Source: Roseivivax sediminis (GTDB lineage: Bacteria > Pseudomonadota > Alphaproteobacteria > Rhodobacterales > Rhodobacteraceae). Taken from it: a stretch of 64,000 bases of DNA. Of this stretch, positions 1-64,000 are shown piece by piece. Made by a program: the position numbers and the translations under genes. The DNA lies in contig NZ_FOMS01000003.1 of assembly GCF_900112685.1 (NCBI RefSeq), positions 248,001 to 312,000 of the forward strand, given 5' to 3'. The notes beneath the pieces are model-generated. The model saw nothing but the letters and a program-made list of their open reading frames with translations, searched no databases and was not told where the DNA came from. Position 1 is the first letter of the stretch. Every line of letters begins with the position of its first letter.

Positions 1-130
1 CCGCAGCCTCGGTCAGCGGCGCAAGGTCGGCGGGCAGGATGTCCCGGCGGATTTCGGCGACGCTGTCGTTCATCCACGAATAGTCGCCGCGCGAGATGCG
101 CCAGAAGTGCTGATGCGCGTCGATGATCAC
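1..130 (-). CDS. Amidohydrolase-family lactonase (5' part only)
   Basis: Only the first 43 or so codons are in the window; the rest runs off the left edge. The reading starts at a GTG at 130-128, with a purine-rich ribosome site (GAGGGGG) just upstream. The N-terminus reads IIDAHQHFWR, the metal-binding HxH opening of amidohydrolase-2 proteins, which include L-fucono-1,5-lactonase and related sugar lactonases. It is divergent from the sugar dehydrogenase at 255, so hydrolysis of the lactone made by that enzyme is the natural role. The substrate is inferred from context. Another amidohydrolase activity cannot be excluded because most of the protein is missing. Confidence 0.7.
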   Translation of the reverse strand, partial: MIIDAHQHFWRISRGDYSWMNDSVAEIRRDILPADLAPLTEAA

Positions 131-254
131 TGCTTGCCCCCTCTCAGGTGGATGTGTTCTTTATGATAGTGAACTGTAGGGAGAGGGTCGAACGCATGTC
201 AACCACACCGATCCGGCGGGCGGAGCGTGCCCGCGCATCGCAGGGAGGGGCCGC

Positions 255-1217
255 ATGAAAACGCGCACGATCGGCCGCACCGGCGTCGAAGTGACAGAGG
301 TCGCCTTCGGCTGCGCGAGCATCGGCAACCTTTATCGCGCGGTGGACGAGGCGGACGCGCAGGCGGTGCTTCAGGCCGCCTGGGACGCCGGCATCCGCTA
401 TTTCGACACCGCGCCGCATTACGGGCGCGGGCTGTCCGAGGCGCGGCTCGGCCGGTTCCTGTCGGGGCGGACGGGCTACGCGCTGTCGACCAAGGTCGGG
501 CGCGTCCTGTCGCCAGCCGCCGCGCCCATCGAAGAGGCCGACGGCTACGTCCAGCCGGCGCAGAACGATGTGCGCTACGACTACTCAGGCGACGGCATCG
601 AAGAGAGCCTGGAGCAGAGCTTCGAGCGGGTCGGCGCGACGCGCGCGGACATCGTCTATGTCCATGACATCGGCGAATACACCCACGGCGCGGACAATGC
701 CGGTCACATGGAGGCGTTCTTCGGCTCGGGCTACGAGCGGCTCGTGCGGCTGAAGGAAGAGGGGCGGATCGGCGCCTTCGGGCTGGGTGTGAACGAATGC
801 CAGGTGTGCCTCGACGTTATGGACCACGGGGCCATCGACGCGATCCTGCTGGCCGGGCGGCTGACGCTGCTGGACCGCTCGGCAGAGGCCGAACTGGTGC
901 CGCGCTGCCTGTCGGAGGGCACGAGCCTGGTGCTCGGCGGGGTGTTCAACTCCGGCATCCTCGCGACCGGGCCGGTCGAGGGCGCGACCTACGATTACGG
1001 ACCCGCGCCCGAGGACGTGCGCGCCCGCGTGGCGGAGCTGCAATCGCGCGCCGAGGCGCACGGGCTGAAGCTGCCGACCGCCGCGCTGCACTTCGCGCGG
1101 GACCATCCGGCGGCGGCCTCGGTGCTGCTGGGCACCGCCAAAGCGTCGAGCCTGACCCGTAACCTGTCTGCTTTGGCTGAGGAAATCCCCGGAGAGGCGC
1201 GCGCCGCGCTAGCCTAG
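255..1217 (+). CDS. Aldo/keto reductase, L-fucose (D-threo-aldose) 1-dehydrogenase type
   Basis: This 320-aa protein has the usual length of the family. The AKR tetrad can be placed as Asp51 and Tyr56 (in FDTAPHYGRG), Lys80 (in LSTKVG) and the His of VYVHDIGEY. The N-terminus TIGRTGVEV and the spacing resemble D-threo-aldose/L-fucose 1-dehydrogenases and pyridoxal 4-dehydrogenase, which oxidise the anomeric carbon of a sugar to a lactone with NAD(P). The ATG at 255 follows GGGAGGGGCCGC. The gene is divergent from a lactonase-type amidohydrolase, and its stop overlaps the convergent GntR gene by nine bases. The family call is firm. L-fucose as substrate is inferred from the lactonase, the dehydratase at 6116 and the transporter. 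Confidence 0.82.
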   Translation: MKTRTIGRTGVEVTEVAFGCASIGNLYRAVDEADAQAVLQAAWDAGIRYFDTAPHYGRGLSEARLGRFLSGRTGYALSTKVGRVLSPAAAPIEEADGYVQPAQNDVRYDYSGDGIEESLEQSFERVGATRADIVYVHDIGEYTHGADNAGHMEAFFGSGYERLVRLKEEGRIGAFGLGVNECQVCLDVMDHGAIDAILLAGRLTLLDRSAEAELVPRCLSEGTSLVLGGVFNSGILATGPVEGATYDYGPAPEDVRARVAELQSRAEAHGLKLPTAALHFARDHPAAASVLLGTAKASSLTRNLSALAEEIPGEARAALA

Positions 1218-2111
1218 CTCGTGGTGGCGCAGGGACGACAGCAGCGTCGTCTTGGAGGTCCTGAGATGGCGGCGCGCGGCCTCGCGCGCCGCGTCTGCAT
1301 CGCGCGCCTCGAGCGCGTCGATGATGGCCAGATGCTCGGCGATGGCGGCGGCGTTGCGGTCCTTCTCCTCGGTCTTGTCCCACAGGTAGTGGTAGTGGAA
1401 GATCAGCGAGATGACCTTCTGGAATTCCTCGATGAAGCGGTTGCGGACGACCGAGTTGATCGTCTTGTGAAAGGTCTCGTCGAGCTTGGAGAAGGCGTGA
1501 AAGTCGCTGTCGATCCGGGCCGCGAGGTCGAGATGCTCGGCCCGGAGCGCTTCCAGCCGGGGCCAGATCGGGTGATCGACGGGGGCCTCGGCGGCCTGTT
1601 CGACGGCGTTCAGCTCGAGCACCGCGCGGAAATCCGACAGCTCCACCGCGAAGTCGCGGGTGAAGCCGCGCAGCATCCAGCCCCCCTGCCGCCGCCGCGC
1701 CACGAGGCCGAAGCGGCTGAGCCCGGCGAGGAATTCCTTCAGCTCGTGCTGCGGCACGCCGAAGGTGCGCGACAGCTCGGCCACCGATAGCGGCGTGTCC
1801 GCCGGCACGTCGAAGCGCAGCACCCAGTCGAGGAAGCGCTGTTCGAGGTCGGCGGTCGATACGCGGCTGTCGGCAAGCTCCACCCGGTCGGCGTCTGTGG
1901 GCCGGCGCAGCAGCCGCTTCTCGCGCCCGTCCCACGAGATGACCTTGCGTTCTTCGAGGCGGGAGAGGCAGCGGCGGATCACCGTGCGGCTGACATTGGC
2001 GATCTCGCCCAGTTCGGTCTCGGCGGGGACGGAGGCGCCGACGGGCAGGGTGCCGCAGAAGTCCAGAAGGCGGTTGTAGGCCTGCCTGTATCGCGTGTCG
2101 CTTCGGGCCAA
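1209..2111 (-). CDS. GntR/FadR-family regulator with an apparent second winged helix
   Basis: This 300-aa protein has an N-terminal GntR-like winged helix (about residues 8-70, with VSRTVIRRCLSRLEE as recognition region). A second helix-turn-helix-like block follows (about 85-155, containing VAELSRTFGVPQHELKEFL). The helical C-terminal half (about 160-295) resembles an FCD ligand domain, with conserved acidic and His residues in FHAFSKLDETFHKTI. Most FadR-type regulators have one DNA-binding domain, so the duplication is unusual, though related proteins with this layout exist. It is divergent from the transporter operon at 2250 and probably represses it through the inverted repeat at 2173-2214. 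The inducer is unknown; a sugar acid of the pathway is likely. Confidence 0.8.
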   Translation of the reverse strand: MARSDTRYRQAYNRLLDFCGTLPVGASVPAETELGEIANVSRTVIRRCLSRLEERKVISWDGREKRLLRRPTDADRVELADSRVSTADLEQRFLDWVLRFDVPADTPLSVAELSRTFGVPQHELKEFLAGLSRFGLVARRRQGGWMLRGFTRDFAVELSDFRAVLELNAVEQAAEAPVDHPIWPRLEALRAEHLDLAARIDSDFHAFSKLDETFHKTINSVVRNRFIEEFQKVISLIFHYHYLWDKTEEKDRNAAAIAEHLAIIDALEARDADAAREAARRHLRTSKTTLLSSLRHHELG

Positions 2112-2172
2112 TGCGCTGCCTTTCCTTCCCCTCGCGCCTCTGGAGGGGGCGCGATGTCTGTTTCAAATTAAA

Positions 2173-2214
2173 AAAAACTGTTGACCGTCCGCAAGCGCGT
2201 TCGTAACAGTTTTT
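2173..2214. promoter_or_regulatory. Inverted repeat, candidate GntR operator over the promoter
   Basis: Perfect 10-base arms AAAAACTGTT (2173-2182) and AACAGTTTTT (2205-2214) are separated by 22 bases. They sit in the only AT-rich patch of the 138-base gap between the regulator and the permease operon. A TTGACC at 2181-2186 is followed 17 bases later by TAACAG, a weak sigma-70-like match on the + strand that would place the right arm over the -10. Binding there should block transcription. The repeat is seen directly; its use by the neighbouring GntR protein is inferred. Confidence 0.6.
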
Positions 2215-2249
2215 AATAATAAAGCGCAGACGGTCAGGGAGGATGCGCC

Positions 2250-3278
2250 ATGTCAGATACGAGCAAGCCCGCGGAGGGGCTCGGCCCGTCCTTTCCGGGA
2301 AGTGCGGGGTTCGCCGCCCTGCAGAAGCTTTCGGCGGTGCTGACGCTTTTCCTGCTGGTGATCGGCTTCTCGCTGGCCAGTCCCGCCTTCTTCTCGGTCA
2401 ACAACGGGCTGACGATCCTGCTGCAGACGGCGGTGATCGGGCTTCTGGGGATCGGCATGACCATGGTCATCATCACCGGCGGTATCGACCTGTCGGTTGG
2501 ATCGGTGCTGGCGCTGTCTGGCGTGGTGTCGGGCTTTGCGGTCAAGGCCGGGCTGCCGGTGGTGCCGGCGATGACGCTGGGCGTCGCGGCGGGCGCGGCC
2601 TGCGGCGCCTTCAACGGCTTCGTCATCACGCGGATGCGGATTCCGCCCTTCGTGGCGACACTGGGCATGATGCTGATCGCGCGCGGGCTGGCACTGCAAC
2701 TGACGGGGGCGACGCCGATCTCGGGGCTCGGGGACGCGTTCGGCACGCTTGGCAACGGTGCGCTTTTCCGGGTGGTGGAGATGCGCGAGAACGGCTTTCC
2801 CAACGTGATCTTCCCCGGCATTCCCTATCCGGCGATCCTGCTTCTGATCGTGGCCATCGGCGCGGCCTACCTGTTGCGCCGCCGCCAGATCGGCCGGCAC
2901 ATCTACGCCACCGGATCGAACCAGGAGGCCGCGCGCCTGTCGGGTGTGCGCGTGGATCGCACGAAGCTCTATGCCTACACCATGTCGGGCGCGCTCGCCG
3001 GTCTTGCGGGCAACGTGCTGATGTCGCGGCTGGTGACGGCGCAGCCCTCCGAAGGGGTGATGTACGAACTTGACGCCATCGCCGCGGCGGTGATCGGCGG
3101 CGCGTCACTGTCGGGCGGGGTGGGCTCCATCTCGGGCACGATGATCGGCGCGTTCATCATCGGCATCCTGCGCAACGGGCTCAACATGGCGGGGGTCTCC
3201 GCCTTCATCCAGCAGATCGTGATCGGCCTCGTCGTCATCGGCGCGGTGTGGATCGACCAGATGCGCAACCGGCCGTGA
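2250..3278 (+). CDS. Sugar ABC transporter permease (RbsC/FrcC type)
   Basis: This 342-aa very hydrophobic protein has the features of the ribose/xylose/fructose permease family: GIDLSVGSVLALSG after the second or third membrane segment, ATLGMMLIARGLAL in the middle, and EAARLSGVRVDRTKLYAY as the cytoplasmic loop that contacts the ATPase. About eight to ten membrane helices are visible. It is the first gene of the operon that continues with the binding protein, ATPase, dehydrogenase and dehydratase. Only one permease gene is present, so it probably works as a homodimer. Substrate is inferred as a deoxy-hexose such as L-fucose. Confidence 0.88.
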   Translation: MSDTSKPAEGLGPSFPGSAGFAALQKLSAVLTLFLLVIGFSLASPAFFSVNNGLTILLQTAVIGLLGIGMTMVIITGGIDLSVGSVLALSGVVSGFAVKAGLPVVPAMTLGVAAGAACGAFNGFVITRMRIPPFVATLGMMLIARGLALQLTGATPISGLGDAFGTLGNGALFRVVEMRENGFPNVIFPGIPYPAILLLIVAIGAAYLLRRRQIGRHIYATGSNQEAARLSGVRVDRTKLYAYTMSGALAGLAGNVLMSRLVTAQPSEGVMYELDAIAAAVIGGASLSGGVGSISGTMIGAFIIGILRNGLNMAGVSAFIQQIVIGLVVIGAVWIDQMRNRP

Positions 3279-3325
3279 AGGCCGGGGCGTGAACGTGAAC
3301 CCACGTGTTCAAGGGAGGAAGACAA

Positions 3326-4264
3326 ATGACATTTCTGAAATACGGGATTGCCGCCTCGGCGCTCGCCCTCAGCGCGGGCATGGTGCAGGCGGGCGAGATC
3401 GCGGTGATCGTGAAGACCACGAACTCCAATTTCTGGCAGAACGTGAACAAGGGCGCGCAGGCCGCCATCGAGGGCCAGTCCGAGCATACCATGAGCTTTG
3501 ACGGACCCGCCGCCGAAAGCGCCATCGCCGACGAGGTGAACCTTGTCGAGAACGCCATCAACCGCGGCGTCGCGGGCATCGTGCTGGCGCCGTCCGACCC
3601 CGAGGCGCTGGTGCCGGTGGTCAAGCGCGCCTACGAATCCGCCATTCCGGTGGTGATCGTCGACAGCATGCTCGCCGACGGGGCGGAGGAGTACTACCAG
3701 GCCTTCCTGTCGACCGACAACTGCGCCGCCGGCGAACAGGTCGCCGAGCGCATGATCGAGGAGGCCGGCACCGAGGGCAAGGTCGCGATCATGTCCTATG
3801 TCGCGGGCGTCGGGTCGGAGATCGGGCGCGTCGGCTGCTTCCAGGACTACCTGGCCGAAAACTCCGAGCTGGAGGTCGTCGGCCCGTATTATTCGCAGAG
3901 CCAGATGGCGACCGCGCTCAACCAGACGACGGACGTGCTGTCGGCCAATCCCGACCTCGTCGGCATCTTCGGCGCGAACGAGCCGACCGCCGTCGGCATG
4001 GGCCGGGCGATCGTGCAGGCGGGCAAGGCCGGGCAGCTCGTCGCGCTGGGCTTCGACGGCAACGAGGACCTGCAGAATTTCGTCCGCGACGGCGTGCTGA
4101 ACGCGATCGCGGTGCAGGGCTCCTTCGCGATGGGCGAGACGGGGGTGAACACCGTGATCGACATCCTGAGCGGCGAGACGGTCGATGACTTCATCAACAC
4201 CGGTGTCGTGATGGTCGATCAGGACAACATCGACTCGGACGAGGCGCAGAACGTCCTCTACTGA
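3326..4264 (+). CDS. Periplasmic sugar-binding protein (RbsB-like)
   Basis: The 312-aa product starts with a cleavable signal peptide (hydrophobic stretch to about residue 22, then AGEIAVIV). The mature protein is a type-1 periplasmic-binding fold: TTNSNFWQNVNKGAQAA near the N-terminus, GIVLAPSDPEALVPVV, and GIFGANEPTAVGMG. I chose the ATG at 3326 because GGGAGGAAG lies just upstream and the signal peptide then has normal length; a longer GTG reading from 3305 has neither. It captures the sugar for the permease at 2250 and ATPase at 4321. A strong hairpin follows the gene and may raise its transcript level over the downstream genes. Confidence 0.88.
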   Translation: MTFLKYGIAASALALSAGMVQAGEIAVIVKTTNSNFWQNVNKGAQAAIEGQSEHTMSFDGPAAESAIADEVNLVENAINRGVAGIVLAPSDPEALVPVVKRAYESAIPVVIVDSMLADGAEEYYQAFLSTDNCAAGEQVAERMIEEAGTEGKVAIMSYVAGVGSEIGRVGCFQDYLAENSELEVVGPYYSQSQMATALNQTTDVLSANPDLVGIFGANEPTAVGMGRAIVQAGKAGQLVALGFDGNEDLQNFVRDGVLNAIAVQGSFAMGETGVNTVIDILSGETVDDFINTGVVMVDQDNIDSDEAQNVLY

Positions 4265-4274
4265 TCCGTGTCCC

Positions 4275-4296
4275 GGGGGCCGGTGCGCCGGCCCCC
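4275..4296 (+). promoter_or_regulatory. Intercistronic hairpin after the binding-protein gene
   Basis: A perfect nine-base-pair stem (GGGGGCCGG, then CCGGCCCCC) with a four-base TGCG loop lies in the 56-base gap between the binding-protein and ATPase genes. No T-run follows, so it is unlikely to be a full terminator. Such hairpins often protect the upstream mRNA end and give binding proteins an excess over the rest of the transporter; that role is inferred here. Confidence 0.6.
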
Positions 4297-4320
4297 GCGT
4301 TCAGCGAAGGAAGGCAAGCG

Positions 4321-5097
4321 ATGATGCGAACGCCCCTGGTCGAGATGATCGACATCGAGAAGCATTTCGGCGGCGTGCGCGCGGTGGAGCACGTGTCGGT
4401 CGACCTCTATCCGGGCGAGGTTGTCGGGCTGCTGGGTCACAACGGCGCGGGCAAGTCCTGCCTGATGAAGATCCTCGCCGGGGCGATGAAGCCCAGTGGC
4501 GGAGAGATCCGCGTCAACGGCGAGGCGGTGAGTTTCGACGAGCCGAACGACGCCCGCGCGGTGGGGATCGAGCCGATCTACCAGACGCTCGCGCTGGCCG
4601 ATCATCTTGACGCGCCGGCGAACCTGTTCCTCGGGCGGGAGCTCAAGACCCGGTTCGGCAATCTCGACGACGGCGCGATGTACCGCGCGGCGAAAGAGAC
4701 GCTGGCCCGGCTCAACCCCAACTTCAAGAACCTGCGCGATCCGGTCTCGAGCCTGTCGGGCGGGCAGCGCCAGGTGATCGCCATCGCCCGCGCGATCTAT
4801 TTCGACACGAAGATCCTGATCATGGACGAGCCGACCGCGGCGCTTGGCCCGTCGGAGACCAAGATGGTCGCCGACCTCATCCGCAAGCTGCGGGCCGAGG
4901 GGATCGGCATCTTCCTCGTGAGCCACGACATGCACGACGTGTTCGACCTGTGCGACCGGGTGGTGGTGATGAACAAGGGCCGGCTCGTCGGCTCGCACGC
5001 CATCGAAGAGGTCACCAAGGACGACATCCTCAGCCTCATCATCAAGGGCGAGCTGCCGGCCGACTGGTCCGCCCGCAATCTGGAGCCGGCGCAATGA
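4321..5097 (+). CDS. Sugar ABC transporter ATP-binding protein, single-domain (FrcA type)
   Basis: This 258-aa protein has one nucleotide-binding domain: Walker A GHNGAGKS (about 39-46), signature LSGGQRQ (from 145), Walker B ILIMDEPTAALG and switch His in LVSHDMHD. Most ribose-type systems use a double-domain ATPase of about 500 aa, as in the second operon at 11312; the single-domain form is typical of fructose/FrcA-type importers. Two ATG codons in tandem (4321, 4324) make the exact start uncertain by one residue. Its stop overlaps the start of the next gene (ATGA), so the two are translationally coupled. Confidence 0.87.
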   Translation: MMRTPLVEMIDIEKHFGGVRAVEHVSVDLYPGEVVGLLGHNGAGKSCLMKILAGAMKPSGGEIRVNGEAVSFDEPNDARAVGIEPIYQTLALADHLDAPANLFLGRELKTRFGNLDDGAMYRAAKETLARLNPNFKNLRDPVSSLSGGQRQVIAIARAIYFDTKILIMDEPTAALGPSETKMVADLIRKLRAEGIGIFLVSHDMHDVFDLCDRVVVMNKGRLVGSHAIEEVTKDDILSLIIKGELPADWSARNLEPAQ

Positions 5098-6104
5098 AGG
5101 ATGGCGCGACCGATACCATGGAATGCGGTGTCTGCGTGGCGCCGGGCACCTTCCGGGTGGAGACGCGGCCCCTGCCGGAGACGGCGCCCGAGGGGCACGT
5201 GCTGGTGGACATCGCCGCCATCGGTATCTGCGGGACGGATTACCACATCTTCGAGGGCAAGCACCCGTTCCTCGACTACCCGCGCGTGATCGGGCACGAA
5301 TTGTCGGGGCACATCGCCTCCGGCCCCGATGCGGGGCAGCTGGTGGTGGTGAACCCCTATATCTCCTGCGGCACCTGCCGGGCCTGCCGGCGCGGCAAAC
5401 CCAATTGCTGCGCGTCGATCTCCGTCCTCGGTGTGCATCGCGACGGCGGCATGTGTGCCCGCATCGCGGTGCCGGAGGGCAACCTTTATCCCGCCGAGGG
5501 CCTGAGCGCGGAGCAGGCCGCGATGGTGGAGTTCCTCGCCATCGGCGCCCACGCGGTCGCGCGCTCGGGCACCGGGCCGGGGGATGCCGTGCTGGTGACC
5601 GGGGCAGGGCCCATCGGGCTTGGCACCGCGCTCTTCGCCCGGATCGCGGGGGCGGAGGTGCACCTGATGGACCTCAGCCCCGAACGGTTGGCGGCGGCGG
5701 AGCGGCTGTTCGGCTTCGACCGTCACCACGCGCCGGGGGGGGACGTGCTGACAGGCGATCTGGCCGAGGGCTTCGACGTCGTCTTCGACGCCACCGGCAA
5801 CGCGACCGCGATGGAGGCGGGCCTGCCGCTTCTGGCCCATGGCGGCACCGCGGTCTTCGTCAGCGTGGTCAAGGACGACATCACCTTTTCCGATGCCGAG
5901 TTCCACAAGCGCGAGGCGCGCATCGTCGGCAGCCGCAACGCCCTTCGATCCGATTTCGACCGGGTGATGGCGGCGATCCGCGACGGCGCCATCCCCACGG
6001 AGGCGATCGCGACAGAGACCTTGCCGCTGACCGAACTGCCGGGCAGGTTCCCCGGATTGGCGGAGAACCGCGACGCCATCGTCAAGATCATCGTCACACC
6101 CTGA
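5094..6104 (+). CDS. Zinc-dependent medium-chain dehydrogenase of sugar-acid type
   Basis: The 336-aa protein is a zinc MDR enzyme. Catalytic zinc ligands are seen as Cys46 (GICGTDYH) and His67-Glu68 (IGHELSGH). Structural zinc cysteines are in CGTCRACRRGKPNCC. The nucleotide-binding glycine run is VTGAGPIGLGTA. Relatives act on polyols, L-threonine or aldonates (L-galactonate and L-idonate 5-dehydrogenases). In this operon the likely job is oxidation of a 2-keto-3-deoxy sugar acid or of the aldonate itself. In described L-fucose pathways that dehydrogenation is usually done by an SDR enzyme, so this would be a replacement. The start at 5094 overlaps the ATPase stop. Confidence 0.75.
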   Translation: MKDGATDTMECGVCVAPGTFRVETRPLPETAPEGHVLVDIAAIGICGTDYHIFEGKHPFLDYPRVIGHELSGHIASGPDAGQLVVVNPYISCGTCRACRRGKPNCCASISVLGVHRDGGMCARIAVPEGNLYPAEGLSAEQAAMVEFLAIGAHAVARSGTGPGDAVLVTGAGPIGLGTALFARIAGAEVHLMDLSPERLAAAERLFGFDRHHAPGGDVLTGDLAEGFDVVFDATGNATAMEAGLPLLAHGGTAVFVSVVKDDITFSDAEFHKREARIVGSRNALRSDFDRVMAAIRDGAIPTEAIATETLPLTELPGRFPGLAENRDAIVKIIVTP

Positions 6105-6115
6105 AGGCAGAGAAC

Positions 6116-7630
6116 ATGACCGGACCCGTCGCACTTCACTTGCACGAGAGCGACAACATCATGGTGGCGCTCGTCGCGCTCGCCCCCGGCGCGGAGGTCG
6201 CGCCGGGCGTTGCCGCGGCCGAGGCCGTGCCCGCCGGCCACAAGATCGCGATCCGGGCCATCGCCGCGGGCGAGCCGGTGGTGAAGTACGGCCAGACCAT
6301 CGGCGTCGCGACTGCCGCCATCGCGCCCGGCGCGCATGTGCATTCCCACAACCTCGGCATGGGCGCGCACCGGCAGGATTACGGCTTCGGCTCCGCTGCG
6401 GTGCCGCTCGATCCCGCGCCGGGCGAGGCGACGTTCCGGGGCTTCCGCCGCCCGTCGGGCCGGGTGGGCACACGCAACTATATCGGCATCCTGACCTCGG
6501 TGAACTGCTCGGGCTCCGTCGCGCGCTTCATCGCGGAGGCGGCGGCGCGGGAGATCGACCTCGACGCCTTCCCGAATGTCGACGGCGTGGTGCCGATCAC
6601 CCACGGGTCCGGCTGCGGCATGTCGGGCGAGGGCGAGGGGTACGACACGCTCTTCCGCACGCTCGCGGGCTATGCGCGCAATCCCAATTTCGGCGCGATC
6701 CTGATGCTGGGTCTCGGCTGCGAGGTCATGCAGATCCCCGATCTCGTCGACCGCTCCGCCATCAAGGACAGCGCGCGCTTCCGCTACATGACGATCCAGG
6801 GGGAGGGCGGCACACCCGCCGCCGTGGCGCGGGGCGTTGGCGCGCTGAAGGAGCTTGCCGCCGAAGCCGACAAGGCGGTGCGCGAGGAGGTGCCGGCCTC
6901 GCACCTGGTGCTGGGCATGCAATGCGGCGGATCGGACGGCTATTCGGGGATCACCGCGAACCCCGCGCTCGGCGTCGCCTCGGATCTTCTGGTGCGCCAC
7001 GGCGGCACGTCGATCCTGTCGGAGACGTCGGAGATCTACGGCGCCGAGCACCTCCTGACCCGCCGCGCGGTGGACGAGCCTACGGGCCGCAAGCTCATCG
7101 ACCTGATCGAGTGGTGGGAGGATTACACCGCCCGCAACTTCGGTGAGATGGACAACAACCCGTCCCCCGGCAACAAGCGCGGCGGGCTGACGACGATCCT
7201 TGAGAAGAGCCTCGGGGCCGTGGCGAAGGGCGGGCGTGCGCCGCTCTCGGGCGTCTACAAGTACGGTGAGCCGATCGACCGGCCGGGTTTCGTCTTCATG
7301 GACAGCCCCGGTTACGATCCTTGTTCGGTCACCGGGCAGACGGCGTCGGGTTCCAATCTCATCGCCTTCACCACCGGGCGCGGCAGCGTGTCGGGCTACC
7401 AGCCTGTGCCCTGCATCAAGCTGGCCTCCAACCCCGATCTGTGGCGCCGGATGGAGCCGGACATGGATGTCGATTGCGGCGCGATCCTGTCGGGGGTGAG
7501 CCTGGAGGAGAAGGGGCGCGAGATCTTCGATCTGATGCTGCGCGTCGCCTCGGGCGAGCAGACCAAGAGCGAGGCGCACGGCTTCGGCGCGGTGGAGTTC
7601 GTGCCATGGCAGATCGGCGCCGTGATGTAG
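6116..7630 (+). CDS. UxaA/altronate dehydratase-family sugar-acid dehydratase
   Basis: This 504-aa protein matches full-length UxaA: an N-terminal SAF domain (about 1-95) and a long C-terminal dehydratase domain (from about 105) with RPSGRVGTRNYIGI, GSGCGMSGEGEGYDT, GMQCGGSDGYSGITANPALG and conserved Cys residues for iron. UxaA removes water from D-altronate to give 2-keto-3-deoxygluconate. Here the neighbours are a fucose-type dehydrogenase and lactonase. In the Campylobacter fucose locus a split UxaA pair is associated with this step, so L-fuconate is a reasonable substrate. Altronate or galactonate are alternatives, especially as UxaC and a UxuB-like gene lie 10 kb away. It is the last gene of the operon. 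Confidence 0.82.
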   Translation: MTGPVALHLHESDNIMVALVALAPGAEVAPGVAAAEAVPAGHKIAIRAIAAGEPVVKYGQTIGVATAAIAPGAHVHSHNLGMGAHRQDYGFGSAAVPLDPAPGEATFRGFRRPSGRVGTRNYIGILTSVNCSGSVARFIAEAAAREIDLDAFPNVDGVVPITHGSGCGMSGEGEGYDTLFRTLAGYARNPNFGAILMLGLGCEVMQIPDLVDRSAIKDSARFRYMTIQGEGGTPAAVARGVGALKELAAEADKAVREEVPASHLVLGMQCGGSDGYSGITANPALGVASDLLVRHGGTSILSETSEIYGAEHLLTRRAVDEPTGRKLIDLIEWWEDYTARNFGEMDNNPSPGNKRGGLTTILEKSLGAVAKGGRAPLSGVYKYGEPIDRPGFVFMDSPGYDPCSVTGQTASGSNLIAFTTGRGSVSGYQPVPCIKLASNPDLWRRMEPDMDVDCGAILSGVSLEEKGREIFDLMLRVASGEQTKSEAHGFGAVEFVPWQIGAVM

Positions 7631-7663
7631 GGAGCGGCCCGCCCCGGTTGAGCGAAGCACTGA

Positions 7664-7834
7664 CCGCTCGAACAGCACCAAAGGTGACGGGCGCGCGCCG
7701 GACCGGCCCGGCGGTCTGGCGCGATGTCACCCGCGTGCGCCGTTCATGTTGCGGAGGGGCTTGGCGGGGATAAAGCGCGGGCCTCGGGCGGTGTGGCGCC
7801 GGCCCCCGGTCCGACGCGTGCCTCTCACCTTCGG
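7664..7834. repeat. Palindrome-ended MITE-like element, copy 1
   Basis: This 171-base segment aligns without gaps to 7921-8091 at a constant offset of 257 bases, with about 84% identity by hand count (27 or so mismatches). Its ends are partly complementary: GGTGACGGGCGCGCGCCGGA near the left end against TCCGACGCGTGCCTCTCACC at the right. This copy is the more decayed, with several mismatches between its arms. It contains no supportable gene. The pair fits a non-autonomous, palindrome-ended intergenic element duplicated in tandem; no transposase is nearby. Confidence 0.65.
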
Positions 7835-7920
7835 CGGCTCAGCGGGGGCAAACGCCGCTACTTCGCAGCGACGCGCAACGGTCCAAGCCGTAATCTAGTG
7901 ACCGCCGAGCCAGGCACCAT

Positions 7921-8093
7921 CCGCCCGAACAGCACCGAAGGTGCCGGGCGCGCGCCGGACCGTCCCCACGGTCTGGCGCGATGTCACCCGCGTGCGACGT
8001 TCATATTTCGGAGGAACGTGGCCGGGATAAAGCGCCGACCTCGAAAGTCGCAGCGCCAGCCCCCGGTCCGGCGCGCGCCCGTCACCTTCGGTG
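7921..8093. repeat. Palindrome-ended MITE-like element, copy 2
   Basis: This is the better preserved copy. From CACCGAAGGTG at 7933 to the matching CACCTTCGGTG ending at 8093, the terminal arms are about 30 bases each and differ at about one position, enclosing roughly 100 bases. The core GGTCTGGCGCGATGTCACCC is shared with copy 1. Short open frames across it are by-products of the palindrome. Between the two copies (7835-7920) I see nothing recognisable. Confidence 0.7.
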
Positions 8094-8116
8094 ACCGGCA
8101 GAACTCCCGAAATGAA

Positions 8117-8145
8117 ACGGCCGCGCCGGTGGGTGGCGCGGCCGT
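8117..8145 (-). terminator. Terminator hairpin after the sugar operon
   Basis: Eleven-base arms ACGGCCGCGCC (8117-8127) and GGCGCGGCCGT (8135-8145) enclose a seven-base loop. Read on the minus strand the stem is followed by TTCATTTC, a short T-rich tail, 43 bases past the stop of the binding-protein gene. It probably ends the operon that runs from 15856 to 8189 and may also stop transcripts arriving from the other side. Confidence 0.65.
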
Positions 8146-8188
8146 CACTCATTTCAGGCCGGGGCGGCCGCGCGCCCCGGCGCGTGGG

Positions 8189-9307
8189 TCACTCGCCGCC
8201 CCAGGCCTCGGGGTAGCCCTCCATGTCATCGCAGCCGCACATCGCGTAGTGCAGCGGCGGCATCGCCGGGTTGATGTAGTCCGACAGGTTCTCCTGCGTG
8301 ATCGCCGGTTGCGGCAGCACCCATTCGGGGCCGGGGAGCGCTTCGCCCTCGATCACGCGGGCGGCGGCGATGATCGCGGTGCGCCACTGGTAGGTGGGGT
8401 AGGTGGGGGCGATGGCGGTCATGTCCTCCTCCTGCCACTTGCGCAGGAAATCCTGCTGGTCCTCGCCCACGAAGACCGGGATCTCGTAGCCGGAATCCTC
8501 GAACGCCTCGATCGCCGCGACCGCGGTGGCGCCGGCATCCATCCACACCGCGTCGATGTTGCCGCGCATCAGGTAATCCTCGACGATCGACTTGGTCTTG
8601 GCGTTGTCGCCGTCGGTGAATTCCGCGCCGACGATGTTCATGCCGGCCTCTTCGAGGATGCGCCGCCCGGCCGAGTAGCGCGTCTCGAGCACGTCGACGC
8701 CGGGCAGGATCCGCAGCATCAGCACGTCGGCGCCTTCGTCGAGCTCGCTGGCCACGAACTCCGCCCCCTGGATGCCGAAGCCGTAGCCGCCGACCGGGTG
8801 AACGAAGGTGACCGGGCAGTCGGTGTTCACGCCGCGGTCGAAGACGATGACGGGCATCGCCTCGCAGGCGCGCTCCACCGCCGGGGTGAGCGCCGCGGTG
8901 GTGTTGGGCGACACGATCATCACGTCGCAATCGCCGCCCGCCAGCAGGTCGTCGATATCCGCGATCTGCTTGTCGTCCGACCCTTCCGCGTCGACATGCA
9001 CGAAGTCCTCGATGGAGTCGTGGTTGGCCAGTTCCTCGGTCATGTTGGTGAAGCCGACCACGCGCCAGGGGTTGTTCACCCCGGCGTTGGAGAAGCAGAC
9101 CGTCGCCGGCGCCTCGACGCCGAGATCGGCGGTCTCGACCATGCCGTCGCCGATATATTGCAGCCAGGGCTCGCCTTCGGGGCCGTTCGGCTCCGCCTGC
9201 AGCTGCTCCTGCTGCTTGGCGAATTCCTCGGGGTCGTCGAAGTTCTGGGCGTGCACGGGCGACAGGCTCAGGGCCAGCGCGCCGGTTGCCGTCAGTAGCA
9301 GTCTCAT
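8189..9307 (-). CDS. Sugar ABC transporter substrate-binding protein
   Basis: The 372-aa product has a signal peptide (MRLLLTATGALALSLSPVHAQ) and a periplasmic type-1 binding fold. ATVCFSNAGVNNPWRVVGF opens the first lobe, CDVMIVSPNTTAALTPAV contacts ligand, and GNIDAVWMDAGATAVAAIEAFED is the second-lobe opening. A GGAGGAT ribosome site precedes the ATG at 9307. It is the last gene of the seven-gene operon, 41 bases after the second permease and just before a terminator. About 60 residues of acidic, glutamine-rich sequence before the first lobe are extra compared with RbsB. The ligand is unknown; a ketose or inositol-like sugar would fit the enzymes upstream. Confidence 0.85.
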   Translation of the reverse strand: MRLLLTATGALALSLSPVHAQNFDDPEEFAKQQEQLQAEPNGPEGEPWLQYIGDGMVETADLGVEAPATVCFSNAGVNNPWRVVGFTNMTEELANHDSIEDFVHVDAEGSDDKQIADIDDLLAGGDCDVMIVSPNTTAALTPAVERACEAMPVIVFDRGVNTDCPVTFVHPVGGYGFGIQGAEFVASELDEGADVLMLRILPGVDVLETRYSAGRRILEEAGMNIVGAEFTDGDNAKTKSIVEDYLMRGNIDAVWMDAGATAVAAIEAFEDSGYEIPVFVGEDQQDFLRKWQEEDMTAIAPTYPTYQWRTAIIAAARVIEGEALPGPEWVLPQPAITQENLSDYINPAMPPLHYAMCGCDDMEGYPEAWGGE

Positions 9308-9348
9308 TGGTATCCTCCCAGTATGTCCGGCCCGCTCCCCGCGGGCCA

Positions 9349-10332
9349 TCAGGTTCCCGTGCGTTTCCTTCGGTGCATGGCCAGCGCGACCGCCGCGATC
9401 AGGATCAGACCCTGCACCACCTGCCGGACGGGTTGCGGCAGGCCGAGGAAGTTCAGAAGCGTGAAGATGGCGGTGAGCGCGAGCGCCCCGCCGAGCGCCG
9501 CGGGCACCGAGCCGCGCCCGCCGAGAAGCTGCGCGCCCCCCAGGACTGCGGCGGTGATCGCTTCCAGCTCGTAGCCCGCGCCGACATCGGTCGACACGCC
9601 GGCGAAACCGCCCAGAAGGATGCCCGCGATGGCGCCCGAGAGCCCCGAGAGCATGAAGGCCGAGATCCGTACCCGGTTCACCGGCACCCCGGCGAGCCGC
9701 GCTGCGACCGGGTTGTCGCCGATGGCATGGACCATGCGGCCGAGATTGGTGCGGTGCATCAGCCAGGCGAAGAGGCCGACGACGACGATCAGCACGATGA
9801 CCGAGACCGGGATGAAGCGCACCAGCGGCACGTCGCGGATCAGTTCGCGCCCGAAGAAGCGGAACGTGTCGGGCAGGTAGCCGCGCGGCGCGCCGCCCGA
9901 CCACAGGAAGGCCAGCCCGTTCAGCGTGATCATCGTGCCCAGCGTGGCGATCAGCGACGGCACCCGCAGGAAGCACACGATGGCGCCGTTCACCGCGCCG
10001 ACGCCGAGGCCCATGGCCAGCATCAGCGGGATCACCCAGTAGGTCGCGGAGGGATCGTTGTTGGTGAGCATCGACGCGCCCACGACCACCAGCGTGATCA
10101 GCGAGCCGACCGAGAGGTCGAACCCGCCCGAGGTGATCACGTAGACCTGCCCCGCCGCGAGGATCGCCAGCGGCGCCGCGCGCTTGAGGAAGTTCATGTA
10201 GCCCGTCGGCTCCGCGAAGCCGGGGTTCATGTAGACGATACCGGCGATCAGCACCGCCAGCAGCACCCAGACCGGGTTGATCTGCGGCAGACGGCGGCGC
10301 TTGCGGTCGGGGGCGGCGCTCTGGTCCGTCAT
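9349..10332 (-). CDS. Sugar ABC transporter permease, second of the pair
   Basis: This 327-aa permease of the RbsC family carries SGGFDLSVGSLITLV, ATLGTMITLNGLAFL and the ATPase-contact loop NPVAARLAGVPVNRVRI. The N-terminus is basic (RKRRR) before the first membrane helix. The ATG at 10332 overlaps the stop of the preceding permease as ATGA. A longer frame exists upstream, but it only reads the other permease out of frame. It probably pairs with the 10329-11315 product as a heterodimeric channel. Confidence 0.87.
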   Translation of the reverse strand: MTDQSAAPDRKRRRLPQINPVWVLLAVLIAGIVYMNPGFAEPTGYMNFLKRAAPLAILAAGQVYVITSGGFDLSVGSLITLVVVGASMLTNNDPSATYWVIPLMLAMGLGVGAVNGAIVCFLRVPSLIATLGTMITLNGLAFLWSGGAPRGYLPDTFRFFGRELIRDVPLVRFIPVSVIVLIVVVGLFAWLMHRTNLGRMVHAIGDNPVAARLAGVPVNRVRISAFMLSGLSGAIAGILLGGFAGVSTDVGAGYELEAITAAVLGGAQLLGGRGSVPAALGGALALTAIFTLLNFLGLPQPVRQVVQGLILIAAVALAMHRRKRTGT

Positions 10333-11315
10333 GCCACGATCCTTTTCGACCGGATGGCGTAGAAGGCGACGGCGGCGACGATGATGATGCCGCGCAACAC
10401 CTGCTTGGCGAAGCTGTCGACCCCGGCGATGTTGAAGACCGAGTCGATGAGCGAGAAGATCAGCATCCCCGCCATGGTCCCCCAGACGCCACCGCGCCCG
10501 CCGGCGAGGACGGTGCCGCCGATGACGACGACGGCGATGCTTTCGAGGTCGTAGACCCCGTCCGCCCCGATCCACGGCGCGCCCGAACGCAGGCGGCTGG
10601 CGAGGTAGAGCCCGGCGATGGACGCGCAGACCGAGCAGATCACGTGGCTGGCCACGACGATGCGGCCGGTCTTGATCCCGGCGAAGCGGGCGGCTTCCTC
10701 GTTGCCGCCGACGGCGTAGATGTCGGAGCCGAACTTGGTGAAGCGCAGCACGCCCCAGGCCGTGACGGCAAGGAGGGCGAGGAAGATCAGCGCCACCGGC
10801 ACCATGCCGATCTCGCCGTAGGCGAAGACCTGGAAGGCCGGCGGCACGGAGCCGGCGAAGTTCGACACGAAGGCCGACAGGCAGCCCTGGATAATCAGGC
10901 TCATGCCGAGCGTCGCGATCAGCGGGTTGACCTTGAGCCCGCTCACCACGAGCCCGTTGGCCAGCCCGACGAGGCCGCCGAGCAGCAGCGCGGCGAGGAT
11001 CGCCGGCAGGATCATCGCCGGCGATCCGTCCATGACCACGGAGGCCAGCACCGCGGTGGCGGAAATCAGGCTCGCCACGCTGAGGTCGATGGAGGCGACG
11101 AGGATCACGAAGGTCTGCCCGATCGCCGTGATGCCGAGCGCGATGGACCGCGCGAGGATGGCGATGAGGTTCTCGAGCGTGAGGTACTGCGTCTGGTCCG
11201 TGGCGACCGCGACGATCACGTAGATCGCGAAGGCCCCGGCGAGCAGGATCAGCGGCGCCCAGCGTTCGAAGCGGAACCCGGCGCGGGTGGGGGCGGGCGT
11301 GTCGGCGGCGCTCAT
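10329..11315 (-). CDS. Sugar ABC transporter permease, first of the pair
   Basis: This 328-aa permease has the hallmarks ASIDLSVASLISATAVL, ATLGMSLIIQGCLSAF and GNEEAARFAGIKTGRIV. The ATG at 11315 overlaps the ATPase stop by the ATGA arrangement seen throughout this operon, so all four transport genes are translationally coupled except the binding protein. Compared with the single-permease system at 2250, this importer is the classical two-permease, double-domain-ATPase layout. Confidence 0.87.
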   Translation of the reverse strand: MSAADTPAPTRAGFRFERWAPLILLAGAFAIYVIVAVATDQTQYLTLENLIAILARSIALGITAIGQTFVILVASIDLSVASLISATAVLASVVMDGSPAMILPAILAALLLGGLVGLANGLVVSGLKVNPLIATLGMSLIIQGCLSAFVSNFAGSVPPAFQVFAYGEIGMVPVALIFLALLAVTAWGVLRFTKFGSDIYAVGGNEEAARFAGIKTGRIVVASHVICSVCASIAGLYLASRLRSGAPWIGADGVYDLESIAVVVIGGTVLAGGRGGVWGTMAGMLIFSLIDSVFNIAGVDSFAKQVLRGIIIVAAVAFYAIRSKRIVA

Positions 11316-12823
11316 GCGGCGACCTCTGTCTCGCCGGTGGCGGCGTGCATGATGTCGCGCTCGGTGGGACCGTGCGGGAATTCGGCGGCGATCCGGCCTT
11401 CCTGCATCACCAGGATGCGGTCGGCGGCGCCGATGACTTCCGGCAGGTCGGAGGAGATCATCAGGATCCCCGCGCCGCCGCGCGCGAGGTCGCGCATCAG
11501 GTGGTAGATCCCGGCCTTGGCGTTCACGTCGATGCCGCGCGTCGGTTCGATGAAGATCAAGAGCTTGGGGCGCATCGACAGCCAGCGCGCGACGATGGCC
11601 TTCTGCTGGTTGCCGCCCGACAGCGCGCGGATGTCCTGATCGTAGGAGGCAGCGCGGATCTCCATGCGGTCCAGCAGTTCGTCGATCCGCGCGAGGTCGG
11701 CCTGCGCGGTGCGCTTGTGGCTCGACCAGAGCGGCGCGAAGGCGCGGGGCGTCAGCATCCCGTTGTCGCGCACCGACTGCATCAGCACGAGCCCCTCGCT
11801 CTTGCGGTCGCCGGGCAGCAGGCCGATCCCGGCCTCGATCGCCTCGCGCGGGGTGCGGAAGGACACGCGCTCTCCGGCGAGCGTGACCTCGCCGGTCTCG
11901 AACGGCTCCTGCCCGAACAGCGCCATGGCGAGCGCCACGCGGCCCGCGCCCTGGATTCCGGCCAGCCCGACGATCTCTCCGGCGCGCACGGACATGTCGA
12001 TGCCGTGCAGGTGCGCGTTGCCGCCGCCGGTGACCGTCAGGACCGGATCGCCGATCTCGGCCTCGGTCGCGGGCGGGGCGTAGAAATCCGCGATGTCGCG
12101 GCCGACCATGGCGTGCACGATCTCGCCCGGCTCGGGCACGGCGTCGAAGCGCGCCGCGACCTCGCCGTCCTTGAGGACGGTGACGCGGTCGGCGAGGCGC
12201 GCGATCTCGCGCATCCGGTGGGTGATGTAGATGATCGCGACGCCGCGCTCGCGCAGGCGGTCGACGGTGGTGAAGAGTTCCTCGCACTCAGCGTCGTTGA
12301 GCGCGGCGGTGGGCTCGTCCATGACGATCACGCGGGCGTCGTGCGACACCGCCTTGGCGATCTCCACCATCTGCTGGGTGGCGACATCGAGTGTGCCGAC
12401 CGCGCGCCCCGGGTCGATCCGCCCGCCGGTGGCGAAGAGGTCGAGCACCTTGCGCGTCTCGTCGTGCATGCGCCGCTCGTCGATGAGGCCGAAGCGGCCG
12501 CGCGGCTCGCGCCCGAGAAAGAGGTTCTGGGCGACGCTGCGCTCGGGCAGGAGGGAAAACTCCTGGTAGATCACCGCGATCCCGGCGCGGAGCGACTCCA
12601 CGGGATGCGCGAAATGCACCGGCTCCCCGCCCATCCGGACCTCGCCGGCATCGGCATGGTAGACGCCCGAGAGGATCTTGATCAGCGTCGACTTGCCCGC
12701 GCCGTTCTCGCCCACCAGTGCCTGCACCTCGCCGGGGCGGACGTCGAAGCTCACTTCCGACAGCGCGCGTACGCCGGGGAAGGTCTTGGTGATGCCCTGC
12801 ATCTCGATGACGGGGGCGGTCAT
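11312..12823 (-). CDS. Sugar ABC transporter ATP-binding protein, two domains (RbsA type)
   Basis: At 503 aa this is the usual double-domain size. The first domain has Walker A GENGAGKS, Walker B VIVMDEPTAALND and the switch His in YITHRM. The second has the degenerate Walker A GIQGAGRV typical of RbsA/XylG, then LSGGNQQKAIVARWL and IFIEPTRGIDVNAK. The start MTAPVIEMQGITKTF at 12823 overlaps the stop of the epimerase gene. It powers uptake through the two permeases that follow. Confidence 0.89.
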   Translation of the reverse strand: MTAPVIEMQGITKTFPGVRALSEVSFDVRPGEVQALVGENGAGKSTLIKILSGVYHADAGEVRMGGEPVHFAHPVESLRAGIAVIYQEFSLLPERSVAQNLFLGREPRGRFGLIDERRMHDETRKVLDLFATGGRIDPGRAVGTLDVATQQMVEIAKAVSHDARVIVMDEPTAALNDAECEELFTTVDRLRERGVAIIYITHRMREIARLADRVTVLKDGEVAARFDAVPEPGEIVHAMVGRDIADFYAPPATEAEIGDPVLTVTGGGNAHLHGIDMSVRAGEIVGLAGIQGAGRVALAMALFGQEPFETGEVTLAGERVSFRTPREAIEAGIGLLPGDRKSEGLVLMQSVRDNGMLTPRAFAPLWSSHKRTAQADLARIDELLDRMEIRAASYDQDIRALSGGNQQKAIVARWLSMRPKLLIFIEPTRGIDVNAKAGIYHLMRDLARGGAGILMISSDLPEVIGAADRILVMQEGRIAAEFPHGPTERDIMHAATGETEVAA

Positions 12824-13664
12824 GCGGCCTCCCACGCGGCGCGGATGAAATCGTGGGACTCGGCGAAGAGCGTCTCGAAATCGGGGAAAAGCGGGCGCCA
12901 GACCCGCGTGGCGGCGGCGAGTTCCGGCACGCCCGCGCCGAAGGCCTCCAGAACCACCGGCCCGTCGAAGCCGATCTCCTTGGCGGTGCGGAAGACGGCG
13001 GCGAAGTCGATCTGCCCGCGCCCCGGGATGCCGCGGTCGTTCTCGGAGACGTGCAGGACGTGCATCTTGCCGCCGATGGTGCGGATCGCCTCCGGTTGCG
13101 ACAACTCCTCGATATTGGCGTGGAAGGTGTCGTACATGATGCCGAAGGCCGGGTGATCGACCGCGTCGGCATAGGCCCGCGCCTGCGCCATGGTGTTGAG
13201 GAAATAGGTCTCGAACCGGTTGAGATGTTCGAGCGCGAGGACATAGCCGTTGCGGCCCGCGCGTTCGGCCATCGTGCGGTGCGCTTCGGCGGCGCGGGCG
13301 ACTTCCGCCTCGGTCGGGCCCTCGCCGGTGAAATGCGCCATCGGCGCGTGGAAGGGGCCGCCGATGGTTTCGGACCCCAGCGCCTCCGCGCAGTCCTGGA
13401 TCCACGAAAGATGATCGAGGCCGCGCCGGCGCACCGCGTCGTCGTCGGACAGCGGGTTGGCGTCCGGGTCGGGGACGATGGAGGTCTGCGCTCGGCCAAG
13501 CCCGAGATCGGCGAGCCGCGCGCCGAGCCGGGCGTAATGGTCGGGATGCCCGTGCATCACCGGAACCTCGACATGATCGTAGCCGATCGCCGCGATGCGT
13601 TCGAGCTGCGGCAGGTGGCTGTCGTCGATATGCCCGCCGAGGCACAGAAGGTTGATGCCGAGCT

Positions 13665-13668
<4 letters not shown>
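12820..13668 (-). CDS. Ketose 3-epimerase-like TIM-barrel protein
   Basis: This 282-aa protein belongs to the xylose-isomerase-like TIM barrels. The segments EHLNRFETYFLNT, YDTFHANIEE, LHVSENDRGIPGRG and VVLEAFG match the metal and sugar-binding positions of D-tagatose/D-psicose 3-epimerases (Glu, Asp, His, Glu in order). Those enzymes interconvert ketoses at C3 with a divalent metal. It overlaps both its neighbours by ATGA. An inositol- or keto-sugar-isomerising role is also possible given the Gfo/Idh gene before it. Confidence 0.75.
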
Positions 13669-14795
<1,127 letters not shown>

Positions 14796-14797
14796 TC

Positions 14798-15856
14798 TCA
14801 GCCCTCCAGTCCCAACATCCGGCGGTTGGCGGCGTCGTCCGCGCCGCCATCCGCGAAATCGTCGAAGGCGCGTTCGGTCACGCGGATGATGTGGTCGCGC
14901 ACGAAGGCCGCGCCCTCGCGCGCGCCGTCCTCGGGGTGCTTGAGGGCGCATTCCCATTCGACCACGGCCCAGCCGCCGAAGCCCTGTGACGTCAGCTTGG
15001 AGAAGATCGCCCCGAAATCGACCTGCCCGTCGCCGGGGGAGCGGAAGCGGCCGGCGCGGTTCGCCCAGGACTGGAAGCCGCCGTAGACGCCCTGTTTCGC
15101 GGTCGGCGTGAACTCCGCGTCCTTGACGTGGAACATGCCGATCCGGTCGGCATAGGTGTCCAGATGCGCGACGTAGTCGAGGCATTGCAGCACGTAATGG
15201 GACGGATCGTACAGCATCCGGGCGCGGGCGTGATCGTCGACGCGCTCGAGGAACATCTCGTAGCTGATGCCGTCGTGGAGATCCTCGCCCGGGTGGATCT
15301 CGTAGCAGATATCGACGCCGCACTCCTCGGCGTGATCCAGAAGCGGGCGCCAGCGCGCGGCGAGCTCGTCGAACGCCGCCTCGATCAGGCCGGCGGGGCG
15401 CTGCGGCCAGGGGTAGACATAGGGCCAGGCGAGGGAGCCGGAGAAGGCGCCGAGCGCCGTCAGGCCGAGGTTGCGCGACGCGCTGAGCGCCATCTTCACC
15501 TGATCGACCGCCCAGGCCTGCCGGGCCTTGGGGTCGCGGTGGACGGACGGGTCGGCGAAGCCGTCGAAGGCGATGTCGTAGGCCGGATGTACCGCGACGA
15601 GCTGACCCTGCAGATGCGCCGACAGCTCCGTCACCTCGATGCCGTTCTCGGCGGCGCGTCCCTTGAAGTCATCGCAGTAGTCGCGGGACTCGGCGGCCTT
15701 GGCGAGGTCGAAGAGCCGCTTGTCCCAGCTCGGCACTTGCACACCCTTGTAGCCGCATTCGGCCGCCCAGCGGGTGATCGCGCTCCAGTCGTTGAACGGC
15801 GCTTCGTCCGACGCGAACTGCGCCAGGAACAGGGCCGGCCCCTTGATCGTCTGCAT
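14798..15856 (-). CDS. Sugar phosphate isomerase/epimerase-family TIM-barrel protein
   Basis: This 352-aa first gene of the operon is a xylose-isomerase-like barrel with ICYEIHPGEDLHDG and LYDPSHYVLQ as probable metal-binding strands, then IGMFHVKDAEF and WAVVEWECALKHP. It is longer than the epimerase at 12820 and only distantly similar to it. Proteins of this kind often sit beside Gfo/Idh dehydrogenases in gene clusters for inositol or modified sugars. Exact reaction is not recognisable. Its start is 51 bases from the first LacI-type operator. Confidence 0.75.
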   Translation of the reverse strand: MQTIKGPALFLAQFASDEAPFNDWSAITRWAAECGYKGVQVPSWDKRLFDLAKAAESRDYCDDFKGRAAENGIEVTELSAHLQGQLVAVHPAYDIAFDGFADPSVHRDPKARQAWAVDQVKMALSASRNLGLTALGAFSGSLAWPYVYPWPQRPAGLIEAAFDELAARWRPLLDHAEECGVDICYEIHPGEDLHDGISYEMFLERVDDHARARMLYDPSHYVLQCLDYVAHLDTYADRIGMFHVKDAEFTPTAKQGVYGGFQSWANRAGRFRSPGDGQVDFGAIFSKLTSQGFGGWAVVEWECALKHPEDGAREGAAFVRDHIIRVTERAFDDFADGGADDAANRRMLGLEG

Positions 15857-15907
15857 GTGTCCTCCCGCCGCCGCGTGCGTGGGCGCGGCGTCCTCCCGGT
15901 GGTGTGT

Positions 15908-15965
15908 TGAAATCGATTACATCAAAGCGATGGTCATTTGGCAATGGAAAATGTAATCGATTAAT
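15908..15965. promoter_or_regulatory. Twin LacI-type operators in the divergent promoter region
   Basis: Two near-palindromes centred on CG lie between the operon and the lacI-like gene. TGAAATCGATTACA (15908-15921) matches the ideal palindrome TGTAATCGATTACA at 13 of 14 positions, and TGTAATCGATTAAT (15952-15965) at 12 of 14. The centres are 44 bases apart, about four helical turns, so two dimers would sit on the same face of the DNA. The right site is 26 bases from the regulator start, which implies autoregulation as well as control of the sugar operon. Confidence 0.75.
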
Positions 15966-15990
15966 CGAATGCAGTTCCGGCGGAGGGCCG

Positions 15991-17016
15991 ATGGCGGAAA
16001 GAGTGCGGATCGTCGACGTCGCGTCGCTGGCGGGGGTGTCCACCGCCACGGTCAGCCGCGCGCTGTCCGCGCCCGAGACGGTCGGTCCCGCGACCCGCAA
16101 GAAGGTGATGGAGGCGGTGCGCACCACCGGCTACCGCATCAACTCCGCCGCGCGGGATCTGCGGCAGCGGCGGGCGCGGTCGATCCTGATCCTTGCGCCC
16201 AACCTGTCGAACACCTTCTTCAGCCGGATCTTCGCCGCCATCCAGGAGGAGGCGGGCGCCGTGGGCCTGACGGTGCAGATCTCCGACAGCCGGATCGGAC
16301 GCGACAAGCTTGTCTCGCTGGGCTACGACGGGCGGGCGGACGGGATCGTTCTGCTCGACGGCAATATCGACCCCGAAGTGGTGAACGGCTGGAATCTGCC
16401 GCTGGTGCAGCTCAGCGAATGGAACGAGTCCTACGACGCGCCCCGCCTCGTGTTCGACAACCCGGCAGCGGCGCGGCTGGCGGTCGACCACCTGGCGGAT
16501 CTGGGGCACCGCGCGCTTTTGCATGTCAGCGGGCCGGCGGAGAACGTTCTGGCCGAGACGCGGCGCGCGGGATTTCTGGAGGCGGCCGCGGCGCGGGCTG
16601 TGTCGGCGGAGGTCTTTGACGGCGACTTCACGCTCGCCGCGGGGGCGGAGGCCGCGCGCCGCTGGGCGGGCCTGGCCGAGCGGCCCACGGGGGTGTTCTG
16701 CGCCTCTGACGAATGCGCGCTGGGCTTCATCTCCGAATGCGGGCGGCTGGGGGTGTCGGTGCCGCGCGACGTCAGCGTGATCGGCTTCGACGACATCGAC
16801 TTCGCCGATCATTTCCTGCCCGCGCTGACCACGATCCGCCAGCCGCGCGAGGAGATGGGGCGCCAGGCCGCGCGGATGATCGTGGCGATGCTGGAAGGCC
16901 AAGGCGCGGCGGCCGGTGCGACGGGCGCGCCCATCGCGCCCGAACTGGTGGTGCGGGGAACGACGCTGCCCGCGTGCCCCGCCGCCGCGCGCAGCGAAGC
17001 GGCGGCGGAAGGTTAG
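15991..17016 (+). CDS. LacI-family transcription regulator
   Basis: The 341-aa protein has the LacI headpiece (VRIVDVASLAGVSTATVSRA, residues 4-25 or so), the hinge helix (INSAARDLRQRRA) and a periplasmic-binding-like effector domain (SILILAPNLSNTFFSRI, DGIVLLDGN, PTGVFCASDECALGFI, SVIGFDDIDFA). The ATG at 15991 follows GGAGGG; a longer frame back to 15904 runs through the operators and is not credible. It is divergent from the seven-gene sugar operon and almost certainly represses it. The inducer is unknown. Confidence 0.9.
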   Translation: MAERVRIVDVASLAGVSTATVSRALSAPETVGPATRKKVMEAVRTTGYRINSAARDLRQRRARSILILAPNLSNTFFSRIFAAIQEEAGAVGLTVQISDSRIGRDKLVSLGYDGRADGIVLLDGNIDPEVVNGWNLPLVQLSEWNESYDAPRLVFDNPAAARLAVDHLADLGHRALLHVSGPAENVLAETRRAGFLEAAAARAVSAEVFDGDFTLAAGAEAARRWAGLAERPTGVFCASDECALGFISECGRLGVSVPRDVSVIGFDDIDFADHFLPALTTIRQPREEMGRQAARMIVAMLEGQGAAAGATGAPIAPELVVRGTTLPACPAAARSEAAAEG

Positions 17017-17029
17017 GGCCGCTGTACCC

Positions 17030-18448
17030 TCAGGCGATGAAGGCGGCGACCGTGCGCGCGGCGCCGTCGCCGGTCAGGCGGTCATGCGCGTCGCTGACCG
17101 CGGCGCGGAAGCTCTCGTCTTTCGCAAGACGCTCGGAGAAGACCGCGTCGATGGCCAGCACCGCGCCCACCGGATCGTCCGAGGTCGCCGCCGCGCGCAG
17201 ATCGTCGGCCAGCGGGTCGCGCACGTCGATGGGCTGCCCGCCCTCGTCGGTGCCGCCGACGTAGCGGATCCAGGCCGCCACGGCGAGGCAGAGCCCGTGC
17301 GGCACGTTCCCCCGGTCGAGCTGATCCGTCACGGTGCCGAGGATGCGCTGGGGCAGCTTCTGGCTGCCGTCCATGGCGATCTGCCAGGTGCGGTGCCGGA
17401 TGCCGGGGTTCTGGTAGCGCTCAAGCAGCGCGGCGGTGTAGGCCGAGAGGTCCTCGCCCTCGGGCTGCGGCAGCGTCGGGACGATCTCCTCGGCCCAGAG
17501 CTTGGCGCAAAGTGCGGCGAAATCGGGGTTGGCGGTGGTCTCCGCGATGGTCTCGAACCCGGCGAGGTAGCCGAGATAGGCAAGCGTGGAATGGGTGCCA
17601 TTCAGACAGCGCAGCTTCATCAGCTCGTGCGCCTCCACGTCCTCGACCATCTGCGCGCCGACCGCGTCCCAGGCCGGGCGGCCGTCGACGAAATCGTCCT
17701 CGATCACCCATTGGCGGAACGGCTCATGCACCACCATCGCCTCGTCGCGATACCCTTGCGCCTCTTCCAGCGCGGCGACGTCATCCTCGGTCGTGGCGGG
17801 GGTGATGCGGTCGACCATGGTCGCCGGGAAGGTCACCTCCGCCGCGATCCAGTCGGCGAGATCGGCGTCGCGGGCGCGGGCGAAGTCGATCACGATGCCG
17901 CGCGCCAGCCGGCCATTGGAGGGCAGGTTGTCGCAGCTGAGCACGGTGAAGGGCGCATGGCCCGCCGCGCGGCGGCGCGCCAGCGCCTCCACGATGAAGC
18001 CGGGCGCGGAGCGGGGCGCGTCCGGCGTCGCGAGATCGTGCGCGATGTCGGCGTTGTCGGTGCTGAGCCGTCCGGTCGCGGGGTTGTGGCAGTACCCTTT
18101 CTCCGTGATCGTGAGCGACACGATGCGGATCGCCGGATCGGTCATCGCCGCAAGCACCGCCTCGGGGTCTTCGGGGGCGACCAGCGCCTCCGCGATGGCG
18201 CCGATCTGCGCGTAGCGCCGGCCGTCCGGGCCAAGCTCCACCGCCGTGAAGGCGCAGCCCTGCGGGGCGAGCTGATCGCGCGGGCCGGGGCTGCGCAGGC
18301 TCACCGCGACAATGCCCCAGTCGCCGCCTTTCTCCGCGACCGCCTCGTGCGTGTAGACCGCGTTGAAGGCGCGGAAGAAGGCGCCGGGGCCGAAATGCAC
18401 GATGCCGGGTTTCGGCGCGGGGGCGGAGCGGGTCAGGCGGTCGGTCAT
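17030..18448 (-). CDS. Mannitol dehydrogenase-family polyol/hexuronate reductase (UxuB-like)
   Basis: The 472-aa protein belongs to the long-chain mannitol dehydrogenase family. It has the nucleotide-binding VHFGPGAFFRA near the N-terminus, TITEKGYCHN, SCDNLPSNG and the catalytic region KLRCLNGTHSTLAYLG with its Lys, Asn and His. Fructuronate reductase (UxuB), mannitol and arabinitol dehydrogenases all share these. With uronate isomerase directly upstream on the same strand, fructuronate reduction to mannonate is the most likely role. It is convergent with the LacI gene, 13 bases apart. No uxuA is in the window. Confidence 0.82.
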   Translation of the reverse strand: MTDRLTRSAPAPKPGIVHFGPGAFFRAFNAVYTHEAVAEKGGDWGIVAVSLRSPGPRDQLAPQGCAFTAVELGPDGRRYAQIGAIAEALVAPEDPEAVLAAMTDPAIRIVSLTITEKGYCHNPATGRLSTDNADIAHDLATPDAPRSAPGFIVEALARRRAAGHAPFTVLSCDNLPSNGRLARGIVIDFARARDADLADWIAAEVTFPATMVDRITPATTEDDVAALEEAQGYRDEAMVVHEPFRQWVIEDDFVDGRPAWDAVGAQMVEDVEAHELMKLRCLNGTHSTLAYLGYLAGFETIAETTANPDFAALCAKLWAEEIVPTLPQPEGEDLSAYTAALLERYQNPGIRHRTWQIAMDGSQKLPQRILGTVTDQLDRGNVPHGLCLAVAAWIRYVGGTDEGGQPIDVRDPLADDLRAAATSDDPVGAVLAIDAVFSERLAKDESFRAAVSDAHDRLTGDGAARTVAAFIA

Positions 18449-18484
18449 GTCGTCGCTTTCTTCGTACGGGGGGGTGGGCGGCGC

Positions 18485-19891
18485 TCAGAGCTTGTAGGCG
18501 TCTTTCGCCAGCCGGTAGGTCAGGTCGTGCGCCACTTCGTGCGCGTCGGCCTCGCGCAGGCGGCCCGTGGCGACGAGTTGCGCAAGGTAGGCGCAGTCCG
18601 ACCGCCGGGCGACGTCGTGCCGCGCCGGGATGGAGCAGAACGCGCGCGTGTCGTCGTTGAAGCCCGCGGTGTTGTAGAAGCCGGCGGTCTCGGTGGTCGC
18701 CTCGCGGAAGCGGCGGATGCCCTCGAAGCTGTCGAAGAACCACCAGGGCGGGCCGAGGCGTAGCGCCGGGTAGGCCCCGGCCAGCGGCGCAAGTTCGCGC
18801 CCGTAGGTGCTTTCGTCCAGCGTGAACGGGATGATCGTCAGCCCGGGCTCAAGGCCGACAGCGCTGAGGAGCGGTTTCAGCCCGCCGACCCAGTCGGTGC
18901 GGCGGGGGATGTCGAAGCCCTTGTCGCGGCCGTGCCGGGCGAACATTTGGGCCGAATGGTTGCGGTGCGAGCCGGCGTGGATCTGCAGCGTCAGCCCGTC
19001 CTCGAGGCTCATCCGCGCCATCTCTGTCAGCATCTGGCCGCGGAACGCGTCGGCCTCTTCGGCGGTGCAGCGCCCGCGGCGCACCGTGGCAAAGAGCGCC
19101 TTGGCGTCCGCCGGCGCGAGGTCCTCTGTGCGCGCGGTGGGGTGGCCGTGGTCGGAGGCGGTCGCCCCCATCTCCTTGAATATCGCCCGGCGCGCGCGGT
19201 GGGCGTTGAGGTAGCCCTCCCACGTCGTGCAATCCTCGCCGGTCAGCTCGCCCAGGCGGTCGAGGTTCTCCGCGAAGCCCTCGAATTCGGGGTCGACGAC
19301 GGCGTCGGGGCGGTAGGTGGTGATGACGCGGCCCGGCCAGTCGCTGTCGCGGATCATCTTGTGCCACCGCAGGTCGTCGAGCGCGCTTTCGGTGGTCGCC
19401 AGCGCCTCGATCCCGAAGCGGTCGAAGAGGGCGCGGGGGCGGAAGGCGTCCTCGGCCAGCTTGGCGTCGATATGGTCGTAATAGGCGTCGGCGGTGTCCG
19501 CCGACAGCACCTCGTCGAGGCCGAAGACGTGTTCGAAGGAATGGTCAAGCCACATCGCCGAGGGCGTGCCCCGGAAAAGATGATAATGCGCGGCGAAGCG
19601 CCGCCAGATCTTGCGCGGATCGGTCTCGGTCGCGCCGCCGTCGGCGCGCGGGATGCCGAGATCGGTGGGCGGCACGCCCTGGCTGATCAGCATGCGGAAG
19701 ACGTAGTGGTCGGGAACGACGAACAGTTCCGCGGGGTTCGGGAAACGGGCGTTCTCGGCGAACCAGCGCGGGTCGCAATGGCCGTGCGGCGAGATGATCG
19801 GCAGGTCCGCCACCGGCTCGTAGAGCGCGCGGGCCAGGTCGCGCAGCCGCGGTTCGGTCGGGAACAGGCGGTCCGGATCTGTCAACGGCAT
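18485..19891 (-). CDS. uxaC: Uronate isomerase
   Basis: This 468-aa protein is full-length UxaC, which converts D-glucuronate to D-fructuronate and D-galacturonate to D-tagaturonate. Metal-type motif SPHGHCDPRWFAENARF is near residue 30. Further conserved blocks are FRGTPSAMWLDHSFEHVFG, TTESALDDL, LQIHAGSHRNHS and WWFFDSFEG. I start it at the ATG at 19891, which has GGGGGA about eight bases upstream; a TTG-initiated extension to 19915 has no good site. It is followed 36 bases later by the UxuB-like gene and divergent from a GntR regulator. Confidence 0.92.
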   Translation of the reverse strand: MPLTDPDRLFPTEPRLRDLARALYEPVADLPIISPHGHCDPRWFAENARFPNPAELFVVPDHYVFRMLISQGVPPTDLGIPRADGGATETDPRKIWRRFAAHYHLFRGTPSAMWLDHSFEHVFGLDEVLSADTADAYYDHIDAKLAEDAFRPRALFDRFGIEALATTESALDDLRWHKMIRDSDWPGRVITTYRPDAVVDPEFEGFAENLDRLGELTGEDCTTWEGYLNAHRARRAIFKEMGATASDHGHPTARTEDLAPADAKALFATVRRGRCTAEEADAFRGQMLTEMARMSLEDGLTLQIHAGSHRNHSAQMFARHGRDKGFDIPRRTDWVGGLKPLLSAVGLEPGLTIIPFTLDESTYGRELAPLAGAYPALRLGPPWWFFDSFEGIRRFREATTETAGFYNTAGFNDDTRAFCSIPARHDVARRSDCAYLAQLVATGRLREADAHEVAHDLTYRLAKDAYKL

Positions 19892-19923
19892 GTCGGTCTT
19901 TCCCCCGTTTTCCAATGCGCTCC

Positions 19924-19945
19924 ATTCTAGTATGTTAGATCGAAT
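19924..19945. promoter_or_regulatory. Weak palindrome, possible GntR operator
   Basis: ATTC at 19924 and GAAT ending at 19945 form the outer arms of an imperfect 22-base palindrome (five of eleven pairs) in the AT-richer gap between uxaC and the GntR gene. Its position suits a site that controls both genes, but the symmetry is poor and the call is tentative. Confidence 0.3.
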
Positions 19946-19993
19946 GTGCTGTCAAAGGGAGCCTGCCGCCGCGCGGCATGGCCGGGTAATCGC

Positions 19994-20680
19994 ATGAGGC
20001 GCGAGGAGATCCAACCGGCGGGCACCGCCGCGCTCGCCACCACCACCGAGACGGTGTTCTCGGCGCTCTACGATGCGATCCTGACGCTGGATCTGCCGCC
20101 GGACGCCAAGCTGTCGGAGGTGGAGGTGGCGCGGCGTTTCGAGGTCTCGCGCCAGCCGGTGCGCGATGCGCTTTTCCGGCTGTCGCGGCTGGGACTGGTA
20201 GCGATCCGTCCGCAGCGGGCGACGCGGGTGACGCGGATCTCCGAGCAGGGGCTGCGCGACGCGGTCTTCGTGCGCGCCGCGCTCGAGGCCGATTGCGTGC
20301 GCATGGCCTGCGTGCGGCGCAGCGCCGCGGACCTAGAAGAGCTGGACGAAGCGCTCGCCGCGCAGGCGGCGGCGACCGACCCGGCGGCGTTCCACCCGCT
20401 CGACGAGGCGTTTCACGAAGCGCTCTGCCGTATCGCCGGGCACGCCCATGTCTGGGCGCTGATCCGCAGCCAGAAGGCGCAGACCGACCGGGTGCGCTTT
20501 CTCACGCTGTCGCCGGGGCGGCGGGCGGAGGTGCTGGCCGACCACCGCAGGCTGCGCGACGCGATCGCCGCGCGCGACGCGGACGCGGCGGAGGCCTGCC
20601 TGCGCGCCCATGTCAGTGACCTGTTGCGGGTCCTGCCGCAGATCCGGCGCGCCCACCCGGAGTGTTTCGAGGGGCCCTGA
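19994..20680 (+). CDS. GntR-family regulator, FCD type
   Basis: The 228-aa protein has a GntR winged helix (about 20-90; LSEVEVARRFEVSRQPVRDALFRLSRLGLV) and a helical FCD domain with metal or ligand residues in FHPLDEAFHEALCRIAGH and LADHRRLRDAIAARD. It is divergent from uxaC-uxuB, so a hexuronate-responsive repressor like ExuR/UxuR is likely. The start is uncertain: neither the ATG at 19994 nor a GTG at 19946 has a strong ribosome site, and I prefer the ATG because it gives a normal N-terminus. Confidence 0.82.
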   Translation: MRREEIQPAGTAALATTTETVFSALYDAILTLDLPPDAKLSEVEVARRFEVSRQPVRDALFRLSRLGLVAIRPQRATRVTRISEQGLRDAVFVRAALEADCVRMACVRRSAADLEELDEALAAQAAATDPAAFHPLDEAFHEALCRIAGHAHVWALIRSQKAQTDRVRFLTLSPGRRAEVLADHRRLRDAIAARDADAAEACLRAHVSDLLRVLPQIRRAHPECFEGP

Positions 20681-20724
20681 GACCTCCGGCCGGGCCAGAG
20701 CCGTCAGCCGACGGGGCCCCGCCG

Positions 20725-20749
20725 GAAACATAATCCCCGCTGCGGCGTT
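20725..20749 (+). promoter_or_regulatory. EcfG-like promoter of ku-ligD (one mismatch)
   Basis: GAAAC (20725-20729), a 16-base spacer and CGTT (20746-20749) match GGAAC-N16-CGTT with one -35 mismatch. The ATG of ku is 30 bases further on. Control of a ku gene by the general-stress sigma factor is known in Sinorhizobium (RpoE2), which makes the match more believable. Confidence 0.5.
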
Positions 20750-20778
20750 CTCGGGTATGGCAACTTAGGGATTTCGTC

Positions 20779-21681
20779 ATGGCCCCACGCGCCGTCTGGA
20801 AGGGGCAATTGCGCCTCTCGCTCGTCTCCATCCCGGTGGAGGTCTATCCGGCCACCACCTCCGGCCCGCGCGTGTCGTTCCGGCAGATCCACGAACCCTC
20901 CGGCAAGCGCGTGCGCTACGAGAAGACCGTGAAGGGCGTCGGCCCGGTCGACAGCGACGATATCGTGAAGGGCTACGAGACCGAGGACGGCGACTACATC
21001 CTGATCGACCCCGAGGAGATCGACGCGCTGAAGGTGGAGACCTCCAAGACGCTGGAGCTTGTCCAGTTCGTCGAGAGCGGGGAGATCCCGCCGATCTACT
21101 TCGAGCGCCCGTACTACATCGTCCCGCAGGACGAGCTGGCCGAGGATGCCTACCGCGTGGTGCGCGACGCGCTGCGGGGCGAGGGCAAGACGGCGCTCTG
21201 CCAGATCACGCTGCGCGGCAAGGAGCACCTCGCCGCGATCAGGCCCTGCGGCGACGGGCTGCTGCTGGAGACGCTGCGCTACGAGGAAGAGATCCGCAGC
21301 GCCGATCCGCTGTTCAGCGAGATCGCCGACGAGGAGGCCGACGAGGAACTGCTCGACCTCGCGCGCGAGCTGATCGGCCGCAAGACGAAGCCGTTCGACG
21401 CCTCCGCCTTTTCCGACAGCTACCACAAGGCTCTGAAGGAGATGATCGAGGCCAAGCGCAAGGACAAGTCGACCTCCCGCGTCGATACCGGGGACGACGA
21501 CGGCGGGGACGACGGCGACAACGTCGTCGACCTGATGAGCGCGCTGCGCAAGAGCGTCGATGCGTCAGAGGGCAAGTCCGGCGGCAAGGGCGGCCGCAAG
21601 TCGTCGGGTCGCAAATCCTCGGGCAGCTCCAAGTCGAAATCTTCCTCCGGCGGGTCGCGGTCGAAGAAGAAGGCGTCGTGA
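20779..21681 (+). CDS. ku: Ku protein for non-homologous end joining
   Basis: The 300-aa bacterial Ku homologue has a beta-barrel core at residues 1 to about 230: WKGQLRLSLVSIPVEVYPAT at the start, then FRQIHE, KGYETEDGDYILIDPEEI and YYIVPQD. A low-complexity Ser/Gly/Lys tail (about 265-300) follows, of the kind that aids DNA binding. Ku dimers hold broken DNA ends and recruit LigD, whose gene starts at the last base of this stop codon. A stress-sigma-like promoter lies upstream, so the pathway is probably induced in stationary or stressed cells. Confidence 0.95.
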   Translation: MAPRAVWKGQLRLSLVSIPVEVYPATTSGPRVSFRQIHEPSGKRVRYEKTVKGVGPVDSDDIVKGYETEDGDYILIDPEEIDALKVETSKTLELVQFVESGEIPPIYFERPYYIVPQDELAEDAYRVVRDALRGEGKTALCQITLRGKEHLAAIRPCGDGLLLETLRYEEEIRSADPLFSEIADEEADEELLDLARELIGRKTKPFDASAFSDSYHKALKEMIEAKRKDKSTSRVDTGDDDGGDDGDNVVDLMSALRKSVDASEGKSGGKGGRKSSGRKSSGSSKSKSSSGGSRSKKKAS

Positions 21682-24122
21682 TGGCCGACCGGCTGAAGGA
21701 CTACAACGCCAAGCGCGACTTCACCCGGACGAGCGAGCCGCGCGGCCGGGCCGGGCCGCAGAAGACGGAAGGGCGCTGGTTCTCGATCCAGAAGCACGAC
21801 GCCTCTTCGCTGCATTACGATCTGCGACTCGAACACGACGGGGTGCTGCTGTCCTGGGCCATCCCCAAGGGGCCGTCGCCGCGCACCGGCGACAAGCGGC
21901 TGGCGCAGCGGACGGAGGACCATCCGCTCGACTACGGCGATTTCGAAGGGACGATCCCGAAGAAGGAATACGGCGGCGGCACGGTGATGCTGTGGGATCG
22001 CGGCACCTGGGCCCCGCGTGGCGATGTCGGCGAGATGCTGGAAGACGGCAACCTCAAGATGGACATCGCCGGGGAACGGATGCGCGGCGGTTGGGCGCTC
22101 GTGCGCTTCAAGAAGGGCGGGGAGGGCGCATGGCTCCTGATCAAGGAGAAGGACGATTACGCCCAAGGCGACGCGGACGCGCTGACCGAGGGGTACGAGA
22201 CCTCCGTCGTCACCGGCCGCGACTTCGAGGAGATCGCGCAGAAGGCAAAGGCGAAACGCATGAAAGACGACGTGCCCAAGCGCAGCCGCAAGGCCCCGAA
22301 ATTCCGCAGCCCCCAGCTCGCCACGCTGGTCGAGGAGGCGCCCGAGGGCGACGGCTGGCTGCACGAGACCAAGTTCGACGGCTACCGCGCGCTCGCCGCG
22401 ATCGGCAAGGGCGGGGTGACGCTCTGGACCCGCAGCGGCAAGGACTGGACCGAGAAGTTTGCGGCGCTCGCGGGCGCCTTCGATCCCTTGCCCTGCGACA
22501 GCGCGCTCCTCGACGGGGAGGTGATGGCGGCGAAGATCCGCGGCTCGGCGTTCTCGTCGCTGCAGCGGGCGCTGTCGAACGGCGGGGATCTGGTGTTCTT
22601 CTGCTTCGATCTGCTGGAGGTCGACGGCGAGGACCTGACCGGCGCGGCGCAGGAGGATCGCCGCGCGCGGCTCGAGGAGCTGTTTCGCGGCGTGCCGGAC
22701 GACGGCCCCTTGCGGATCACCGATCAGGTGCGCGGGCAGGGGCCGGAGATCTTCGCCGCCGCCTGCAAGGCCGGGGCGGAGGGGATCGTCTCGAAGAAGG
22801 CGGACGCACCCTATCGCGGCACACGCACGAAGACTTGGCGCAAGGTGAAATGCGTGAATCGGCAGGAATTCGTCGTCGGCGGCTTCACCCGGTCGGACAA
22901 GGACCGGCCCTTCGCCTCGCTGCTGGTGGGGGAATACCAGGACGGCGATCTGATCTATCGCGGGCGCGTCGGCACCGGGTATTCGCAGGACGATCTCGCG
23001 GCGTTGTCGGAGGGCTTTCGCTCGCGCAAGACCTCGCCTTTCGAGGAGGTGCCGAAGGAGATCGCCTGCAATGCGGTCTGGGTCACGCCGGACACGGTGA
23101 TCGAGGTCGAGTTCACCGAACTGACCGAGGACGGCCATATCCGCCACGGCGCCTACCAGGGCACCCGCACCGACAAGGAGGCGAAAGAGGTGGGCGCGGA
23201 GACCCCCGCCGATACGGAGAGCGAGGGCAAGGTGGCCGGTATCTCCATTTCCAGCCCCGACCGGGAGGTCTTCCCGGCCTCGGGCTGCACCAAGCTCGAC
23301 GTTGCACGGCATTACGAACGGGCAGGCGAGCGGCTGACCGAGATCGCGGGCCACCGGCCGCTGTCGCTGTTGCGGGCGCCCACGGGGATCGAGGGCGAGA
23401 CCTTCTTCCAGAAGCATGCCGGCAAGGGCTTTCCGGACGCGCTGGAAGAGATCGAGATCGAGGAATCGGGGGGCAAGCGCGGCACCTACATCTATGCCAC
23501 GCGGCCCGAGGCGTTCGTCGCCGCCGCGCAGATGGGCACGATCGAGTTCCACATCTGGGGCAGCCGCACCGACCGGCTGGAGCGGCCCGACCGGCTCGTC
23601 TTCGACCTCGATCCCGACGAGGGGCTGGGCTGGGGCGACGTGCGCTCGGCGGCGTTCGACCTCAGGGACAGGCTAGCCGATCTCGGGCTGGCTTCAGGGG
23701 CGCTGGTGACCGGCGGCAAGGGCGTGCATGTCTGGCTGCCGCTGCACCGCAGCCACGACTGGGACGTGGCGAAGACCTTCGCCAAGACGCTCGCGCACGT
23801 GATGGCGGAGGCGGAGCCGAAGCGCTTCACCGCGACCATGTCGAAGGCGAAGCGCAAGGGCCGGATCTTCATCGACTGGCTGCGGAACGAGCGCGGCGCG
23901 ACGGCTGTGGCGCCCTATTCGGTGCGCGCCCGCCCCGGCGGTCCGGTCGCGGTGCCGGTCACCTGGGACGAGCTGAATGGCCTCGAGGCGCCGAACGGTT
24001 TCGACATGGGCGCGGTCCGCGAGCGGCTGGAGGACCCCTGTTCCTACCTCGCGATGGCCGGCGATCTGCAGCGTCTCACGTCGGACGTGGTGGACCGGCT
24101 GGAGGCGTGGCAGCGCCGGTAG
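21681..24122 (+). CDS. ligD: Multifunctional DNA ligase LigD (phosphoesterase-ligase-polymerase)
   Basis: The 813-aa protein has the order typical of rhizobial LigD: an N-terminal 3'-phosphoesterase (about 10-155; HYDLRLEHDGVLLSWAIPKG), the ATP-dependent ligase (about 200-510; adenylated Lys231 in ETKFDGYRA, later VSKKADAPYRG) and a C-terminal primase-like polymerase (about 530-800; FDLDPDEGLGW, with the paired Asp). It repairs double-strand breaks with Ku: ends are trimmed, filled and sealed. The ATG at 21681 overlaps the ku stop (TGATG), so the two proteins are made together. Mycobacterial LigD has a different order (polymerase first). Confidence 0.95.
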   Translation: MADRLKDYNAKRDFTRTSEPRGRAGPQKTEGRWFSIQKHDASSLHYDLRLEHDGVLLSWAIPKGPSPRTGDKRLAQRTEDHPLDYGDFEGTIPKKEYGGGTVMLWDRGTWAPRGDVGEMLEDGNLKMDIAGERMRGGWALVRFKKGGEGAWLLIKEKDDYAQGDADALTEGYETSVVTGRDFEEIAQKAKAKRMKDDVPKRSRKAPKFRSPQLATLVEEAPEGDGWLHETKFDGYRALAAIGKGGVTLWTRSGKDWTEKFAALAGAFDPLPCDSALLDGEVMAAKIRGSAFSSLQRALSNGGDLVFFCFDLLEVDGEDLTGAAQEDRRARLEELFRGVPDDGPLRITDQVRGQGPEIFAAACKAGAEGIVSKKADAPYRGTRTKTWRKVKCVNRQEFVVGGFTRSDKDRPFASLLVGEYQDGDLIYRGRVGTGYSQDDLAALSEGFRSRKTSPFEEVPKEIACNAVWVTPDTVIEVEFTELTEDGHIRHGAYQGTRTDKEAKEVGAETPADTESEGKVAGISISSPDREVFPASGCTKLDVARHYERAGERLTEIAGHRPLSLLRAPTGIEGETFFQKHAGKGFPDALEEIEIEESGGKRGTYIYATRPEAFVAAAQMGTIEFHIWGSRTDRLERPDRLVFDLDPDEGLGWGDVRSAAFDLRDRLADLGLASGALVTGGKGVHVWLPLHRSHDWDVAKTFAKTLAHVMAEAEPKRFTATMSKAKRKGRIFIDWLRNERGATAVAPYSVRARPGGPVAVPVTWDELNGLEAPNGFDMGAVRERLEDPCSYLAMAGDLQRLTSDVVDRLEAWQRR

Positions 24123-24131
24123 CCGCCGCGG

Positions 24132-25376
24132 TCAGGCCGGGGCGGGCGCGTCCTCGTGCTCGGGCATGTGCAGCTCGCCTTCGACCTGGGTCATGGGCAC
24201 CGGCGCATAGGGGGTCTTCCGGTCGGGCTCGATATTGTGGTTGAGCACGATGCGGACCAGCGCGAAGACCACGATGACCGCCTGCACGGCGCTGAGCGTC
24301 AGCAGGAAGCCGCGCGGGCCGATGGTGTCCATCGCGGCCCCGCCGAGGAACGGCCCCAGGGCAGCGCCGATCCCCTGCATCAGCACGATGCCGCCGGACG
24401 CGGCCAGCAGCGCCTCGGGTGGGGCGCGGTCGTTGATATGCGCCACTACGACCGAGGTCGTGGGCAGCAGCACACCGCCCATCAGCGCCGCGATGGCCAG
24501 CCCCGGCCCGAAGGCGGGCGCGGTCGAGAGGCCCAGCAGCGCCATCGTCGCCGCGGCGGTCAGCGCGAGGCCGATGCACACCCAGCGCCGGTCGAGCCGG
24601 TCCGACAGGGCGCCCACCGGGAATTGCAGCGCCATGCCGCCCAGCGTCGCCGCCGCCATCAGATAGGCGATGTCCGACGGTGTGAAGCCGATGCGCTGGG
24701 CGAAGACCGGGGCGAGGCCGAAGAACGTGCCTATGGTGGCGCCTGCCATCGCCATCGCCACCGCGCCGAACGGCGAGATCTGCCAGAGCTGGCCGACGGA
24801 GGGGCGTTCCTGCGCGACATCGGGCACCGGCGCGGTGGCCCGGCTCAGCGTGCTCGGCACCAGCGCCAGCGACAGCCCGATGGAGACCAGCACGAAGAGC
24901 ATGAAGCCCGCCGGATCGGCGGCGTCGAGCAACAGTTGCCCGACCGCGCCGGCGGCCATGCCGACCATCGCGTAGATCGACAGGAGGCGCCCGCGTTCCC
25001 GGCTCGCGACCGAGGCGTTCAACCAGGATTCGACCACCACCAGCAGCCCCGCGAAGCAGAAGCCGGTGATCGCGCGCACTGCGATCCAGACTACCGGCTG
25101 GATCACCACCAGGTGCACCAGCGCCGCCGCCGAGGCGACGGAGGCGAGCGCGGCGAAGGTGCGCACGTGGCCGACCCGCTCGATCATGCGGCCGGCCAGG
25201 AGCGAGCCGATGCCCATGCCGACGAAAAAGCCCGACATCACCAGCCCGGCCACCGTCGCGCCGAACCCTTCGAGATCGGCGCGCACGGCCAGGAGCGAGC
25301 CCTGAAGCCCGTTGCTCATCTGCAGCATGAAGTACCCGGCGAGAAGGGCGGAGAGTGTGATCAGTGTGCGTGTCAT
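24132..25376 (-). CDS. MFS transporter (UMF/YcaD-like)
   Basis: The 414-aa protein shows twelve hydrophobic segments and the MFS loop motif GRMIERVGHVRTF after helix 2, with a related GALSDRLDRRWV after helix 8. WLNASVASRERGRLLSIYAMVG resembles YcaD/UMF-type transporters. The C-terminal 50 residues are hydrophilic and acidic, as in several alphaproteobacterial members. Substrate is unknown. It is convergent with ligD and divergent from the 94-aa gene; I saw no EcfG motif on its side. Confidence 0.8.
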   Translation of the reverse strand: MTRTLITLSALLAGYFMLQMSNGLQGSLLAVRADLEGFGATVAGLVMSGFFVGMGIGSLLAGRMIERVGHVRTFAALASVASAAALVHLVVIQPVVWIAVRAITGFCFAGLLVVVESWLNASVASRERGRLLSIYAMVGMAAGAVGQLLLDAADPAGFMLFVLVSIGLSLALVPSTLSRATAPVPDVAQERPSVGQLWQISPFGAVAMAMAGATIGTFFGLAPVFAQRIGFTPSDIAYLMAAATLGGMALQFPVGALSDRLDRRWVCIGLALTAAATMALLGLSTAPAFGPGLAIAALMGGVLLPTTSVVVAHINDRAPPEALLAASGGIVLMQGIGAALGPFLGGAAMDTIGPRGFLLTLSAVQAVIVVFALVRIVLNHNIEPDRKTPYAPVPMTQVEGELHMPEHEDAPAPA

Positions 25377-25484
25377 GTCCTGTGGTGCCTCTTGATCCGT
25401 CGACGAATGATCCGGGCGCGCGGCGCGTTCCCGCGGCGCGGTGGCCGATCCTCGCCGACGGGGCCGGGCCGCGGGTCCGCGGTG

Positions 25485-25509
25485 CGAACATTAGCGCGCG
25501 CAGGGCGTT
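25485..25509 (+). promoter_or_regulatory. EcfG-like promoter (one mismatch) before the 94-aa gene
   Basis: CGAAC (25485-25489), 16 bases and CGTT (25506-25509) match the EcfG pattern with one mismatch in the -35. The leader to the ATG at 25606 would be about 90 bases, longer than at the other sites, so this one is less certain. Confidence 0.4.
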
Positions 25510-25605
25510 GACCCCGTAACGGCATAGTTCGGGCCGGCATTCTGCCGCGTCCTGCCTGCCAACAGCCCCGGCCCGCCGGGGCGCAGATACGGAAAAGGAG
25601 GCATC

Positions 25606-25890
25606 ATGGCCCCCAGACCCGACTTGTCCCAACTCAGAACGCCGGAAGGCAATCTGGTCGGCCCGGAAGAACTGCAGGAACTCATGGCCGAACAGGGGTA
25701 CTCGGCCGGCGACCGGTACCAGTTTCTCAAATCCGTGCTGACGGAGCTCGACCGCGCCGAGTCCGTCGGTGATGTCGGCCGGGCCGAGGAGCTTTCGGCC
25801 GAGATCCGCAGGATTCTTTCGAACGAACAGGAAAAGCTGCGGGGCACCACCACGCCGGAGCCGCCGCGGCGCGGCGGCGGCGGATCGTGA
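25606..25890 (+). CDS. Hypothetical 94-aa protein of the stress island
   Basis: I do not recognise this protein. A strong ribosome site (AAGGAGG, four bases before the ATG) and even codon use support it as real. It is charged and probably helical in the middle (LQELMAEQGYSAGDRYQFLKSVLTELDRAE), with a Pro/Arg/Gly tail (PEPPRRGGGGS) that is probably disordered. No signal peptide or membrane segment is present. It lies alone between the MFS gene and the receiver/sigma-like gene, both neighbours of stress-response genes. Confidence 0.7.
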   Translation: MAPRPDLSQLRTPEGNLVGPEELQELMAEQGYSAGDRYQFLKSVLTELDRAESVGDVGRAEELSAEIRRILSNEQEKLRGTTTPEPPRRGGGGS

Positions 25891-25990
25891 CGGTCGGGCG
25901 ACCGTCATTCCGGCGCCGGGTGGCGCCATCCGCTTGACCATCCCCTGGGCTCGGCATCGGCCCGCGTGGCCTTCGCGGCCAAAACGCTTC

Positions 25991-26015
25991 GGAACCTTCA
26001 GACAGGTGCGGCGTT
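25991..26015 (+). promoter_or_regulatory. Consensus EcfG promoter of the receiver/sigma-like gene
   Basis: GGAAC (25991-25995), exactly 16 bases and CGTT (26012-26015) give the full alphaproteobacterial general-stress consensus. Transcription should start near 26022, about 53 bases before the ATG at 26075. It is the only promoter-like signal I see in the 184-base gap. Confidence 0.75.
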
Positions 26016-26074
26016 TTGAATGAATAACGAAAGCGCCTCACGAAGCGGCAGAGACGGTCCCCAAGGAGGCTGCG

Positions 26075-26662
26075 ATGGACATGCACGGACGAAAGATACT
26101 GGTCGTCGAAGACGACTTCCTGCAGGCGCAGGAGATCGGGAATTTCTTTCGCACCACCGGTGCCGATGTGCTCGGACCTGCCCTGACCCTAGGCGACGCG
26201 ATGGGGCACATCCACTCCGCCGATGCGGCGATCCTCGATCTCGACATATCCGGCGACGCCGTGTTTCCGGTGGCCGAAGCCCTGGCCCGGCGGGACGTGC
26301 CCTTCGTATTCTATACCGGTCGCCGCCACGACGTTCCCGTGCCGAACGCCCTGCGGCACGCCGAGATCTTCTCCAAGCCGGTCTCGGTGCAGGATCTGGG
26401 CCGCGCGGTCGACCGGCTCCGGGCGCCGGACGAGTCGGCTGCGGACAGCGTCGAGCAATGCCTGCCGCTCCTGCGCGCCTGGTCGCGGCTGCTGCTGTCC
26501 GATCCGGCCAGCGCCGACCGGCTTGTGGAACGCACGTTGCTGGAAGCGATCCGGGCCGTGCGCGAGGGCGAACTGCCGGACGGGGCGCAGTCGCGCATGG
26601 ACTGGCTCTACCGTAAATGCGAGACCGTTCTGGTCCGCGACGGCACGCGGCTGATGCACTGA
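26075..26662 (+). CDS. Receiver domain fused to a sigma-region-2-like tail (inverted PhyR-like)
   Basis: The 195-aa protein starts with a complete receiver domain (5-118): acidic Asp13-Asp14, phospho-acceptor Asp55 in AAILDLDISG, Thr81 in VFYTG and Lys101 in FSKPV. The FYTG segment recalls the FAT-GUY receivers (MrrA, SdrG) of the alphaproteobacterial stress response. Residues about 127-192 align with region 2 of the EcfG at 32915. Over LPLLRAW...LLEAIR I count 17 identities in 31 positions, and a WL pair matches further on. The protein ends there with no region 4. PhyR has the reverse order. It lies tail-to-tail, 12 bases from the HWE kinase gene, and has AAGGAGG before the ATG. A NepR-binding sigma mimic switched by phosphorylation is my inference. 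Confidence 0.8.
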   Translation: MDMHGRKILVVEDDFLQAQEIGNFFRTTGADVLGPALTLGDAMGHIHSADAAILDLDISGDAVFPVAEALARRDVPFVFYTGRRHDVPVPNALRHAEIFSKPVSVQDLGRAVDRLRAPDESAADSVEQCLPLLRAWSRLLLSDPASADRLVERTLLEAIRAVREGELPDGAQSRMDWLYRKCETVLVRDGTRLMH

Positions 26663-26674
26663 CCGCCGGCGCGG

Positions 26675-29600
26675 TCAGGACCACACGTCCTGCGGGTCTT
26701 TCCGTGAAAACCGGATCGACACCTGCAGGCCCTCGGGGCGGAACTCGCGCTCCAACTCGCCGCGAAGCTGCTGGCACACCTGGCCTTCGATCAACTGCCA
26801 GCCGAAGCCGTCGGCCTCGGGTTCGGACGTTGCCGGTCCGCCGGTTTCGCGCCAGTCGATGCGGACGATGTCGTCCGTCACGCTCCAGCGGATATGGACG
26901 CATCCCGTATCGCAGGTCAGCGCGCCGTATTTCGCGGCGTTCGTGGCAAGTTCGTGGATCGCCAGCCCCACGGGCAGCGACTTGCGCGACGAAAGCGAAA
27001 GATCGGGCCCCTCGATGGCGAAGCGCGCGGGGTCGTGGGCGTGGCATTCCTGCTCGATCAGCGCGTGCAGGGATATCTCGCGCCATTCCTCCTGCGACAG
27101 GAGCTTGTAGGTGCGCGCCATGCCGTGCAGCCGGTCGTTCAACGCCGCGCCGAATGCGTCGGGATCGCGGGTGCTGCGCAGGGTCGCGTTCACGACGCTG
27201 ATGACCACCGTCAGGATGTTCTTGACCCGATGGTTGAGCTCGTCGATCAGCAGGCGCTGGTTTTCCTCCGCGCGGGCAAGACTGGTCATGTCGATCAGCG
27301 TCACGACCACGCCGTCGATACCGTTGTTCTTGTCGCGATAGGGTACCAGCCGGACGACGAAGCGGCGCGCATCGTCCTTCGGACGCACCCGGTCCTCGAT
27401 CATCTCTCCGCTCGACAGGACCTCCTGCAGTCGCTCGCGGAATTCCGGGTAATCGAGTGTCAGGGCCAGGTCGCTGAGCGGCCGGCCCACGTCGTTCCGC
27501 CGCAGGTGGAAGAAGGTCAGCGCCGCGGGCGTGAAGTTGCGGATCACGAGGTCGGTGTCGAGGAACACGCTGGCTATCTGCGTCGCCTCGTAGAGGTTGC
27601 GCATGTCGTCGTGGGCGCGGTCGAGCTCCTCGAGCTTGCTGCTGAGGACGGCGTTGGTCGATGACAGCTCCTCGTTGAGGGTCTGCATCTCCTCCTTGGA
27701 GGCTTCGAGTTCCTCGTTGGCCGATTGCGCTTCCTCGTTGGCGGAGACGAGTTCCTCGTTCGATGATTTCAGCTCTTCGAGCGCGGTTTCGTATTCCTCG
27801 ATCGTGGAATGCATGCGTTCGCGCAGCTCGCGCAACTCGGTCTCGTAGGTGTCCTCATCGTGCCCGGAGGCGTCCGAGCGGCTGTCCGATGCGCCCCGCC
27901 GCCCGGTGGGCACGAAGAGCGTGAGGTACACCGTCTCCGCGCCGCGCTCCATGTGGATGGGCTCCACCGTGAGGCGCAGCTCGGTGTCCTGGCCGTCCTC
28001 GTCGGAGACGTGGACCGCGTTGCGGTGGGCGGGCAGCCCGCTTTCCATCGCCTCGCGCAAGACGGTGTTCAGCTCCTGCCGCAGCTGGCGGGGGGTCATG
28101 TCCAGAAGCCGACGGTTGGGTGCGCCGCGCGGGATCTCGAGAAAGCGGCCGACGCGGGCGGAATAATAGACGATTTCTCCGTGCCGGTCGACGACCACAT
28201 GCGGCGGCGCGTGCCGGTCGAGGACCTGCATCTCGACCCGTTGGCGGAGCTGGAAGCTTGACCGGGACGGGCTGGGCTGGGACCGCCCGATATGCAGCTT
28301 TCCGAGGCCCTCCGCGCCGCCTCGGAACGCGTTCGGAACGCCGGGATGCGAAGTCGTCGTCTCGCGGCTGCGGAAGATCCGCTGCTGGCGGTCCACCGGT
28401 GCGAAGAGCGCATCCTGCCGGCTGATGCTCTCGGAGGTGCCGAGGAACAGGTAGCCGCCGGGTTTCAGCGCATAGTGGAACGTGGGGATCACCTGGTCCT
28501 GCAGGTCGCGTCCGAAATAGATCAGCAGGTTGCGGCAGGACAACAGATCCATCCGCGCGAAGGGCGGATCCGAGATCACGCTGTGCGGCGAGAAGATGCA
28601 CAGATCGCGCACTTCCTTGCGCACGATGTATTGCGTCCCCTCGCGACGGAAGGCGCGGTCGCGGCGCGCGGGGTCGATGGAGGAGACGAATTCCTCGGGA
28701 TAGCGGCCGGCGCGCGCGACGTCGAGCGCCGGCTCGTCGATATCGGTGGCGAAGATCTGCGCGTGCGGCCCGCCCGGATGCCGCTCCATCTCCTCGCGCA
28801 GGAGGATGGCGATCGAATAGACCTCCTCGCCTGTGGCGCATCCCGGCACCCAGACGCGCACCACGTCGCCGGATGTGCGGCCCTGGAACAGCTGGGGGAT
28901 GACGTTCTCTTCCAGCGCGGCGAAGGCGTCGGCATCGCGGAAGAACCGCGTGACGTTGATCAGCAGGTCGCGGTAGAGTTCCATGACTTCGGTCGGGGCA
29001 TTGCGCAGGTGCCGGATGTAGTCGGTCAGCGTCGACGCCTCGACGATCTGCGCCCGGCGCGACATGCGGCGCAGGAAGGTCCGTTTCTTGTAGCCCGAGA
29101 AATCGTGCCCGGTATGGCTGCGCAGTAGGTCGAACGCGGTCTGCATCTCGGTGTCGAGCGCGCCGTCGTCCCAGGTGTCGGCCAGCGCCTCGAAGGAGGT
29201 GCGGCTGTCCACCAGCCGGCGCAGCGTCTCCGGCATGCTCTCGACCGTGAGCTCGAAATCGACCAGACCGGTGGCGATGGCGCTTCTGGGCATGTCGGCA
29301 TGGCCGGGTCCGCGCCCGCCATCCGGCGCTTGCGCCATGGTGATGCCGCCGCTTTCCTTGATCGCCTTGATGCCGAGCGTGCCGTCGGCATCGCTGCCCG
29401 ACAGCACGATGCCCACAGCCCGGTCCCCGCGGTCCCGCGCGAGCGAGGAAAAGAAGATGTCGATGGGTTTCTCGCGCGCCTCGGGCCTGGTTACCCGATC
29501 GAGAGCGATGCGCCCGTCGCGCAGTCGGATCACGCAGGCCTCGGGCATCACGTGGACCTGACCCGCGCTCAGCGTCGCGCCGTCCTCGGCAGCGCGTACC

Positions 29601-29785
29601 TCGATATCGGCGTGCCTGCCGAGCACCTCGTGCAGTCGGCTCTCGTGATCGGGGTTGAGGTGGGTGACCACAACGAGGGCCATGTTCCGCGGCGCCCCGA
29701 GATTGCGAAAGAAGGTCTCCAGCGCCTCGATGCCGCCGGCCGATGCGCCGATGCCCACGACCGTCAGTTCCTGTCCTGTCGTCAT
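26675..29785 (-). CDS. CheB-CheR-PAS-HWE hybrid sensor kinase
   Basis: This 1036-aa protein has five parts. A CheB methylesterase domain (about 1-190) carries GIGASAGGIEAL and VLSGSDADGT. A CheR methyltransferase domain (about 205-475) carries VWVPGCATGEEVYSIAILL and FSPHSVISDPPFARMDLLSCRN. A PAS-like segment (about 540-640) and a long coiled coil (about 665-755, repeats like SSNEELVSANEE) follow, then a second PAS (about 760-835). The C-terminal HWE/HisKA_2 kinase has phospho-acceptor His852 in LIDELNHRVKN and an ATPase region with HELATNAAKYGAL. HWE kinases of this kind feed PhyR in alphaproteobacteria. It lies tail-to-tail with the receiver/sigma-like gene, its probable partner. No membrane segment is seen, so it is cytoplasmic. 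Confidence 0.88.
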   Translation of the reverse strand: MTTGQELTVVGIGASAGGIEALETFFRNLGAPRNMALVVVTHLNPDHESRLHEVLGRHADIEVRAAEDGATLSAGQVHVMPEACVIRLRDGRIALDRVTRPEAREKPIDIFFSSLARDRGDRAVGIVLSGSDADGTLGIKAIKESGGITMAQAPDGGRGPGHADMPRSAIATGLVDFELTVESMPETLRRLVDSRTSFEALADTWDDGALDTEMQTAFDLLRSHTGHDFSGYKKRTFLRRMSRRAQIVEASTLTDYIRHLRNAPTEVMELYRDLLINVTRFFRDADAFAALEENVIPQLFQGRTSGDVVRVWVPGCATGEEVYSIAILLREEMERHPGGPHAQIFATDIDEPALDVARAGRYPEEFVSSIDPARRDRAFRREGTQYIVRKEVRDLCIFSPHSVISDPPFARMDLLSCRNLLIYFGRDLQDQVIPTFHYALKPGGYLFLGTSESISRQDALFAPVDRQQRIFRSRETTTSHPGVPNAFRGGAEGLGKLHIGRSQPSPSRSSFQLRQRVEMQVLDRHAPPHVVVDRHGEIVYYSARVGRFLEIPRGAPNRRLLDMTPRQLRQELNTVLREAMESGLPAHRNAVHVSDEDGQDTELRLTVEPIHMERGAETVYLTLFVPTGRRGASDSRSDASGHDEDTYETELRELRERMHSTIEEYETALEELKSSNEELVSANEEAQSANEELEASKEEMQTLNEELSSTNAVLSSKLEELDRAHDDMRNLYEATQIASVFLDTDLVIRNFTPAALTFFHLRRNDVGRPLSDLALTLDYPEFRERLQEVLSSGEMIEDRVRPKDDARRFVVRLVPYRDKNNGIDGVVVTLIDMTSLARAEENQRLLIDELNHRVKNILTVVISVVNATLRSTRDPDAFGAALNDRLHGMARTYKLLSQEEWREISLHALIEQECHAHDPARFAIEGPDLSLSSRKSLPVGLAIHELATNAAKYGALTCDTGCVHIRWSVTDDIVRIDWRETGGPATSEPEADGFGWQLIEGQVCQQLRGELEREFRPEGLQVSIRFSRKDPQDVWS

Positions 29786-29972
29786 GTCTGTCCAATCGCG
29801 GGGCGTGCGACGCGGCGGCACGCCCCGCGGCACGTTGTCCGCGCCGGGCGCTGCCGCTGGCTGTCACTTTGGGTCGCTCGTCACCATCCTGACCTGTCGC
29901 AACGGCCGCGTAAACCGCGCCGCGCCGCTAAACCGCCCGGTACGGCGGACGGCGCGGCGGGGACGGGCCGGG

Positions 29973-30197
29973 TCAGGCGCGTGCCTCCACGCCGGCCTTG
30001 CGCGCGCAATGCCCGCAGCAATAGACGCTGTCGCCCGCTTCAAGCCCGTGCCCGATCACGCGGGTGGCGCACTGGGCGCAGCGCGGGGCCATCTTCTCGA
30101 TCGCGCATTCGAAACAGTCGAAGCCGAAGCGCTGGCCGTTCTTCTCCACGATCATCAGGTTGTCGTAGTCGTTTTGGCACTGGTCGCATCGCGCCAT
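29973..30197 (-). CDS. Small zinc-ribbon protein, 74 aa
   Basis: The product is cytoplasmic and rich in paired cysteines: CDQC at the start, CFEC, CAQC and CCGHC near the end, with one His. This is enough for two zinc sites in a LIM- or ribbon-like fold. A near-perfect ribosome site (AAAGGAGG) precedes the ATG. I do not recognise a named family. It is divergent from the SDR stress gene and could be a small redox or protein-binding factor of the stress response. Confidence 0.75.
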   Translation of the reverse strand: MARCDQCQNDYDNLMIVEKNGQRFGFDCFECAIEKMAPRCAQCATRVIGHGLEAGDSVYCCGHCARKAGVEARA

Positions 30198-30273
30198 GGA
30201 TTGCCTCCTTTCGCGGCCGCCGGGTCCGGCGGCGGGTTGCCGTGCGGAAGGGCGCTGCCCTCCGCCTCAGCCG

Positions 30274-30299
30274 GGAACATCTCATCGGGGCAGTTGTTC
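30274..30299 (+). promoter_or_regulatory. EcfG-like promoter of the SDR gene (GGAACAT...TGTTC form)
   Basis: GGAAC (30274-30278), 16 bases and TGTT (30295-30298) fit the EcfG pattern with T in place of the first C of the -10. The full 26-base site reads GGAACAT-N14-TGTTC, the same as at 31219 and 35863. The ATG at 30324 is 25 bases on. Confidence 0.6.
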
Positions 30300-30323
30300 G
30301 CAGAAAAATCCCAGGAGGCAGAA

Positions 30324-31172
30324 ATGACCGACAAGACACCGCCCTTCGAGACGCAGCACCAGGACCTGCCGGGCGAGACCGGCAAGATGAATCCCAAACC
30401 CGACCACGGCGAGCGGAGCTATCGCGGCTCCGGACGGCTCGAAGGCATGACCGCGCTGATAACCGGCGCGGACAGCGGCATCGGCCGCGCCGTCGCGCTG
30501 GCCTATGCCCGCGAAGGCGCCGATGTCGTGATCTCCTATCTCGAGGAGCAGGAGGACGCGCAGACCACGCTCGACCTGGTCGAAGGGGCGGGTCGCCGCG
30601 CTTATCTCATGCCCGGCGACATCCAGGACGCAGCGCATTGCCGACGGCTGGTGGAGGACACCCACGCGGCCTTCGGCCGGCTCGACATCCTCGTCAACAA
30701 CGCCGCGCACCAGGCCCACGTGAATTCGATCGAGGAGATTTCGGACGAAGAGTGGGAAGCGACGTTCCGCACCAACATCCATTCGATGTTCTACCTGTGC
30801 AAGGCGGCGGTGCCGGTGATGCCGCGCGGCGGGTCGATCATCAACTCCGCCTCCATCAACTCCGACCGGCCGAGTCCGGGGCTGCTGGCCTATGCCGCTT
30901 CCAAGGGCGCGATCCAGAACTTCACCAACGGGCTGGCGCAGATGCTGGGCCCCCGCGGCATCCGCGTGAACTGCGTCGCGCCGGGGCCTGTCTGGACGCC
31001 GCTCATCCCCTCGACGATCCCCGATCACGAGGAGTTCGGCGCCAACAGGCCGATGGGCCGTCCGGCGCAGCCGGCGGAGCTGGCCACCGCCTACGTCATG
31101 CTGGCCGATCCGCTGTCCAGCTACACCTCCGGCGCGACCGTCGCGGTCGCCGGCGGCGAGCCGATGATGTGA
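30324..31172 (+). CDS. Short-chain dehydrogenase, general-stress (YhdG/YghA-like) type
   Basis: The 282-aa SDR has the N-terminal extension (about 40 residues, Pro- and His-rich) that marks the stress-associated subfamily also found in Bacillus and enterics. The cofactor motif is TGADSGIGRAVA, followed by NNAA. The catalytic Ser is in IINSASINS and Tyr-xxx-Lys in YAASKGA. Substrate is unknown; reduction of reactive aldehydes or ketones is the usual guess. AGGAGG precedes the ATG and an EcfG-like promoter lies directly upstream. Confidence 0.88.
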   Translation: MTDKTPPFETQHQDLPGETGKMNPKPDHGERSYRGSGRLEGMTALITGADSGIGRAVALAYAREGADVVISYLEEQEDAQTTLDLVEGAGRRAYLMPGDIQDAAHCRRLVEDTHAAFGRLDILVNNAAHQAHVNSIEEISDEEWEATFRTNIHSMFYLCKAAVPVMPRGGSIINSASINSDRPSPGLLAYAASKGAIQNFTNGLAQMLGPRGIRVNCVAPGPVWTPLIPSTIPDHEEFGANRPMGRPAQPAELATAYVMLADPLSSYTSGATVAVAGGEPMM

Positions 31173-31218
31173 CCGCGCCCGCTGGCCGCGGTGCGTGCCG
31201 GCCGTGGCGGGACGGGCA

Positions 31219-31244
31219 GGAACATTCCGCCGCGGTTCATGTTC
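31219..31244 (+). promoter_or_regulatory. EcfG-like promoter of the symporter gene (GGAACAT...TGTTC form)
   Basis: GGAAC (31219-31223), 16 bases and TGTT (31240-31243) form a 26-base site GGAACAT-N14-TGTTC, identical in fixed positions to those before the SDR and CBS genes. The outer GAACAT and ATGTTC are exact inverted repeats here, so an operator is an alternative reading. The ATG at 31278 is 34 bases away. Confidence 0.55.
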
Positions 31245-31277
31245 ACGGGCCCACAGCGACGGCGGAAGGAGACGACG

Positions 31278-32888
31278 ATGGGTGACGCGAAATTCGACCT
31301 CAGCTGGATCGACTTCACGGTGGTCGCCCTCTACTTCGTCGCCATCATCGCTCACGGGGTCTACGTTTCGCGCAAGCTCGAAGGCGGCTCGGAGGGGTAC
31401 TTCCTCGCCGGGCGCACATTGCCGTGGTACCTGATCGGCTTCTCGCTGTTTGCCTCCAACATGTCGGGGTCGAGCTTCGTCGGCCTGATGGGCGGCAGCT
31501 ACGCCAACGGCGTCGCGATCTTCAATTACGAGTGGACCGCGGCCTTCGTGCTGATCCTCTTCGCGATCTTCATCCTGCCGTCCTACCTGCGCGCGAAGAT
31601 CGCCACCGTCCCCGAATTCCTCGAGTTCCGATACGACGTGCGCTCGCGGCGGGCGTTCTCGCTCTTCACCATTCTGGCGATCATGTTCATCGACACCGCC
31701 GGGGCGCTCTATGCCGGCGGGTTGGTGATCTCCAACGTCACCGAATACCTCAACATCTGGACGGCCGTGGCGCTGCTGGCCCTGGTCGCGGGGCTCTACA
31801 CGATCCTCGGCGGGCTCTCGGCCGTTGTCGTCACCGACACCGTACAGGCGGTGCTACTGATCGTGGGCGCGGCGGCGCTGTTCTGGATCGGCCTCGATGA
31901 GGTCGGCGGCTGGTCCGAGCTCTTCACCGGGATCGAGGACAGCAAGCGGCACCTGATCCTGCCGGCAAGCGACGACTTCCTGCCCTGGACCGGGCTCTGG
32001 GGCGTGGTGCTCCTGGGTTTCTACTACTGGACGATCAACCAGTTCGTGGTGCAGCGCACGCTCGGCGCCAAGGATCTGCGGGAAGGGCAGGTGGGGGCGC
32101 TCTTCGCGGGCTTTCTGAAGCTGCCGAACCTGTTTCTTATGATCCTTCCGGGGCTGATCGCGCTGAAGCTCTATCCCGAGCTGGAAACGCCCGACCTGGC
32201 CTTTCCGACGCTGGCGTTCGAGCTGATGCCGGTGGGAATCCGCGGGCTGATCATGGCAGCTCTGATCGCGGCGATCATGTCGTCGCTCGACTCGGCGCTG
32301 AACTCTGCCTCGACGCTGGTGGTCAAGGACTTCGTCCAGCCGCTGAAGCCGGATGTGAGCGAGGTGCGCATGGTCGCTCTGGGCCGCATCGTCACCGGGA
32401 TCGTGATGGTCTTCGGTGCGGTCTATTCGCCCTTCATCGGATCGTTCGAGAGCCTGTTCAGCTACTTCCAGTCGTCGCTGAGCTACATCGTGCCGACCAT
32501 CGTGGTGGTCTACATCCTCGGACTCTTCGTGCCGTGGCTCAACGGCACCGGCGCCTTCTGGACCATCGTCGCGGGGCTGGCGATCGGCATCCCGCTGTTC
32601 CTTCTCAAGGAGGTGACGGGGGTCTGGGAGGCCGTGGGCCTGCCGGAGATCCACTACACGGTGATGTCGTCGATCATGATGATGCTGGGGATCGTGCTGC
32701 ATTTCGGCCTGTCGGCCGCGACGCGCACCGAACGGCGCGAGCAGGAGGACATCGACAAGCTGGTCTGGTCGCGCGGCGAATTCGCGCGGACGTTCACGCA
32801 GTTGGAGGCGCCGCTCTGGCACAACCGCGTTCTTTGGGCAGGGCTCCTGAGCGCGGCGCTGATCGGCTTCATCGTCTGGTTCTGGTGA
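31278..32888 (+). CDS. Sodium/solute symporter (SSS family)
   Basis: The 536-aa membrane protein has about fourteen helices and SSS-family marks: YFLAGRTLPWYLIGFSLFASNMSG at helix 2, TVPEFLEFRYD, GLYTILGGLSAVVVTDTVQ and MAALIAAIMSSLDSALNSAS. It is nearest in feel to sugar/inositol (SGLT-like) symporters rather than proline carriers, but the solute cannot be read from sequence. GGAAGGAG precedes the ATG. Its placement in the stress island with its own EcfG-like promoter suggests uptake of a compatible solute or carbon reserve under stress. It is convergent with ecfG. Confidence 0.85.
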   Translation: MGDAKFDLSWIDFTVVALYFVAIIAHGVYVSRKLEGGSEGYFLAGRTLPWYLIGFSLFASNMSGSSFVGLMGGSYANGVAIFNYEWTAAFVLILFAIFILPSYLRAKIATVPEFLEFRYDVRSRRAFSLFTILAIMFIDTAGALYAGGLVISNVTEYLNIWTAVALLALVAGLYTILGGLSAVVVTDTVQAVLLIVGAAALFWIGLDEVGGWSELFTGIEDSKRHLILPASDDFLPWTGLWGVVLLGFYYWTINQFVVQRTLGAKDLREGQVGALFAGFLKLPNLFLMILPGLIALKLYPELETPDLAFPTLAFELMPVGIRGLIMAALIAAIMSSLDSALNSASTLVVKDFVQPLKPDVSEVRMVALGRIVTGIVMVFGAVYSPFIGSFESLFSYFQSSLSYIVPTIVVVYILGLFVPWLNGTGAFWTIVAGLAIGIPLFLLKEVTGVWEAVGLPEIHYTVMSSIMMMLGIVLHFGLSAATRTERREQEDIDKLVWSRGEFARTFTQLEAPLWHNRVLWAGLLSAALIGFIVWFW

Positions 32889-32914
32889 AGCAACCTCGGG
32901 GCTCGGCCGGGTCG

Positions 32915-33421
32915 TCAGGTCCGGACCGGCTCGCGCTCCAGGTCGTCTGCCACGAGCTTTCGGGCGCGGTTCACCCGGCTCTTGACGGTGCCCATCGTGC
33001 AGCCGCAGATCTCTCCGGCGCGTTCGTAGGTCTCACCCAGCATCACCACCAGGATCAGCATCTCGCGGTAATGCGTGGGCAGCCGGTCGATGGCGGCCAT
33101 CATTTCCTGCCCCCGGATCGTCCATTCCTGCGTGGCGGGGGCGGACACCGAGTCCGCGACGCAATCGGCCGCGCCGGTCACCTCGCGCCTTGCGCGCCGG
33201 ACATCGTTGAAGAAGGTGTTGCGCATGATGGCGAAGAGCCAGGCGCGCAAATTCGTCCCGGGTTTGAACTTTTCACGGTTGCGAATGGCCTTGTGCAGCG
33301 TCTCCTGCACGAGGTCATCGGCATTCGCGTCGTCGCGGGTCAGGGACCTTGCATAGGCCCTCAGAGCCGGGATCCACTCCACCGTCTGTTCGACGTCGAG
33401 GCATTCGTCCTGATCAAGCAT
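32915..33421 (-). CDS. ecfG: EcfG-family general-stress sigma factor
   Basis: The 168-aa protein is an ECF sigma factor. Region 2 (about 12-75) has DDLVQETLHKAIRN and NLRAWLFAIMRNTFFNDVRR. Region 4 (about 105-160) has LPTHYREMLILVVMLGETYERAGEICGCTMGTVKSRVNRAR. The short acidic N-terminus, the NLRAWLF block and the NepR-like gene upstream mark it as the EcfG/RpoE2 group. I start it at the ATG at 33421; an in-frame extension to 33493 reads through unlikely sequence. It should drive the GGAAC-type promoters found across the island, including its own at 33667-33692. Confidence 0.85.
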   Translation of the reverse strand: MLDQDECLDVEQTVEWIPALRAYARSLTRDDANADDLVQETLHKAIRNREKFKPGTNLRAWLFAIMRNTFFNDVRRARREVTGAADCVADSVSAPATQEWTIRGQEMMAAIDRLPTHYREMLILVVMLGETYERAGEICGCTMGTVKSRVNRARKLVADDLEREPVRT

Positions 33422-33666
33422 CGCTGTGCCCTGTATTCGCTTTCCTGCCGACGCGCCCGGATCGGACATGCCTGGAGAGGGCGCGACACGCATGTGCCGC
33501 GGCGTCCGCGGACTGTCGTGCGCGGAGATCTTCGCTCATCGGAAATGACCGAATCCGGAGCCAGCGCGGCCAATGTGGCCAAACCTCCTTTGGGCACTTC
33601 GGCCCGAAGAAGTTCATCTGATCGCCTCGCAATCCGGCACCGCAGGTCGGGCGCCCCCGACGGATC

Positions 33667-33692
33667 AACGTGGTGTGCGCCCGCAGGGTTCC
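33667..33692 (-). promoter_or_regulatory. EcfG promoter of ecfG itself
   Basis: On the minus strand GGAAC (33692-33688), 17 bases and CGTT (33670-33667) give a perfect match, placed between the NepR-like gene and ecfG. The leader is about 240 bases. It implies positive autoregulation of ecfG independent of the gene upstream. The remaining 279-base gap shows no other gene. Confidence 0.7.
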
Positions 33693-33700
33693 GTCTCGCG

Positions 33701-33865
33701 TCAGGGCCTGTCGCGTAGCAATCCCTGCAACTCTCGCGCGAGCTTGAGCAGGTGATCGGGCGTCTCTTCCGCCGCGATCCGCTCCAGTTGCCGGGCGAGG
33801 GCGCTGTCCATCTCCTGGGAGGCGCAATCGGGCGTCTCACCAGAGGGTTTATGCGGTCTCTTCAA
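33701..33865 (-). CDS. nepR: NepR-like anti-sigma factor (TTG start)
   Basis: A 54-aa protein is read from a TTG at 33865 with AGGAG seven bases upstream. Residues about 19-52 (MDSALARQLERIAAEETPDHLLKL...) fit the NepR pattern of a leucine-rich helix, an acidic turn with Pro-Asp, and a second helix LLKLARELQGLL. The N-terminus is basic and probably disordered, as in NepR. Position also fits: nepR normally precedes ecfG on the same strand. NepR binds and silences EcfG until phosphorylated PhyR pulls it away. The gene is short and lacks an ATG at the right place, so the call rests on pattern and place. Confidence 0.65.
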   Translation of the reverse strand: MKRPHKPSGETPDCASQEMDSALARQLERIAAEETPDHLLKLARELQGLLRDRP

Positions 33866-34076
33866 GAGAGGGCTCCTGTTGCGATTTCCGGCGGGACGGC
33901 CCCCGCGAGGGGGATGGGACCGAGCCGGCGCGGCAAAGGTTTCACACGCCCCGCCATGGCGGCGCTTGTCCCGGAGACAGCAGTCTAGCACCGATTGCCG
34001 CGGCTTGCGCCCCTTGCGGCGGGCGCGCGGCCGATCCGTGGCGCGACGGGAACAGTGTGCGTGCGCGGCGGCGCGT

Positions 34077-34616
34077 TCACTCGCGACCTTTCGCGGCCGG
34101 CAGGCCGTGGCGGGCATAGTCGGGCCGGGTTCCGTCTTCGGGCCGGGGGATGACGCTGAACGAGCCGTCGCTTTCGAGCACCACGGCGGCGACGGCGTCG
34201 GGATCGCTGGTATCGCTGCGCCGGATCACCGTCATCAGCTCTTCGCGGGTGATGCGCTCGCGGCGGAGCGCGGCCTCGCAGACCTCGCCCGCGCGCATCA
34301 GCAGCACGGGCTCGGAGCGCACCCATCCGGCGACGCGGCGCGAGCGGACGGAAGCGGTCGCGACGATCCATTGCAGCGCGATGAGCGTGACGAAGGCGGT
34401 CGCCGCCTCCGCGAAGGCGACGCCGTCCGAGGTGAGCACCGAGGCGAGCGTAGAGCCGAGCGCGACCGTCACCACCAGATCGAAGGCGTTCAGCTTGGCC
34501 AGCGTGCGCTTGCCGGACACGCGCAGGGCCGCGATCAGGAAGGCGTAGGCGAGGGGGCCGACGATGATTGTGCGCAGAAGGCCGGTGGCGTCGTCCAGCA
34601 GCATGTCGTGAATCAT
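34077..34616 (-). CDS. DUF421/YetF-family membrane protein
   Basis: The 179-aa product has two or three N-terminal membrane helices, with the family marker SGKRTLAKLNAFDLVVTVALGS between them. A cytoplasmic beta-rich domain follows (RRVAGWVRSEPVLLMRAGEV, then REELMTVIRRSDTSDPDAVAAVVLESDGSFSVI). This layout is that of YetF/YkjA proteins, whose function is not settled; several are stress-induced. It is 86 bases downstream of the BON gene on the same strand and may be read from the CBS promoter. Confidence 0.85.
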   Translation of the reverse strand: MIHDMLLDDATGLLRTIIVGPLAYAFLIAALRVSGKRTLAKLNAFDLVVTVALGSTLASVLTSDGVAFAEAATAFVTLIALQWIVATASVRSRRVAGWVRSEPVLLMRAGEVCEAALRRERITREELMTVIRRSDTSDPDAVAAVVLESDGSFSVIPRPEDGTRPDYARHGLPAAKGRE

Positions 34617-34702
34617 CGTCTGCCTTTCGGATGAAGGCTCCGGCCCGCGCGCACCGGCGGGATGCTTGTACGCGGGCCGGAGGACCGCTCCGGGCGGTGG
34701 GA

Positions 34703-35356
34703 TCAGGTAGACGCGCCCGGAGCCGACGCCTCGGACCCGCCCGCGGGCGGATCGCTGATCCGTAGGTTGTTCTGCACATGGACCACACCGCTCACATGGT
34801 CCGCGCAATCCTCGGCCCGCCGCTTGGAGGCGCGATCGCGGACATACCCGTCGAGGGTGACCTCGCAGTCGCGCACGGTGACCTCGATATCCGTGGCGTC
34901 GAGCATGGGATCCTCGGTCAGGTCGTCGTTCACGTCCTCGGCGATGCGGGTGTCGGAGCGGCGGTAGTTGCGCGGGCCGACACCGGTATAGTCCCGGTCG
35001 CGGCGGCGCGCGGCCTCCTCGTCGCCGATCCAGGTGGCCAGCTCGTCGCGGGCGCGGTCGAGGAACGACCGCTCCGCGCGGTGCCGTCGGGGCTGGCCGA
35101 TCGGGCCGGCCCAGGGCCAGGCGACGGTTTCGGGGGCGACCTCCGGCCCGGGCCAGGGATCGGCGCCGAGACGCGGATCGCGGCGCATTGCCCGTTCGCG
35201 TTCGATCTCGCGCATGCGTTCGGCACGTTCGGCCTCGATATCCTCTGCGCCGGCGGGCTGCGGATCGGCGGGGTCTGCGCGCCGGTGCAGGCCGCGTTCG
35301 GTTTCGGGGTCGTAATGCTGGTCGGACCAGGCTCTGAAGCTCGATTTCTGCGACAT
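34703..35356 (-). CDS. BON-domain protein
   Basis: The 217-aa protein has a long, charged N-terminal part rich in Arg, Glu and Pro (about 1-130) and one C-terminal BON domain (about 135-200; RIAEDVNDDLTEDPMLDATDIEV then VTLDGYVRDRASKRRAEDCADHVSGV). BON domains bind membranes or other envelope parts, as in OsmY. There is no signal peptide, which is unusual for OsmY-type proteins but common in alphaproteobacterial stress genes. AAAGGAA is the ribosome site. It follows the CBS gene by 38 bases. Confidence 0.83.
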   Translation of the reverse strand: MSQKSSFRAWSDQHYDPETERGLHRRADPADPQPAGAEDIEAERAERMREIERERAMRRDPRLGADPWPGPEVAPETVAWPWAGPIGQPRRHRAERSFLDRARDELATWIGDEEAARRRDRDYTGVGPRNYRRSDTRIAEDVNDDLTEDPMLDATDIEVTVRDCEVTLDGYVRDRASKRRAEDCADHVSGVVHVQNNLRISDPPAGGSEASAPGAST

Positions 35357-35394
35357 GGGGCTGTTCCTTTCGCAGGCGTGTCGGATCATGGCAT

Positions 35395-35820
35395 TCAGCC
35401 GGTGGCGCGTGCCTCCTCGACGACGTCGCGCAGGGCGCCGCCGGCGGTTTCCTCGTTGCTGTGCCGTGCGATATCGCCGAGCGACAGCATCCCCACGAGG
35501 CGCTTGTCGCGGTCGAGGACCGGCAGGCGGCGGATCTGCTCGTCGCCGAGGTTGGAGGCGACGTCGATGATATCGTCGTCCTCGCGGCAATAGCGCACCG
35601 CCGGGGTCATCGCGTCCCGCACCGGTGCCTCGGTGCCGTGACCCTTTGCGAGGCCCCGGACAACGATGTCGCGGTCGCTGAGCATTCCGACGAGGCGGTC
35701 GTTCTCTTGTACCGGCAGGATGCCGATGTCCGAGGATGCCATGATCTCGGCCGCCTCGCGCAGGCTGCGGCCGGGCGTGATCGTCACGGGTGCGGACGTC
35801 ATGAGCTGCTGGACATTCAT
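35395..35820 (-). CDS. Two-CBS-domain protein
   Basis: The 141-aa protein is a tandem pair of CBS motifs and little else: VQQLMTSAPVTITPGRSLREA with GILPVQENDRLVGMLSDRDIV, then VRDAMTPAVRYCREDDDI with RRLPVLDRDKRLVGMLSLGDIA. Such pairs bind adenosine nucleotides. The start at 35820 has AAAGGAGA upstream and removes a doubtful N-terminal extension. It heads a probable CBS-BON-DUF421 operon under the EcfG-like promoter just before it. Confidence 0.88.
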   Translation of the reverse strand: MNVQQLMTSAPVTITPGRSLREAAEIMASSDIGILPVQENDRLVGMLSDRDIVVRGLAKGHGTEAPVRDAMTPAVRYCREDDDIIDVASNLGDEQIRRLPVLDRDKRLVGMLSLGDIARHSNEETAGGALRDVVEEARATG

Positions 35821-35862
35821 CGGGCGGTCTCCTTTCGCCGTGTCAGCGTCTGGTCCGCCCAT

Positions 35863-35888
35863 GAACAACGCCGCCGCCCCTATGTTCC
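35863..35888 (-). promoter_or_regulatory. EcfG-like promoter of the CBS-BON operon (GGAACAT...TGTTC form)
   Basis: Read on the minus strand, GGAAC (35888-35884), 16 bases and TGTT (35867-35864) repeat the 26-base GGAACAT-N14-TGTTC layout of the SDR and symporter sites. The CBS start is 43 bases downstream. Confidence 0.6.
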
Positions 35889-35974
35889 CGGAGCGTGGCG
35901 ACAGCGTCGAAAATCCATCAGTTTGCGGGGGCCGGGTGCGCGGCCAAGACCGGCCCGGCGGCCGCGCGGGACGG

Positions 35975-37096
35975 CTAGCCCGTCGGTTCGGTCTGACGGC
36001 GGGCCGGGACCGCGCGGTGGACGAGCGGCGCGTCGGACACCGAATGGGCGGCGGCCTGCGCCTGCAGCGCGCCGTGATGGGGCGACTTCACGCAGACCGG
36101 ATCGGTCGCGTCCGGGTCGCCGACAACCGCCATCGCCTGGCAACGGCAGCCGCCGAAATCGACGGTCTTGCGCGCGCAGGACCGGCACGGCTCCTGCATC
36201 CAGTCGGTGCCGCGATAGGCGTTGAACGCCGCGCCGCGATACCAGATGTCGGCCAGCGGGCGGTCCGCGACGTTGTCGAAGCTCAGATGCGGGATCGATT
36301 CCGCGGCGTGGCAGGGCAGCACCTTGCCGTCCGGCGCGACGTTGAGGCCCGTGGACCCCCAGCCACCCATGCAGCGCTTGGGATAGTCCGAATGGTAATC
36401 GGCCGGTACGTAGTCGATGACCAGCGTGCCTTTCAGCCGCGCGCGCGCCTCGGTCACGATCCGGTCGGCCTCGCGCGCCTGCTCCATCGTCGGCATCAGC
36501 GCGCCGCGATTTTTCAGCGCCCAGCCGTGGAACTGCACGGTCGCGACCTCGATCCGGCGCGCGCCCATCTCCACGGCCATTTCCAGCGCGCGGGGCAGCT
36601 GGTGCAGGTTGCGCCGGTGCAGGACCGCGTTCAGCGTCAGCGGAAAACCGATGGCGCCGATCCACTCGGCCACCTGCATCTTGCGCTTGAAGCCGCCGTT
36701 GTAGCCGCCGATCTCGTCGGCCATCTCGGGCGTCGTGCCCTGCAGGCTGAGCTGCACGTGGTCGAGCCCGGCCTCGTCGAGCGCGCGCAGCCGTTTTTCG
36801 GACAGCCCGATGCCGGAGGTGATGAGGTTGGTGTAGAGCCCCGCATCGCGCGCGGCGCACACCAGGTCCTCCAGGTCGCGGCGCGAGGCGGGCTCTCCGC
36901 CCGAGAGGTGCAGTTGCAGCACGCCAAGGTCGGCGGCCTGGCGGAACACGTCCTTCCAGGTCTCGGTGCTCAGCTCGCTGTCCACCCGCGCCAGTTCAAC
37001 GGGGTTGGAGCAATAGGGGCAGGACAGCGGGCAGCGATGGGTCAGCTCGGCCAGCATGGCGATGGGCGGGCGGACGATCGGCGTCTCGGCGTTCAT
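35975..37096 (-). CDS. pqqE: PQQ biosynthesis radical-SAM enzyme PqqE
   Basis: The 373-aa protein is a radical-SAM/SPASM enzyme that links Glu and Tyr side chains in the PqqA peptide, the first step of pyrroloquinoline quinone synthesis. The SAM cluster cysteines are in CPLSCPYCS (from about residue 22). Further blocks are LQLHLSGGEPASRRDLEDLV, CMGGWGSTGLNVAPDGKVLPCHAAE and a C-terminal auxiliary-cluster set CRSCARKTVDFGGCRCQA. About 30 residues after that are Ala- and Arg-rich and non-conserved. Its start overlaps the pqqD stop. Confidence 0.95.
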   Translation of the reverse strand: MNAETPIVRPPIAMLAELTHRCPLSCPYCSNPVELARVDSELSTETWKDVFRQAADLGVLQLHLSGGEPASRRDLEDLVCAARDAGLYTNLITSGIGLSEKRLRALDEAGLDHVQLSLQGTTPEMADEIGGYNGGFKRKMQVAEWIGAIGFPLTLNAVLHRRNLHQLPRALEMAVEMGARRIEVATVQFHGWALKNRGALMPTMEQAREADRIVTEARARLKGTLVIDYVPADYHSDYPKRCMGGWGSTGLNVAPDGKVLPCHAAESIPHLSFDNVADRPLADIWYRGAAFNAYRGTDWMQEPCRSCARKTVDFGGCRCQAMAVVGDPDATDPVCVKSPHHGALQAQAAAHSVSDAPLVHRAVPARRQTEPTG

Positions 37097-37368
37097 TCTC
37101 GGACCTCCAGGAACCGGCGCGCGCGCAGGGCGCCCAGAAGGCCGGCGCAGTCGCCGGCGATCTCGTCCTGCGGCGCGTCGTATTTGGCGGCGAGCGCGGC
37201 GGTGATCTCCGAAAAGCTTCGCGCGCCGTCGATTTCGGTCAGTACGGCGTGGCCGATCTCGTCCAGCATGATCGCCCGTTCGGGCGCCAGCAGCACCCAT
37301 GCCTCGCGCACCCGGTCGCGGTGCAGGCGCACGCCGCGCGGCAGGTAGGGGATCGCGGCGGGCTCCAT
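37093..37368 (-). CDS. pqqD: PqqD, peptide chaperone for PqqE
   Basis: This 91-aa protein has the usual length. It contains YLPRGVRLHRDRVREAWVLL, then PERAIMLDEIGHAVLTEIDG and the C-terminal helix block CAGLLGALRARRFLE. PqqD binds the PqqA peptide and presents it to PqqE. It overlaps pqqC upstream and pqqE downstream, which keeps the partners in balance. Confidence 0.93.
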   Translation of the reverse strand: MEPAAIPYLPRGVRLHRDRVREAWVLLAPERAIMLDEIGHAVLTEIDGARSFSEITAALAAKYDAPQDEIAGDCAGLLGALRARRFLEVRE

Positions 37369-38117
37369 CAGGCGGCCCGCGCGTCCAGAAGGCCGGTGCC
37401 CGGCTGCCAGCCGCCCGGCGGGATGCGCCCGGGCTCCACGTAGGCCGCCCAGAGCGCGTCGAGCTGCGACCAGAGCACGTCGGTCTTGAAGATAAGCGCT
37501 TTTGCAGCGGCGTCCTGCTTTTCCTGCGTGTCGGCGTGGTCGAGCACCCAGCCGAGCCCGAAGGCGACATCCTTCGGCGCCTCCTTCAGCCGGTTGCGGA
37601 AGTAGGACAGCGAGGAATCGTCCGCGAAGTCGTAGTTCTTCAGGAGCCCCTCGATCCGGCTGGCGTGGATCTTCGGCGCGAAAAGCTCGGTGAGCGAAGC
37701 GGCCACGGCCTCCAGGAGCGTTTTTTCGCGCACGAAGCGGACATAGGCGTCCACGGCGAATTTCGTCGCCGGCAGCACGCCCGTCCGGGAGGCGACGTAG
37801 TCGGGATCGAGGCCCACCGCCTCGGCCAGCCGCAGCCAGCGGCGGATGCCGCCCTCGTTGTCCTCGGTACCGTCGTGATCCTCGATGCGCGAGCGCCAGG
37901 CGCGGCGCAGGGCGGGGTCCTCCACCCGCGACATGAAGGCGGCGTCCTTCATCGGGATGGAATGCTGGTAGTAGTAGCGGTTGATGACCCAGGCACGCAC
38001 CTGATCGGGGGTGCAGTCGCCGCCGTGCAGCCGGTCGTGGAACGGGTGCAGGTCGTGATAGCGCTCGGCGCCGATCTGGCGCAGGCGGGCCTCGAAATCC
38101 TCTCGGGTCTGGGTCAT
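37368..38117 (-). CDS. pqqC: PqqC, PQQ synthase
   Basis: The 249-aa protein is an all-helical oxidase of the TenA/haem-oxygenase fold that closes the ring and carries out the final oxidation of PQQ without a metal or cofactor. Recognisable segments are YHDLHPFHDRLHGG, VRAWVINRYYYQHSIPMKDA, RIEDHDGTEDNEGGIRRWLRL and LTELFAPKIHASRI. The ATG at 38117 overlaps the pqqB stop; the longer open frame upstream is pqqB read out of frame. Confidence 0.95.
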   Translation of the reverse strand: MTQTREDFEARLRQIGAERYHDLHPFHDRLHGGDCTPDQVRAWVINRYYYQHSIPMKDAAFMSRVEDPALRRAWRSRIEDHDGTEDNEGGIRRWLRLAEAVGLDPDYVASRTGVLPATKFAVDAYVRFVREKTLLEAVAASLTELFAPKIHASRIEGLLKNYDFADDSSLSYFRNRLKEAPKDVAFGLGWVLDHADTQEKQDAAAKALIFKTDVLWSQLDALWAAYVEPGRIPPGGWQPGTGLLDARAA

Positions 38118-39010
38118 AGCGCGATCTCCATGCCGTCCTGTCCGATGGTCCAGCCTGCGGCTTCGACCTCCGTCCGCTCGGGCGATCCGGGGCGCAGGAC
38201 GGGGTTGGTGTTGTTCATGTGGACGAAGACCTTGCGGCCCACGTCGAGCCCCTCGAAAGCGGCGATGGAGCCATCCTCGCCGCTCATCGACATGTGGCCC
38301 ATGCGCCGGCCGGTCTTCTGCCCGAGCCACGCCGCGATCATCTCTTCGTCGTGCCAGAGCGTGCCGTCGAAGAAGACCGTGGAAGCGCCGGAAAGCCGCG
38401 TGCGCAGGTCGCCGGTCAGCTCGGCGCAGCCGGGGATGTAGAACGCGCGGCGGTCGCCTGCGGTCAGTTCCACCCCAACCGTCTGCTCGCCCAGCATCTC
38501 GGTCTCGACCGTCTCGCCCTCCATGTAGAGCGGCACCTTGCCCGGCACCGCGAAGAGGGTCGCGGTCAGGCCCGGCGCGATCTCGGCGGGCGTGTCGAGC
38601 GCGACTTCGGCGCGGGTCACGACATCGCGGCGCAGCGCGTCGAAGATCGGATTCTGGGCCAGCACCTCGTGGATGCCGCGCGTGGCGAAGAGCGTGAAGG
38701 GCTGCACCTCGCGCAGCGTCAGAAGGCCCGCCACGTGGTCGATGTCGCCATTGGTCAGAAGGACAGAGCGCAGCGGCATGTCGCGCAGGCCGGTCGGGTG
38801 CAGCGGCGCGTTGCCCGCGATCTGCTGGCGGATATCGGGCGAGGCGTTGAGGATCGCCCAGTCGGTGCCGTTCGCGGTGACGGCGAGAGAGGATTGCGTC
38901 TGTGCCGGGATCTTCCCGGCCCGCGCCATCGCGCAGTTCTTGCAGCCGCAGTTCCATTGAGGGAGGCCGCCGCCGGCGGCCGCCCCCAGAATCAGCGCGC
39001 GGAATTCCAT
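38114..39010 (-). CDS. pqqB: PqqB, metallo-beta-lactamase-fold protein
   Basis: The 298-aa protein has the PqqB opening LILGAAAGGGLPQWNCGCKNC, with its zinc cysteines, and the metallo-hydrolase region LTNGDIDHVAGLLTLRE, where the usual HxHxDH is reduced to DxDH as is normal for PqqB. It hydroxylates the cross-linked tyrosine in PQQ synthesis. It begins 25 bases after pqqA. Confidence 0.94.
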   Translation of the reverse strand: MEFRALILGAAAGGGLPQWNCGCKNCAMARAGKIPAQTQSSLAVTANGTDWAILNASPDIRQQIAGNAPLHPTGLRDMPLRSVLLTNGDIDHVAGLLTLREVQPFTLFATRGIHEVLAQNPIFDALRRDVVTRAEVALDTPAEIAPGLTATLFAVPGKVPLYMEGETVETEMLGEQTVGVELTAGDRRAFYIPGCAELTGDLRTRLSGASTVFFDGTLWHDEEMIAAWLGQKTGRRMGHMSMSGEDGSIAAFEGLDVGRKVFVHMNNTNPVLRPGSPERTEVEAAGWTIGQDGMEIAL

Positions 39011-39035
39011 TGTCGTCCTCCCGCGCGACGGCCGA

Positions 39036-39125
39036 TCAGAACAGGACGCCGCCTTCGTCCGGGCCGTACATGTTGATTTCCATGCCGCACTCGATTTCGC
39101 GGATGACGGGCTTCTTCCATGCCAT
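39036..39125 (-). CDS. pqqA: PqqA, precursor peptide of PQQ
   Basis: The 29-aa peptide begins MAWKKPVIREIECGMEINMY and ends GVLF. The Glu16-x3-Tyr20 pair (MEINMYG) supplies the atoms of PQQ. Length and the WKKP start are typical. GGAGG lies eight bases before the ATG. Too short for ordinary gene calling, it is certain from its sequence and its place directly before pqqB. Confidence 0.95.
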   Translation of the reverse strand: MAWKKPVIREIECGMEINMYGPDEGGVLF

Positions 39126-39190
39126 GGTAAGGTCCTCCCTCATGGGCTGTGTGAACGGGAAAATCATGCAGCAGAACCCGGGAACGTGGC

Positions 39191-39211
39191 CATTCTTATC
39201 TTCTAAGAATG
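39191..39211. promoter_or_regulatory. Inverted repeat before pqqA
   Basis: CATTCTTA (39191-39198) and TAAGAATG (39204-39211) are exact inverted repeats with a five-base gap. They overlap the stop codon of the response-regulator gene in the 77-base gap before pqqA. It may be an operator for pqq or a weak terminator or processing hairpin. The sequence does not decide. Confidence 0.35.
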
Positions 39212-39898
39212 CCCTGCCTCGATGCGCGGCGCGGTGCCCGACAGCGTGAAGCCGCGATTGCGCAGCGTCTTGATCTCGAAGCCGAAATCGGGGGAGAGCT
39301 TCTTGCGCAGGTAGCCGACATAGACGTCGACCACGTTCTCGGAGCTCGACCCCTCCGCCGCCCAGAGGGCGTCGAAGATCGCGCCGCGGGACATGACCTC
39401 ACCGGCATTCTCCGCCAGAAGCCGCAAGAGGTCGCATTCGCGTTCTGTCAGCGTGACGGCGCGCGCGGCGGTGCTCAGCCGCCGTGTCGCGGGGTCGAGC
39501 GTGGCGGGCGCGGGATGGGCCGTGGCGGCGCGGCGCTCCTGCACCTTCAGCCGCGCAATCAGCTCTTCGAAGGAGAACGGCTTGACGATGTAGTCGTCGG
39601 CGCCGGCCTCCAGCCCCGCCGCGCGGTCCTCCACGTCCGACAGGGCCGACAGCACCACCACCGGGCGGAGAAAGCCGCCCTCGCGCATCGCGCGCACCAG
39701 GTCGAGGCCGCTTTCGGGGCCGAGCATCACGTCCACGATGGCGGCGTCGAAGGTCTCCGCGTCGATCCTCTCAAGCGCCGCGGCGACGCGGTGTTCGGCC
39801 ACCGCGGCATAGCCGTGCAGCGCCAGCCCGCGGCTGAGGGCGGAGGTGATCTCGGGGTCGTCGTCGACAAGCAGGATACTGGGGGAAGGGGTGGTCAT
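39203..39898 (-). CDS. OmpR-family response regulator linked to pqq
   Basis: The 231-aa protein has an N-terminal receiver with Asp12/13, phospho-acceptor Asp56 (AIVDVMLG), Ser in VVLSA and Lys in IVKPFSFEEL. A C-terminal winged helix follows (about 130-220; LTERECDLLRLLAENAGEVMSR and NVVDVYVGYLRKKL). It starts 11 bases after the kinase gene. As the last gene before pqqA it is the obvious candidate regulator of PQQ synthesis or of a quinoprotein dehydrogenase elsewhere. Confidence 0.9.
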   Translation of the reverse strand: MTTPSPSILLVDDDPEITSALSRGLALHGYAAVAEHRVAAALERIDAETFDAAIVDVMLGPESGLDLVRAMREGGFLRPVVVLSALSDVEDRAAGLEAGADDYIVKPFSFEELIARLKVQERRAATAHPAPATLDPATRRLSTAARAVTLTERECDLLRLLAENAGEVMSRGAIFDALWAAEGSSSENVVDVYVGYLRKKLSPDFGFEIKTLRNRGFTLSGTAPRIEAGHS

Positions 39899-39908
39899 TG
39901 GCGTGATA

Positions 39909-41480
39909 CTAACCTGTCCGCAACGGCAGTCCCACCGTGGCCCTGAGGCCCGGTGCCGGGCCGTCGCCCGCCGGGCTCTCGATCCCGATGGTGCCGCCCT
40001 GTTCGTGCATCACCCACCGCGCCAGCGCGAGGCCGATGCCGAACCCTTCGGAGCGCGCGCCGCCGTCGCCCTGCGCGAAGCGGTCGAACACGGTGTCCTG
40101 AAGCTCCTTTGGGATGCCGAGGCCGGCGTCGGTCACCTCGATCCGCGCCGCGCCGCCCTCGGCGCGCGCGTCCACCCGCAACTGCCCGCCCGACCGTGCG
40201 TGCCGGATCGCGTTGCGGATGAGCGAGGCGACCACCTGCCGCGTCCAGTTGCCGTCGCCGGTCACGGGGAGCGGGCCGTCGATGCTCGTCTCCAGCGTCA
40301 TGTCCGCCGCCTCCAGTTCCAGCCGCGTCTCCTCCACGGCTGCGTGCGCGGCCTCGTCCAGGTCGAACGGGCCGGAGTCGAGCGCGAGCTGACCGCTTTC
40401 GGACCGCGCGATGCGGATCAGATCGTCGATCCGCCGGTTCAGCCGCATGGCCCGCGCCTCGATCGTCGCGAAGGCCGCCACGGGATCCGGGTTGCCGGCG
40501 CGGCCGATCTGCGCCTCCATCAGGATCACGGTGAGCGGGGTGCGCAGCTCGTGGCTGATATCGGCGAAGAAGCGGCGGCGGTCCGCGTCGATCCGGGCGA
40601 GCCGCGCGTTGGCCGCGCGCAGCTCCTCGGTGCGCTCGGCGACGGTCTCGCTCAGCCGGGCCCAGTCCGCGTCCACCGCGGCCTTGCGGGCCGACAGCGC
40701 CTCGGCCATGCGGTTGATCTCTGCGAAAACGCGGCCGATCTCGTCGTCGCGGTCGACCGGCAGGGTGACCGCGAAGTCCTGTTGCCCGATGCGCTGGGCG
40801 GCGCCGCGCAGCATGTCGAGCCGGCGGAATTGCGGTCGCACAAGGCCGAAATGGAACAACGACAGGGCCAGCACCGTCGCCGCGGCGATGGAATAGGCGA
40901 TGAGGGTCAGCCGGCGCTGCAACTCCTCGATCCCGGTCAGGATGCGTGCGCGTACCCGCATCTCGTCGGCGACGGCGCCGGTCAGCAAGGGATCGAAGCC
41001 TGCCGCGAAGACGTCGACCAGCCCGCGCAGGCGTTCGGGATCCGCCGGTCCCGAAAGGAAGCCGTCGCGCACCGTCGCGAACAGCGCCTCCATCCGCGCG
41101 ATGGCGATGGACTGCGTTGCTCGGCGCGAGCGTTCGTCGAAGCCGAGCGTGTCGGCCTCGCGCACCGCCTGCTGGACGTCGTCGCGCAGCCGCCCGAAGG
41201 TGCGCATGATGTTGTCCGTCAGCGCCTCCAGCCGCTCGCGTCGCGCCTCGGCGGGCAATCCGCTCTGGGCCAGTTCGGCTGCGACAACGATGAAGGTGGA
41301 CGCCTGCGTCGACAGCGTGGCGTAGCGTTCGACCCGGTCCTCCGCCGAGAGCGACGCCTGAAGGCTGACCGACATCCGCTGCATCCCCGCGCCGAGGATC
41401 ATCACGGCCGCCAGCGCGGCAAAGACCAGGCAGGCGGCGCCGAGCCCGAGCCGTGCCTTGAGCGATCTCAGCGCCCGCAT
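39909..41480 (-). CDS. Membrane sensor histidine kinase linked to pqq
   Basis: The 523-aa protein has a first membrane helix (about 12-30), a mostly helical periplasmic sensor region (about 32-185) and a second helix (about 188-210). A HAMP linker, a HisKA domain with His310 in FADISHELRTPLTVI, and an ATPase domain (NAIRHARSGG, DAGLGIPKELQD, GFGIGLALARWVM) complete it. Signal is unknown; such helical sensors often respond to small solutes such as alcohols or to envelope state. It is the first gene of the kinase-regulator-pqqABCDE run. Confidence 0.88.
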   Translation of the reverse strand: MRALRSLKARLGLGAACLVFAALAAVMILGAGMQRMSVSLQASLSAEDRVERYATLSTQASTFIVVAAELAQSGLPAEARRERLEALTDNIMRTFGRLRDDVQQAVREADTLGFDERSRRATQSIAIARMEALFATVRDGFLSGPADPERLRGLVDVFAAGFDPLLTGAVADEMRVRARILTGIEELQRRLTLIAYSIAAATVLALSLFHFGLVRPQFRRLDMLRGAAQRIGQQDFAVTLPVDRDDEIGRVFAEINRMAEALSARKAAVDADWARLSETVAERTEELRAANARLARIDADRRRFFADISHELRTPLTVILMEAQIGRAGNPDPVAAFATIEARAMRLNRRIDDLIRIARSESGQLALDSGPFDLDEAAHAAVEETRLELEAADMTLETSIDGPLPVTGDGNWTRQVVASLIRNAIRHARSGGQLRVDARAEGGAARIEVTDAGLGIPKELQDTVFDRFAQGDGGARSEGFGIGLALARWVMHEQGGTIGIESPAGDGPAPGLRATVGLPLRTG

Positions 41481-41624
41481 GGTGGCGCGCGGCGGCCGGA
41501 TCGGCGCCGTCCGTCGTATAGGTCGATGCGTGGCAAGCGCGGTTTCCCTGTCGTCCAGCTGTCCGGGGAGCCTAGTCCGATCCGGCCGCGCCGTGCACCG
41601 CGACTTTCGAAAGAGGCCGGGGCG

Positions 41625-42098
41625 TCAGGCGATGTCGTCGCCGGGCAGGCCCTCTAGTGCCAGAACCTCGTTGGAATAGGCGCGCGCACCGGTGACCTCC
41701 CGGCCGAACCAGCCCGGTGGGGTGAAGGCCTCGGCGGCCACGCGGTTGCCGAACTCCACCTCCACGAGTTTCAGCGGCGCATGGGCGCCCTCGAAGACGT
41801 CGTATTCGAAAGTCTCGCCGCCGGGCAAGGTGCTGGTCCAGCGGGTCTTTTCCACGCGCCGCCCCTCGGTCGCGGGCCAAAGCGTGTCGAAGGCCGCGCG
41901 CTCGATCGGAGCCTCGTATTCCTCGCGCACGAGACCCTGGCCCGACTTCACGGTCAGCAGCAGCTTGTCGCCCTTCCGGCGCAGCCGCACCGACACCGTG
42001 TCGCCCGGCTGGGTGACATAACCCTGCTCCACCGCGACCGGCTCCGCCGCCGACAGGTCCGGATCTTCCGCGACCAGGAATTTGCGTTCGATCTCCAT
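41625..42098 (-). CDS. CYTH-domain protein (inorganic triphosphatase-like)
   Basis: The 157-aa protein opens with the CYTH signature MEIERKFLV and has alternating charged strands (VSVRLRRKGDKLLLTVKSG, REEYEAPIER, KLVEVEFGN) that form the triphosphate tunnel. Members hydrolyse inorganic or thiamine triphosphate, or are adenylate cyclases; short single-domain bacterial forms like this are mostly triphosphatases. AGGAGA precedes the ATG at 42098. It stands alone, 144 bases after the kinase start. Confidence 0.87.
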   Translation of the reverse strand: MEIERKFLVAEDPDLSAAEPVAVEQGYVTQPGDTVSVRLRRKGDKLLLTVKSGQGLVREEYEAPIERAAFDTLWPATEGRRVEKTRWTSTLPGGETFEYDVFEGAHAPLKLVEVEFGNRVAAEAFTPPGWFGREVTGARAYSNEVLALEGLPGDDIA

Positions 42099-42109
42099 TG
42101 CGGGTCTCC

Positions 42110-42490
42110 TCAGGTCCGGGCCATCAAGTCGCGCCAGAGCGCCTCGCGGGGCCTGGCCGCCGCGCTCCACCGCGCGAAGCGGCCACCGGCGCACGGTGCA
42201 GTGTCTTCGAGACCTGCCTCAACGAAAAGTGGCCGAGCATCTTTTCCCCCTGAATGCTTGGTTTCTGTGAAGAAGCCGAAAAGCCGCTCGAATCTCCCCG
42301 CAGATGGCGCGGTCGGGACGACGGGGCCGAAGATGGCGTCGGAGGCGCGGAAGATGTTCTCGGACAGCGTCGAGACGGCGGTCGGACAGTCCGGTCCGCC
42401 AAAGTCGTAGTCAGTGCCGCCAGCCTTCACCCGCCGCGACCGCGCGTTGTTCAGCCGCGTCAGGAAGAAGTCGAAGCCGCGAATACTCAT
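42110..42490 (-). CDS. Uncertain 126-aa ORF
   Basis: I do not recognise this protein. The first 70 codons or so use G or C at the third position almost always, like real genes here (FDFFLTRLNNARSRRVKAGG at the start). The last 55 codons lose that bias and may be degenerate. It has no signal peptide or clear domain and no strong ribosome site. It may be a small orphan gene or the remains of a longer one. The 187 bases from 42491 to the RND pump gene hold nothing I can name. Confidence 0.35.
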   Translation of the reverse strand: MSIRGFDFFLTRLNNARSRRVKAGGTDYDFGGPDCPTAVSTLSENIFRASDAIFGPVVPTAPSAGRFERLFGFFTETKHSGGKDARPLFVEAGLEDTAPCAGGRFARWSAAARPREALWRDLMART

Positions 42491-42677
42491 GTCAGCCAGA
42501 GGACATCGAGGGGAAAACGGGTCATCGCGTCAGGCGTCGCGATTCCGGTGTCGAGGTGACCGGGCGCCGGTGCCCGGGTGGGTCGGGGAGTCGTCTAGAT
42601 CATCGCCATCTGCAAGGCCCGACCGGGAAGCGCACCTGGACGCCGGTTGGTGCCGGGTCTCGGGCCCCTGCGAAGCG

Positions 42678-45600
42678 CTATTCCGCCGGCTGGGCCGCGC
42701 CGTCCGCCTCGCGACTGGGTTTTCGATCCGATTGCAGCAGATCGTACAGCACCGGCGTCAGGAACAGCGTCAGGATCGAGGCGCCGAGGAAGCCGCCAAT
42801 GATGACGATGCCGATGGAGAACCGGCTTTCCGCGCCCGCGCCACCGGAGAACACCAGCGGCACCGCGCCCAGCACCGTCGACAACACCGTCATCAGGATC
42901 GGGCGCAGGCGCACGGCGGACGCCTCGATCACCGCGTCGCGGACCGCGCGGCCTTCGGCGCGCAGCTGGTTGGCGAATTCCACGATCAGGATGCCGTTCT
43001 TGGCCATCAGGCCGATCAGCATGACCATCCCCACCTGGCTGTAGATGTTCACCGCCTGGCCGAGCGCGAAGAGCGTGATGAGCGCGCCCGCCACCGCCAG
43101 CGGCACCGACAGCAGGATGATCACCGGCTGCACGAAGCTTTCGAACTGCGCCGCGAGGACGAGGAACACCACCAGCAGCGCCAGCCCGAAGGTCACGACG
43201 ATCCCGCCGGAGGTTTCCTGGAACTGCTCGGCCTGGCCCGAGAAGGCGATGGACATCTGCGGCGGCAGCTCGCCGGCCAGCCGCTCCACCGTGGCAATAG
43301 CGGCGGCGAGGTCGACGCCTTCGGCGGGAGAGCCGCTGATCTCCACCGACGGTTGCCGGTTGAAGCGGTTGTAGGCGGCGACCGAGGCGCGGCGCTCCAG
43401 TTCCACCAGCCCGTCGAGGGGGACCAGATCGCCGGCCGCGGTGCGGATGTTGAGGCCGCGCAGGTTGTCGGTGGTGGCGCGCAGATCCTCGGGCGCCTGC
43501 AGGATCACCGGGTATTGCCGGTCCTGCTGGATGTACTCGGTCACGTCGGCAGAGGCGAAGAAGGTGCGCACGCTGTCGGAGATGGTGCGCGCCTCGACGC
43601 CGATGGAGCGGGCGAGGTCGCGGTTCACGCGGATGTCGTAGCCGGGCGTGTTGACCTCGTAGGCGCGGCGCACGCCGGTGATGTCGCCGCTGTCGCGCAT
43701 CGCCTGTTCAAGCTCGGCCGAATATTCCGCCGCCTGGTCGAAGCTCGGCGCGGTGACGATCACCTCCAGCCCCGAGCCGGCGCCGGCGTCGAGCCCCGAG
43801 GGCGCGAAGGACCGCACGGAGGCGAGCGTGATCTCGGAGAATTGCGGCCGCAGCTCGTTCACCACGTCGCGGGGGCCCATGTCGCGCTCGCCCCACGGCG
43901 ACATGACCGCGACCAGGAAGGCGCGCCCCGTCTCGCCGTATTGCCCGACGATGGAGATGACGTCATCCACCACGCCGTCCTCGCGGTAAGGGGCAATCAG
44001 GTCTTCGACCTCCTGCACCGCGGTATCGGTGAGGCCGAGCGCGGAGCCCGCGGGCGCGGAGACGCTGACGAAGAAGATGCCGCGATCTTCCTCGGGCGTC
44101 AGCTGCGAGGGCAGGGACTGGTAGAGCGTCCAGGACATGCCCGTCAGCAGCGCGGCGATGCCGAGGATCACCACCGGCACGCGGATCGCGCGGGTCAGGA
44201 GGCTGCGATAGCCGTTCGACAGCCGCGTCGTCGCGCCGTGGACGAGCCGTGCGAACCCGCCCTCTTTCATGCCGGGCTTCAGCACGCGGGCCGCGATCAC
44301 CGGGCAGAGCGACAGCGCCACGAAGGACGACACCGCCACGGCGATGGCCAGCGTGATCCCGAATTCGGAGAAGAGCTTGCCGATCTCGCCCTGCAGGAAC
44401 GACAAGGGTACGAAGACCGCGATCAGCGTGGCCGAGGTCGACACCACGGCGAAGAAGACCTGGTTGGCGCCCTTGCGCGCGGCCTCGCCGGGCGTGTCGC
44501 CTTCCTCCACCCGCCGTTCGATGTTCTCGAGCACGACAATGGCGTCGTCGACCACGAGCCCGATGGCCAGGATCAGCGCGAAGAGCGTCAGGATGTTGAT
44601 CGAGAACCCGGCGATCGCGATGCCGGCGCAGGCACCGAAGAGGGCAATGGGGATGGTGACCGCCGGCACGACCGTCGCGCGCACCGACGTCAGAAAGAGG
44701 TAGATCACCGCAACGACGACCGCGACGGCGATGGCCAGCGTCGTCAGCACCTGGCGGATGGAATTGCGGATGAAGTCGGCGTCGTCGCTGGACACCTGGA
44801 GGGAGGTGCCCTCCGGCAGCTCCTGCTGGATTGCCGCGACCTCCTCGTTCACCGCGGAGGAGATCGACAGCGTGTTGGCCGAGGATTGGCGCAGGATGCC
44901 GAGGCCGATGGCCGTTTCGCCGTTCGAGCGAAAGAGGGAATCATCGCTTTCGGTGCCGATCTCCACGCGCGCGACGTCGCCGAGGCGGATCTGGAAGCCG
45001 TCCGCTTCGCGCAGGATCAGGTCCTCGAATTCCGCGACGCTGGTCAGCCGGGTCTGGGTGCGCAGAAGATAGGTGCGCGAGGCGCTCTCGATCTGGCCGG
45101 CGGGAAGCTCGAGGTTGTTGTTGCGCAGCGCCTCGCTGACCTCGTTGACGGTGATATCGCGGGCGGCCATCGCCGACGGTTGCAGCCAGACGCGCAGCGC
45201 GTAGGGCCGGTCGCCGTAGATGTTCGCCGCCGCGACGCCGGACAGCGTCTCCAGCCGGTCGGTGACGAAGCGGTCGGCGTAATCGGTCAGCTCGGTCGCC
45301 GACATTGCGTCCGATGTCATCGTCATCCAGATGATCGGATCGCCCTGGCTGTCGTTCTTCTCCACCTCCGGCTCGCCGGCTTCTTCGGGAAGGTCGCCCG
45401 ACACCGCCTGCACCGCGGCACGCACATCCGCCGCCGCCTGGTCGATGTCGCGCCCCTGCCGGAAGGTGATGACGGTCCGCGCGCCGCCGAGCTCGGCCTC
45501 GGTCGAGATGCGTTCGATGCCCGAGACGGTGGAGATGGCGCCCTCGATCACCGAGGTGATCTCGGAATCGACGACGCCGGGGCCGGCGCCGATGTATTGC

Positions 45601-45746
45601 ACGCTGGCCGTGACCTGCGCGGTGCTGGTGTCGGGCAACTCGCGCACGGGCATGCGGGTCAGCCCGGCGATGCCGAGGATGACGATCAGGATCGACATCA
45701 CCGTCGCGAGGACGGGCCGGCGCAGGCAAAGTTCCGAAAGCGTCAT
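42678..45746 (-). CDS. RND efflux pump inner-membrane transporter (HAE1 type)
   Basis: The 1022-aa protein has the standard RND layout: first helix at LRRPVLATVMSILIVILGI, two large periplasmic loops, and two groups of membrane helices. The proton-relay Asp pair is in LILAIGLVVDDAIVVLENIERR. It exports hydrophobic drugs, solvents or metabolites by proton antiport with the fusion protein encoded just upstream and an outer-membrane channel not present here. Its start overlaps the fusion-protein stop (ATGA). The C-terminus is short and hydrophilic. Confidence 0.93.
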   Translation of the reverse strand: MTLSELCLRRPVLATVMSILIVILGIAGLTRMPVRELPDTSTAQVTASVQYIGAGPGVVDSEITSVIEGAISTVSGIERISTEAELGGARTVITFRQGRDIDQAAADVRAAVQAVSGDLPEEAGEPEVEKNDSQGDPIIWMTMTSDAMSATELTDYADRFVTDRLETLSGVAAANIYGDRPYALRVWLQPSAMAARDITVNEVSEALRNNNLELPAGQIESASRTYLLRTQTRLTSVAEFEDLILREADGFQIRLGDVARVEIGTESDDSLFRSNGETAIGLGILRQSSANTLSISSAVNEEVAAIQQELPEGTSLQVSSDDADFIRNSIRQVLTTLAIAVAVVVAVIYLFLTSVRATVVPAVTIPIALFGACAGIAIAGFSINILTLFALILAIGLVVDDAIVVLENIERRVEEGDTPGEAARKGANQVFFAVVSTSATLIAVFVPLSFLQGEIGKLFSEFGITLAIAVAVSSFVALSLCPVIAARVLKPGMKEGGFARLVHGATTRLSNGYRSLLTRAIRVPVVILGIAALLTGMSWTLYQSLPSQLTPEEDRGIFFVSVSAPAGSALGLTDTAVQEVEDLIAPYREDGVVDDVISIVGQYGETGRAFLVAVMSPWGERDMGPRDVVNELRPQFSEITLASVRSFAPSGLDAGAGSGLEVIVTAPSFDQAAEYSAELEQAMRDSGDITGVRRAYEVNTPGYDIRVNRDLARSIGVEARTISDSVRTFFASADVTEYIQQDRQYPVILQAPEDLRATTDNLRGLNIRTAAGDLVPLDGLVELERRASVAAYNRFNRQPSVEISGSPAEGVDLAAAIATVERLAGELPPQMSIAFSGQAEQFQETSGGIVVTFGLALLVVFLVLAAQFESFVQPVIILLSVPLAVAGALITLFALGQAVNIYSQVGMVMLIGLMAKNGILIVEFANQLRAEGRAVRDAVIEASAVRLRPILMTVLSTVLGAVPLVFSGGAGAESRFSIGIVIIGGFLGASILTLFLTPVLYDLLQSDRKPSREADGAAQPAE

Positions 45747-46834
45747 TCCAGCCCCTCGCGGGCGACGTCCTCAGCCACCTCGACCGGGGCGCCGTCGCGC
45801 AGCGTGTTCCAGCCGGTGACGACGACGCGGTCGCCTTCCGAGATCCCGTCCGTAACCTCGGTCAGCGATCCGGCGGAGCCGCCCAGCGATACGGTGCGGC
45901 GCGAGGCCTGACCGTCGGCGACCGTATAGACGAAGGTGCGGGCGCCTTCGCTGATGATCGCGTCATCCGGGAGCGCGAGCCCGTCATAGGTATCGAAGAC
46001 GAGCCGCGTCTGCGCGAACATGCCGCCGACGAGCCGCCGGTCGGCGTTCGACACCTCGGCCCGCACGTTGAAGCTGCGAGACCCGGATTCCACGTTGCTG
46101 CCGCGCACCGTCACTTCGCCCGAGAAGGTGGCTTCGGGATAGGCGGGCACGCTGAGTTCCACCGTCTGGCCGGGCTCGACCCGGTCGAAGTACCGTTCCG
46201 GCAGGGACAGGTCGACCTGCATGACCGACAGGTCCGACAGTTGCGTGAGCACGGAGGAGGTCGTCACGTAGGCGCCGGGATCGGTGTCGACGAAACCGAG
46301 CGTGCCGTCGAAGGGCGCGGTCAGCGTCCGGTCCTCCAGCGCGGCGCGGGCCGACATGACCTCGCCCTCGGCGCGGGCAAAGGTGGCGCGCGCCTGTTCG
46401 AGCTGCTGCTCGGCGGCGGTGTTGGCCTCGGCCAGCTCTTCCACCCGGTTCAGGTTCTGCTGCGCCTCGCCCAACGTCGCCTCGGCGCTGCGCAGGGTCG
46501 CGCGCTGGGCCCGGTCGTCGAGACGCAGGAGCACGTCGCCTTCCGACACGGCGGTGCCCGAGCGCGCGGGAACGTCCGTCACACGGCCGGCGACGGAAGG
46601 CGTGATATCCACCTGCCGCACGGGCATGATGGTGCCGACGGCGGAGACCTCTGTCGCGAACTCGCGGCGCTCCGGTTCGCTGATGCCGACCCGCGTGGCG
46701 CGCTGCTCGCCGCCCTGCGGCGGCTGGTTCGCTGCGCTTTCGGTCGACAGCAGGTACTCCGTGCCGAAGAGACCCGCCGCCGCCAGGGCCACCACGGCGC
46801 ACGCGCCTCCCAGGATCTTCAGGGTCTTTTTCAC
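45743..46834 (-). CDS. RND efflux periplasmic adaptor (membrane fusion protein)
   Basis: The 363-aa protein has a single N-terminal membrane anchor (KTLKILGGACAVVALAAAGLF). A lipoyl half-motif (VAGRVTDVPARSGTAVSEGDVLLRL) precedes a helical hairpin with coiled-coil pattern (about 110-160), then the second lipoyl half, beta-barrel and membrane-proximal domains. I prefer the GTG at 46834, with GGAAGG seven bases upstream, over an ATG at 46855 that lacks a site. It joins the inner-membrane pump to an outer-membrane channel. Confidence 0.9.
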   Translation of the reverse strand: MKKTLKILGGACAVVALAAAGLFGTEYLLSTESAANQPPQGGEQRATRVGISEPERREFATEVSAVGTIMPVRQVDITPSVAGRVTDVPARSGTAVSEGDVLLRLDDRAQRATLRSAEATLGEAQQNLNRVEELAEANTAAEQQLEQARATFARAEGEVMSARAALEDRTLTAPFDGTLGFVDTDPGAYVTTSSVLTQLSDLSVMQVDLSLPERYFDRVEPGQTVELSVPAYPEATFSGEVTVRGSNVESGSRSFNVRAEVSNADRRLVGGMFAQTRLVFDTYDGLALPDDAIISEGARTFVYTVADGQASRRTVSLGGSAGSLTEVTDGISEGDRVVVTGWNTLRDGAPVEVAEDVAREGLE

Positions 46835-46961
46835 GATCCGCCTTCCGTTTGCCATTCGGTGTCTGGACGTGCGGAACGGTGTGGCGCAGGGTCCCAAGAT
46901 CAACGCGGGCACGCCGCGCTGGCGCAAACGTGAACGCGCGGGGCAGCGGGCGTGGAGGTGG

Positions 46962-47843
46962 TCAGGCCCTCTCGAAGCTCTCCCACGCCGCGTCGAGGCG
47001 CTGCATGTTCTCGGCCGTGTAGGCGCCGAAATCGAATTCGACGGCGGAGTGGATCTCGGACACCATGCTCCACATCGTCTCGCGCAGGAGCGAGGCGGCT
47101 TTCATCGCCGCGAGCGCGCGGGTGAGGTCCGCGTCGACGCTGCCGAAATAGCGTTCCAGCATCGCGGCGTCTGCGCTTTGGTCCATCTGGCTGTTGGACG
47201 ACAGGCCCCCGAGGTCGAAGAGCGGCGAGTTGAACCCGGCATAGTCCCAGTCGATGAGCCAGAGGCGCGATCCGTCGTCGATGAGGTTCGCGGGCAGAAG
47301 ATCGTTGTGCCCGAAGATCATGCTGACACGGCCCACGGCGTCCTCGAGCCGGTCGGCGCGGTCCATCAGCATCGGCAGGCGTTCCATGTGAACGCTCTGC
47401 CCGGCCTCCAGCACGCGGGCGTAGTGTCGCACGATGTGGAACACCCAGAACGCCAGAGCCGGCGCCGCCACGCGCCGTGCCATGCCGGTGTGCCCCTTCT
47501 TCAGAACGTCGACCACGCGCAGCAGCGTTTCGGGGTCGCGGATGTCGCCCTCGTCCAGGGTGCGGCCCTCGATGAAGTCGAGGACCAGCACGCCCGGTTC
47601 GGCGTGGACCACGGGCGGGGAGATGCCGATCTCGGCCGCCGCGCGCGAGGCGGCCAGCTCGTTGAAGCGCATCACCCCGTGCAGCGGAATGTCCTCGCCG
47701 ATGCGGACGAAGTAGCGCTTGCCGCTATCGTGGACCATGAAGTTGGTGTTGGTGATCCCGCCGCTGACCGGTTCGGGGTCGACCGGGCCGGACCAGATGT
47801 CCAGCGATCCGGCGCGGCCGAGTGCGGTGTCCGAAGACGTCAT
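46962..47843 (-). CDS. Choline kinase-like phosphotransferase, first copy
   Basis: The 293-aa protein is of the choline/ethanolamine and aminoglycoside kinase fold. It has a Gly-rich loop GGITNTNFMV, the ATP Lys region KRYFVRIG, the catalytic loop MIFGHNDLLPANLI (His, Asp, Asn) and the metal Asp in WLIDWDYAGFN. It follows the betaine-type permease gene by seven bases and is probably part of that operon. It may phosphorylate choline or a related amine after uptake. A second, diverged relative is at 53024. Confidence 0.82.
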   Translation of the reverse strand: MTSSDTALGRAGSLDIWSGPVDPEPVSGGITNTNFMVHDSGKRYFVRIGEDIPLHGVMRFNELAASRAAAEIGISPPVVHAEPGVLVLDFIEGRTLDEGDIRDPETLLRVVDVLKKGHTGMARRVAAPALAFWVFHIVRHYARVLEAGQSVHMERLPMLMDRADRLEDAVGRVSMIFGHNDLLPANLIDDGSRLWLIDWDYAGFNSPLFDLGGLSSNSQMDQSADAAMLERYFGSVDADLTRALAAMKAASLLRETMWSMVSEIHSAVEFDFGAYTAENMQRLDAAWESFERA

Positions 47844-47850
47844 CCTTGCC

Positions 47851-49845
47851 TCATTCGATCCTGAATTGCGCTTTGCGGCGGGCCACCCATGCGGTGATCA
47901 GCCGGTCGGAAATCATGCCGATGAACGCCACGCACAGACCCGCGACGAGCCCCTGGCCGACATTGCTGCGCGTCAGCGCGATATAGACCTCCTGCCCGAG
48001 GTCCGAGGTGCCGACGAGCGCGGTGATCACCAGCATCGACAGCGCCATCATGATGGTCTGGTTGATGCCGAGCGCGATCTCGGGCAGCGCCAGCGGCAGG
48101 CGCACCCGCCAGAGCATCTGGCGCGGCGTGCAGCCCGACATCCGGCTCGCCTCCACGATCTCGGACGGCAAGCGGCGCAGGCCGTGCGCGGTGTAGCGTA
48201 CCGCCGGGGCGAGGGCGTAGAGCACGATGGCGATCATCGCGGAGAAGTCGCCGACCTGGAACAGCATCACCACCGGGATCAGGTAGACGAAGCTCGGCAG
48301 CGTCTGGAGCGTGTCGACCGAGGTCACGGCGATGCCGTAGGCGCGGTCGCTGCGCGCGGCCAGAAGCCCCCAGAGGATGCCGATGGTCGAGGCGATCAGC
48401 ACCGAGATGCCGCAGAGATACACCGACACCATCGCCTTTTCCCAATTGCCGGTGAAAGCGATGAAGGCGGCCATGCCGGCGACGGTGACAGCCAGGCGCA
48501 GACCCGACAGCCGCCAGCCGACCACGGCGAGCAGAAGCGCCACCGCCAGCCACGGCACGTCGAGCATGAAGCGCTTCACCGGCACGAGGACGTAGATCAG
48601 CAGGAAAGTCTTCACCGCGTCGAGGTAGTCGTAAAGGTTGAGGTTGATCCAGGTGACGAGCCCGTCCCAGAACGGGCTGGTGTCGATCACCCAGGCGTCG
48701 GGATAGATCGTCAGCGCCGGGAAGATCAGGCCGACGACATAGGCCCCGGCGAGAAGCGCGCCGATCATTGCGGCGTTGTTCACCCCTTGCGCGCGGCGCT
48801 GGGCGCGCGGCGTCTCGCGGTAGGCGAAATAGGCGTGGCTCATCCGGTCGAGCAGGATCGCCAGCAGCGTGATCGCCAGCCCGGCCTGAAGGCCGTTGCC
48901 GATCTCCAGCCGCCGCAGCGAGGTCAGCACGTCGTAGCCGAGGCCGCCCGCGCCGATCATCGAGGCGATGATGACCATGTTGAGCGACAGCATGATGACC
49001 TGGTTGACGCCGACCATCAGGCTCGGCCGCGCGCTGGGCAAGAGAATCCGCCAGAGCATCTGCCGGCGCGTGCAGCCGGTCATGCGACCAAGCTCCAGAA
49101 GTTCCGGCGACACGCCGCGGAGCGCGAGCATCGTCACCCGCACCATCGGCGGCATCGCGTAGATCACCGTCGCGATCATCGCCGACACCGGTCCGAAGCC
49201 GAAGAGCACGAGCACCGGCACGAGATAGGCGAAGATCGGTACCGTCTGCATGAGGTCGAGCACCGGCGTCAGTCCGCGCGCCACCCGGTCGCTGCGATAG
49301 GCGAGGATGCCGAGCGCCATGCCACCCGCGACGCCCACCGGCACGGCGACGAGGATCGACGACAGCGTGACCATCGCGCTGCCCCATTGCCCGAAGACGA
49401 CGAGATAGCCGAGCGCCGCGATGGCGAGGATCGCCAGACGGCGCCCGCCCCAGACCCAGCAGAGCCAGACGAAGGCGAAGAGGATCGCGAACCACGGCAC
49501 CGGCGGCAGCGTCAGCGTCCTCTCGGCCCCGAGCGGCACCTCGGTGCCGCGCGACAGGATCGTGATGAAGAAGCTCAGCGGGATTTCCAGCACCCAGGCG
49601 AGGGCGCGGGTGAGGTCGCGGAAGGTGAACAGGCCGAAGCTGAGATCGTCGGACAGCCAGTCGACGAAGGCGGAGAGCCAGCCCTCGATCGGGATCACGA
49701 AGACGTCGGCGGGGTCGGCGATCCAGCCCAGGCGCCCGGCGGCGATCCACAGCAGCACGATGGCGGCAAGTGTCGCGCCCCAGACCAGGAGGGAGGCGCG
49801 TTGCAAGGCGCCACCGGCGGAGGTGTCGGAGAGGGTCAGGCTCAT
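47851..49845 (-). CDS. Fused double permease of a ProU-type ABC transporter
   Basis: The 664-aa protein contains two ProW-like permease domains in one chain. The first (about 130-330) has GCTRRQMLWRILLPSARPSLMVGVNQVIM. The second (about 430-650) has GCTPRQMLWRVRLPLALPEIALGINQTIM. Each of these is the EAA loop that touches the ATPase. In most bacteria ProW is a single domain that dimerises; the fusion makes an obligate pair and is seen in several alphaproteobacteria. Substrate group is quaternary amines such as glycine betaine or choline. It overlaps the ATPase stop. Confidence 0.88.
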   Translation of the reverse strand: MSLTLSDTSAGGALQRASLLVWGATLAAIVLLWIAAGRLGWIADPADVFVIPIEGWLSAFVDWLSDDLSFGLFTFRDLTRALAWVLEIPLSFFITILSRGTEVPLGAERTLTLPPVPWFAILFAFVWLCWVWGGRRLAILAIAALGYLVVFGQWGSAMVTLSSILVAVPVGVAGGMALGILAYRSDRVARGLTPVLDLMQTVPIFAYLVPVLVLFGFGPVSAMIATVIYAMPPMVRVTMLALRGVSPELLELGRMTGCTRRQMLWRILLPSARPSLMVGVNQVIMLSLNMVIIASMIGAGGLGYDVLTSLRRLEIGNGLQAGLAITLLAILLDRMSHAYFAYRETPRAQRRAQGVNNAAMIGALLAGAYVVGLIFPALTIYPDAWVIDTSPFWDGLVTWINLNLYDYLDAVKTFLLIYVLVPVKRFMLDVPWLAVALLLAVVGWRLSGLRLAVTVAGMAAFIAFTGNWEKAMVSVYLCGISVLIASTIGILWGLLAARSDRAYGIAVTSVDTLQTLPSFVYLIPVVMLFQVGDFSAMIAIVLYALAPAVRYTAHGLRRLPSEIVEASRMSGCTPRQMLWRVRLPLALPEIALGINQTIMMALSMLVITALVGTSDLGQEVYIALTRSNVGQGLVAGLCVAFIGMISDRLITAWVARRKAQFRIE

Positions 49846-50930
49846 TCCGCCTCCGCCAGAACGCGGATCACTGCCTCCCTGTCGACCTGGCCCAGCAGCC
49901 TGCCGGACCGGCCGCGGACGGCGAGCGGCGCCTCCGTCTCAATCGCGCGGGCGGCGAAATCGGTCACGCGGTCAACTGGCGCCACGTCGCCGGCGAAGGA
50001 CGTGCCCTCGTCGGCCGGGCGCATGATGCTGCGCGCGGAGAGCACCTTGGCGCGGGTGACGTCGGCGGTGAAATCGCGCACGTAGTCATTGGCGGGCCGG
50101 ATCACGAGATCCTCGGGCGTACCGATCTGCACGATGTCGCCCGAATGCATGATCGCGATGCGGTCGGCGAGGCGGATCGCCTCGTCGAAATCGTGGGTGA
50201 TGAAGATGATGGTCTTGCCCAGCATCCGCTGGAGCTTGAGGAACTCGTCCTGCATCTCGCGCCGGATCAGCGGGTCGAGCGCCGAAAACGGCTCGTCCAG
50301 AAGCCACAGGTCCGGATCGGTGGCGAGCGAGCGGGCGATGCCGACGCGCTGCTGCTGGCCGCCCGAGAGGCCCGACGGATAGTCCGTCTCGCGGCCACCG
50401 AGGCCGACAAGCTCGATCATCTTGTGCGCGCGTTCTTCCGCGTCGAAGCGGGACACTCCCTGAATTTCAAGAGGGAAGGCGACGTTGCCGAGCACGGTCA
50501 GGTGCGGCAGGAGCGCGAAGTGCTGGAACACCATGCCCATCTTGTGGCGGCGAATGTCGATCAATTCCTTCTCGCTGCAGCCCAGCAGGTCGCGTCCGTC
50601 GAAGATCAGCTCCCCGCTCGTGGGCTGCAGCAGGAGCGACAGGCAGCGGATCAGGGTGGACTTGCCCGACCCAGACAGGCCCATCACCACGAATATCTCG
50701 CCGGTGCGCACGTCGATATCTGCGTTGCGCACCGCGGCGGCGAAGCCCTCGCGCTCCAGCGCGTCGCGGCCGATCACGCCGTCATGGCCCTGGATCACCC
50801 GGCGGGCCCGATCCTCGTCGGCGCCGAAGACCTTCCATAGCCCCTTGCAGGACAGCTTCGTCTCGGCGGGGGTGTCATCGTCTGGCGGGGGCGCGGCGGC
50901 ATTGTCCGCGAGGGGCGAATCCTGTGTCAT
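49842..50930 (-). CDS. ProV-type ABC transporter ATP-binding protein
   Basis: The 362-aa protein has the ATPase core: Walker A GLSGSGKS, signature LSGGQQQRVGIARSL, Walker B LWLLDEPFSALD and switch His in FITHDFDEA. The ProV-like N-terminal region (KVFGADEDRARRVIQ) carries an insert before Walker A. The C-terminal quarter (about 285-360) is a CBS-like regulatory part that in ProV/OpuA senses ionic strength. It drives the fused permease. Chosen start is the ATG at 50930; a longer frame to 51062 begins in Pro/Arg-rich non-coding-like sequence. Confidence 0.88.
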   Translation of the reverse strand: MTQDSPLADNAAAPPPDDDTPAETKLSCKGLWKVFGADEDRARRVIQGHDGVIGRDALEREGFAAAVRNADIDVRTGEIFVVMGLSGSGKSTLIRCLSLLLQPTSGELIFDGRDLLGCSEKELIDIRRHKMGMVFQHFALLPHLTVLGNVAFPLEIQGVSRFDAEERAHKMIELVGLGGRETDYPSGLSGGQQQRVGIARSLATDPDLWLLDEPFSALDPLIRREMQDEFLKLQRMLGKTIIFITHDFDEAIRLADRIAIMHSGDIVQIGTPEDLVIRPANDYVRDFTADVTRAKVLSARSIMRPADEGTSFAGDVAPVDRVTDFAARAIETEAPLAVRGRSGRLLGQVDREAVIRVLAEAE

Positions 50931-51010
50931 CAACGGCCTTGCGAAGGATAAGAACGGGGCGCGCCTCCCGGCGCGGGGGGCGGGCGGCGCGAGTCGTGTG
51001 ACGCGTGGGC

Positions 51011-51985
51011 TCAGCCCTGCGGGATCCAGGCTTGCCAGGTGTCCTCGTTCTCGGACAGCCACTCGTCGACGGCGGCCTGCAGGGGCATCCCGTCAAGGTC
51101 GATCTTGCCGATCAGCGTGCCCATCTGTTCGTTGTCGATGGTGAAGTTGCGGATCGCCTCGTAGGCGGCCGGCCAGACCTCTTCGCCGCCGGCCCAGGCG
51201 GCGGGCTTGATCCAGCCGCGCGGCTTGCCGCAATCGTGGGTCGCGTCGGGGTTCGGGCCCCAGCTGGGGTCCTCGTAGCATTCCTCGGTGTATTCGGGGA
51301 ACTCGACCCATTCGCCCTCGTACTGGATCGGCGCCCAGTGCGGCGCGTAGATCCACGCGATGATCGGCTCCTCGCGCTGGTAGGCGGAGCGGACCTCGGC
51401 CATCAGCGCGGCGTCGGTGCCCGCGTGCACCACCTCGAAATCGAGGCCGAGCGCCTCGACGCGTTCCTCGTCGAAACCGCCCCAGGTGACGGGACCGCCG
51501 AGATACCGCCCGTTCGGGCTGGTCATCGGGGAGGCGAAGAGCTCCGAACACTCGTTGAGCGCTTCCCAGTCGGGCAGGCCGGGGCACTCTTCCTTGACGT
51601 AGGCGGGGTACCACCACTCTTCGATCGCCTCCATCCCGGTCTCGCCGAGGTCGATCACGTCGCCGGTTTCCAGCGCGGCGTCGAGCGCGTCCTTGCCTGT
51701 GGTCTCCCAGATCTCCATGGCGACGGTCAGATCGCCGCTTTCGAGCCCGGTGAACTGCGCGAGGTAGTCGGCCTGGACGTATTCGACGTCATAGCCCATC
51801 TCTTCCAGCACGCCGCCCATGAGGCGCGTCGTCACCTCCTGGCCGGTCCAGTCGTTGATGGTCATGCGGATCGTGCGGTCGGATTCGGGATAATCCTGCG
51901 CGACCGCCGGAACGGTAAGCGCGAGGAGTGCGGCGCTGGCCGCGAGCGCCGGGCGGGCGCGCCTGATGCTGTTGAAAATGGGCAT
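51011..51985 (-). CDS. Glycine betaine/choline-type substrate-binding protein
   Basis: The 324-aa product has a signal peptide (to about residue 29, ALTVPAVAQ) and an OpuAC-type binding domain with TINDWTGQEVTTRLMGGVLEE, YLAQFTGLESGDLTVAMEIW, EEWWYPAYVKE and IIAWIYAPHWAPIQYEGEWVEFPEY. Many Trp and Tyr residues suit a cage for a quaternary ammonium group. Two cysteine pairs (ECPGL/NEC and ECYED/HDC) may form disulfides. GGGGGA precedes the ATG. It is the first gene of the importer, divergent from a DeoR regulator. Confidence 0.87.
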   Translation of the reverse strand: MPIFNSIRRARPALAASAALLALTVPAVAQDYPESDRTIRMTINDWTGQEVTTRLMGGVLEEMGYDVEYVQADYLAQFTGLESGDLTVAMEIWETTGKDALDAALETGDVIDLGETGMEAIEEWWYPAYVKEECPGLPDWEALNECSELFASPMTSPNGRYLGGPVTWGGFDEERVEALGLDFEVVHAGTDAALMAEVRSAYQREEPIIAWIYAPHWAPIQYEGEWVEFPEYTEECYEDPSWGPNPDATHDCGKPRGWIKPAAWAGGEEVWPAAYEAIRNFTIDNEQMGTLIGKIDLDGMPLQAAVDEWLSENEDTWQAWIPQG

Positions 51986-52152
51986 GTCGTGATCTTCCCC
52001 CTGAACGATTGTTTTCTGAGTTTGCGGGACCGGCGGAGACGATGGCACCCGGCCCGCGGCCGGAGCGTTCGGGCTCACGGCAGCCGCAGGCTGTCCGATG
52101 GTCGAATTTAGCCAATCCCACACGATGCGCGAAGTTGACGGACCGACACCAC

Positions 52153-52169
52153 AAATGTCAACGTCATTT
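52153..52169. promoter_or_regulatory. Short palindrome before the DeoR gene
   Basis: AAATG (52153-52157) and CATTT (52165-52169) are inverted with seven bases between, in the AT-richer part of the 212-base gap between the binding protein and the DeoR gene. It could be a regulator site for both directions. The arms are short. Confidence 0.3.
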
Positions 52170-52197
52170 CCACAAAAAACCATAACGGCGACCACAG

Positions 52198-53016
52198 ATG
52201 ACCTCAGGCAAGCGCATGATGCACAAGACCGATCGCCACAACGCGATCATGACGTCGCTTCGGCAGGCGGGCTCCACGAGTATCGCCGAGCTTGTGCAGA
52301 AGCTCGGCGTGTCAGACGAAACGGTGCGACGCGACGTGAAGGTGCTCGAATCGCGGGGCCTCCTGGAGCGGGTGCACGGTGCGGTGATCCTGGCCGATCA
52401 CGGCGGCGAGGCGGCGTTCCAGAAACGCATGGCGCAGAACGCCGCGATCAAGCGCGCCATCGCGGAGGCCGCCGCCCGCGAGGTGGAGGACGGCGACGCG
52501 GTGATGATCGACAGCGGCACCACCACCGCCTACGTGGCGCGCGCGCTTCTCGCGCGGCGTAACCTTTTCGTCGTGACCAACGGCACCGAGATTGCGCGCA
52601 CTCTCGCCGGCGGAGCGGGCAACCGCGTACACCTGCCGGGCGGGGAGATGCGCTCCGACGACTACGCCGTGTTCGGAGAGACCAGCCAGGCTTTCATTCG
52701 CAATTTCCGCGCCAAGATCGCCATCCTGTCGATCGGCGCGATCCACCATGACGGCGGCTACATGGATTTCCACCTGCAGGAGACCGAGATGGCGCGCGCC
52801 ATGATCCGCCAATCCTCCAAGGTGATCGTCGTGGCCGACCGGTCAAAATTCCACACCCAGGCGCCGGTGAGCGTCTGCGGTTTCGCCGATGTCGGCACGC
52901 TGGTCACCGAGCGCACGCCGCCGACGCCGATCCTGCGGCAGCTCGAACAGCACGAGGTGCGGGTGATCGAGGTCGGCAGCGCCCCGGCCGCGCAGGCCGC
53001 GCCCGAGGCGGGGTAG
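52198..53016 (+). CDS. DeoR-family transcription regulator
   Basis: The 272-aa protein has a DeoR helix-turn-helix (about 8-62; IMTSLRQAGSTSIAELVQKLGVSDETVRRDVKVLE) followed by GLLERVHGAVI, and the sugar-phosphate-binding DeoRC domain with DGDAVMIDSGTTTAYVARAL, VTNGTEIARTL and KVIVVADRSKFH. DeoR proteins normally sense a phosphorylated metabolite, which agrees with kinase-like genes on both sides. The start could also be the Met at 52213; neither has a strong ribosome site. It probably represses the divergent importer genes. Confidence 0.87.
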   Translation: MTSGKRMMHKTDRHNAIMTSLRQAGSTSIAELVQKLGVSDETVRRDVKVLESRGLLERVHGAVILADHGGEAAFQKRMAQNAAIKRAIAEAAAREVEDGDAVMIDSGTTTAYVARALLARRNLFVVTNGTEIARTLAGGAGNRVHLPGGEMRSDDYAVFGETSQAFIRNFRAKIAILSIGAIHHDGGYMDFHLQETEMARAMIRQSSKVIVVADRSKFHTQAPVSVCGFADVGTLVTERTPPTPILRQLEQHEVRVIEVGSAPAAQAAPEAG

Positions 53017-53023
53017 CGCAGGC

Positions 53024-53944
53024 TCAGCCGGCACGCACCTTCTCGACATGCGCGGCGAAGGCCGGATCGGCCATCAGCGCGCGGCAGCGGGCGAAGCGTT
53101 CCTCCGAATAGGCCCAGAAATCCTCGGCCGGGTTGCCGTCGGCATGCTGGATCAGGCCCCACAGGGTCCACAGAAGGTCGCACATCGCCTTGTAGATCAC
53201 CATCCGGCTCACCGTGGCGGGGTCCGGGTCTCCGCCGCAATAGGCGGCCAGCATCTCGCGGTCCTGCGCGTCGTCGAAGCCGGCTTCGACCGACAGATCG
53301 CCGAGATCCCAGAGCGGATCGTTCATGCCGGAATATTCCCAGTCGACGATCCACATATGCGTGCCGTCGTCGAGGAAGTTCTCGCACAGGGGGTCGCAGT
53401 GGCAGGGGGCCAGCGGCGCGGGGTTGGCGTCGAGCGCGGCGCGCACACCCTGCGCCTCCTGCACCGTCTCGTTATAGCCCTCGGGCAGGGTGGCGTCCTT
53501 CTCCTTCAGCACGCGCAGATAGTCGTCGATCATCGCGAACAGCTCGAAGCGGAAATCGAAGGTCTCGCCGCTGGCGTGCAGCTTGCGGAACGCCGCGCCG
53601 GCGCGGGTCGGGGCGCCGGGGGTGGTGCGGAACCGCTCCGGCGACATGGTCGGCGCGTCGATATAGTCGGCCAGCATGACGCCCGTTTCGGTGTCGAAAT
53701 GCAGCACCTCGGGGGAGACGCCGGCGCGCGCGGCGGCCTCGGATATCTGCTTCTCGACCTTGCGGTCGATGTATTCCTCCGTGCCCGGCCCGGGCAGGCG
53801 CAGCAGGTAGTCGCGGCCGTCTCGGGTGACGCGGAAGACGATGTTGGTCAGCCCGCCGAGGCGGTCGATGCGGGTGTTCTCCGCGGTGGCGTCGCCGAAG
53901 CCGTCGATGGCGCGCAGGTGGTCGAGTGCGACGGTGGTGTCCAT
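53024..53944 (-). CDS. Choline kinase-like phosphotransferase, second copy
   Basis: The 306-aa protein shares the fold of the 46962 product but is only moderately similar. It has a Gly-rich GGLTNIVFRVT, ATP-site RDYLLRLPG, the catalytic loop APCHCDPLCENFLDDG (HxD variant with Cys) and the metal Asp in MWIVDWEYSGMNDPLWDLGDL, which is close to bacterial choline kinases such as LicA. It is convergent with the DeoR gene and divergent from the methyltransferase. Substrate is inferred to be choline or ethanolamine. Confidence 0.83.
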   Translation of the reverse strand: MDTTVALDHLRAIDGFGDATAENTRIDRLGGLTNIVFRVTRDGRDYLLRLPGPGTEEYIDRKVEKQISEAAARAGVSPEVLHFDTETGVMLADYIDAPTMSPERFRTTPGAPTRAGAAFRKLHASGETFDFRFELFAMIDDYLRVLKEKDATLPEGYNETVQEAQGVRAALDANPAPLAPCHCDPLCENFLDDGTHMWIVDWEYSGMNDPLWDLGDLSVEAGFDDAQDREMLAAYCGGDPDPATVSRMVIYKAMCDLLWTLWGLIQHADGNPAEDFWAYSEERFARCRALMADPAFAAHVEKVRAG

Positions 53945-54158
53945 TGAAGTCTCCCTGTCTGGCTGGTCGGCGCCGCGCAGATGGCGGCGCCGAAATCTTG
54001 GATTTTCGTGGGATTATTGCTCATGGAGAGCTCAAAACCACAACCTTCCAAATATTCCCCGCTGCTGCTATCACTCCGTCAGCCGGCGATTCAAGCGCCG
54101 ACCCATGCAATCGACGCGGGCCACCCGCCCGAGCAGACCGGAAAGGACCCCGACCGAC

Positions 54159-54791
54159 ATGACCACCACCGATCCCGCCAAGAGCCTCGACGTCGTCTAT
54201 TCCGCCACCGGCGTCGAAGACGTCGCCAAGAAGTACGACGACTGGGCCGAACGCTACGACACGGAGATGTCGACGCTGGGCTACCGGCACCCCAACATCT
54301 GCCTTGCCATGCTGACGCGGCACCTGCCGAAGGGCGAGGGCCCGGTCCTCGATGCCGGGGCGGGGACGGGCCTTCTGGGCGAATGGATGTCCATCGTCGG
54401 CTACGATGGCTGCGAGGCGCTCGACATCTCCGAGAAGATGCTCGCCGTGGCCGAGCGCAAGGCGGTCTATTCGGCGTTCCACGTCGCCGCGCTCGGCACC
54501 ACGCTGCCGATGGAGGACAACCACTACGCCGCGGTGGTCGCGGCCGGTGTGTTCACCGTCGGCCATGTCGGGGCGGAAGGTTTCGACGAGCTTATCCGCG
54601 TCACGCGGCCGGGCGGCATCCTGGTTCTCACGATCAAGGACACGCTCTATCGCGGCAGCGTCGGCGAGCGCATGCACGAGCTCGCCAGGGATGGCGTGTG
54701 GGACATCGTGGAGGAAACGCCCCCCTACGTGTCGATGCCGCACCGGCCCGACACCGTGCCGAGCCGCGCCATCGTCCTGCGCCTGCGCTGA
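54159..54791 (+). CDS. SAM-dependent methyltransferase, class I
   Basis: The 210-aa protein has the class-I SAM motifs: VLDAGAGTGLLGEW (motif I), YDGCEALDISEKMLAVAERK (II), and AAVVAAGVFTVGHV then LIRVTRPGGILVLTIKD (post-III). The N-terminal VAKKYDDWAERYDTEM is typical of the WBSCR27-like group. Substrate is unknown. Next to choline-kinase-like genes, amine or lipid head-group methylation is plausible but not shown. AAAGGA lies 12 bases upstream of the ATG. The 214-base gap before it is AT-richer and probably holds two divergent promoters. Confidence 0.82.
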   Translation: MTTTDPAKSLDVVYSATGVEDVAKKYDDWAERYDTEMSTLGYRHPNICLAMLTRHLPKGEGPVLDAGAGTGLLGEWMSIVGYDGCEALDISEKMLAVAERKAVYSAFHVAALGTTLPMEDNHYAAVVAAGVFTVGHVGAEGFDELIRVTRPGGILVLTIKDTLYRGSVGERMHELARDGVWDIVEETPPYVSMPHRPDTVPSRAIVLRLR

Positions 54792-54794
54792 GGC

Positions 54795-55508
54795 TCAGGC
54801 CGCTCCCGCCCGCTCGAGCAGCGCCTCGAGCTGGTCGATGCCGTCGATGACGGCATCGGCGCGGGTCGCCAGATCGGCGCGGGTGCCCGTGCCGGTCAGC
54901 ACCCCGACGCACAGACCGCAGCCCGCCGCGCGCCCCATTTCGAGGTCGTGCAGGTTGTCGCCCACCATCGCGACCTCTTCGGGCGCGAGGCCGGTCTGCC
55001 GCATGAAGGCCAGCGCCATGCCAGGGCCCGGCTTGACGCCGTGGCCGCTGTCGTAGCCCGCCACGAATAAGGCCGCCGCATCGACGCCGAGCGTGCGCAG
55101 CGTCGCCGCCGCGCCGGCCGCGCTGTCGCTGGTCGCCACGCCGAGATGCAGGCCGCGGCCCGTCAATCGCTCGAACAGCGCCGGAAGATCGCACACCGGA
55201 ACGGCGCCAGCCGCCCCTTCGGTGAAGATCCGGTCGAGCGCCGCGACGAGATCGTCGTCGCCTCGCGCACCGGCCGCGCGCCACGCCGCCGCAATTTCTT
55301 CGGTATTGCTCGCCGCAAGGAGCGAGCCGCCGCGCACGGTCGCCGCCGCATCGTCCTGCCCCCCGATATCGAGCAGACGGTCGCGCAGCGCGGCATCGCC
55401 CGCGGCCGCATGGTCTGCCGCGCGTCGGTTGATCGGCACCCAGGTGCGGTCGTAGTCGATCAGGGTGCCGTCCTTGTCGAACAGGACCCCCTTGATTGTC
55501 GCCGGCAT
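54795..55508 (-). CDS. HAD-superfamily hydrolase (phosphoglycolate phosphatase-like)
   Basis: The 237-aa HAD phosphatase shows all four motifs: FDKDGTLID (nucleophile and acid Asp), GVATSDS (Thr/Ser), Lys in HGVKPGPGMAL and VGDNLHDLEMG. A helical cap lies between motifs I and II. It could remove phosphate from phosphocholine or phosphoglycolate; the site next to kinases suggests the former. The ATG at 55508 follows GGAAAGGGG; a longer frame has no site. It is convergent with the methyltransferase gene. Confidence 0.83.
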   Translation of the reverse strand: MPATIKGVLFDKDGTLIDYDRTWVPINRRAADHAAAGDAALRDRLLDIGGQDDAAATVRGGSLLAASNTEEIAAAWRAAGARGDDDLVAALDRIFTEGAAGAVPVCDLPALFERLTGRGLHLGVATSDSAAGAAATLRTLGVDAAALFVAGYDSGHGVKPGPGMALAFMRQTGLAPEEVAMVGDNLHDLEMGRAAGCGLCVGVLTGTGTRADLATRADAVIDGIDQLEALLERAGAA

Positions 55509-55786
55509 GAAGTGCCCCTTTCCGCTACCCGCGCCGGGATGCCCGAAGTGGCGTGTCGGTGCAACCTGCGCGCCGGTCGCGGTCGGCACCGGTGCGCGGC
55601 TTGAGAGAGGGAAGGACGCGGTCATCGCGGGTCTTTCGGTGCGGCAGGCCGGGCGTTTCGTGCCGCAAGGCCTGCACCGATTGTTAATTCCTCGCTGGTA
55701 TCGAGCCGGGACACGCCTTCGGGCGAGGTTGCATGCGGTGCACGGGGAGCCCTCAGCGCCGCGCCATCGGAAACATCGAGGTCGAG

Positions 55787-58117
55787 ATGTCCATATTACG
55801 CGCTGCCGCGGGGTCGATCGTGGCTAAGATTGCTGCAATGCTGCTCACCATGGCGGCCCTGGTGGCCGCGGCCATCGTCACGAGCATCGCTCTTTTCGGC
55901 GATGTCTCGGCCGGGCTGGGCCGTTTCCAGGACGAGGTCATGCCGAACCTCGTCGAAAGTTCCGAGATCGTCGAAACCTCAGGCGAACTTGGAGAAAACC
56001 TGTCGGGGCTGCTGATCGCCGCCGATGCCGGCGAGATGTCCGACAGCTACGGTCAGGCCACGGCCGCGGTCGACCGGCTGCGCGCCTCTGCCGGCGATCT
56101 CGACGGTGAAGAGGCCGAGATGATGCGCGCCACCGTCGACAGGGTCGCGACCCACCTGTCGGACGTGGCCGACGCACGCCGGGACGATATCGCCTTCGAC
56201 GCGGTGACACTTGACGGCTCCGACGCGCTCGGCGCGGCGGTCGCGCAGGGCGCCGCCCGCGTGGTCGAAATCTACGACGCGGCCCATGGGCGGCTCCTGA
56301 ACGGCGAAATCGGCGATACCGGTGCCCGCCGGACATTGGAGGCGATGGATCGCGCGGCGAACCTCGAACGCTTGCTCGGCGAGATCCAGTCGCTGGTCCT
56401 GACGGGTGCATCTGCCGACAGCGTTGCCAATGTCGAGGCAGCCCAGGCCGAGGCTGACGGACTCGTGGCCCGCATCACGTCCCTGGCCGAGATTTTTTCC
56501 GACCCCGCGATCGACGCGGCGGTGGCGCAAATAGCCGCGCTAACCAACCCGGCGGACGGTATCCTCGCGGCGCGCCGCAAGGTGCTCGCGGCACGGCAGA
56601 CCGCCGACGCCGCGTCCCGTCTGGCGGCAGCCGAGGTCGGCTCGGCCACGGCCCTGGCGCGCGAACTCGGCCATGAGGCGATGAGCGAGATCACCGGGGC
56701 CAGCGGCCGGCTCGAAGCGGCTGCGAACGGCGGCCGGCGGACGATGCTCGCCATTGCCGGGGGCAGTGTTGTTGCCTTGCTGCTGGCCTGCATCGCCGCG
56801 GCGGTCGTCATCGTGCGGCCGCTGTTGTCCGTGACCCAGGTGACGGAGCGGCTGGCGACCGGGGACCTCTCACCAGTCGTCGGGTTCGAGCGGCAGCGAG
56901 GCGAGATCGGCCGGATGGCCGCGGCACTCACCGTGTTCCGCAACGGCATGATCGAACGCCAGCGGCTCGAGGAAGAGGACCGCCGGCGCGAGGCGGAGGA
57001 GATTCGGCGCAAGGCCGATGCGGAGCGTGCAGCCATGGAACGCGCGCAGGAAGAACAGGCGCGCAGGGCGAAAGCCGAAGCGGCAGAGCGCGAGCGCGAG
57101 ACGGCGGAATCCCGGAAGCGGGAGGCGCTGCGCGCCGACGCCGAGGCCGAGCGGCAGGCGCGGGCGGCCGAACAGCAACGGGTCGTGGAGGCGCTCGCCG
57201 GGGGTATGAAGCACTTGGCCGGCGGCGATCTCACCGTGCGCCTGACCGAGACCTTCCCCGAGAGCTACGAGGCGCTGCGCCGCGATTTCAATGCGGCCGT
57301 GGGCAACCTGTCGGAACTGATCGGTCAGATAGCGATCTGTGCACACACGATCGACACCAGTTCGAGCGAGATTTCCGCCGCCTCCAACCAGCTCTCGCGC
57401 CGCACCGAGAATTCCGCCGCGACGCTCGAACAGACCGCCGCAGCGCTCAACGAGCTTACCGCTTCGGTGTCCTCGGCCGCGGAGGGGGCCTCGCATGCCA
57501 ACGACGTGGCCCATGCCACCAACACCGAAGCGACGACCAGCCGGGAGATCGTCGGCGAAGCGGTTTCGGCCATGTCGGAGATCGAGGAATCCTCGCGCAA
57601 CATTGCCCGGATCGTGGACGTGATCGACGGGATCGCCTTCCAGACGAACCTCCTGGCGCTCAATGCCGGGGTGGAGGCCGCCCGGGCCGGCGATGCAGGG
57701 CGGGGCTTTGCCGTCGTCGCCTCCGAGGTACGGGAACTTGCGCAACGCTCCTCCCAGGCGGCGCGAGAGATCAATGGGCTCATCTCCACCTCGAACGGTC
57801 AGGTCGATCGCGGCGTGAAGATGGTCAACGAGGCGGGATCGGTGCTGCAATCGATCATCTCCGGGGTGGCGGAGATCACCAAGAACGTGGGCGAGATCGC
57901 GGCTTCCGCGCAAGAACAGGCGAACGGTATCAAGGAAATCAACGTCGCCACGACGCAACTCGACCGAACGATGCAGCAGAACGCCGCCATGACCGAGGAA
58001 ACCACGGCCGCGAGCGACCTGCTCCAGCAGGAATCCCACAAGATGCGCGACATGATCCGCAAGTTCCGCACCGCCGAAGACGCGAGCGACGCGACGCCGA
58101 AGCTGCGCTCTGCCTGA
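55787..58117 (+). CDS. Methyl-accepting chemotaxis protein
   Basis: The 776-aa receptor has a first membrane helix (about 12-38) and a long helical periplasmic region (to about 320). A second helix (about 325-348; [22 protein letters not shown]) leads to HAMP ([17 protein letters not shown]). A highly charged Arg/Glu/Ala coiled coil (about 390-465), a second HAMP-like unit ([13 protein letters not shown]) and the signalling hairpin ([27 protein letters not shown]) follow. It has no C-terminal CheR-tethering pentapeptide. Ligand unknown. No che genes are nearby, so it is an orphan receptor. The ATG at 55787 has GAGGTCGAG upstream. Confidence 0.9.
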
Positions 58118-58170
58118 GGCAAGTCACGGCGCGCGTCGCCGGATTTCCGGGCGCCCGCTGGCGCGTATGG

Positions 58171-58659
58171 TCAGATGTCGGCCCGGGGGATGCGAAGGGT
58201 CTGGCCTGGGAAAATGACGTCGGGGCTTGCCAGGATGTGCTGGTTGGCCTCGAAGATCGGCGCGAAATCGTTGCTGCCGTATTGCGCCTGGGCGATGGCG
58301 CTGAGCGTGTCCCCGGCGGCAACGGTGTACGGCTGCCAACCGCGATACCCAGGCAGGATGCGCGGCCCGAAAAGCACCGGGATCGTCACTGAAGGTCCGT
58401 TCTCGTTGCCGGTGTCGTCGGCGAGCGTGAGGAACAACCGGTTGAGTTGGAACATCGTCGTCGCGGGGATCTCGATCGCGCCCTGGACCTGGCGCAGGCC
58501 GAGCGATCCGACCGAGGTGCTGCCGGTAACCTCGTCGTGGCCCTCGCTGACCGTCACGCTCAGCGTGCCTTCGAAGCCTGCGGCGTTGCCGGCAAAGAGG
58601 ATGGTCTCCCCGACGAGGTCGAAGGGCTGCGGCTGCTGGATGTCGAGCGTAGGGGTCAT
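58171..58659 (-). CDS. Gmad2-LysM protein
   Basis: The 162-aa protein has an immunoglobulin-like Gmad2 domain (about 15-105; [21 protein letters not shown]) and a C-terminal LysM repeat (about 110-160; [18 protein letters not shown], then [17 protein letters not shown]). LysM binds peptidoglycan or similar glycans. No signal peptide is visible at this start, and the longer frame upstream does not provide one, so how it reaches the envelope is unclear. It faces the FNT gene across a nearly symmetrical EcfG-like site. Confidence 0.8.
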
Positions 58660-58753
58660 GGGCGGGCGCTCCGAAGGCAAAAGGAATGGGTCATCGCGAG
58701 AATGATACAACCATAGCACGAAGTTCGGTCCGCAGCGACGTCCAAGTGGCGTG

Positions 58754-58779
58754 GGAACCGGGGTCGCCCGCGTCACGTT
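58754..58779 (+). promoter_or_regulatory. EcfG promoter of the FNT gene, nearly symmetrical
   Basis: GGAAC (58754-58758), 17 bases and CGTT (58776-58779) match the consensus on the + strand, 67 bases before the FNT start. The same DNA read on the minus strand gives GGAAC (58781-58777), 17 bases and GGTT (58759-58756), one base off, so it might also fire towards the LysM gene. Confidence 0.65.
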
Positions 58780-58846
58780 CCGATGGCTGAACGTGGCGCA
58801 TCCCTCGCGCCGCAGCCTGCTTCCGCACATGACCGGATTGGACTAG

Positions 58847-59719
58847 ATGAGCGATACGCACTCCTCCGATATGCAATACGAGGAACCCGACAGCGCGACC
58901 CAGAAGCGAGAGGAGGCAGGGCAGATCGCCCGCCATCGCAGCCTCGCCGCCCGCGCCGTCTACGAGGTCATCAACCAGGAGGGCCGCCGGGAACTCAACC
59001 GGCCGATGGCGTCTCTCTGGTGGTCCGGCATCGCTGCGGGCATCGGCATCGCCGCGTCGGTCCTGGCGGAGGGCATCCTTCACGTGAAGTTCGCAACCCA
59101 TCCCTACCAGGGCGCCATCGAGAATATGGGCTACACCGTGGGGTTCATCCTGGTGATCCTCAGCCGCGTGCAACTCTTCACCGAGAACACGATCACGGTG
59201 GTGCTGCCGGTCCTGAAGGACAAGTCGCTGTCGCTTCTCTATTGCGCGATGCGGCTCTGGTCCGTGGTGTTCCTCGCGAATATCGTAGGGGCGATGATCA
59301 TCGCGGCGCTTGCGGTGCACGGCGGCATGGTAAAGCCCGAATACGTCGAGGGGATGAAGGCGGTCTCCAAGCACTTTGCCGAGTACAGCGCCATGGAATC
59401 CTTCAAGTACGGTGTCCCGGCCGGCTTCTTCATCGCGGCCATCGTGTGGATGCTGCCCTCGTCCGAAGGGTTCGAGATCTTCATGATTTTCCTCTTCACC
59501 TACCTCATCGCGATGGGGGACTTCACGCACGTGGTCGCCGGCTCGAACGAGGCGTTCCTGCTCTGGCTGTCGGGTGACATCTCCGCCGCGAAGACATGGC
59601 TGGGGCTCATCCTTCCGAGCTTCCTGGGTAACGTGCTGGGCGGGACCGGGTTGTTCGCGCTCCTTGCCTACGGTCAGGTGAAAGCCGAGATCGACCCGAG
59701 CGGCGAGGGCGCGCGCTAA
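58847..59719 (+). CDS. Formate/nitrite transporter-family channel (YfdC-like)
   Basis: The 290-aa protein has an N-terminal charged region of about 55 residues, then six membrane helices in FNT arrangement: SLWWSGIAAGIGIAASVLAEG, NMGYTVGFILVILSRVQLFTENT, and later AMESFKYGVPAGFFIAAIVW, FTYLIAMGDFTHVVAGS and LPSFLGNVLGGTGLFALLAYG. FNT proteins are pentameric channels for formate, nitrite or hydrosulfide. The long soluble N-terminus is as in YfdC, whose substrate is not known. A consensus EcfG promoter upstream places it in the stress regulon. Confidence 0.85.
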   Translation: MSDTHSSDMQYEEPDSATQKREEAGQIARHRSLAARAVYEVINQEGRRELNRPMASLWWSGIAAGIGIAASVLAEGILHVKFATHPYQGAIENMGYTVGFILVILSRVQLFTENTITVVLPVLKDKSLSLLYCAMRLWSVVFLANIVGAMIIAALAVHGGMVKPEYVEGMKAVSKHFAEYSAMESFKYGVPAGFFIAAIVWMLPSSEGFEIFMIFLFTYLIAMGDFTHVVAGSNEAFLLWLSGDISAAKTWLGLILPSFLGNVLGGTGLFALLAYGQVKAEIDPSGEGAR

Positions 59720-60213
59720 AGCGCGGGCCGCGCCGCCTCCGCGACCGGCCAGCCGAGGATATGCGCGGTCATGGATGTGGTACCGACACGATCGCGCCGT
59801 GTTTCCAGCAGCTGTGCGCCGGTCTTGCGGTAAAAGGCAAACGCGCGGCTGTTACCCTCCGGCATGCAGGCGCTGAACGCGCCGGGGCGGGCGCGCAGCG
59901 CGGCCGACAGAAGCCGCCGTCCGATGCCGGCTCCGTGCGGCCGCGCCAGCACGTACAGGTACCACAGATCCGACGGGTAGGCGGGCTGCCAGGCTGCCGC
60001 GCGATTTGCGCGAAGCCCTGGCCCGGCGCGGTCATCACCATCTGGCCAGCGCCCAGCACTCGCGTCCGGAGGGCCCCGCGCAGGGCGACGCTCTTCCGCC
60101 TCCGGCAGTGCGCCGCGATACGCTTCCGGCCAGGATTGCACGTGGACGCGCGCCATCGTGGGGGCGTCTTCGGGCCGGGCGCGGCGGATCTCTGGTTCTC
60201 GGCGCCCGTCCAC
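59716..60213 (-). CDS. GNAT-family acetyltransferase, middle part irregular
   Basis: The 165-aa frame starts like a GNAT enzyme (IRRARPEDAPTMARVHVQSWPEAYRG) and ends like one (LWYLYVLARPHGAGIGRRLL, the acetyl-CoA loop, then NSRAFAFYRKTGAQLLE). Residues about 40-78 are Arg/Asp/Pro-rich and do not look like the expected strands. In another frame the same DNA (about 60010-60110) reads VLGAGQMVMTAPGQGFAQIA, which fits a GNAT core better. Two compensating shifts, by mutation or sequencing error, are possible. Substrate unknown. Its stop overlaps the end of the FNT gene. Confidence 0.6.
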   Translation of the reverse strand: MDGRREPEIRRARPEDAPTMARVHVQSWPEAYRGALPEAEERRPARGPPDASAGRWPDGDDRAGPGLRANRAAAWQPAYPSDLWYLYVLARPHGAGIGRRLLSAALRARPGAFSACMPEGNSRAFAFYRKTGAQLLETRRDRVGTTSMTAHILGWPVAEAARPAL

Positions 60214-60215
60214 GG

Positions 60216-60689
60216 TCAGTCCTCGAGCTGGTCGGCGCGCTTCTTCTCGACGAGCTTAAGCTCCTCGTCCTTGCGCGTGCGGAATCGCTCGCCGTAGCCG
60301 TCGATCTCGTCCTCCGGGATCACCTCGCGGGCGCGGCCGAAGACCTCGTCCTCTTCCTCGTCCATGTGGTGTTCATAGTCGTGGCGCAGCTTGTTGAACT
60401 TGTTGAGCCAGCCGGGGCTCGACATGTCCATGTCCTGCAGCTCTTCCATGAGCTCGTCCATCTCGGCGTGTTCCTCGACCGAATGGCGCGCCGCGTCCTG
60501 GCCCCAGGTCTTGGACATGAGCTTGGAATAGAAGGTTTCCTCCTCCGCGGCGGCGTGGCTCTTCACGTCCTGGAAGAACTCCGCCCAAGCCGCCTTGCGA
60601 TCGTCGGAGGCGCCTTCGGTGTCGGCGATGCGGGCCAGCAGCTTGCGGTGGTTTTCGTGGTCGGCCTTGATGGCGTCGTAGATCGACAT
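60216..60689 (-). CDS. Hemerythrin HHE-domain protein
   Basis: The 157-aa helical protein has the di-iron His/Glu set of HHE domains: ADHENHRKLL (helix 1), KSHAAAEEETFY (2), HSVEEHAEMDELM (3) and LRHDYEHHMDEEEDEVF (4). A charged Lys/Glu tail follows. Proteins of this type sense or bind oxygen or nitric oxide, or store iron; single-domain forms are often stress-induced in alphaproteobacteria. AAGGA precedes the ATG. I found no EcfG motif upstream. Confidence 0.87.
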   Translation of the reverse strand: MSIYDAIKADHENHRKLLARIADTEGASDDRKAAWAEFFQDVKSHAAAEEETFYSKLMSKTWGQDAARHSVEEHAEMDELMEELQDMDMSSPGWLNKFNKLRHDYEHHMDEEEDEVFGRAREVIPEDEIDGYGERFRTRKDEELKLVEKKRADQLED

Positions 60690-60769
60690 GGGCGTGTGTC
60701 CTTGTGGCGTCTGGATCGGGCGAGGGGCCCTGCTGGCGGACATAGGCGGCGCGGCGCCCCTGTCACGCC

Positions 60770-61699
60770 TCAGGGCAGCACCGACAGCCAGAGCCACGCC
60801 GACCCCAGCGACAGCGCCGTGGCAAACAGGACGGAGGACGCCGCCACGCGCCGCGCCCGCCCGTACATGTTGGCGAAGACGTAGGCGTTCACCCCGGGCG
60901 CCATCGCCGACGTCACCACCGCCGAGCGCAATTGTCCCACCTCGAGACCGAAGGACATGCCGAGGCTCCAGGTGATCGCGGGATGCAGCAAGAGCGTGAT
61001 GGCGCAGACGAACAGGATCGCGCGCAGGTCGCCGGCTGGCCGGAACCGGAAGAGCACGCCGCCGAGCCCGAACAGAGCCGCCGGAATGGCGGTGCGGATG
61101 ATCATGTTCAGCGCCTCTTCGGCGGGTCCGGGCAGGCCGAGGCCGAGCAGGTTGAACGCCGCGCCGAGTGCGATGCCGACGACGAGCGCGTTTCGGAACA
61201 TCGCGGCGAGCACCTTGCCGGGCAGACGTGCGACGCTGCTCCCGCGGGCGCGGGCGATCTCCATCGCGGTGATGCCGATGCCATAGCATATCGGCGCGTG
61301 CAGGGCGATGATGGCGTAGTTCGCCTCAAGCGCGTCGGCGCCGTAGGCGCGCTCCGTGATCGGCAGGCCAAGCAGGAGGGAGTTGGAGAAAAGTCCGCAG
61401 AACCCGATGGCTACGGCGTCTTCCCACTCCCTGTTGAAGATGTAGCGGGCGCCGAGCAGACCCACCGTGAACCCGCCGATCGCGCCAGAGTAGAACGAGA
61501 TCAGCAGCGCCGGATGGAACGTCGCACCGAGGTCGAGCGTCCAGATCGCGCGGAACAGCAGGCAGGGCACGGCGAAATTCTGCGCGAAGGCCATCAGCCC
61601 GTCGACCACGCTGTCCGAGAACAGACCGCGCCAGACCGACACGTAGCCGGCGCCGATCACCAGGAAGACCGGCAGGATGACGTCGAGCAGCGCCTGCAT
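60770..61699 (-). CDS. AEC-family carrier (auxin efflux/malate permease type)
   Basis: The 309-aa protein has about ten membrane helices in two halves, starting VILPVFLVIGAGYVSVWRG, with AFAQNFAVPCLLFRAIW in helix 3-4 and LFGLGGVLFRFRP plus a GVNAYVFANMYGR segment near the end, typical of bacterial AEC proteins. Relatives export or import organic acids such as malate or malonate. Nothing nearby names the substrate. It is 16 bases downstream of the PhnP-like gene on the same strand. Confidence 0.84.
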   Translation of the reverse strand: MQALLDVILPVFLVIGAGYVSVWRGLFSDSVVDGLMAFAQNFAVPCLLFRAIWTLDLGATFHPALLISFYSGAIGGFTVGLLGARYIFNREWEDAVAIGFCGLFSNSLLLGLPITERAYGADALEANYAIIALHAPICYGIGITAMEIARARGSSVARLPGKVLAAMFRNALVVGIALGAAFNLLGLGLPGPAEEALNMIIRTAIPAALFGLGGVLFRFRPAGDLRAILFVCAITLLLHPAITWSLGMSFGLEVGQLRSAVVTSAMAPGVNAYVFANMYGRARRVAASSVLFATALSLGSAWLWLSVLP

Positions 61700-61715
61700 C
61701 AGGCGCCGGTGCCGG

Positions 61716-62516
61716 TCACAGCGGGAACCGCAGCGTCATCCCGTCATAAGCTGGGGTGACGTGGGCCGGCGTTTCCGCCTCGACCGTGGCATAGTCGAGA
61801 TCGATGTGCATGTTGGTCAGGACGGCCCGCTTCGGGGCGACCTCCTCGATCCAGCCGAGCGACTTTTCCAGATGCGCGTGCGTGGGGTGCGGATCGCGGC
61901 GCAGCGCGTCGAGGATCCAGCAGTCGAGGCCGTGCAGAGAGGGCCAGGCGGCCTCGGGAATGTCTGCCACATCAGGGAGATACGCGATATCGTTCACGCG
62001 GAATCCGAGAGCGTCGATGCCGCCGTGATGTACCAGGAAGGGGTGCAGCGTGACGTCCCCGCCAGCGCCGTCCACGGTGACCGGCCCGTCGATATGGTGC
62101 ATGTCGAGGATCGGGGGATAATGACTGCCCTGGGGCTGGATAAAGGCATAGCCGAAGCGCGCGAGCAGGCTCTCGCGGGTCGGCTCGTCCGCCCAGACGC
62201 GCAGGCGCTGGCGCATGTTGAAGACGATCATCCGAAGATCGTCGATGCCGTGGACATGGTCGGCGTGGGAATGGGTGTAGACCACCCCGTCGAGCCGCCC
62301 GACGCCCGCGTCGAGAAGCTGCGCGCGCAGGTCCGGAGAAGTGTCGATCAGCACGGTTGTGGTGCCGGCTTCGGTTTCACGCTCGATCAGGAGAGAGCAG
62401 CGACGCCTTGAATTTCTTGGGTTTTCGGGATCGCAAGAGCCCCATAGGCCACCCAGCCGTGGCACGCCGCCGGAGGAGCCGCAGCCGAGGATGGTCAAGC
62501 GCAATTCGCCGCTCAT
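61716..62516 (-). CDS. PhnP-like metallo-hydrolase
   Basis: The 266-aa protein is a metallo-beta-lactamase-fold hydrolase with LTILGCGSSGGVPRLGG at the start, the metal motif YTHSHADHVHGIDDLR (HxHxDH), further His in LVHHGG, and NMHIDLDY at the C-terminal end. PhnP-type members cleave cyclic phosphodiesters. In alphaproteobacteria this gene usually follows tatD and holB, as here, and is probably a housekeeping gene of nucleic-acid or nucleotide salvage. It overlaps the tatD stop. Confidence 0.85.
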   Translation of the reverse strand: MSGELRLTILGCGSSGGVPRLGGLWGSCDPENPRNSRRRCSLLIERETEAGTTTVLIDTSPDLRAQLLDAGVGRLDGVVYTHSHADHVHGIDDLRMIVFNMRQRLRVWADEPTRESLLARFGYAFIQPQGSHYPPILDMHHIDGPVTVDGAGGDVTLHPFLVHHGGIDALGFRVNDIAYLPDVADIPEAAWPSLHGLDCWILDALRRDPHPTHAHLEKSLGWIEEVAPKRAVLTNMHIDLDYATVEAETPAHVTPAYDGMTLRFPL

Positions 62517-63316
62517 GCGGCCTCGGCCCATGCGGCGGCCTTGGCGAAGAGCCGGTCGAAATTCGCCTCGGTCGCAGCGGCGAAGTCCTCGTAATCGAGG
62601 CCGAACACCTCGGCGCCCACCTGCGCGGTATGGACCGTGTAGGACGGCTCGTTGCGCTTGCCGCGATAGGGCGGCGGCGCAAGGTAGGGGCTGTCGGTCT
62701 CCACCAGGACCCGATCGAGCGGGGCTGACGCGAAGATGTCGCGCAGTTCCTTGGATTTGGGGAAGGCGGCGATACCGGACATGGAGAGGTAGAAGCCGCA
62801 GTCGAGCGCGGCCTTCGCAAGCTCCGCCCCCGAGGAAAAGCAATGCATGACACAGGGATAGGCGCGGGTCTTGAAGTTGCTCACGAGGATCTCGGCCATG
62901 TCGGCATCGGCATCGCGGGCATGGATGATCAGCGGCAGCTGGGTCTCCTGTGCCGCTTTGATGTGAACCGCAAGAGATTTCTTTTGAATATCAGCGCTTT
63001 CAGCCGTGTAGTGGTAGTCGAGCCCGCTCTCTCCGATGGCCACGAACTTGGGGTGGCGGGCAAGCGCGACGAGATCCTCGACGCTCGCTAGCGGTTCCTC
63101 CGCGGCAGACATCGGATGGGTGCCCGCGGCATAGAAGACCGGCGCGTAAGTCTCTGCGATCGCGCGAACATTCGGTTCGTTGCGGAGCTTGGTGCAGATC
63201 GTCACCATGCGATGCACCCCGGCCTCGACGGCGCGCGCGACGATCTCCGGGCGGCTCTCGTCGAAATCGGGGAAGTCCAGGTGGCAATGGCTGTCAGTAA
63301 TGAGAGCGTCGCTCAT
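62513..63316 (-). CDS. tatD: TatD-family metal-dependent DNase
   Basis: The 267-aa protein has the TatD metal residues: DSHCHLDFPDF (HxH), the Glu in VAIGESGLDYHY, PLIIHARDAD, VMHCFSSG and the Asp in VLVETDSPYLAP. TatD enzymes are 3'-5' exonucleases on DNA with damaged ends and take part in repair. Family size is about 260 aa, as here. Confidence 0.93.
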   Translation of the reverse strand: MSDALITDSHCHLDFPDFDESRPEIVARAVEAGVHRMVTICTKLRNEPNVRAIAETYAPVFYAAGTHPMSAAEEPLASVEDLVALARHPKFVAIGESGLDYHYTAESADIQKKSLAVHIKAAQETQLPLIIHARDADADMAEILVSNFKTRAYPCVMHCFSSGAELAKAALDCGFYLSMSGIAAFPKSKELRDIFASAPLDRVLVETDSPYLAPPPYRGKRNEPSYTVHTAQVGAEVFGLDYEDFAAATEANFDRLFAKAAAWAEAA

Positions 63317-63477
63317 GGGCCGCGTCCTCTCGGGTCTCTTTGGTCGCGACGTATCTAGGATCGAACCGGGAGGGTCAAGGCGGCTGCGGGACGCACGGAT
63401 CGGCCGCTGCAGCGAGCCCGGTACGGTCGCCCGGTGGTCCCTCTCGGACGGCTCGTCCGCTGGTGTACGAAAGCCGG

Positions 63478-64000
63478 TCAGGCGGCGACGGAGGCAGCGG
63501 TTTCACGCATCCGGGTGAGCATGTCGAAGACCAGCGCGGCGGCGTCGATGTTCACCGCGCGGCCGCGGCGGGCGCGTTCTGCGGCGGTCTGGGCGATGTC
63601 TGCCCAGGCGCGGCCGGCAGCCGGGTCGGGGGCGAGGCGGGCGATCACCGAGGGTTCGGCGGCATGGGCCGGGCGGGGCGGCGGCGTGCTGGTGACACCG
63701 GCGCGTGCGAGCCGGGCGAGGGCGAGGTCCGTGAGGCCGAGAAGGAGATCGAGTTCGGCCTCCCGGCCGCGGGTGGCGACACGGTCGGCGAGTGCCAGCG
63801 CGCGGGGGCGGTCGAGGTCGGGCAGGGTGGAGAGCACCTCCATCAGCGCGCCGTAAAGCTCCAGGCCGCCGAGATTGGACAGACGGATTGCGGCGCCGAC
63901 CGAACCGGCGGACAGCTCGGTCAGGGCGTCGGCCTCTTCGGGGCCGGCGGCCGCACCGGCGGCGGCGAGCGCCTCGGCCATCGCTTCGGGCCCCAGCGGG
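63478..64000 (-). CDS. holB: DNA polymerase III delta' subunit, C-terminal part
   Basis: The frame enters from the right edge and gives the last 174 residues. It holds the helical domain II-III part of HolB (ALTELSAGSVGAAIRLSNLGGLELYGAL, then LLLGLTDLALARLAR, and ALVFDMLTRMRETAA at the end). The ATP-like and zinc regions lie outside the window. HolB is part of the clamp loader. The 161 bases between it and tatD hold no gene I can see; a promoter for tatD may be there. Confidence 0.75.
   Translation of the reverse strand, partial: PLGPEAMAEALAAAGAAAGPEEADALTELSAGSVGAAIRLSNLGGLELYGALMEVLSTLPDLDRPRALALADRVATRGREAELDLLLGLTDLALARLARAGVTSTPPPRPAHAAEPSVIARLAPDPAAGRAWADIAQTAAERARRGRAVNIDAAALVFDMLTRMRETAASVAA

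Follow-up and report, generated by a model that had tools for sequence, protein, structure and literature searches.

A receiver-first protein with a sigma-region-2-like tail in a putative second stress switch of Roseivivax sediminis

Results

Genes of the locus

The window (the whole stretch of 64,000 nucleotides of Roseivivax sediminis DNA that was analysed) contains on its forward strand a gene, 26075..26662, coding for a protein of 195 amino acids in which a receiver (about aa 1-118) is followed by a variable linker and a sigma-region-2-like tail (about aa 125-195). This protein is called REC-sigma2 here. The DNA reads AAGGAGG immediately upstream of its ATG; a spurious ORF or a wrong frame is excluded by this good ribosome site and by the conservation of the protein. 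The HWE kinase that had been predicted to lie tail-to-tail with it is present on the reverse strand (26675..29833). It has a CheB-CheR-PAS-HWE architecture and the motif HRVKN (Pfam and motif reading), and thus combines an HWE domain with HRxxN, the motif described as a hallmark of these stress kinases in passages of two papers (PMC5898713, PMC8103513). Also on the reverse strand are the genes for an EcfG-like ECF sigma factor, ECF2 (32915..33493, for which a start at 33421 agrees better with the Roseivivax relative), and for a NepR-like protein, NepR2 (33701..33865, core aa MDSALARQLERIAAEETPDHLLKLARELQGLL, with a possible TTG start and GGAG upstream). Kinase, sigma factor and NepR-like ORF all lie within 8 kb of REC-sigma2. 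BON-like and CBS-like genes recognised from sequence (34703..35868, reverse strand) adjoin the module. The kinase of Roseivivax marinus has the same tail-to-tail placing as in the window, and annotated BON and CBS genes follow the module there.

Several other genes were noticed by sequence recognition. Ku-like and DNA ligase D-like genes (20779-24122) stand just before the module, and pqqE-, pqqB- and pqqA-like genes occupy 35975-39167. A LigD-like relative is also found beside the ECF2 gene of genome G051 (L104 8164-10905). Two small ORFs, 25606-25890 (94 aa) and 29973-30197 (74 aa, Cys-rich), have look-alikes by eye around the module of Roseivivax (L133 14370-14639 and 12892-13116, respectively).

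The receiver and the sigma-2-like tail

The receiver had been predicted to be complete, and Asp55, Thr81 and Lys101 were all found; judged from these residues, it would be phosphorylatable. The predicted reversed order was likewise seen with Pfam, which placed a receiver at aa 8-112 and sigma-2 at aa 126-180, both matches on the whole protein being below cut-off (21.2 bits against 30.2 for the receiver, 25 bits against 27 for PhyR_sigma2). In PhyR, sigma-2 and sigma-4 come first and the receiver last, an order that REC-sigma2 does not have, and the curated PhyR-family model NF006623 gave it 40.5 bits, short of the cut-off of 240. Nor is it a receiver only, as the single-domain FAT GUY regulators are, since it carries the sigma-2 tail. 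Structure prediction from an alignment of three sequences gave a receiver and a helical tail (mean pLDDT 83.3, pTM 0.79) joined by a weakly predicted linker (pLDDT near 52-55). The best solved relatives of the protein are SdrG 5ieb and 2lpm, and the single PHROGs match was weak and lay over the receiver. In a Foldseek search the whole protein matched receivers and proteins that contain one, and therefore the tail was folded and searched separately.

The tail (26447..26659, forward strand) consists of three helices and stops shortly past the conserved Trp. Its supposed relation to sigma region 2 held in a profile search with the tail alone, in which PhyR_sigma2 (PF22029) matched at 27.5 bits, over the cut-off of 27 (E 3.3e-6). 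Sigma70_r2 gave 16.8 bits, below its cut-off, and Pfam found no region 4 on the tail, as had been noted originally. It should be noted here that PF22029 also scores true EcfG-like factors highly, so that this match alone does not indicate PhyR. The tail reads ADRLVERTL at the place where EcfG-like factors read ADDLVQETL. Recounting of the best block agreed with an earlier hand count of 17 of 31 residues identical to the EcfG-like factor of the window. The Smith-Waterman score of these two was 82, and 2000 shuffles of the tail gave a mean of 27.9 (sd 5.0) and a maximum of 54; a chance match is excluded, as no shuffle reached 82. Folded alone, the tail formed three helices (pLDDT 83.6, pTM 0.74), and the structures nearest to this predicted fold are those of sigma-2 and PhyR. 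The best 26 of 37 Foldseek matches in the PDB were all sigma-factor or PhyR chains, the complexes PhyR-NepR 3t0y and RpoE-NepR 5uxx being among these 26, and TM-scores over the query reached 0.77, with a best E-value of 0.11 and none at or below 0.001.

REC-sigma2 is a recurring family

The protein is not a single odd case, and 21 REC-sigma2 proteins from at least three alphaproteobacterial orders could be aligned. These are from the window, Roseivivax marinus (57% identical to the window protein), Carideicomes (two copies), Halovulum marinum, three genomes of the window's family, Shinella, Martelella, Mesorhizobium, two Ensifer, Sinorhizobium chiapasense, Tistrella, five Paracoccus and Ketogulonicigenium. 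They were chosen by hand from match lists at about one per species and form a non-random sample; 14 of the 21 come from a plasmid collection, and since plasmids were searched, their frequent occurrence there is not a rate. Asp55 is found in 20 of the 21 proteins, Lys101 in all, Thr or Ser at position 81 in 20 and acidic residue 13 in 20, and every tail contains A-[DE]-x-[LV]-V. In genome G018 the protein is without Thr/Ser81 and without one acidic residue. The two Carideicomes copies apparently belong to one genome (L007 1541-2116 and L103 6700-7272); in one of them the phospho-Asp at position 55 is replaced by Glu, which may fix this paralogue in an on or off state. Mean pairwise identity is 0.425 in tail helices 1-2, 0.393 in the receiver, 0.119 in the linker and 0.209 in helix 3 and the end of the tail. 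The idea of a decaying tail was dropped, helices 1-2 being slightly more conserved than the receiver. When PhyR_sigma2 was run on 15 whole family members, 12 matched at E <= 0.01, three of them above the cut-off; one of the others gave E 0.049 and two had no match.

The family is rare and patchy. Among 394 genomes of the same family, 5 had full-length REC-sigma2, as did 4 of 385 drawn from the class; the window's own is included each time, and a receiver with a recognised tail was counted. Profile A1 had been built from five members, four of them in genomes which it then found among the 394, so that the independent finds are G217 and a second G272 copy in the 394 genomes (G272 apparently being the same assembly as the Carideicomes record) and G410, G427 and G652 in the 385. 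The sole other genome of the window's genus among the 394 drawn had no full-length REC-sigma2. On plasmids, tblastn found a single place covering at least 80% of the query in 29 of 436 matching records, and a search for related loci gave three, two of which have the tail. In Rhizobium sp. ACO-34A (L139 5980-6569) two overlapping ORFs code separately for receiver and sigma-2 tail, which may be a natural split or a frameshift.

Linkage to NepR2, ECF and kinase genes

All 21 loci were scanned with flanks of 1.5-12 kb (20 kb for the window), NepR2 being sought with leave-one-out profiles at 15 bits or more and sigma factor and kinase with phmmer. It was found that NepR2 lies near REC-sigma2 in 16 of the 21 loci, within 0.6 kb in 11 of them and 4.4-7 kb away in five, the window among these. 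An ECF gene, each time nearer ECF2 than EcfG1, was present in 11 loci, and an HRxxN kinase in 11. Within the DNA fetched, 10 of 21 loci had no ECF gene, 10 had no HRxxN kinase, and 5 had no HMM-supported NepR2, namely the first Carideicomes copy (near a contig end), G051, Paracoccus Arc7, Paracoccus MA and P. liaowanqingii. A NepR2 candidate of the last failed the leave-one-out scan and was not counted. G051 has an ECF2 gene and a NepR2-like ORF elsewhere in its genome, and in Halovulum ECF2 is about 18 kb off on the same contig. The arrangement varies. Sigma factor, REC-sigma2 and NepR2 are adjacent genes in G018, as are REC-sigma2, NepR2, sigma factor and kinase in Ketogulonicigenium, and NepR2 directly precedes REC-sigma2 in the two Ensifer, S. 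chiapasense and G217. The kinases also vary by Pfam: those of the window, Roseivivax and Ketogulonicigenium are CheB-CheR-PAS-HWE, that of Tistrella is PAS-HWE. Genes for catalase, ferritin-like proteins and glycogen or trehalose enzymes were seen near some REC-sigma2 loci.

NepR2 is a divergent NepR by profile homology

The Pfam NepR model (PF18557) does not detect the window NepR2, and it matches 1 of 11 NepR2 members (E 0.00038). The NepR-like ORF of the original prediction was nevertheless upheld by profile homology and leave-one-out scans. When 15 NepR2 cores were compared with 13 canonical NepR by hhalign, E-x-x-P came into register and the probability was 93.9%. The score was 31.1; 200 column permutations gave none above 13.5. 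Global alignment lowered the probability to 49%. The training set was chosen by eye with a motif. On leave-one-out, 14 of 15 training loci returned a NepR2-like ORF at a locus E <= 4e-5, although close kin (three Ensifer/Sinorhizobium) stayed in each other's training sets. NepR2 was also found outside the training set in Halovulum, Martelella and Tistrella, and the Paracoccus AK26 NepR2, a training-set ORF of over 160 aa, scored 24.9 bits when the length filter was removed. The NepR2 profile, which contains no canonical NepR, gave 24 matches of at least 8 bits among 4011 small ORFs of 121 other loci. Six of them are NepR2-like ORFs that adjoin ECF2-type genes; the other 18 rows are NepR of the canonical type, several being copies of one gene and some of the loci having been fetched by the NepR model; on reading the 24 sequences, none was of a non-NepR kind. 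Taken by its profile homology, NepR2 is a divergent NepR.

In six loci (L107, L108, L110, L112, L113 and L121) a NepR2-like ORF is in the same stretch as an ECF2-type gene, in genomes for which no full-length REC-sigma2 was detected; the antagonist there is perhaps a tail-less receiver. Beside the ECF2 gene of G051 there is a second, canonical-looking NepR-like ORF (L104 11059-11508) in addition to the NepR2-like one (11541-11813).

ECF2 and promoter-like sites

ECF2 has both sigma regions, 2 and 4, by Pfam and is 43% identical to the canonical EcfG of the genome. Among the best 25 of 82 models, in a set that has no ECF15 model, only the general sigma70-ECF model TIGR02937 passes (76.6 over 42.9). 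Identity of the window ECF2 to its matches is 62-67% in the REC-sigma2 carriers G272, G051, G018 and Halovulum, but only 46% in carrier G217, and it falls to 42% in the genome of the genus that has no REC-sigma2. Matches at E <= 1e-57 occur in 13 of the 394 genomes, among them four of the five carriers; the hypergeometric P for this co-occurrence is 3.5e-6, with the cut set after the list was seen. In nine of the 13 genomes full-length REC-sigma2 was not found, and a close ECF2 is missing from carrier G217.

The EcfG promoter consensus claimed ahead of REC-sigma2 is present as a predicted site, GGAAC-N16-CGTT, on the forward strand at 25991..26015, 59 nt before the ATG. A second EcfG-type promoter-like site, GGAAC-N17-CGTT, is on the reverse strand at 33667..33692, 173 nt upstream of the longest ECF2 ORF, and a third exact GGAAC-N17-CGTT is at 58754-58779, shortly before ORF 58847-59719. 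Three such sites were found in the window against 0.71 expected, and 5 of 100 shuffles had at least three. Across the loci, GGAA[CT]-N15-18-CGTT was present within 300 nt upstream of 4 of 13 ECF genes (one of which had 116 nt upstream) and 3 of 21 REC-sigma2 genes, start codons being partly chosen by hand, and in 1.65% of random segments. Strict sites within 300 nt upstream were found for none of 17 NepR2 and none of 8 kinase genes.

A canonical locus in the same genome

Contig C16 of the same genome contains PhyR (sigma-2, sigma-4, receiver), NepR and EcfG, arranged as usual and adjoined by a HisKA_2/HWE kinase. It had been stated that no normal PhyR is in the window, and this is so among the six PhyR_sigma2 matches of the genome; one is present elsewhere, and REC-sigma2 cannot be taken as a stand-in for a missing PhyR. 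The REC-sigma2 module is therefore additional. Original prediction had also allowed that a normal phyR elsewhere might carry all the function. Such a gene does exist. The module, however, comes with a NepR-like gene and a sigma gene of its own, which leaves no reason to credit the canonical PhyR with all the work.

Origin of the receiver and the tail

Original prediction had seen in REC-sigma2 a shortened, inverted PhyR. A tail profile aligned by hhalign scored 77.0 with ECF2 sigma-2, 68.9 with EcfG1 sigma-2 and 43.1 with PhyR sigma-2, these sets keeping the rows with the anchor pattern (22 of 23, 16 of 21 and 18 of 19, respectively), and 20 of the 21 tails scored higher on the ECF2 than on the PhyR profile, the exception being G051. 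In a sigma-2 tree of 70 columns, in which few forks were resolved, the tails form one clade (99/99) and PhyR another (100/100). The receivers of REC-sigma2 fall into two clades of 12 and 9 amid single-domain and hybrid-kinase receivers, with weak support for the intervening forks, and PhyR receivers form a clade of their own (100/99), apart from them in the best tree. The same 12 members make up a clade in the receiver tree and in the sigma-2 tree; receiver and tail thus seem to have moved as a unit. As the tail is nearer the EcfG-type sigma and the receiver nearer single-domain regulators, REC-sigma2 is probably not a rearranged PhyR, and descent from PhyR is not supported as it was put. The AU test rejects neither tail and PhyR as one clade (p 0.498) nor receiver and PhyR as one clade (p 0.122). 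An inverted PhyR that has lost sigma-4 and works in a PhyR-like way, a history that would be compatible with a second switch, is therefore consistent with these tests, and is made unlikely by the profile scores and by the separate clade of PhyR receivers. The notion that the tail is necessarily PhyR-derived was rejected, the profile scores speaking against it; the trees are compatible with a common origin. Rhizobium sp. BG4 (L143 3941-4975) has an EcfG-like gene immediately preceded, on the same strand, by the gene of a single-domain receiver. If two such genes fused, the order of REC-sigma2 would result, which is offered as a suggestion only.

Discussion

Our data favour the view, which we hold to be fairly probable, that the locus codes for a second, self-contained partner switch of the general-stress type, apart from canonical PhyR-NepR-EcfG. 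Its observed base is the domain order, the homology of the tail to sigma-2, the intact phosphorylation residues, the homology of NepR2 to NepR and the recurrent linkage. The binding steps, the direction of the switch, the pairing of kinase and receiver and the activity of the promoters are inferred from these. At rest NepR2 would hold ECF2. Under stress the CheB-CheR-PAS-HWE kinase would become active and phosphorylate Asp55 of the receiver, and this phosphorylation would free the sigma-2-like tail, which by mimicking sigma region 2 would take NepR2 off ECF2. The freed ECF2 could then direct transcription of its stress genes and, through the GGAAC-N16/17-CGTT sites, of its own gene and that of REC-sigma2. 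The absence from REC-sigma2 of region 4, half of the PhyR mimic, is counted against such a switch. Of the original prediction, the half-size, receiver-first sigma mimic stands, and it likely works in a NepR/EcfG-type partner switch; PhyR descent is not supported as it was put.

REC-sigma2 could instead act on the canonical switch, its tail binding the NepR of C16 as an accessory or competing anti-anti-sigma and thereby cross-wiring the local kinase to EcfG1. The genome does have the complete canonical locus, and NepR paralogues of Methylobacterium bound PhyR and no sigma factor in the assay described in part of one paper (PMC4814048). This is nonetheless improbable given that 16 of the 21 REC-sigma2 genes are near a NepR2 gene of their own. 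Slightly less credit still is given to a single-domain regulator of the FAT GUY type, in which the tail would be a remnant or a mere dimer contact and phosphate would be passed between kinases or regulators, as proposed for the SdrG type. The placing of the receiver amid single-domain and hybrid-kinase receivers, the solved relatives SdrG 5ieb and 2lpm, and a tail-less receiver gene about 6 kb from an ECF2 gene in G091 agree with it, whereas the conservation of tail helices 1-2 at the level of the receiver, with a linker that is far less conserved, and the motif in all 21 tails argue against it. That the tail acts as a repressor, a decoy sigma-2 bound to RNA polymerase or to the sigma factor itself, is very hard to credit in spite of its homology to EcfG-type sigma-2, since DDLVQ of region 2.2 is DRLVE in REC-sigma2 and the part past the conserved Trp is shortened, and it is region 2.2 and the part past this Trp that contact core polymerase and the -10 element.

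The proposed second switch resembles known systems in part. Like PhyR, REC-sigma2 joins a receiver to a sigma mimic with intact phosphorylation residues and is linked to NepR-like, EcfG-like and HRxxN kinase genes. It differs in having the receiver first and the mimic last, in having sigma-2 without sigma-4, in that receiver and tail are each nearer other families, and in its own divergent NepR2. NepR2 shares with NepR (PF18557) a helix, an E-x-x-P-[DE] turn and a helix in register, and a place beside an EcfG-like gene; however, it is missed by the Pfam model and has L-A-x-x-L-Q where canonical NepR has L-L-x-x-L. The SdrG-type single-domain regulators are alike in receiver type and give the best solved-structure matches, but have no sigma tail. 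ECF2, being an additional EcfG-type sigma factor encoded outside the canonical locus, is comparable to the non-canonical paralogues R. etli EcfG2 and S. meliloti RpoE5. An unannotated NepR-like ORF on the opposite strand of the next gene is described for RpoE5 in a portion of PMC6180224, and according to passages of PMC3892343 no response regulator or anti-sigma gene was found near EcfG2, while the window ECF2 has both nearby. Two PhyR paralogues and crystal structures are described in PMC12148442, where the term inverted refers to light logic. In agreement with the original prediction, no described case of a receiver-first PhyR was recognised in searches of open-access full texts, subscription literature lying mostly outside this scope.

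It is tentatively proposed, at somewhat less than an even chance, that REC-sigma2 is a second, independent invention of sigma-factor mimicry, in which a single-domain receiver was fused before an EcfG-type region 2 to give a phosphorylation-gated anti-anti-sigma for which half a sigma fold is enough. Joined by a divergent NepR, an EcfG-like factor and an HRxxN kinase, which is often of the CheB-CheR-PAS type, it would make a portable stress module, carried on many plasmids and controlling non-canonical EcfG paralogues. If the second switch is true, region 2 alone suffices for sigma mimicry and the receiver can occupy either side. Many Alphaproteobacteria have additional EcfG sigma factors, and for most of their control there is no explanation, as far as passages of three papers go (PMC3892343, PMC6180224, PMC4814048). 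For this control the module gives a named regulator and a named anti-sigma, and REC-sigma2 may be the missing switch for the extra stress sigma factors.
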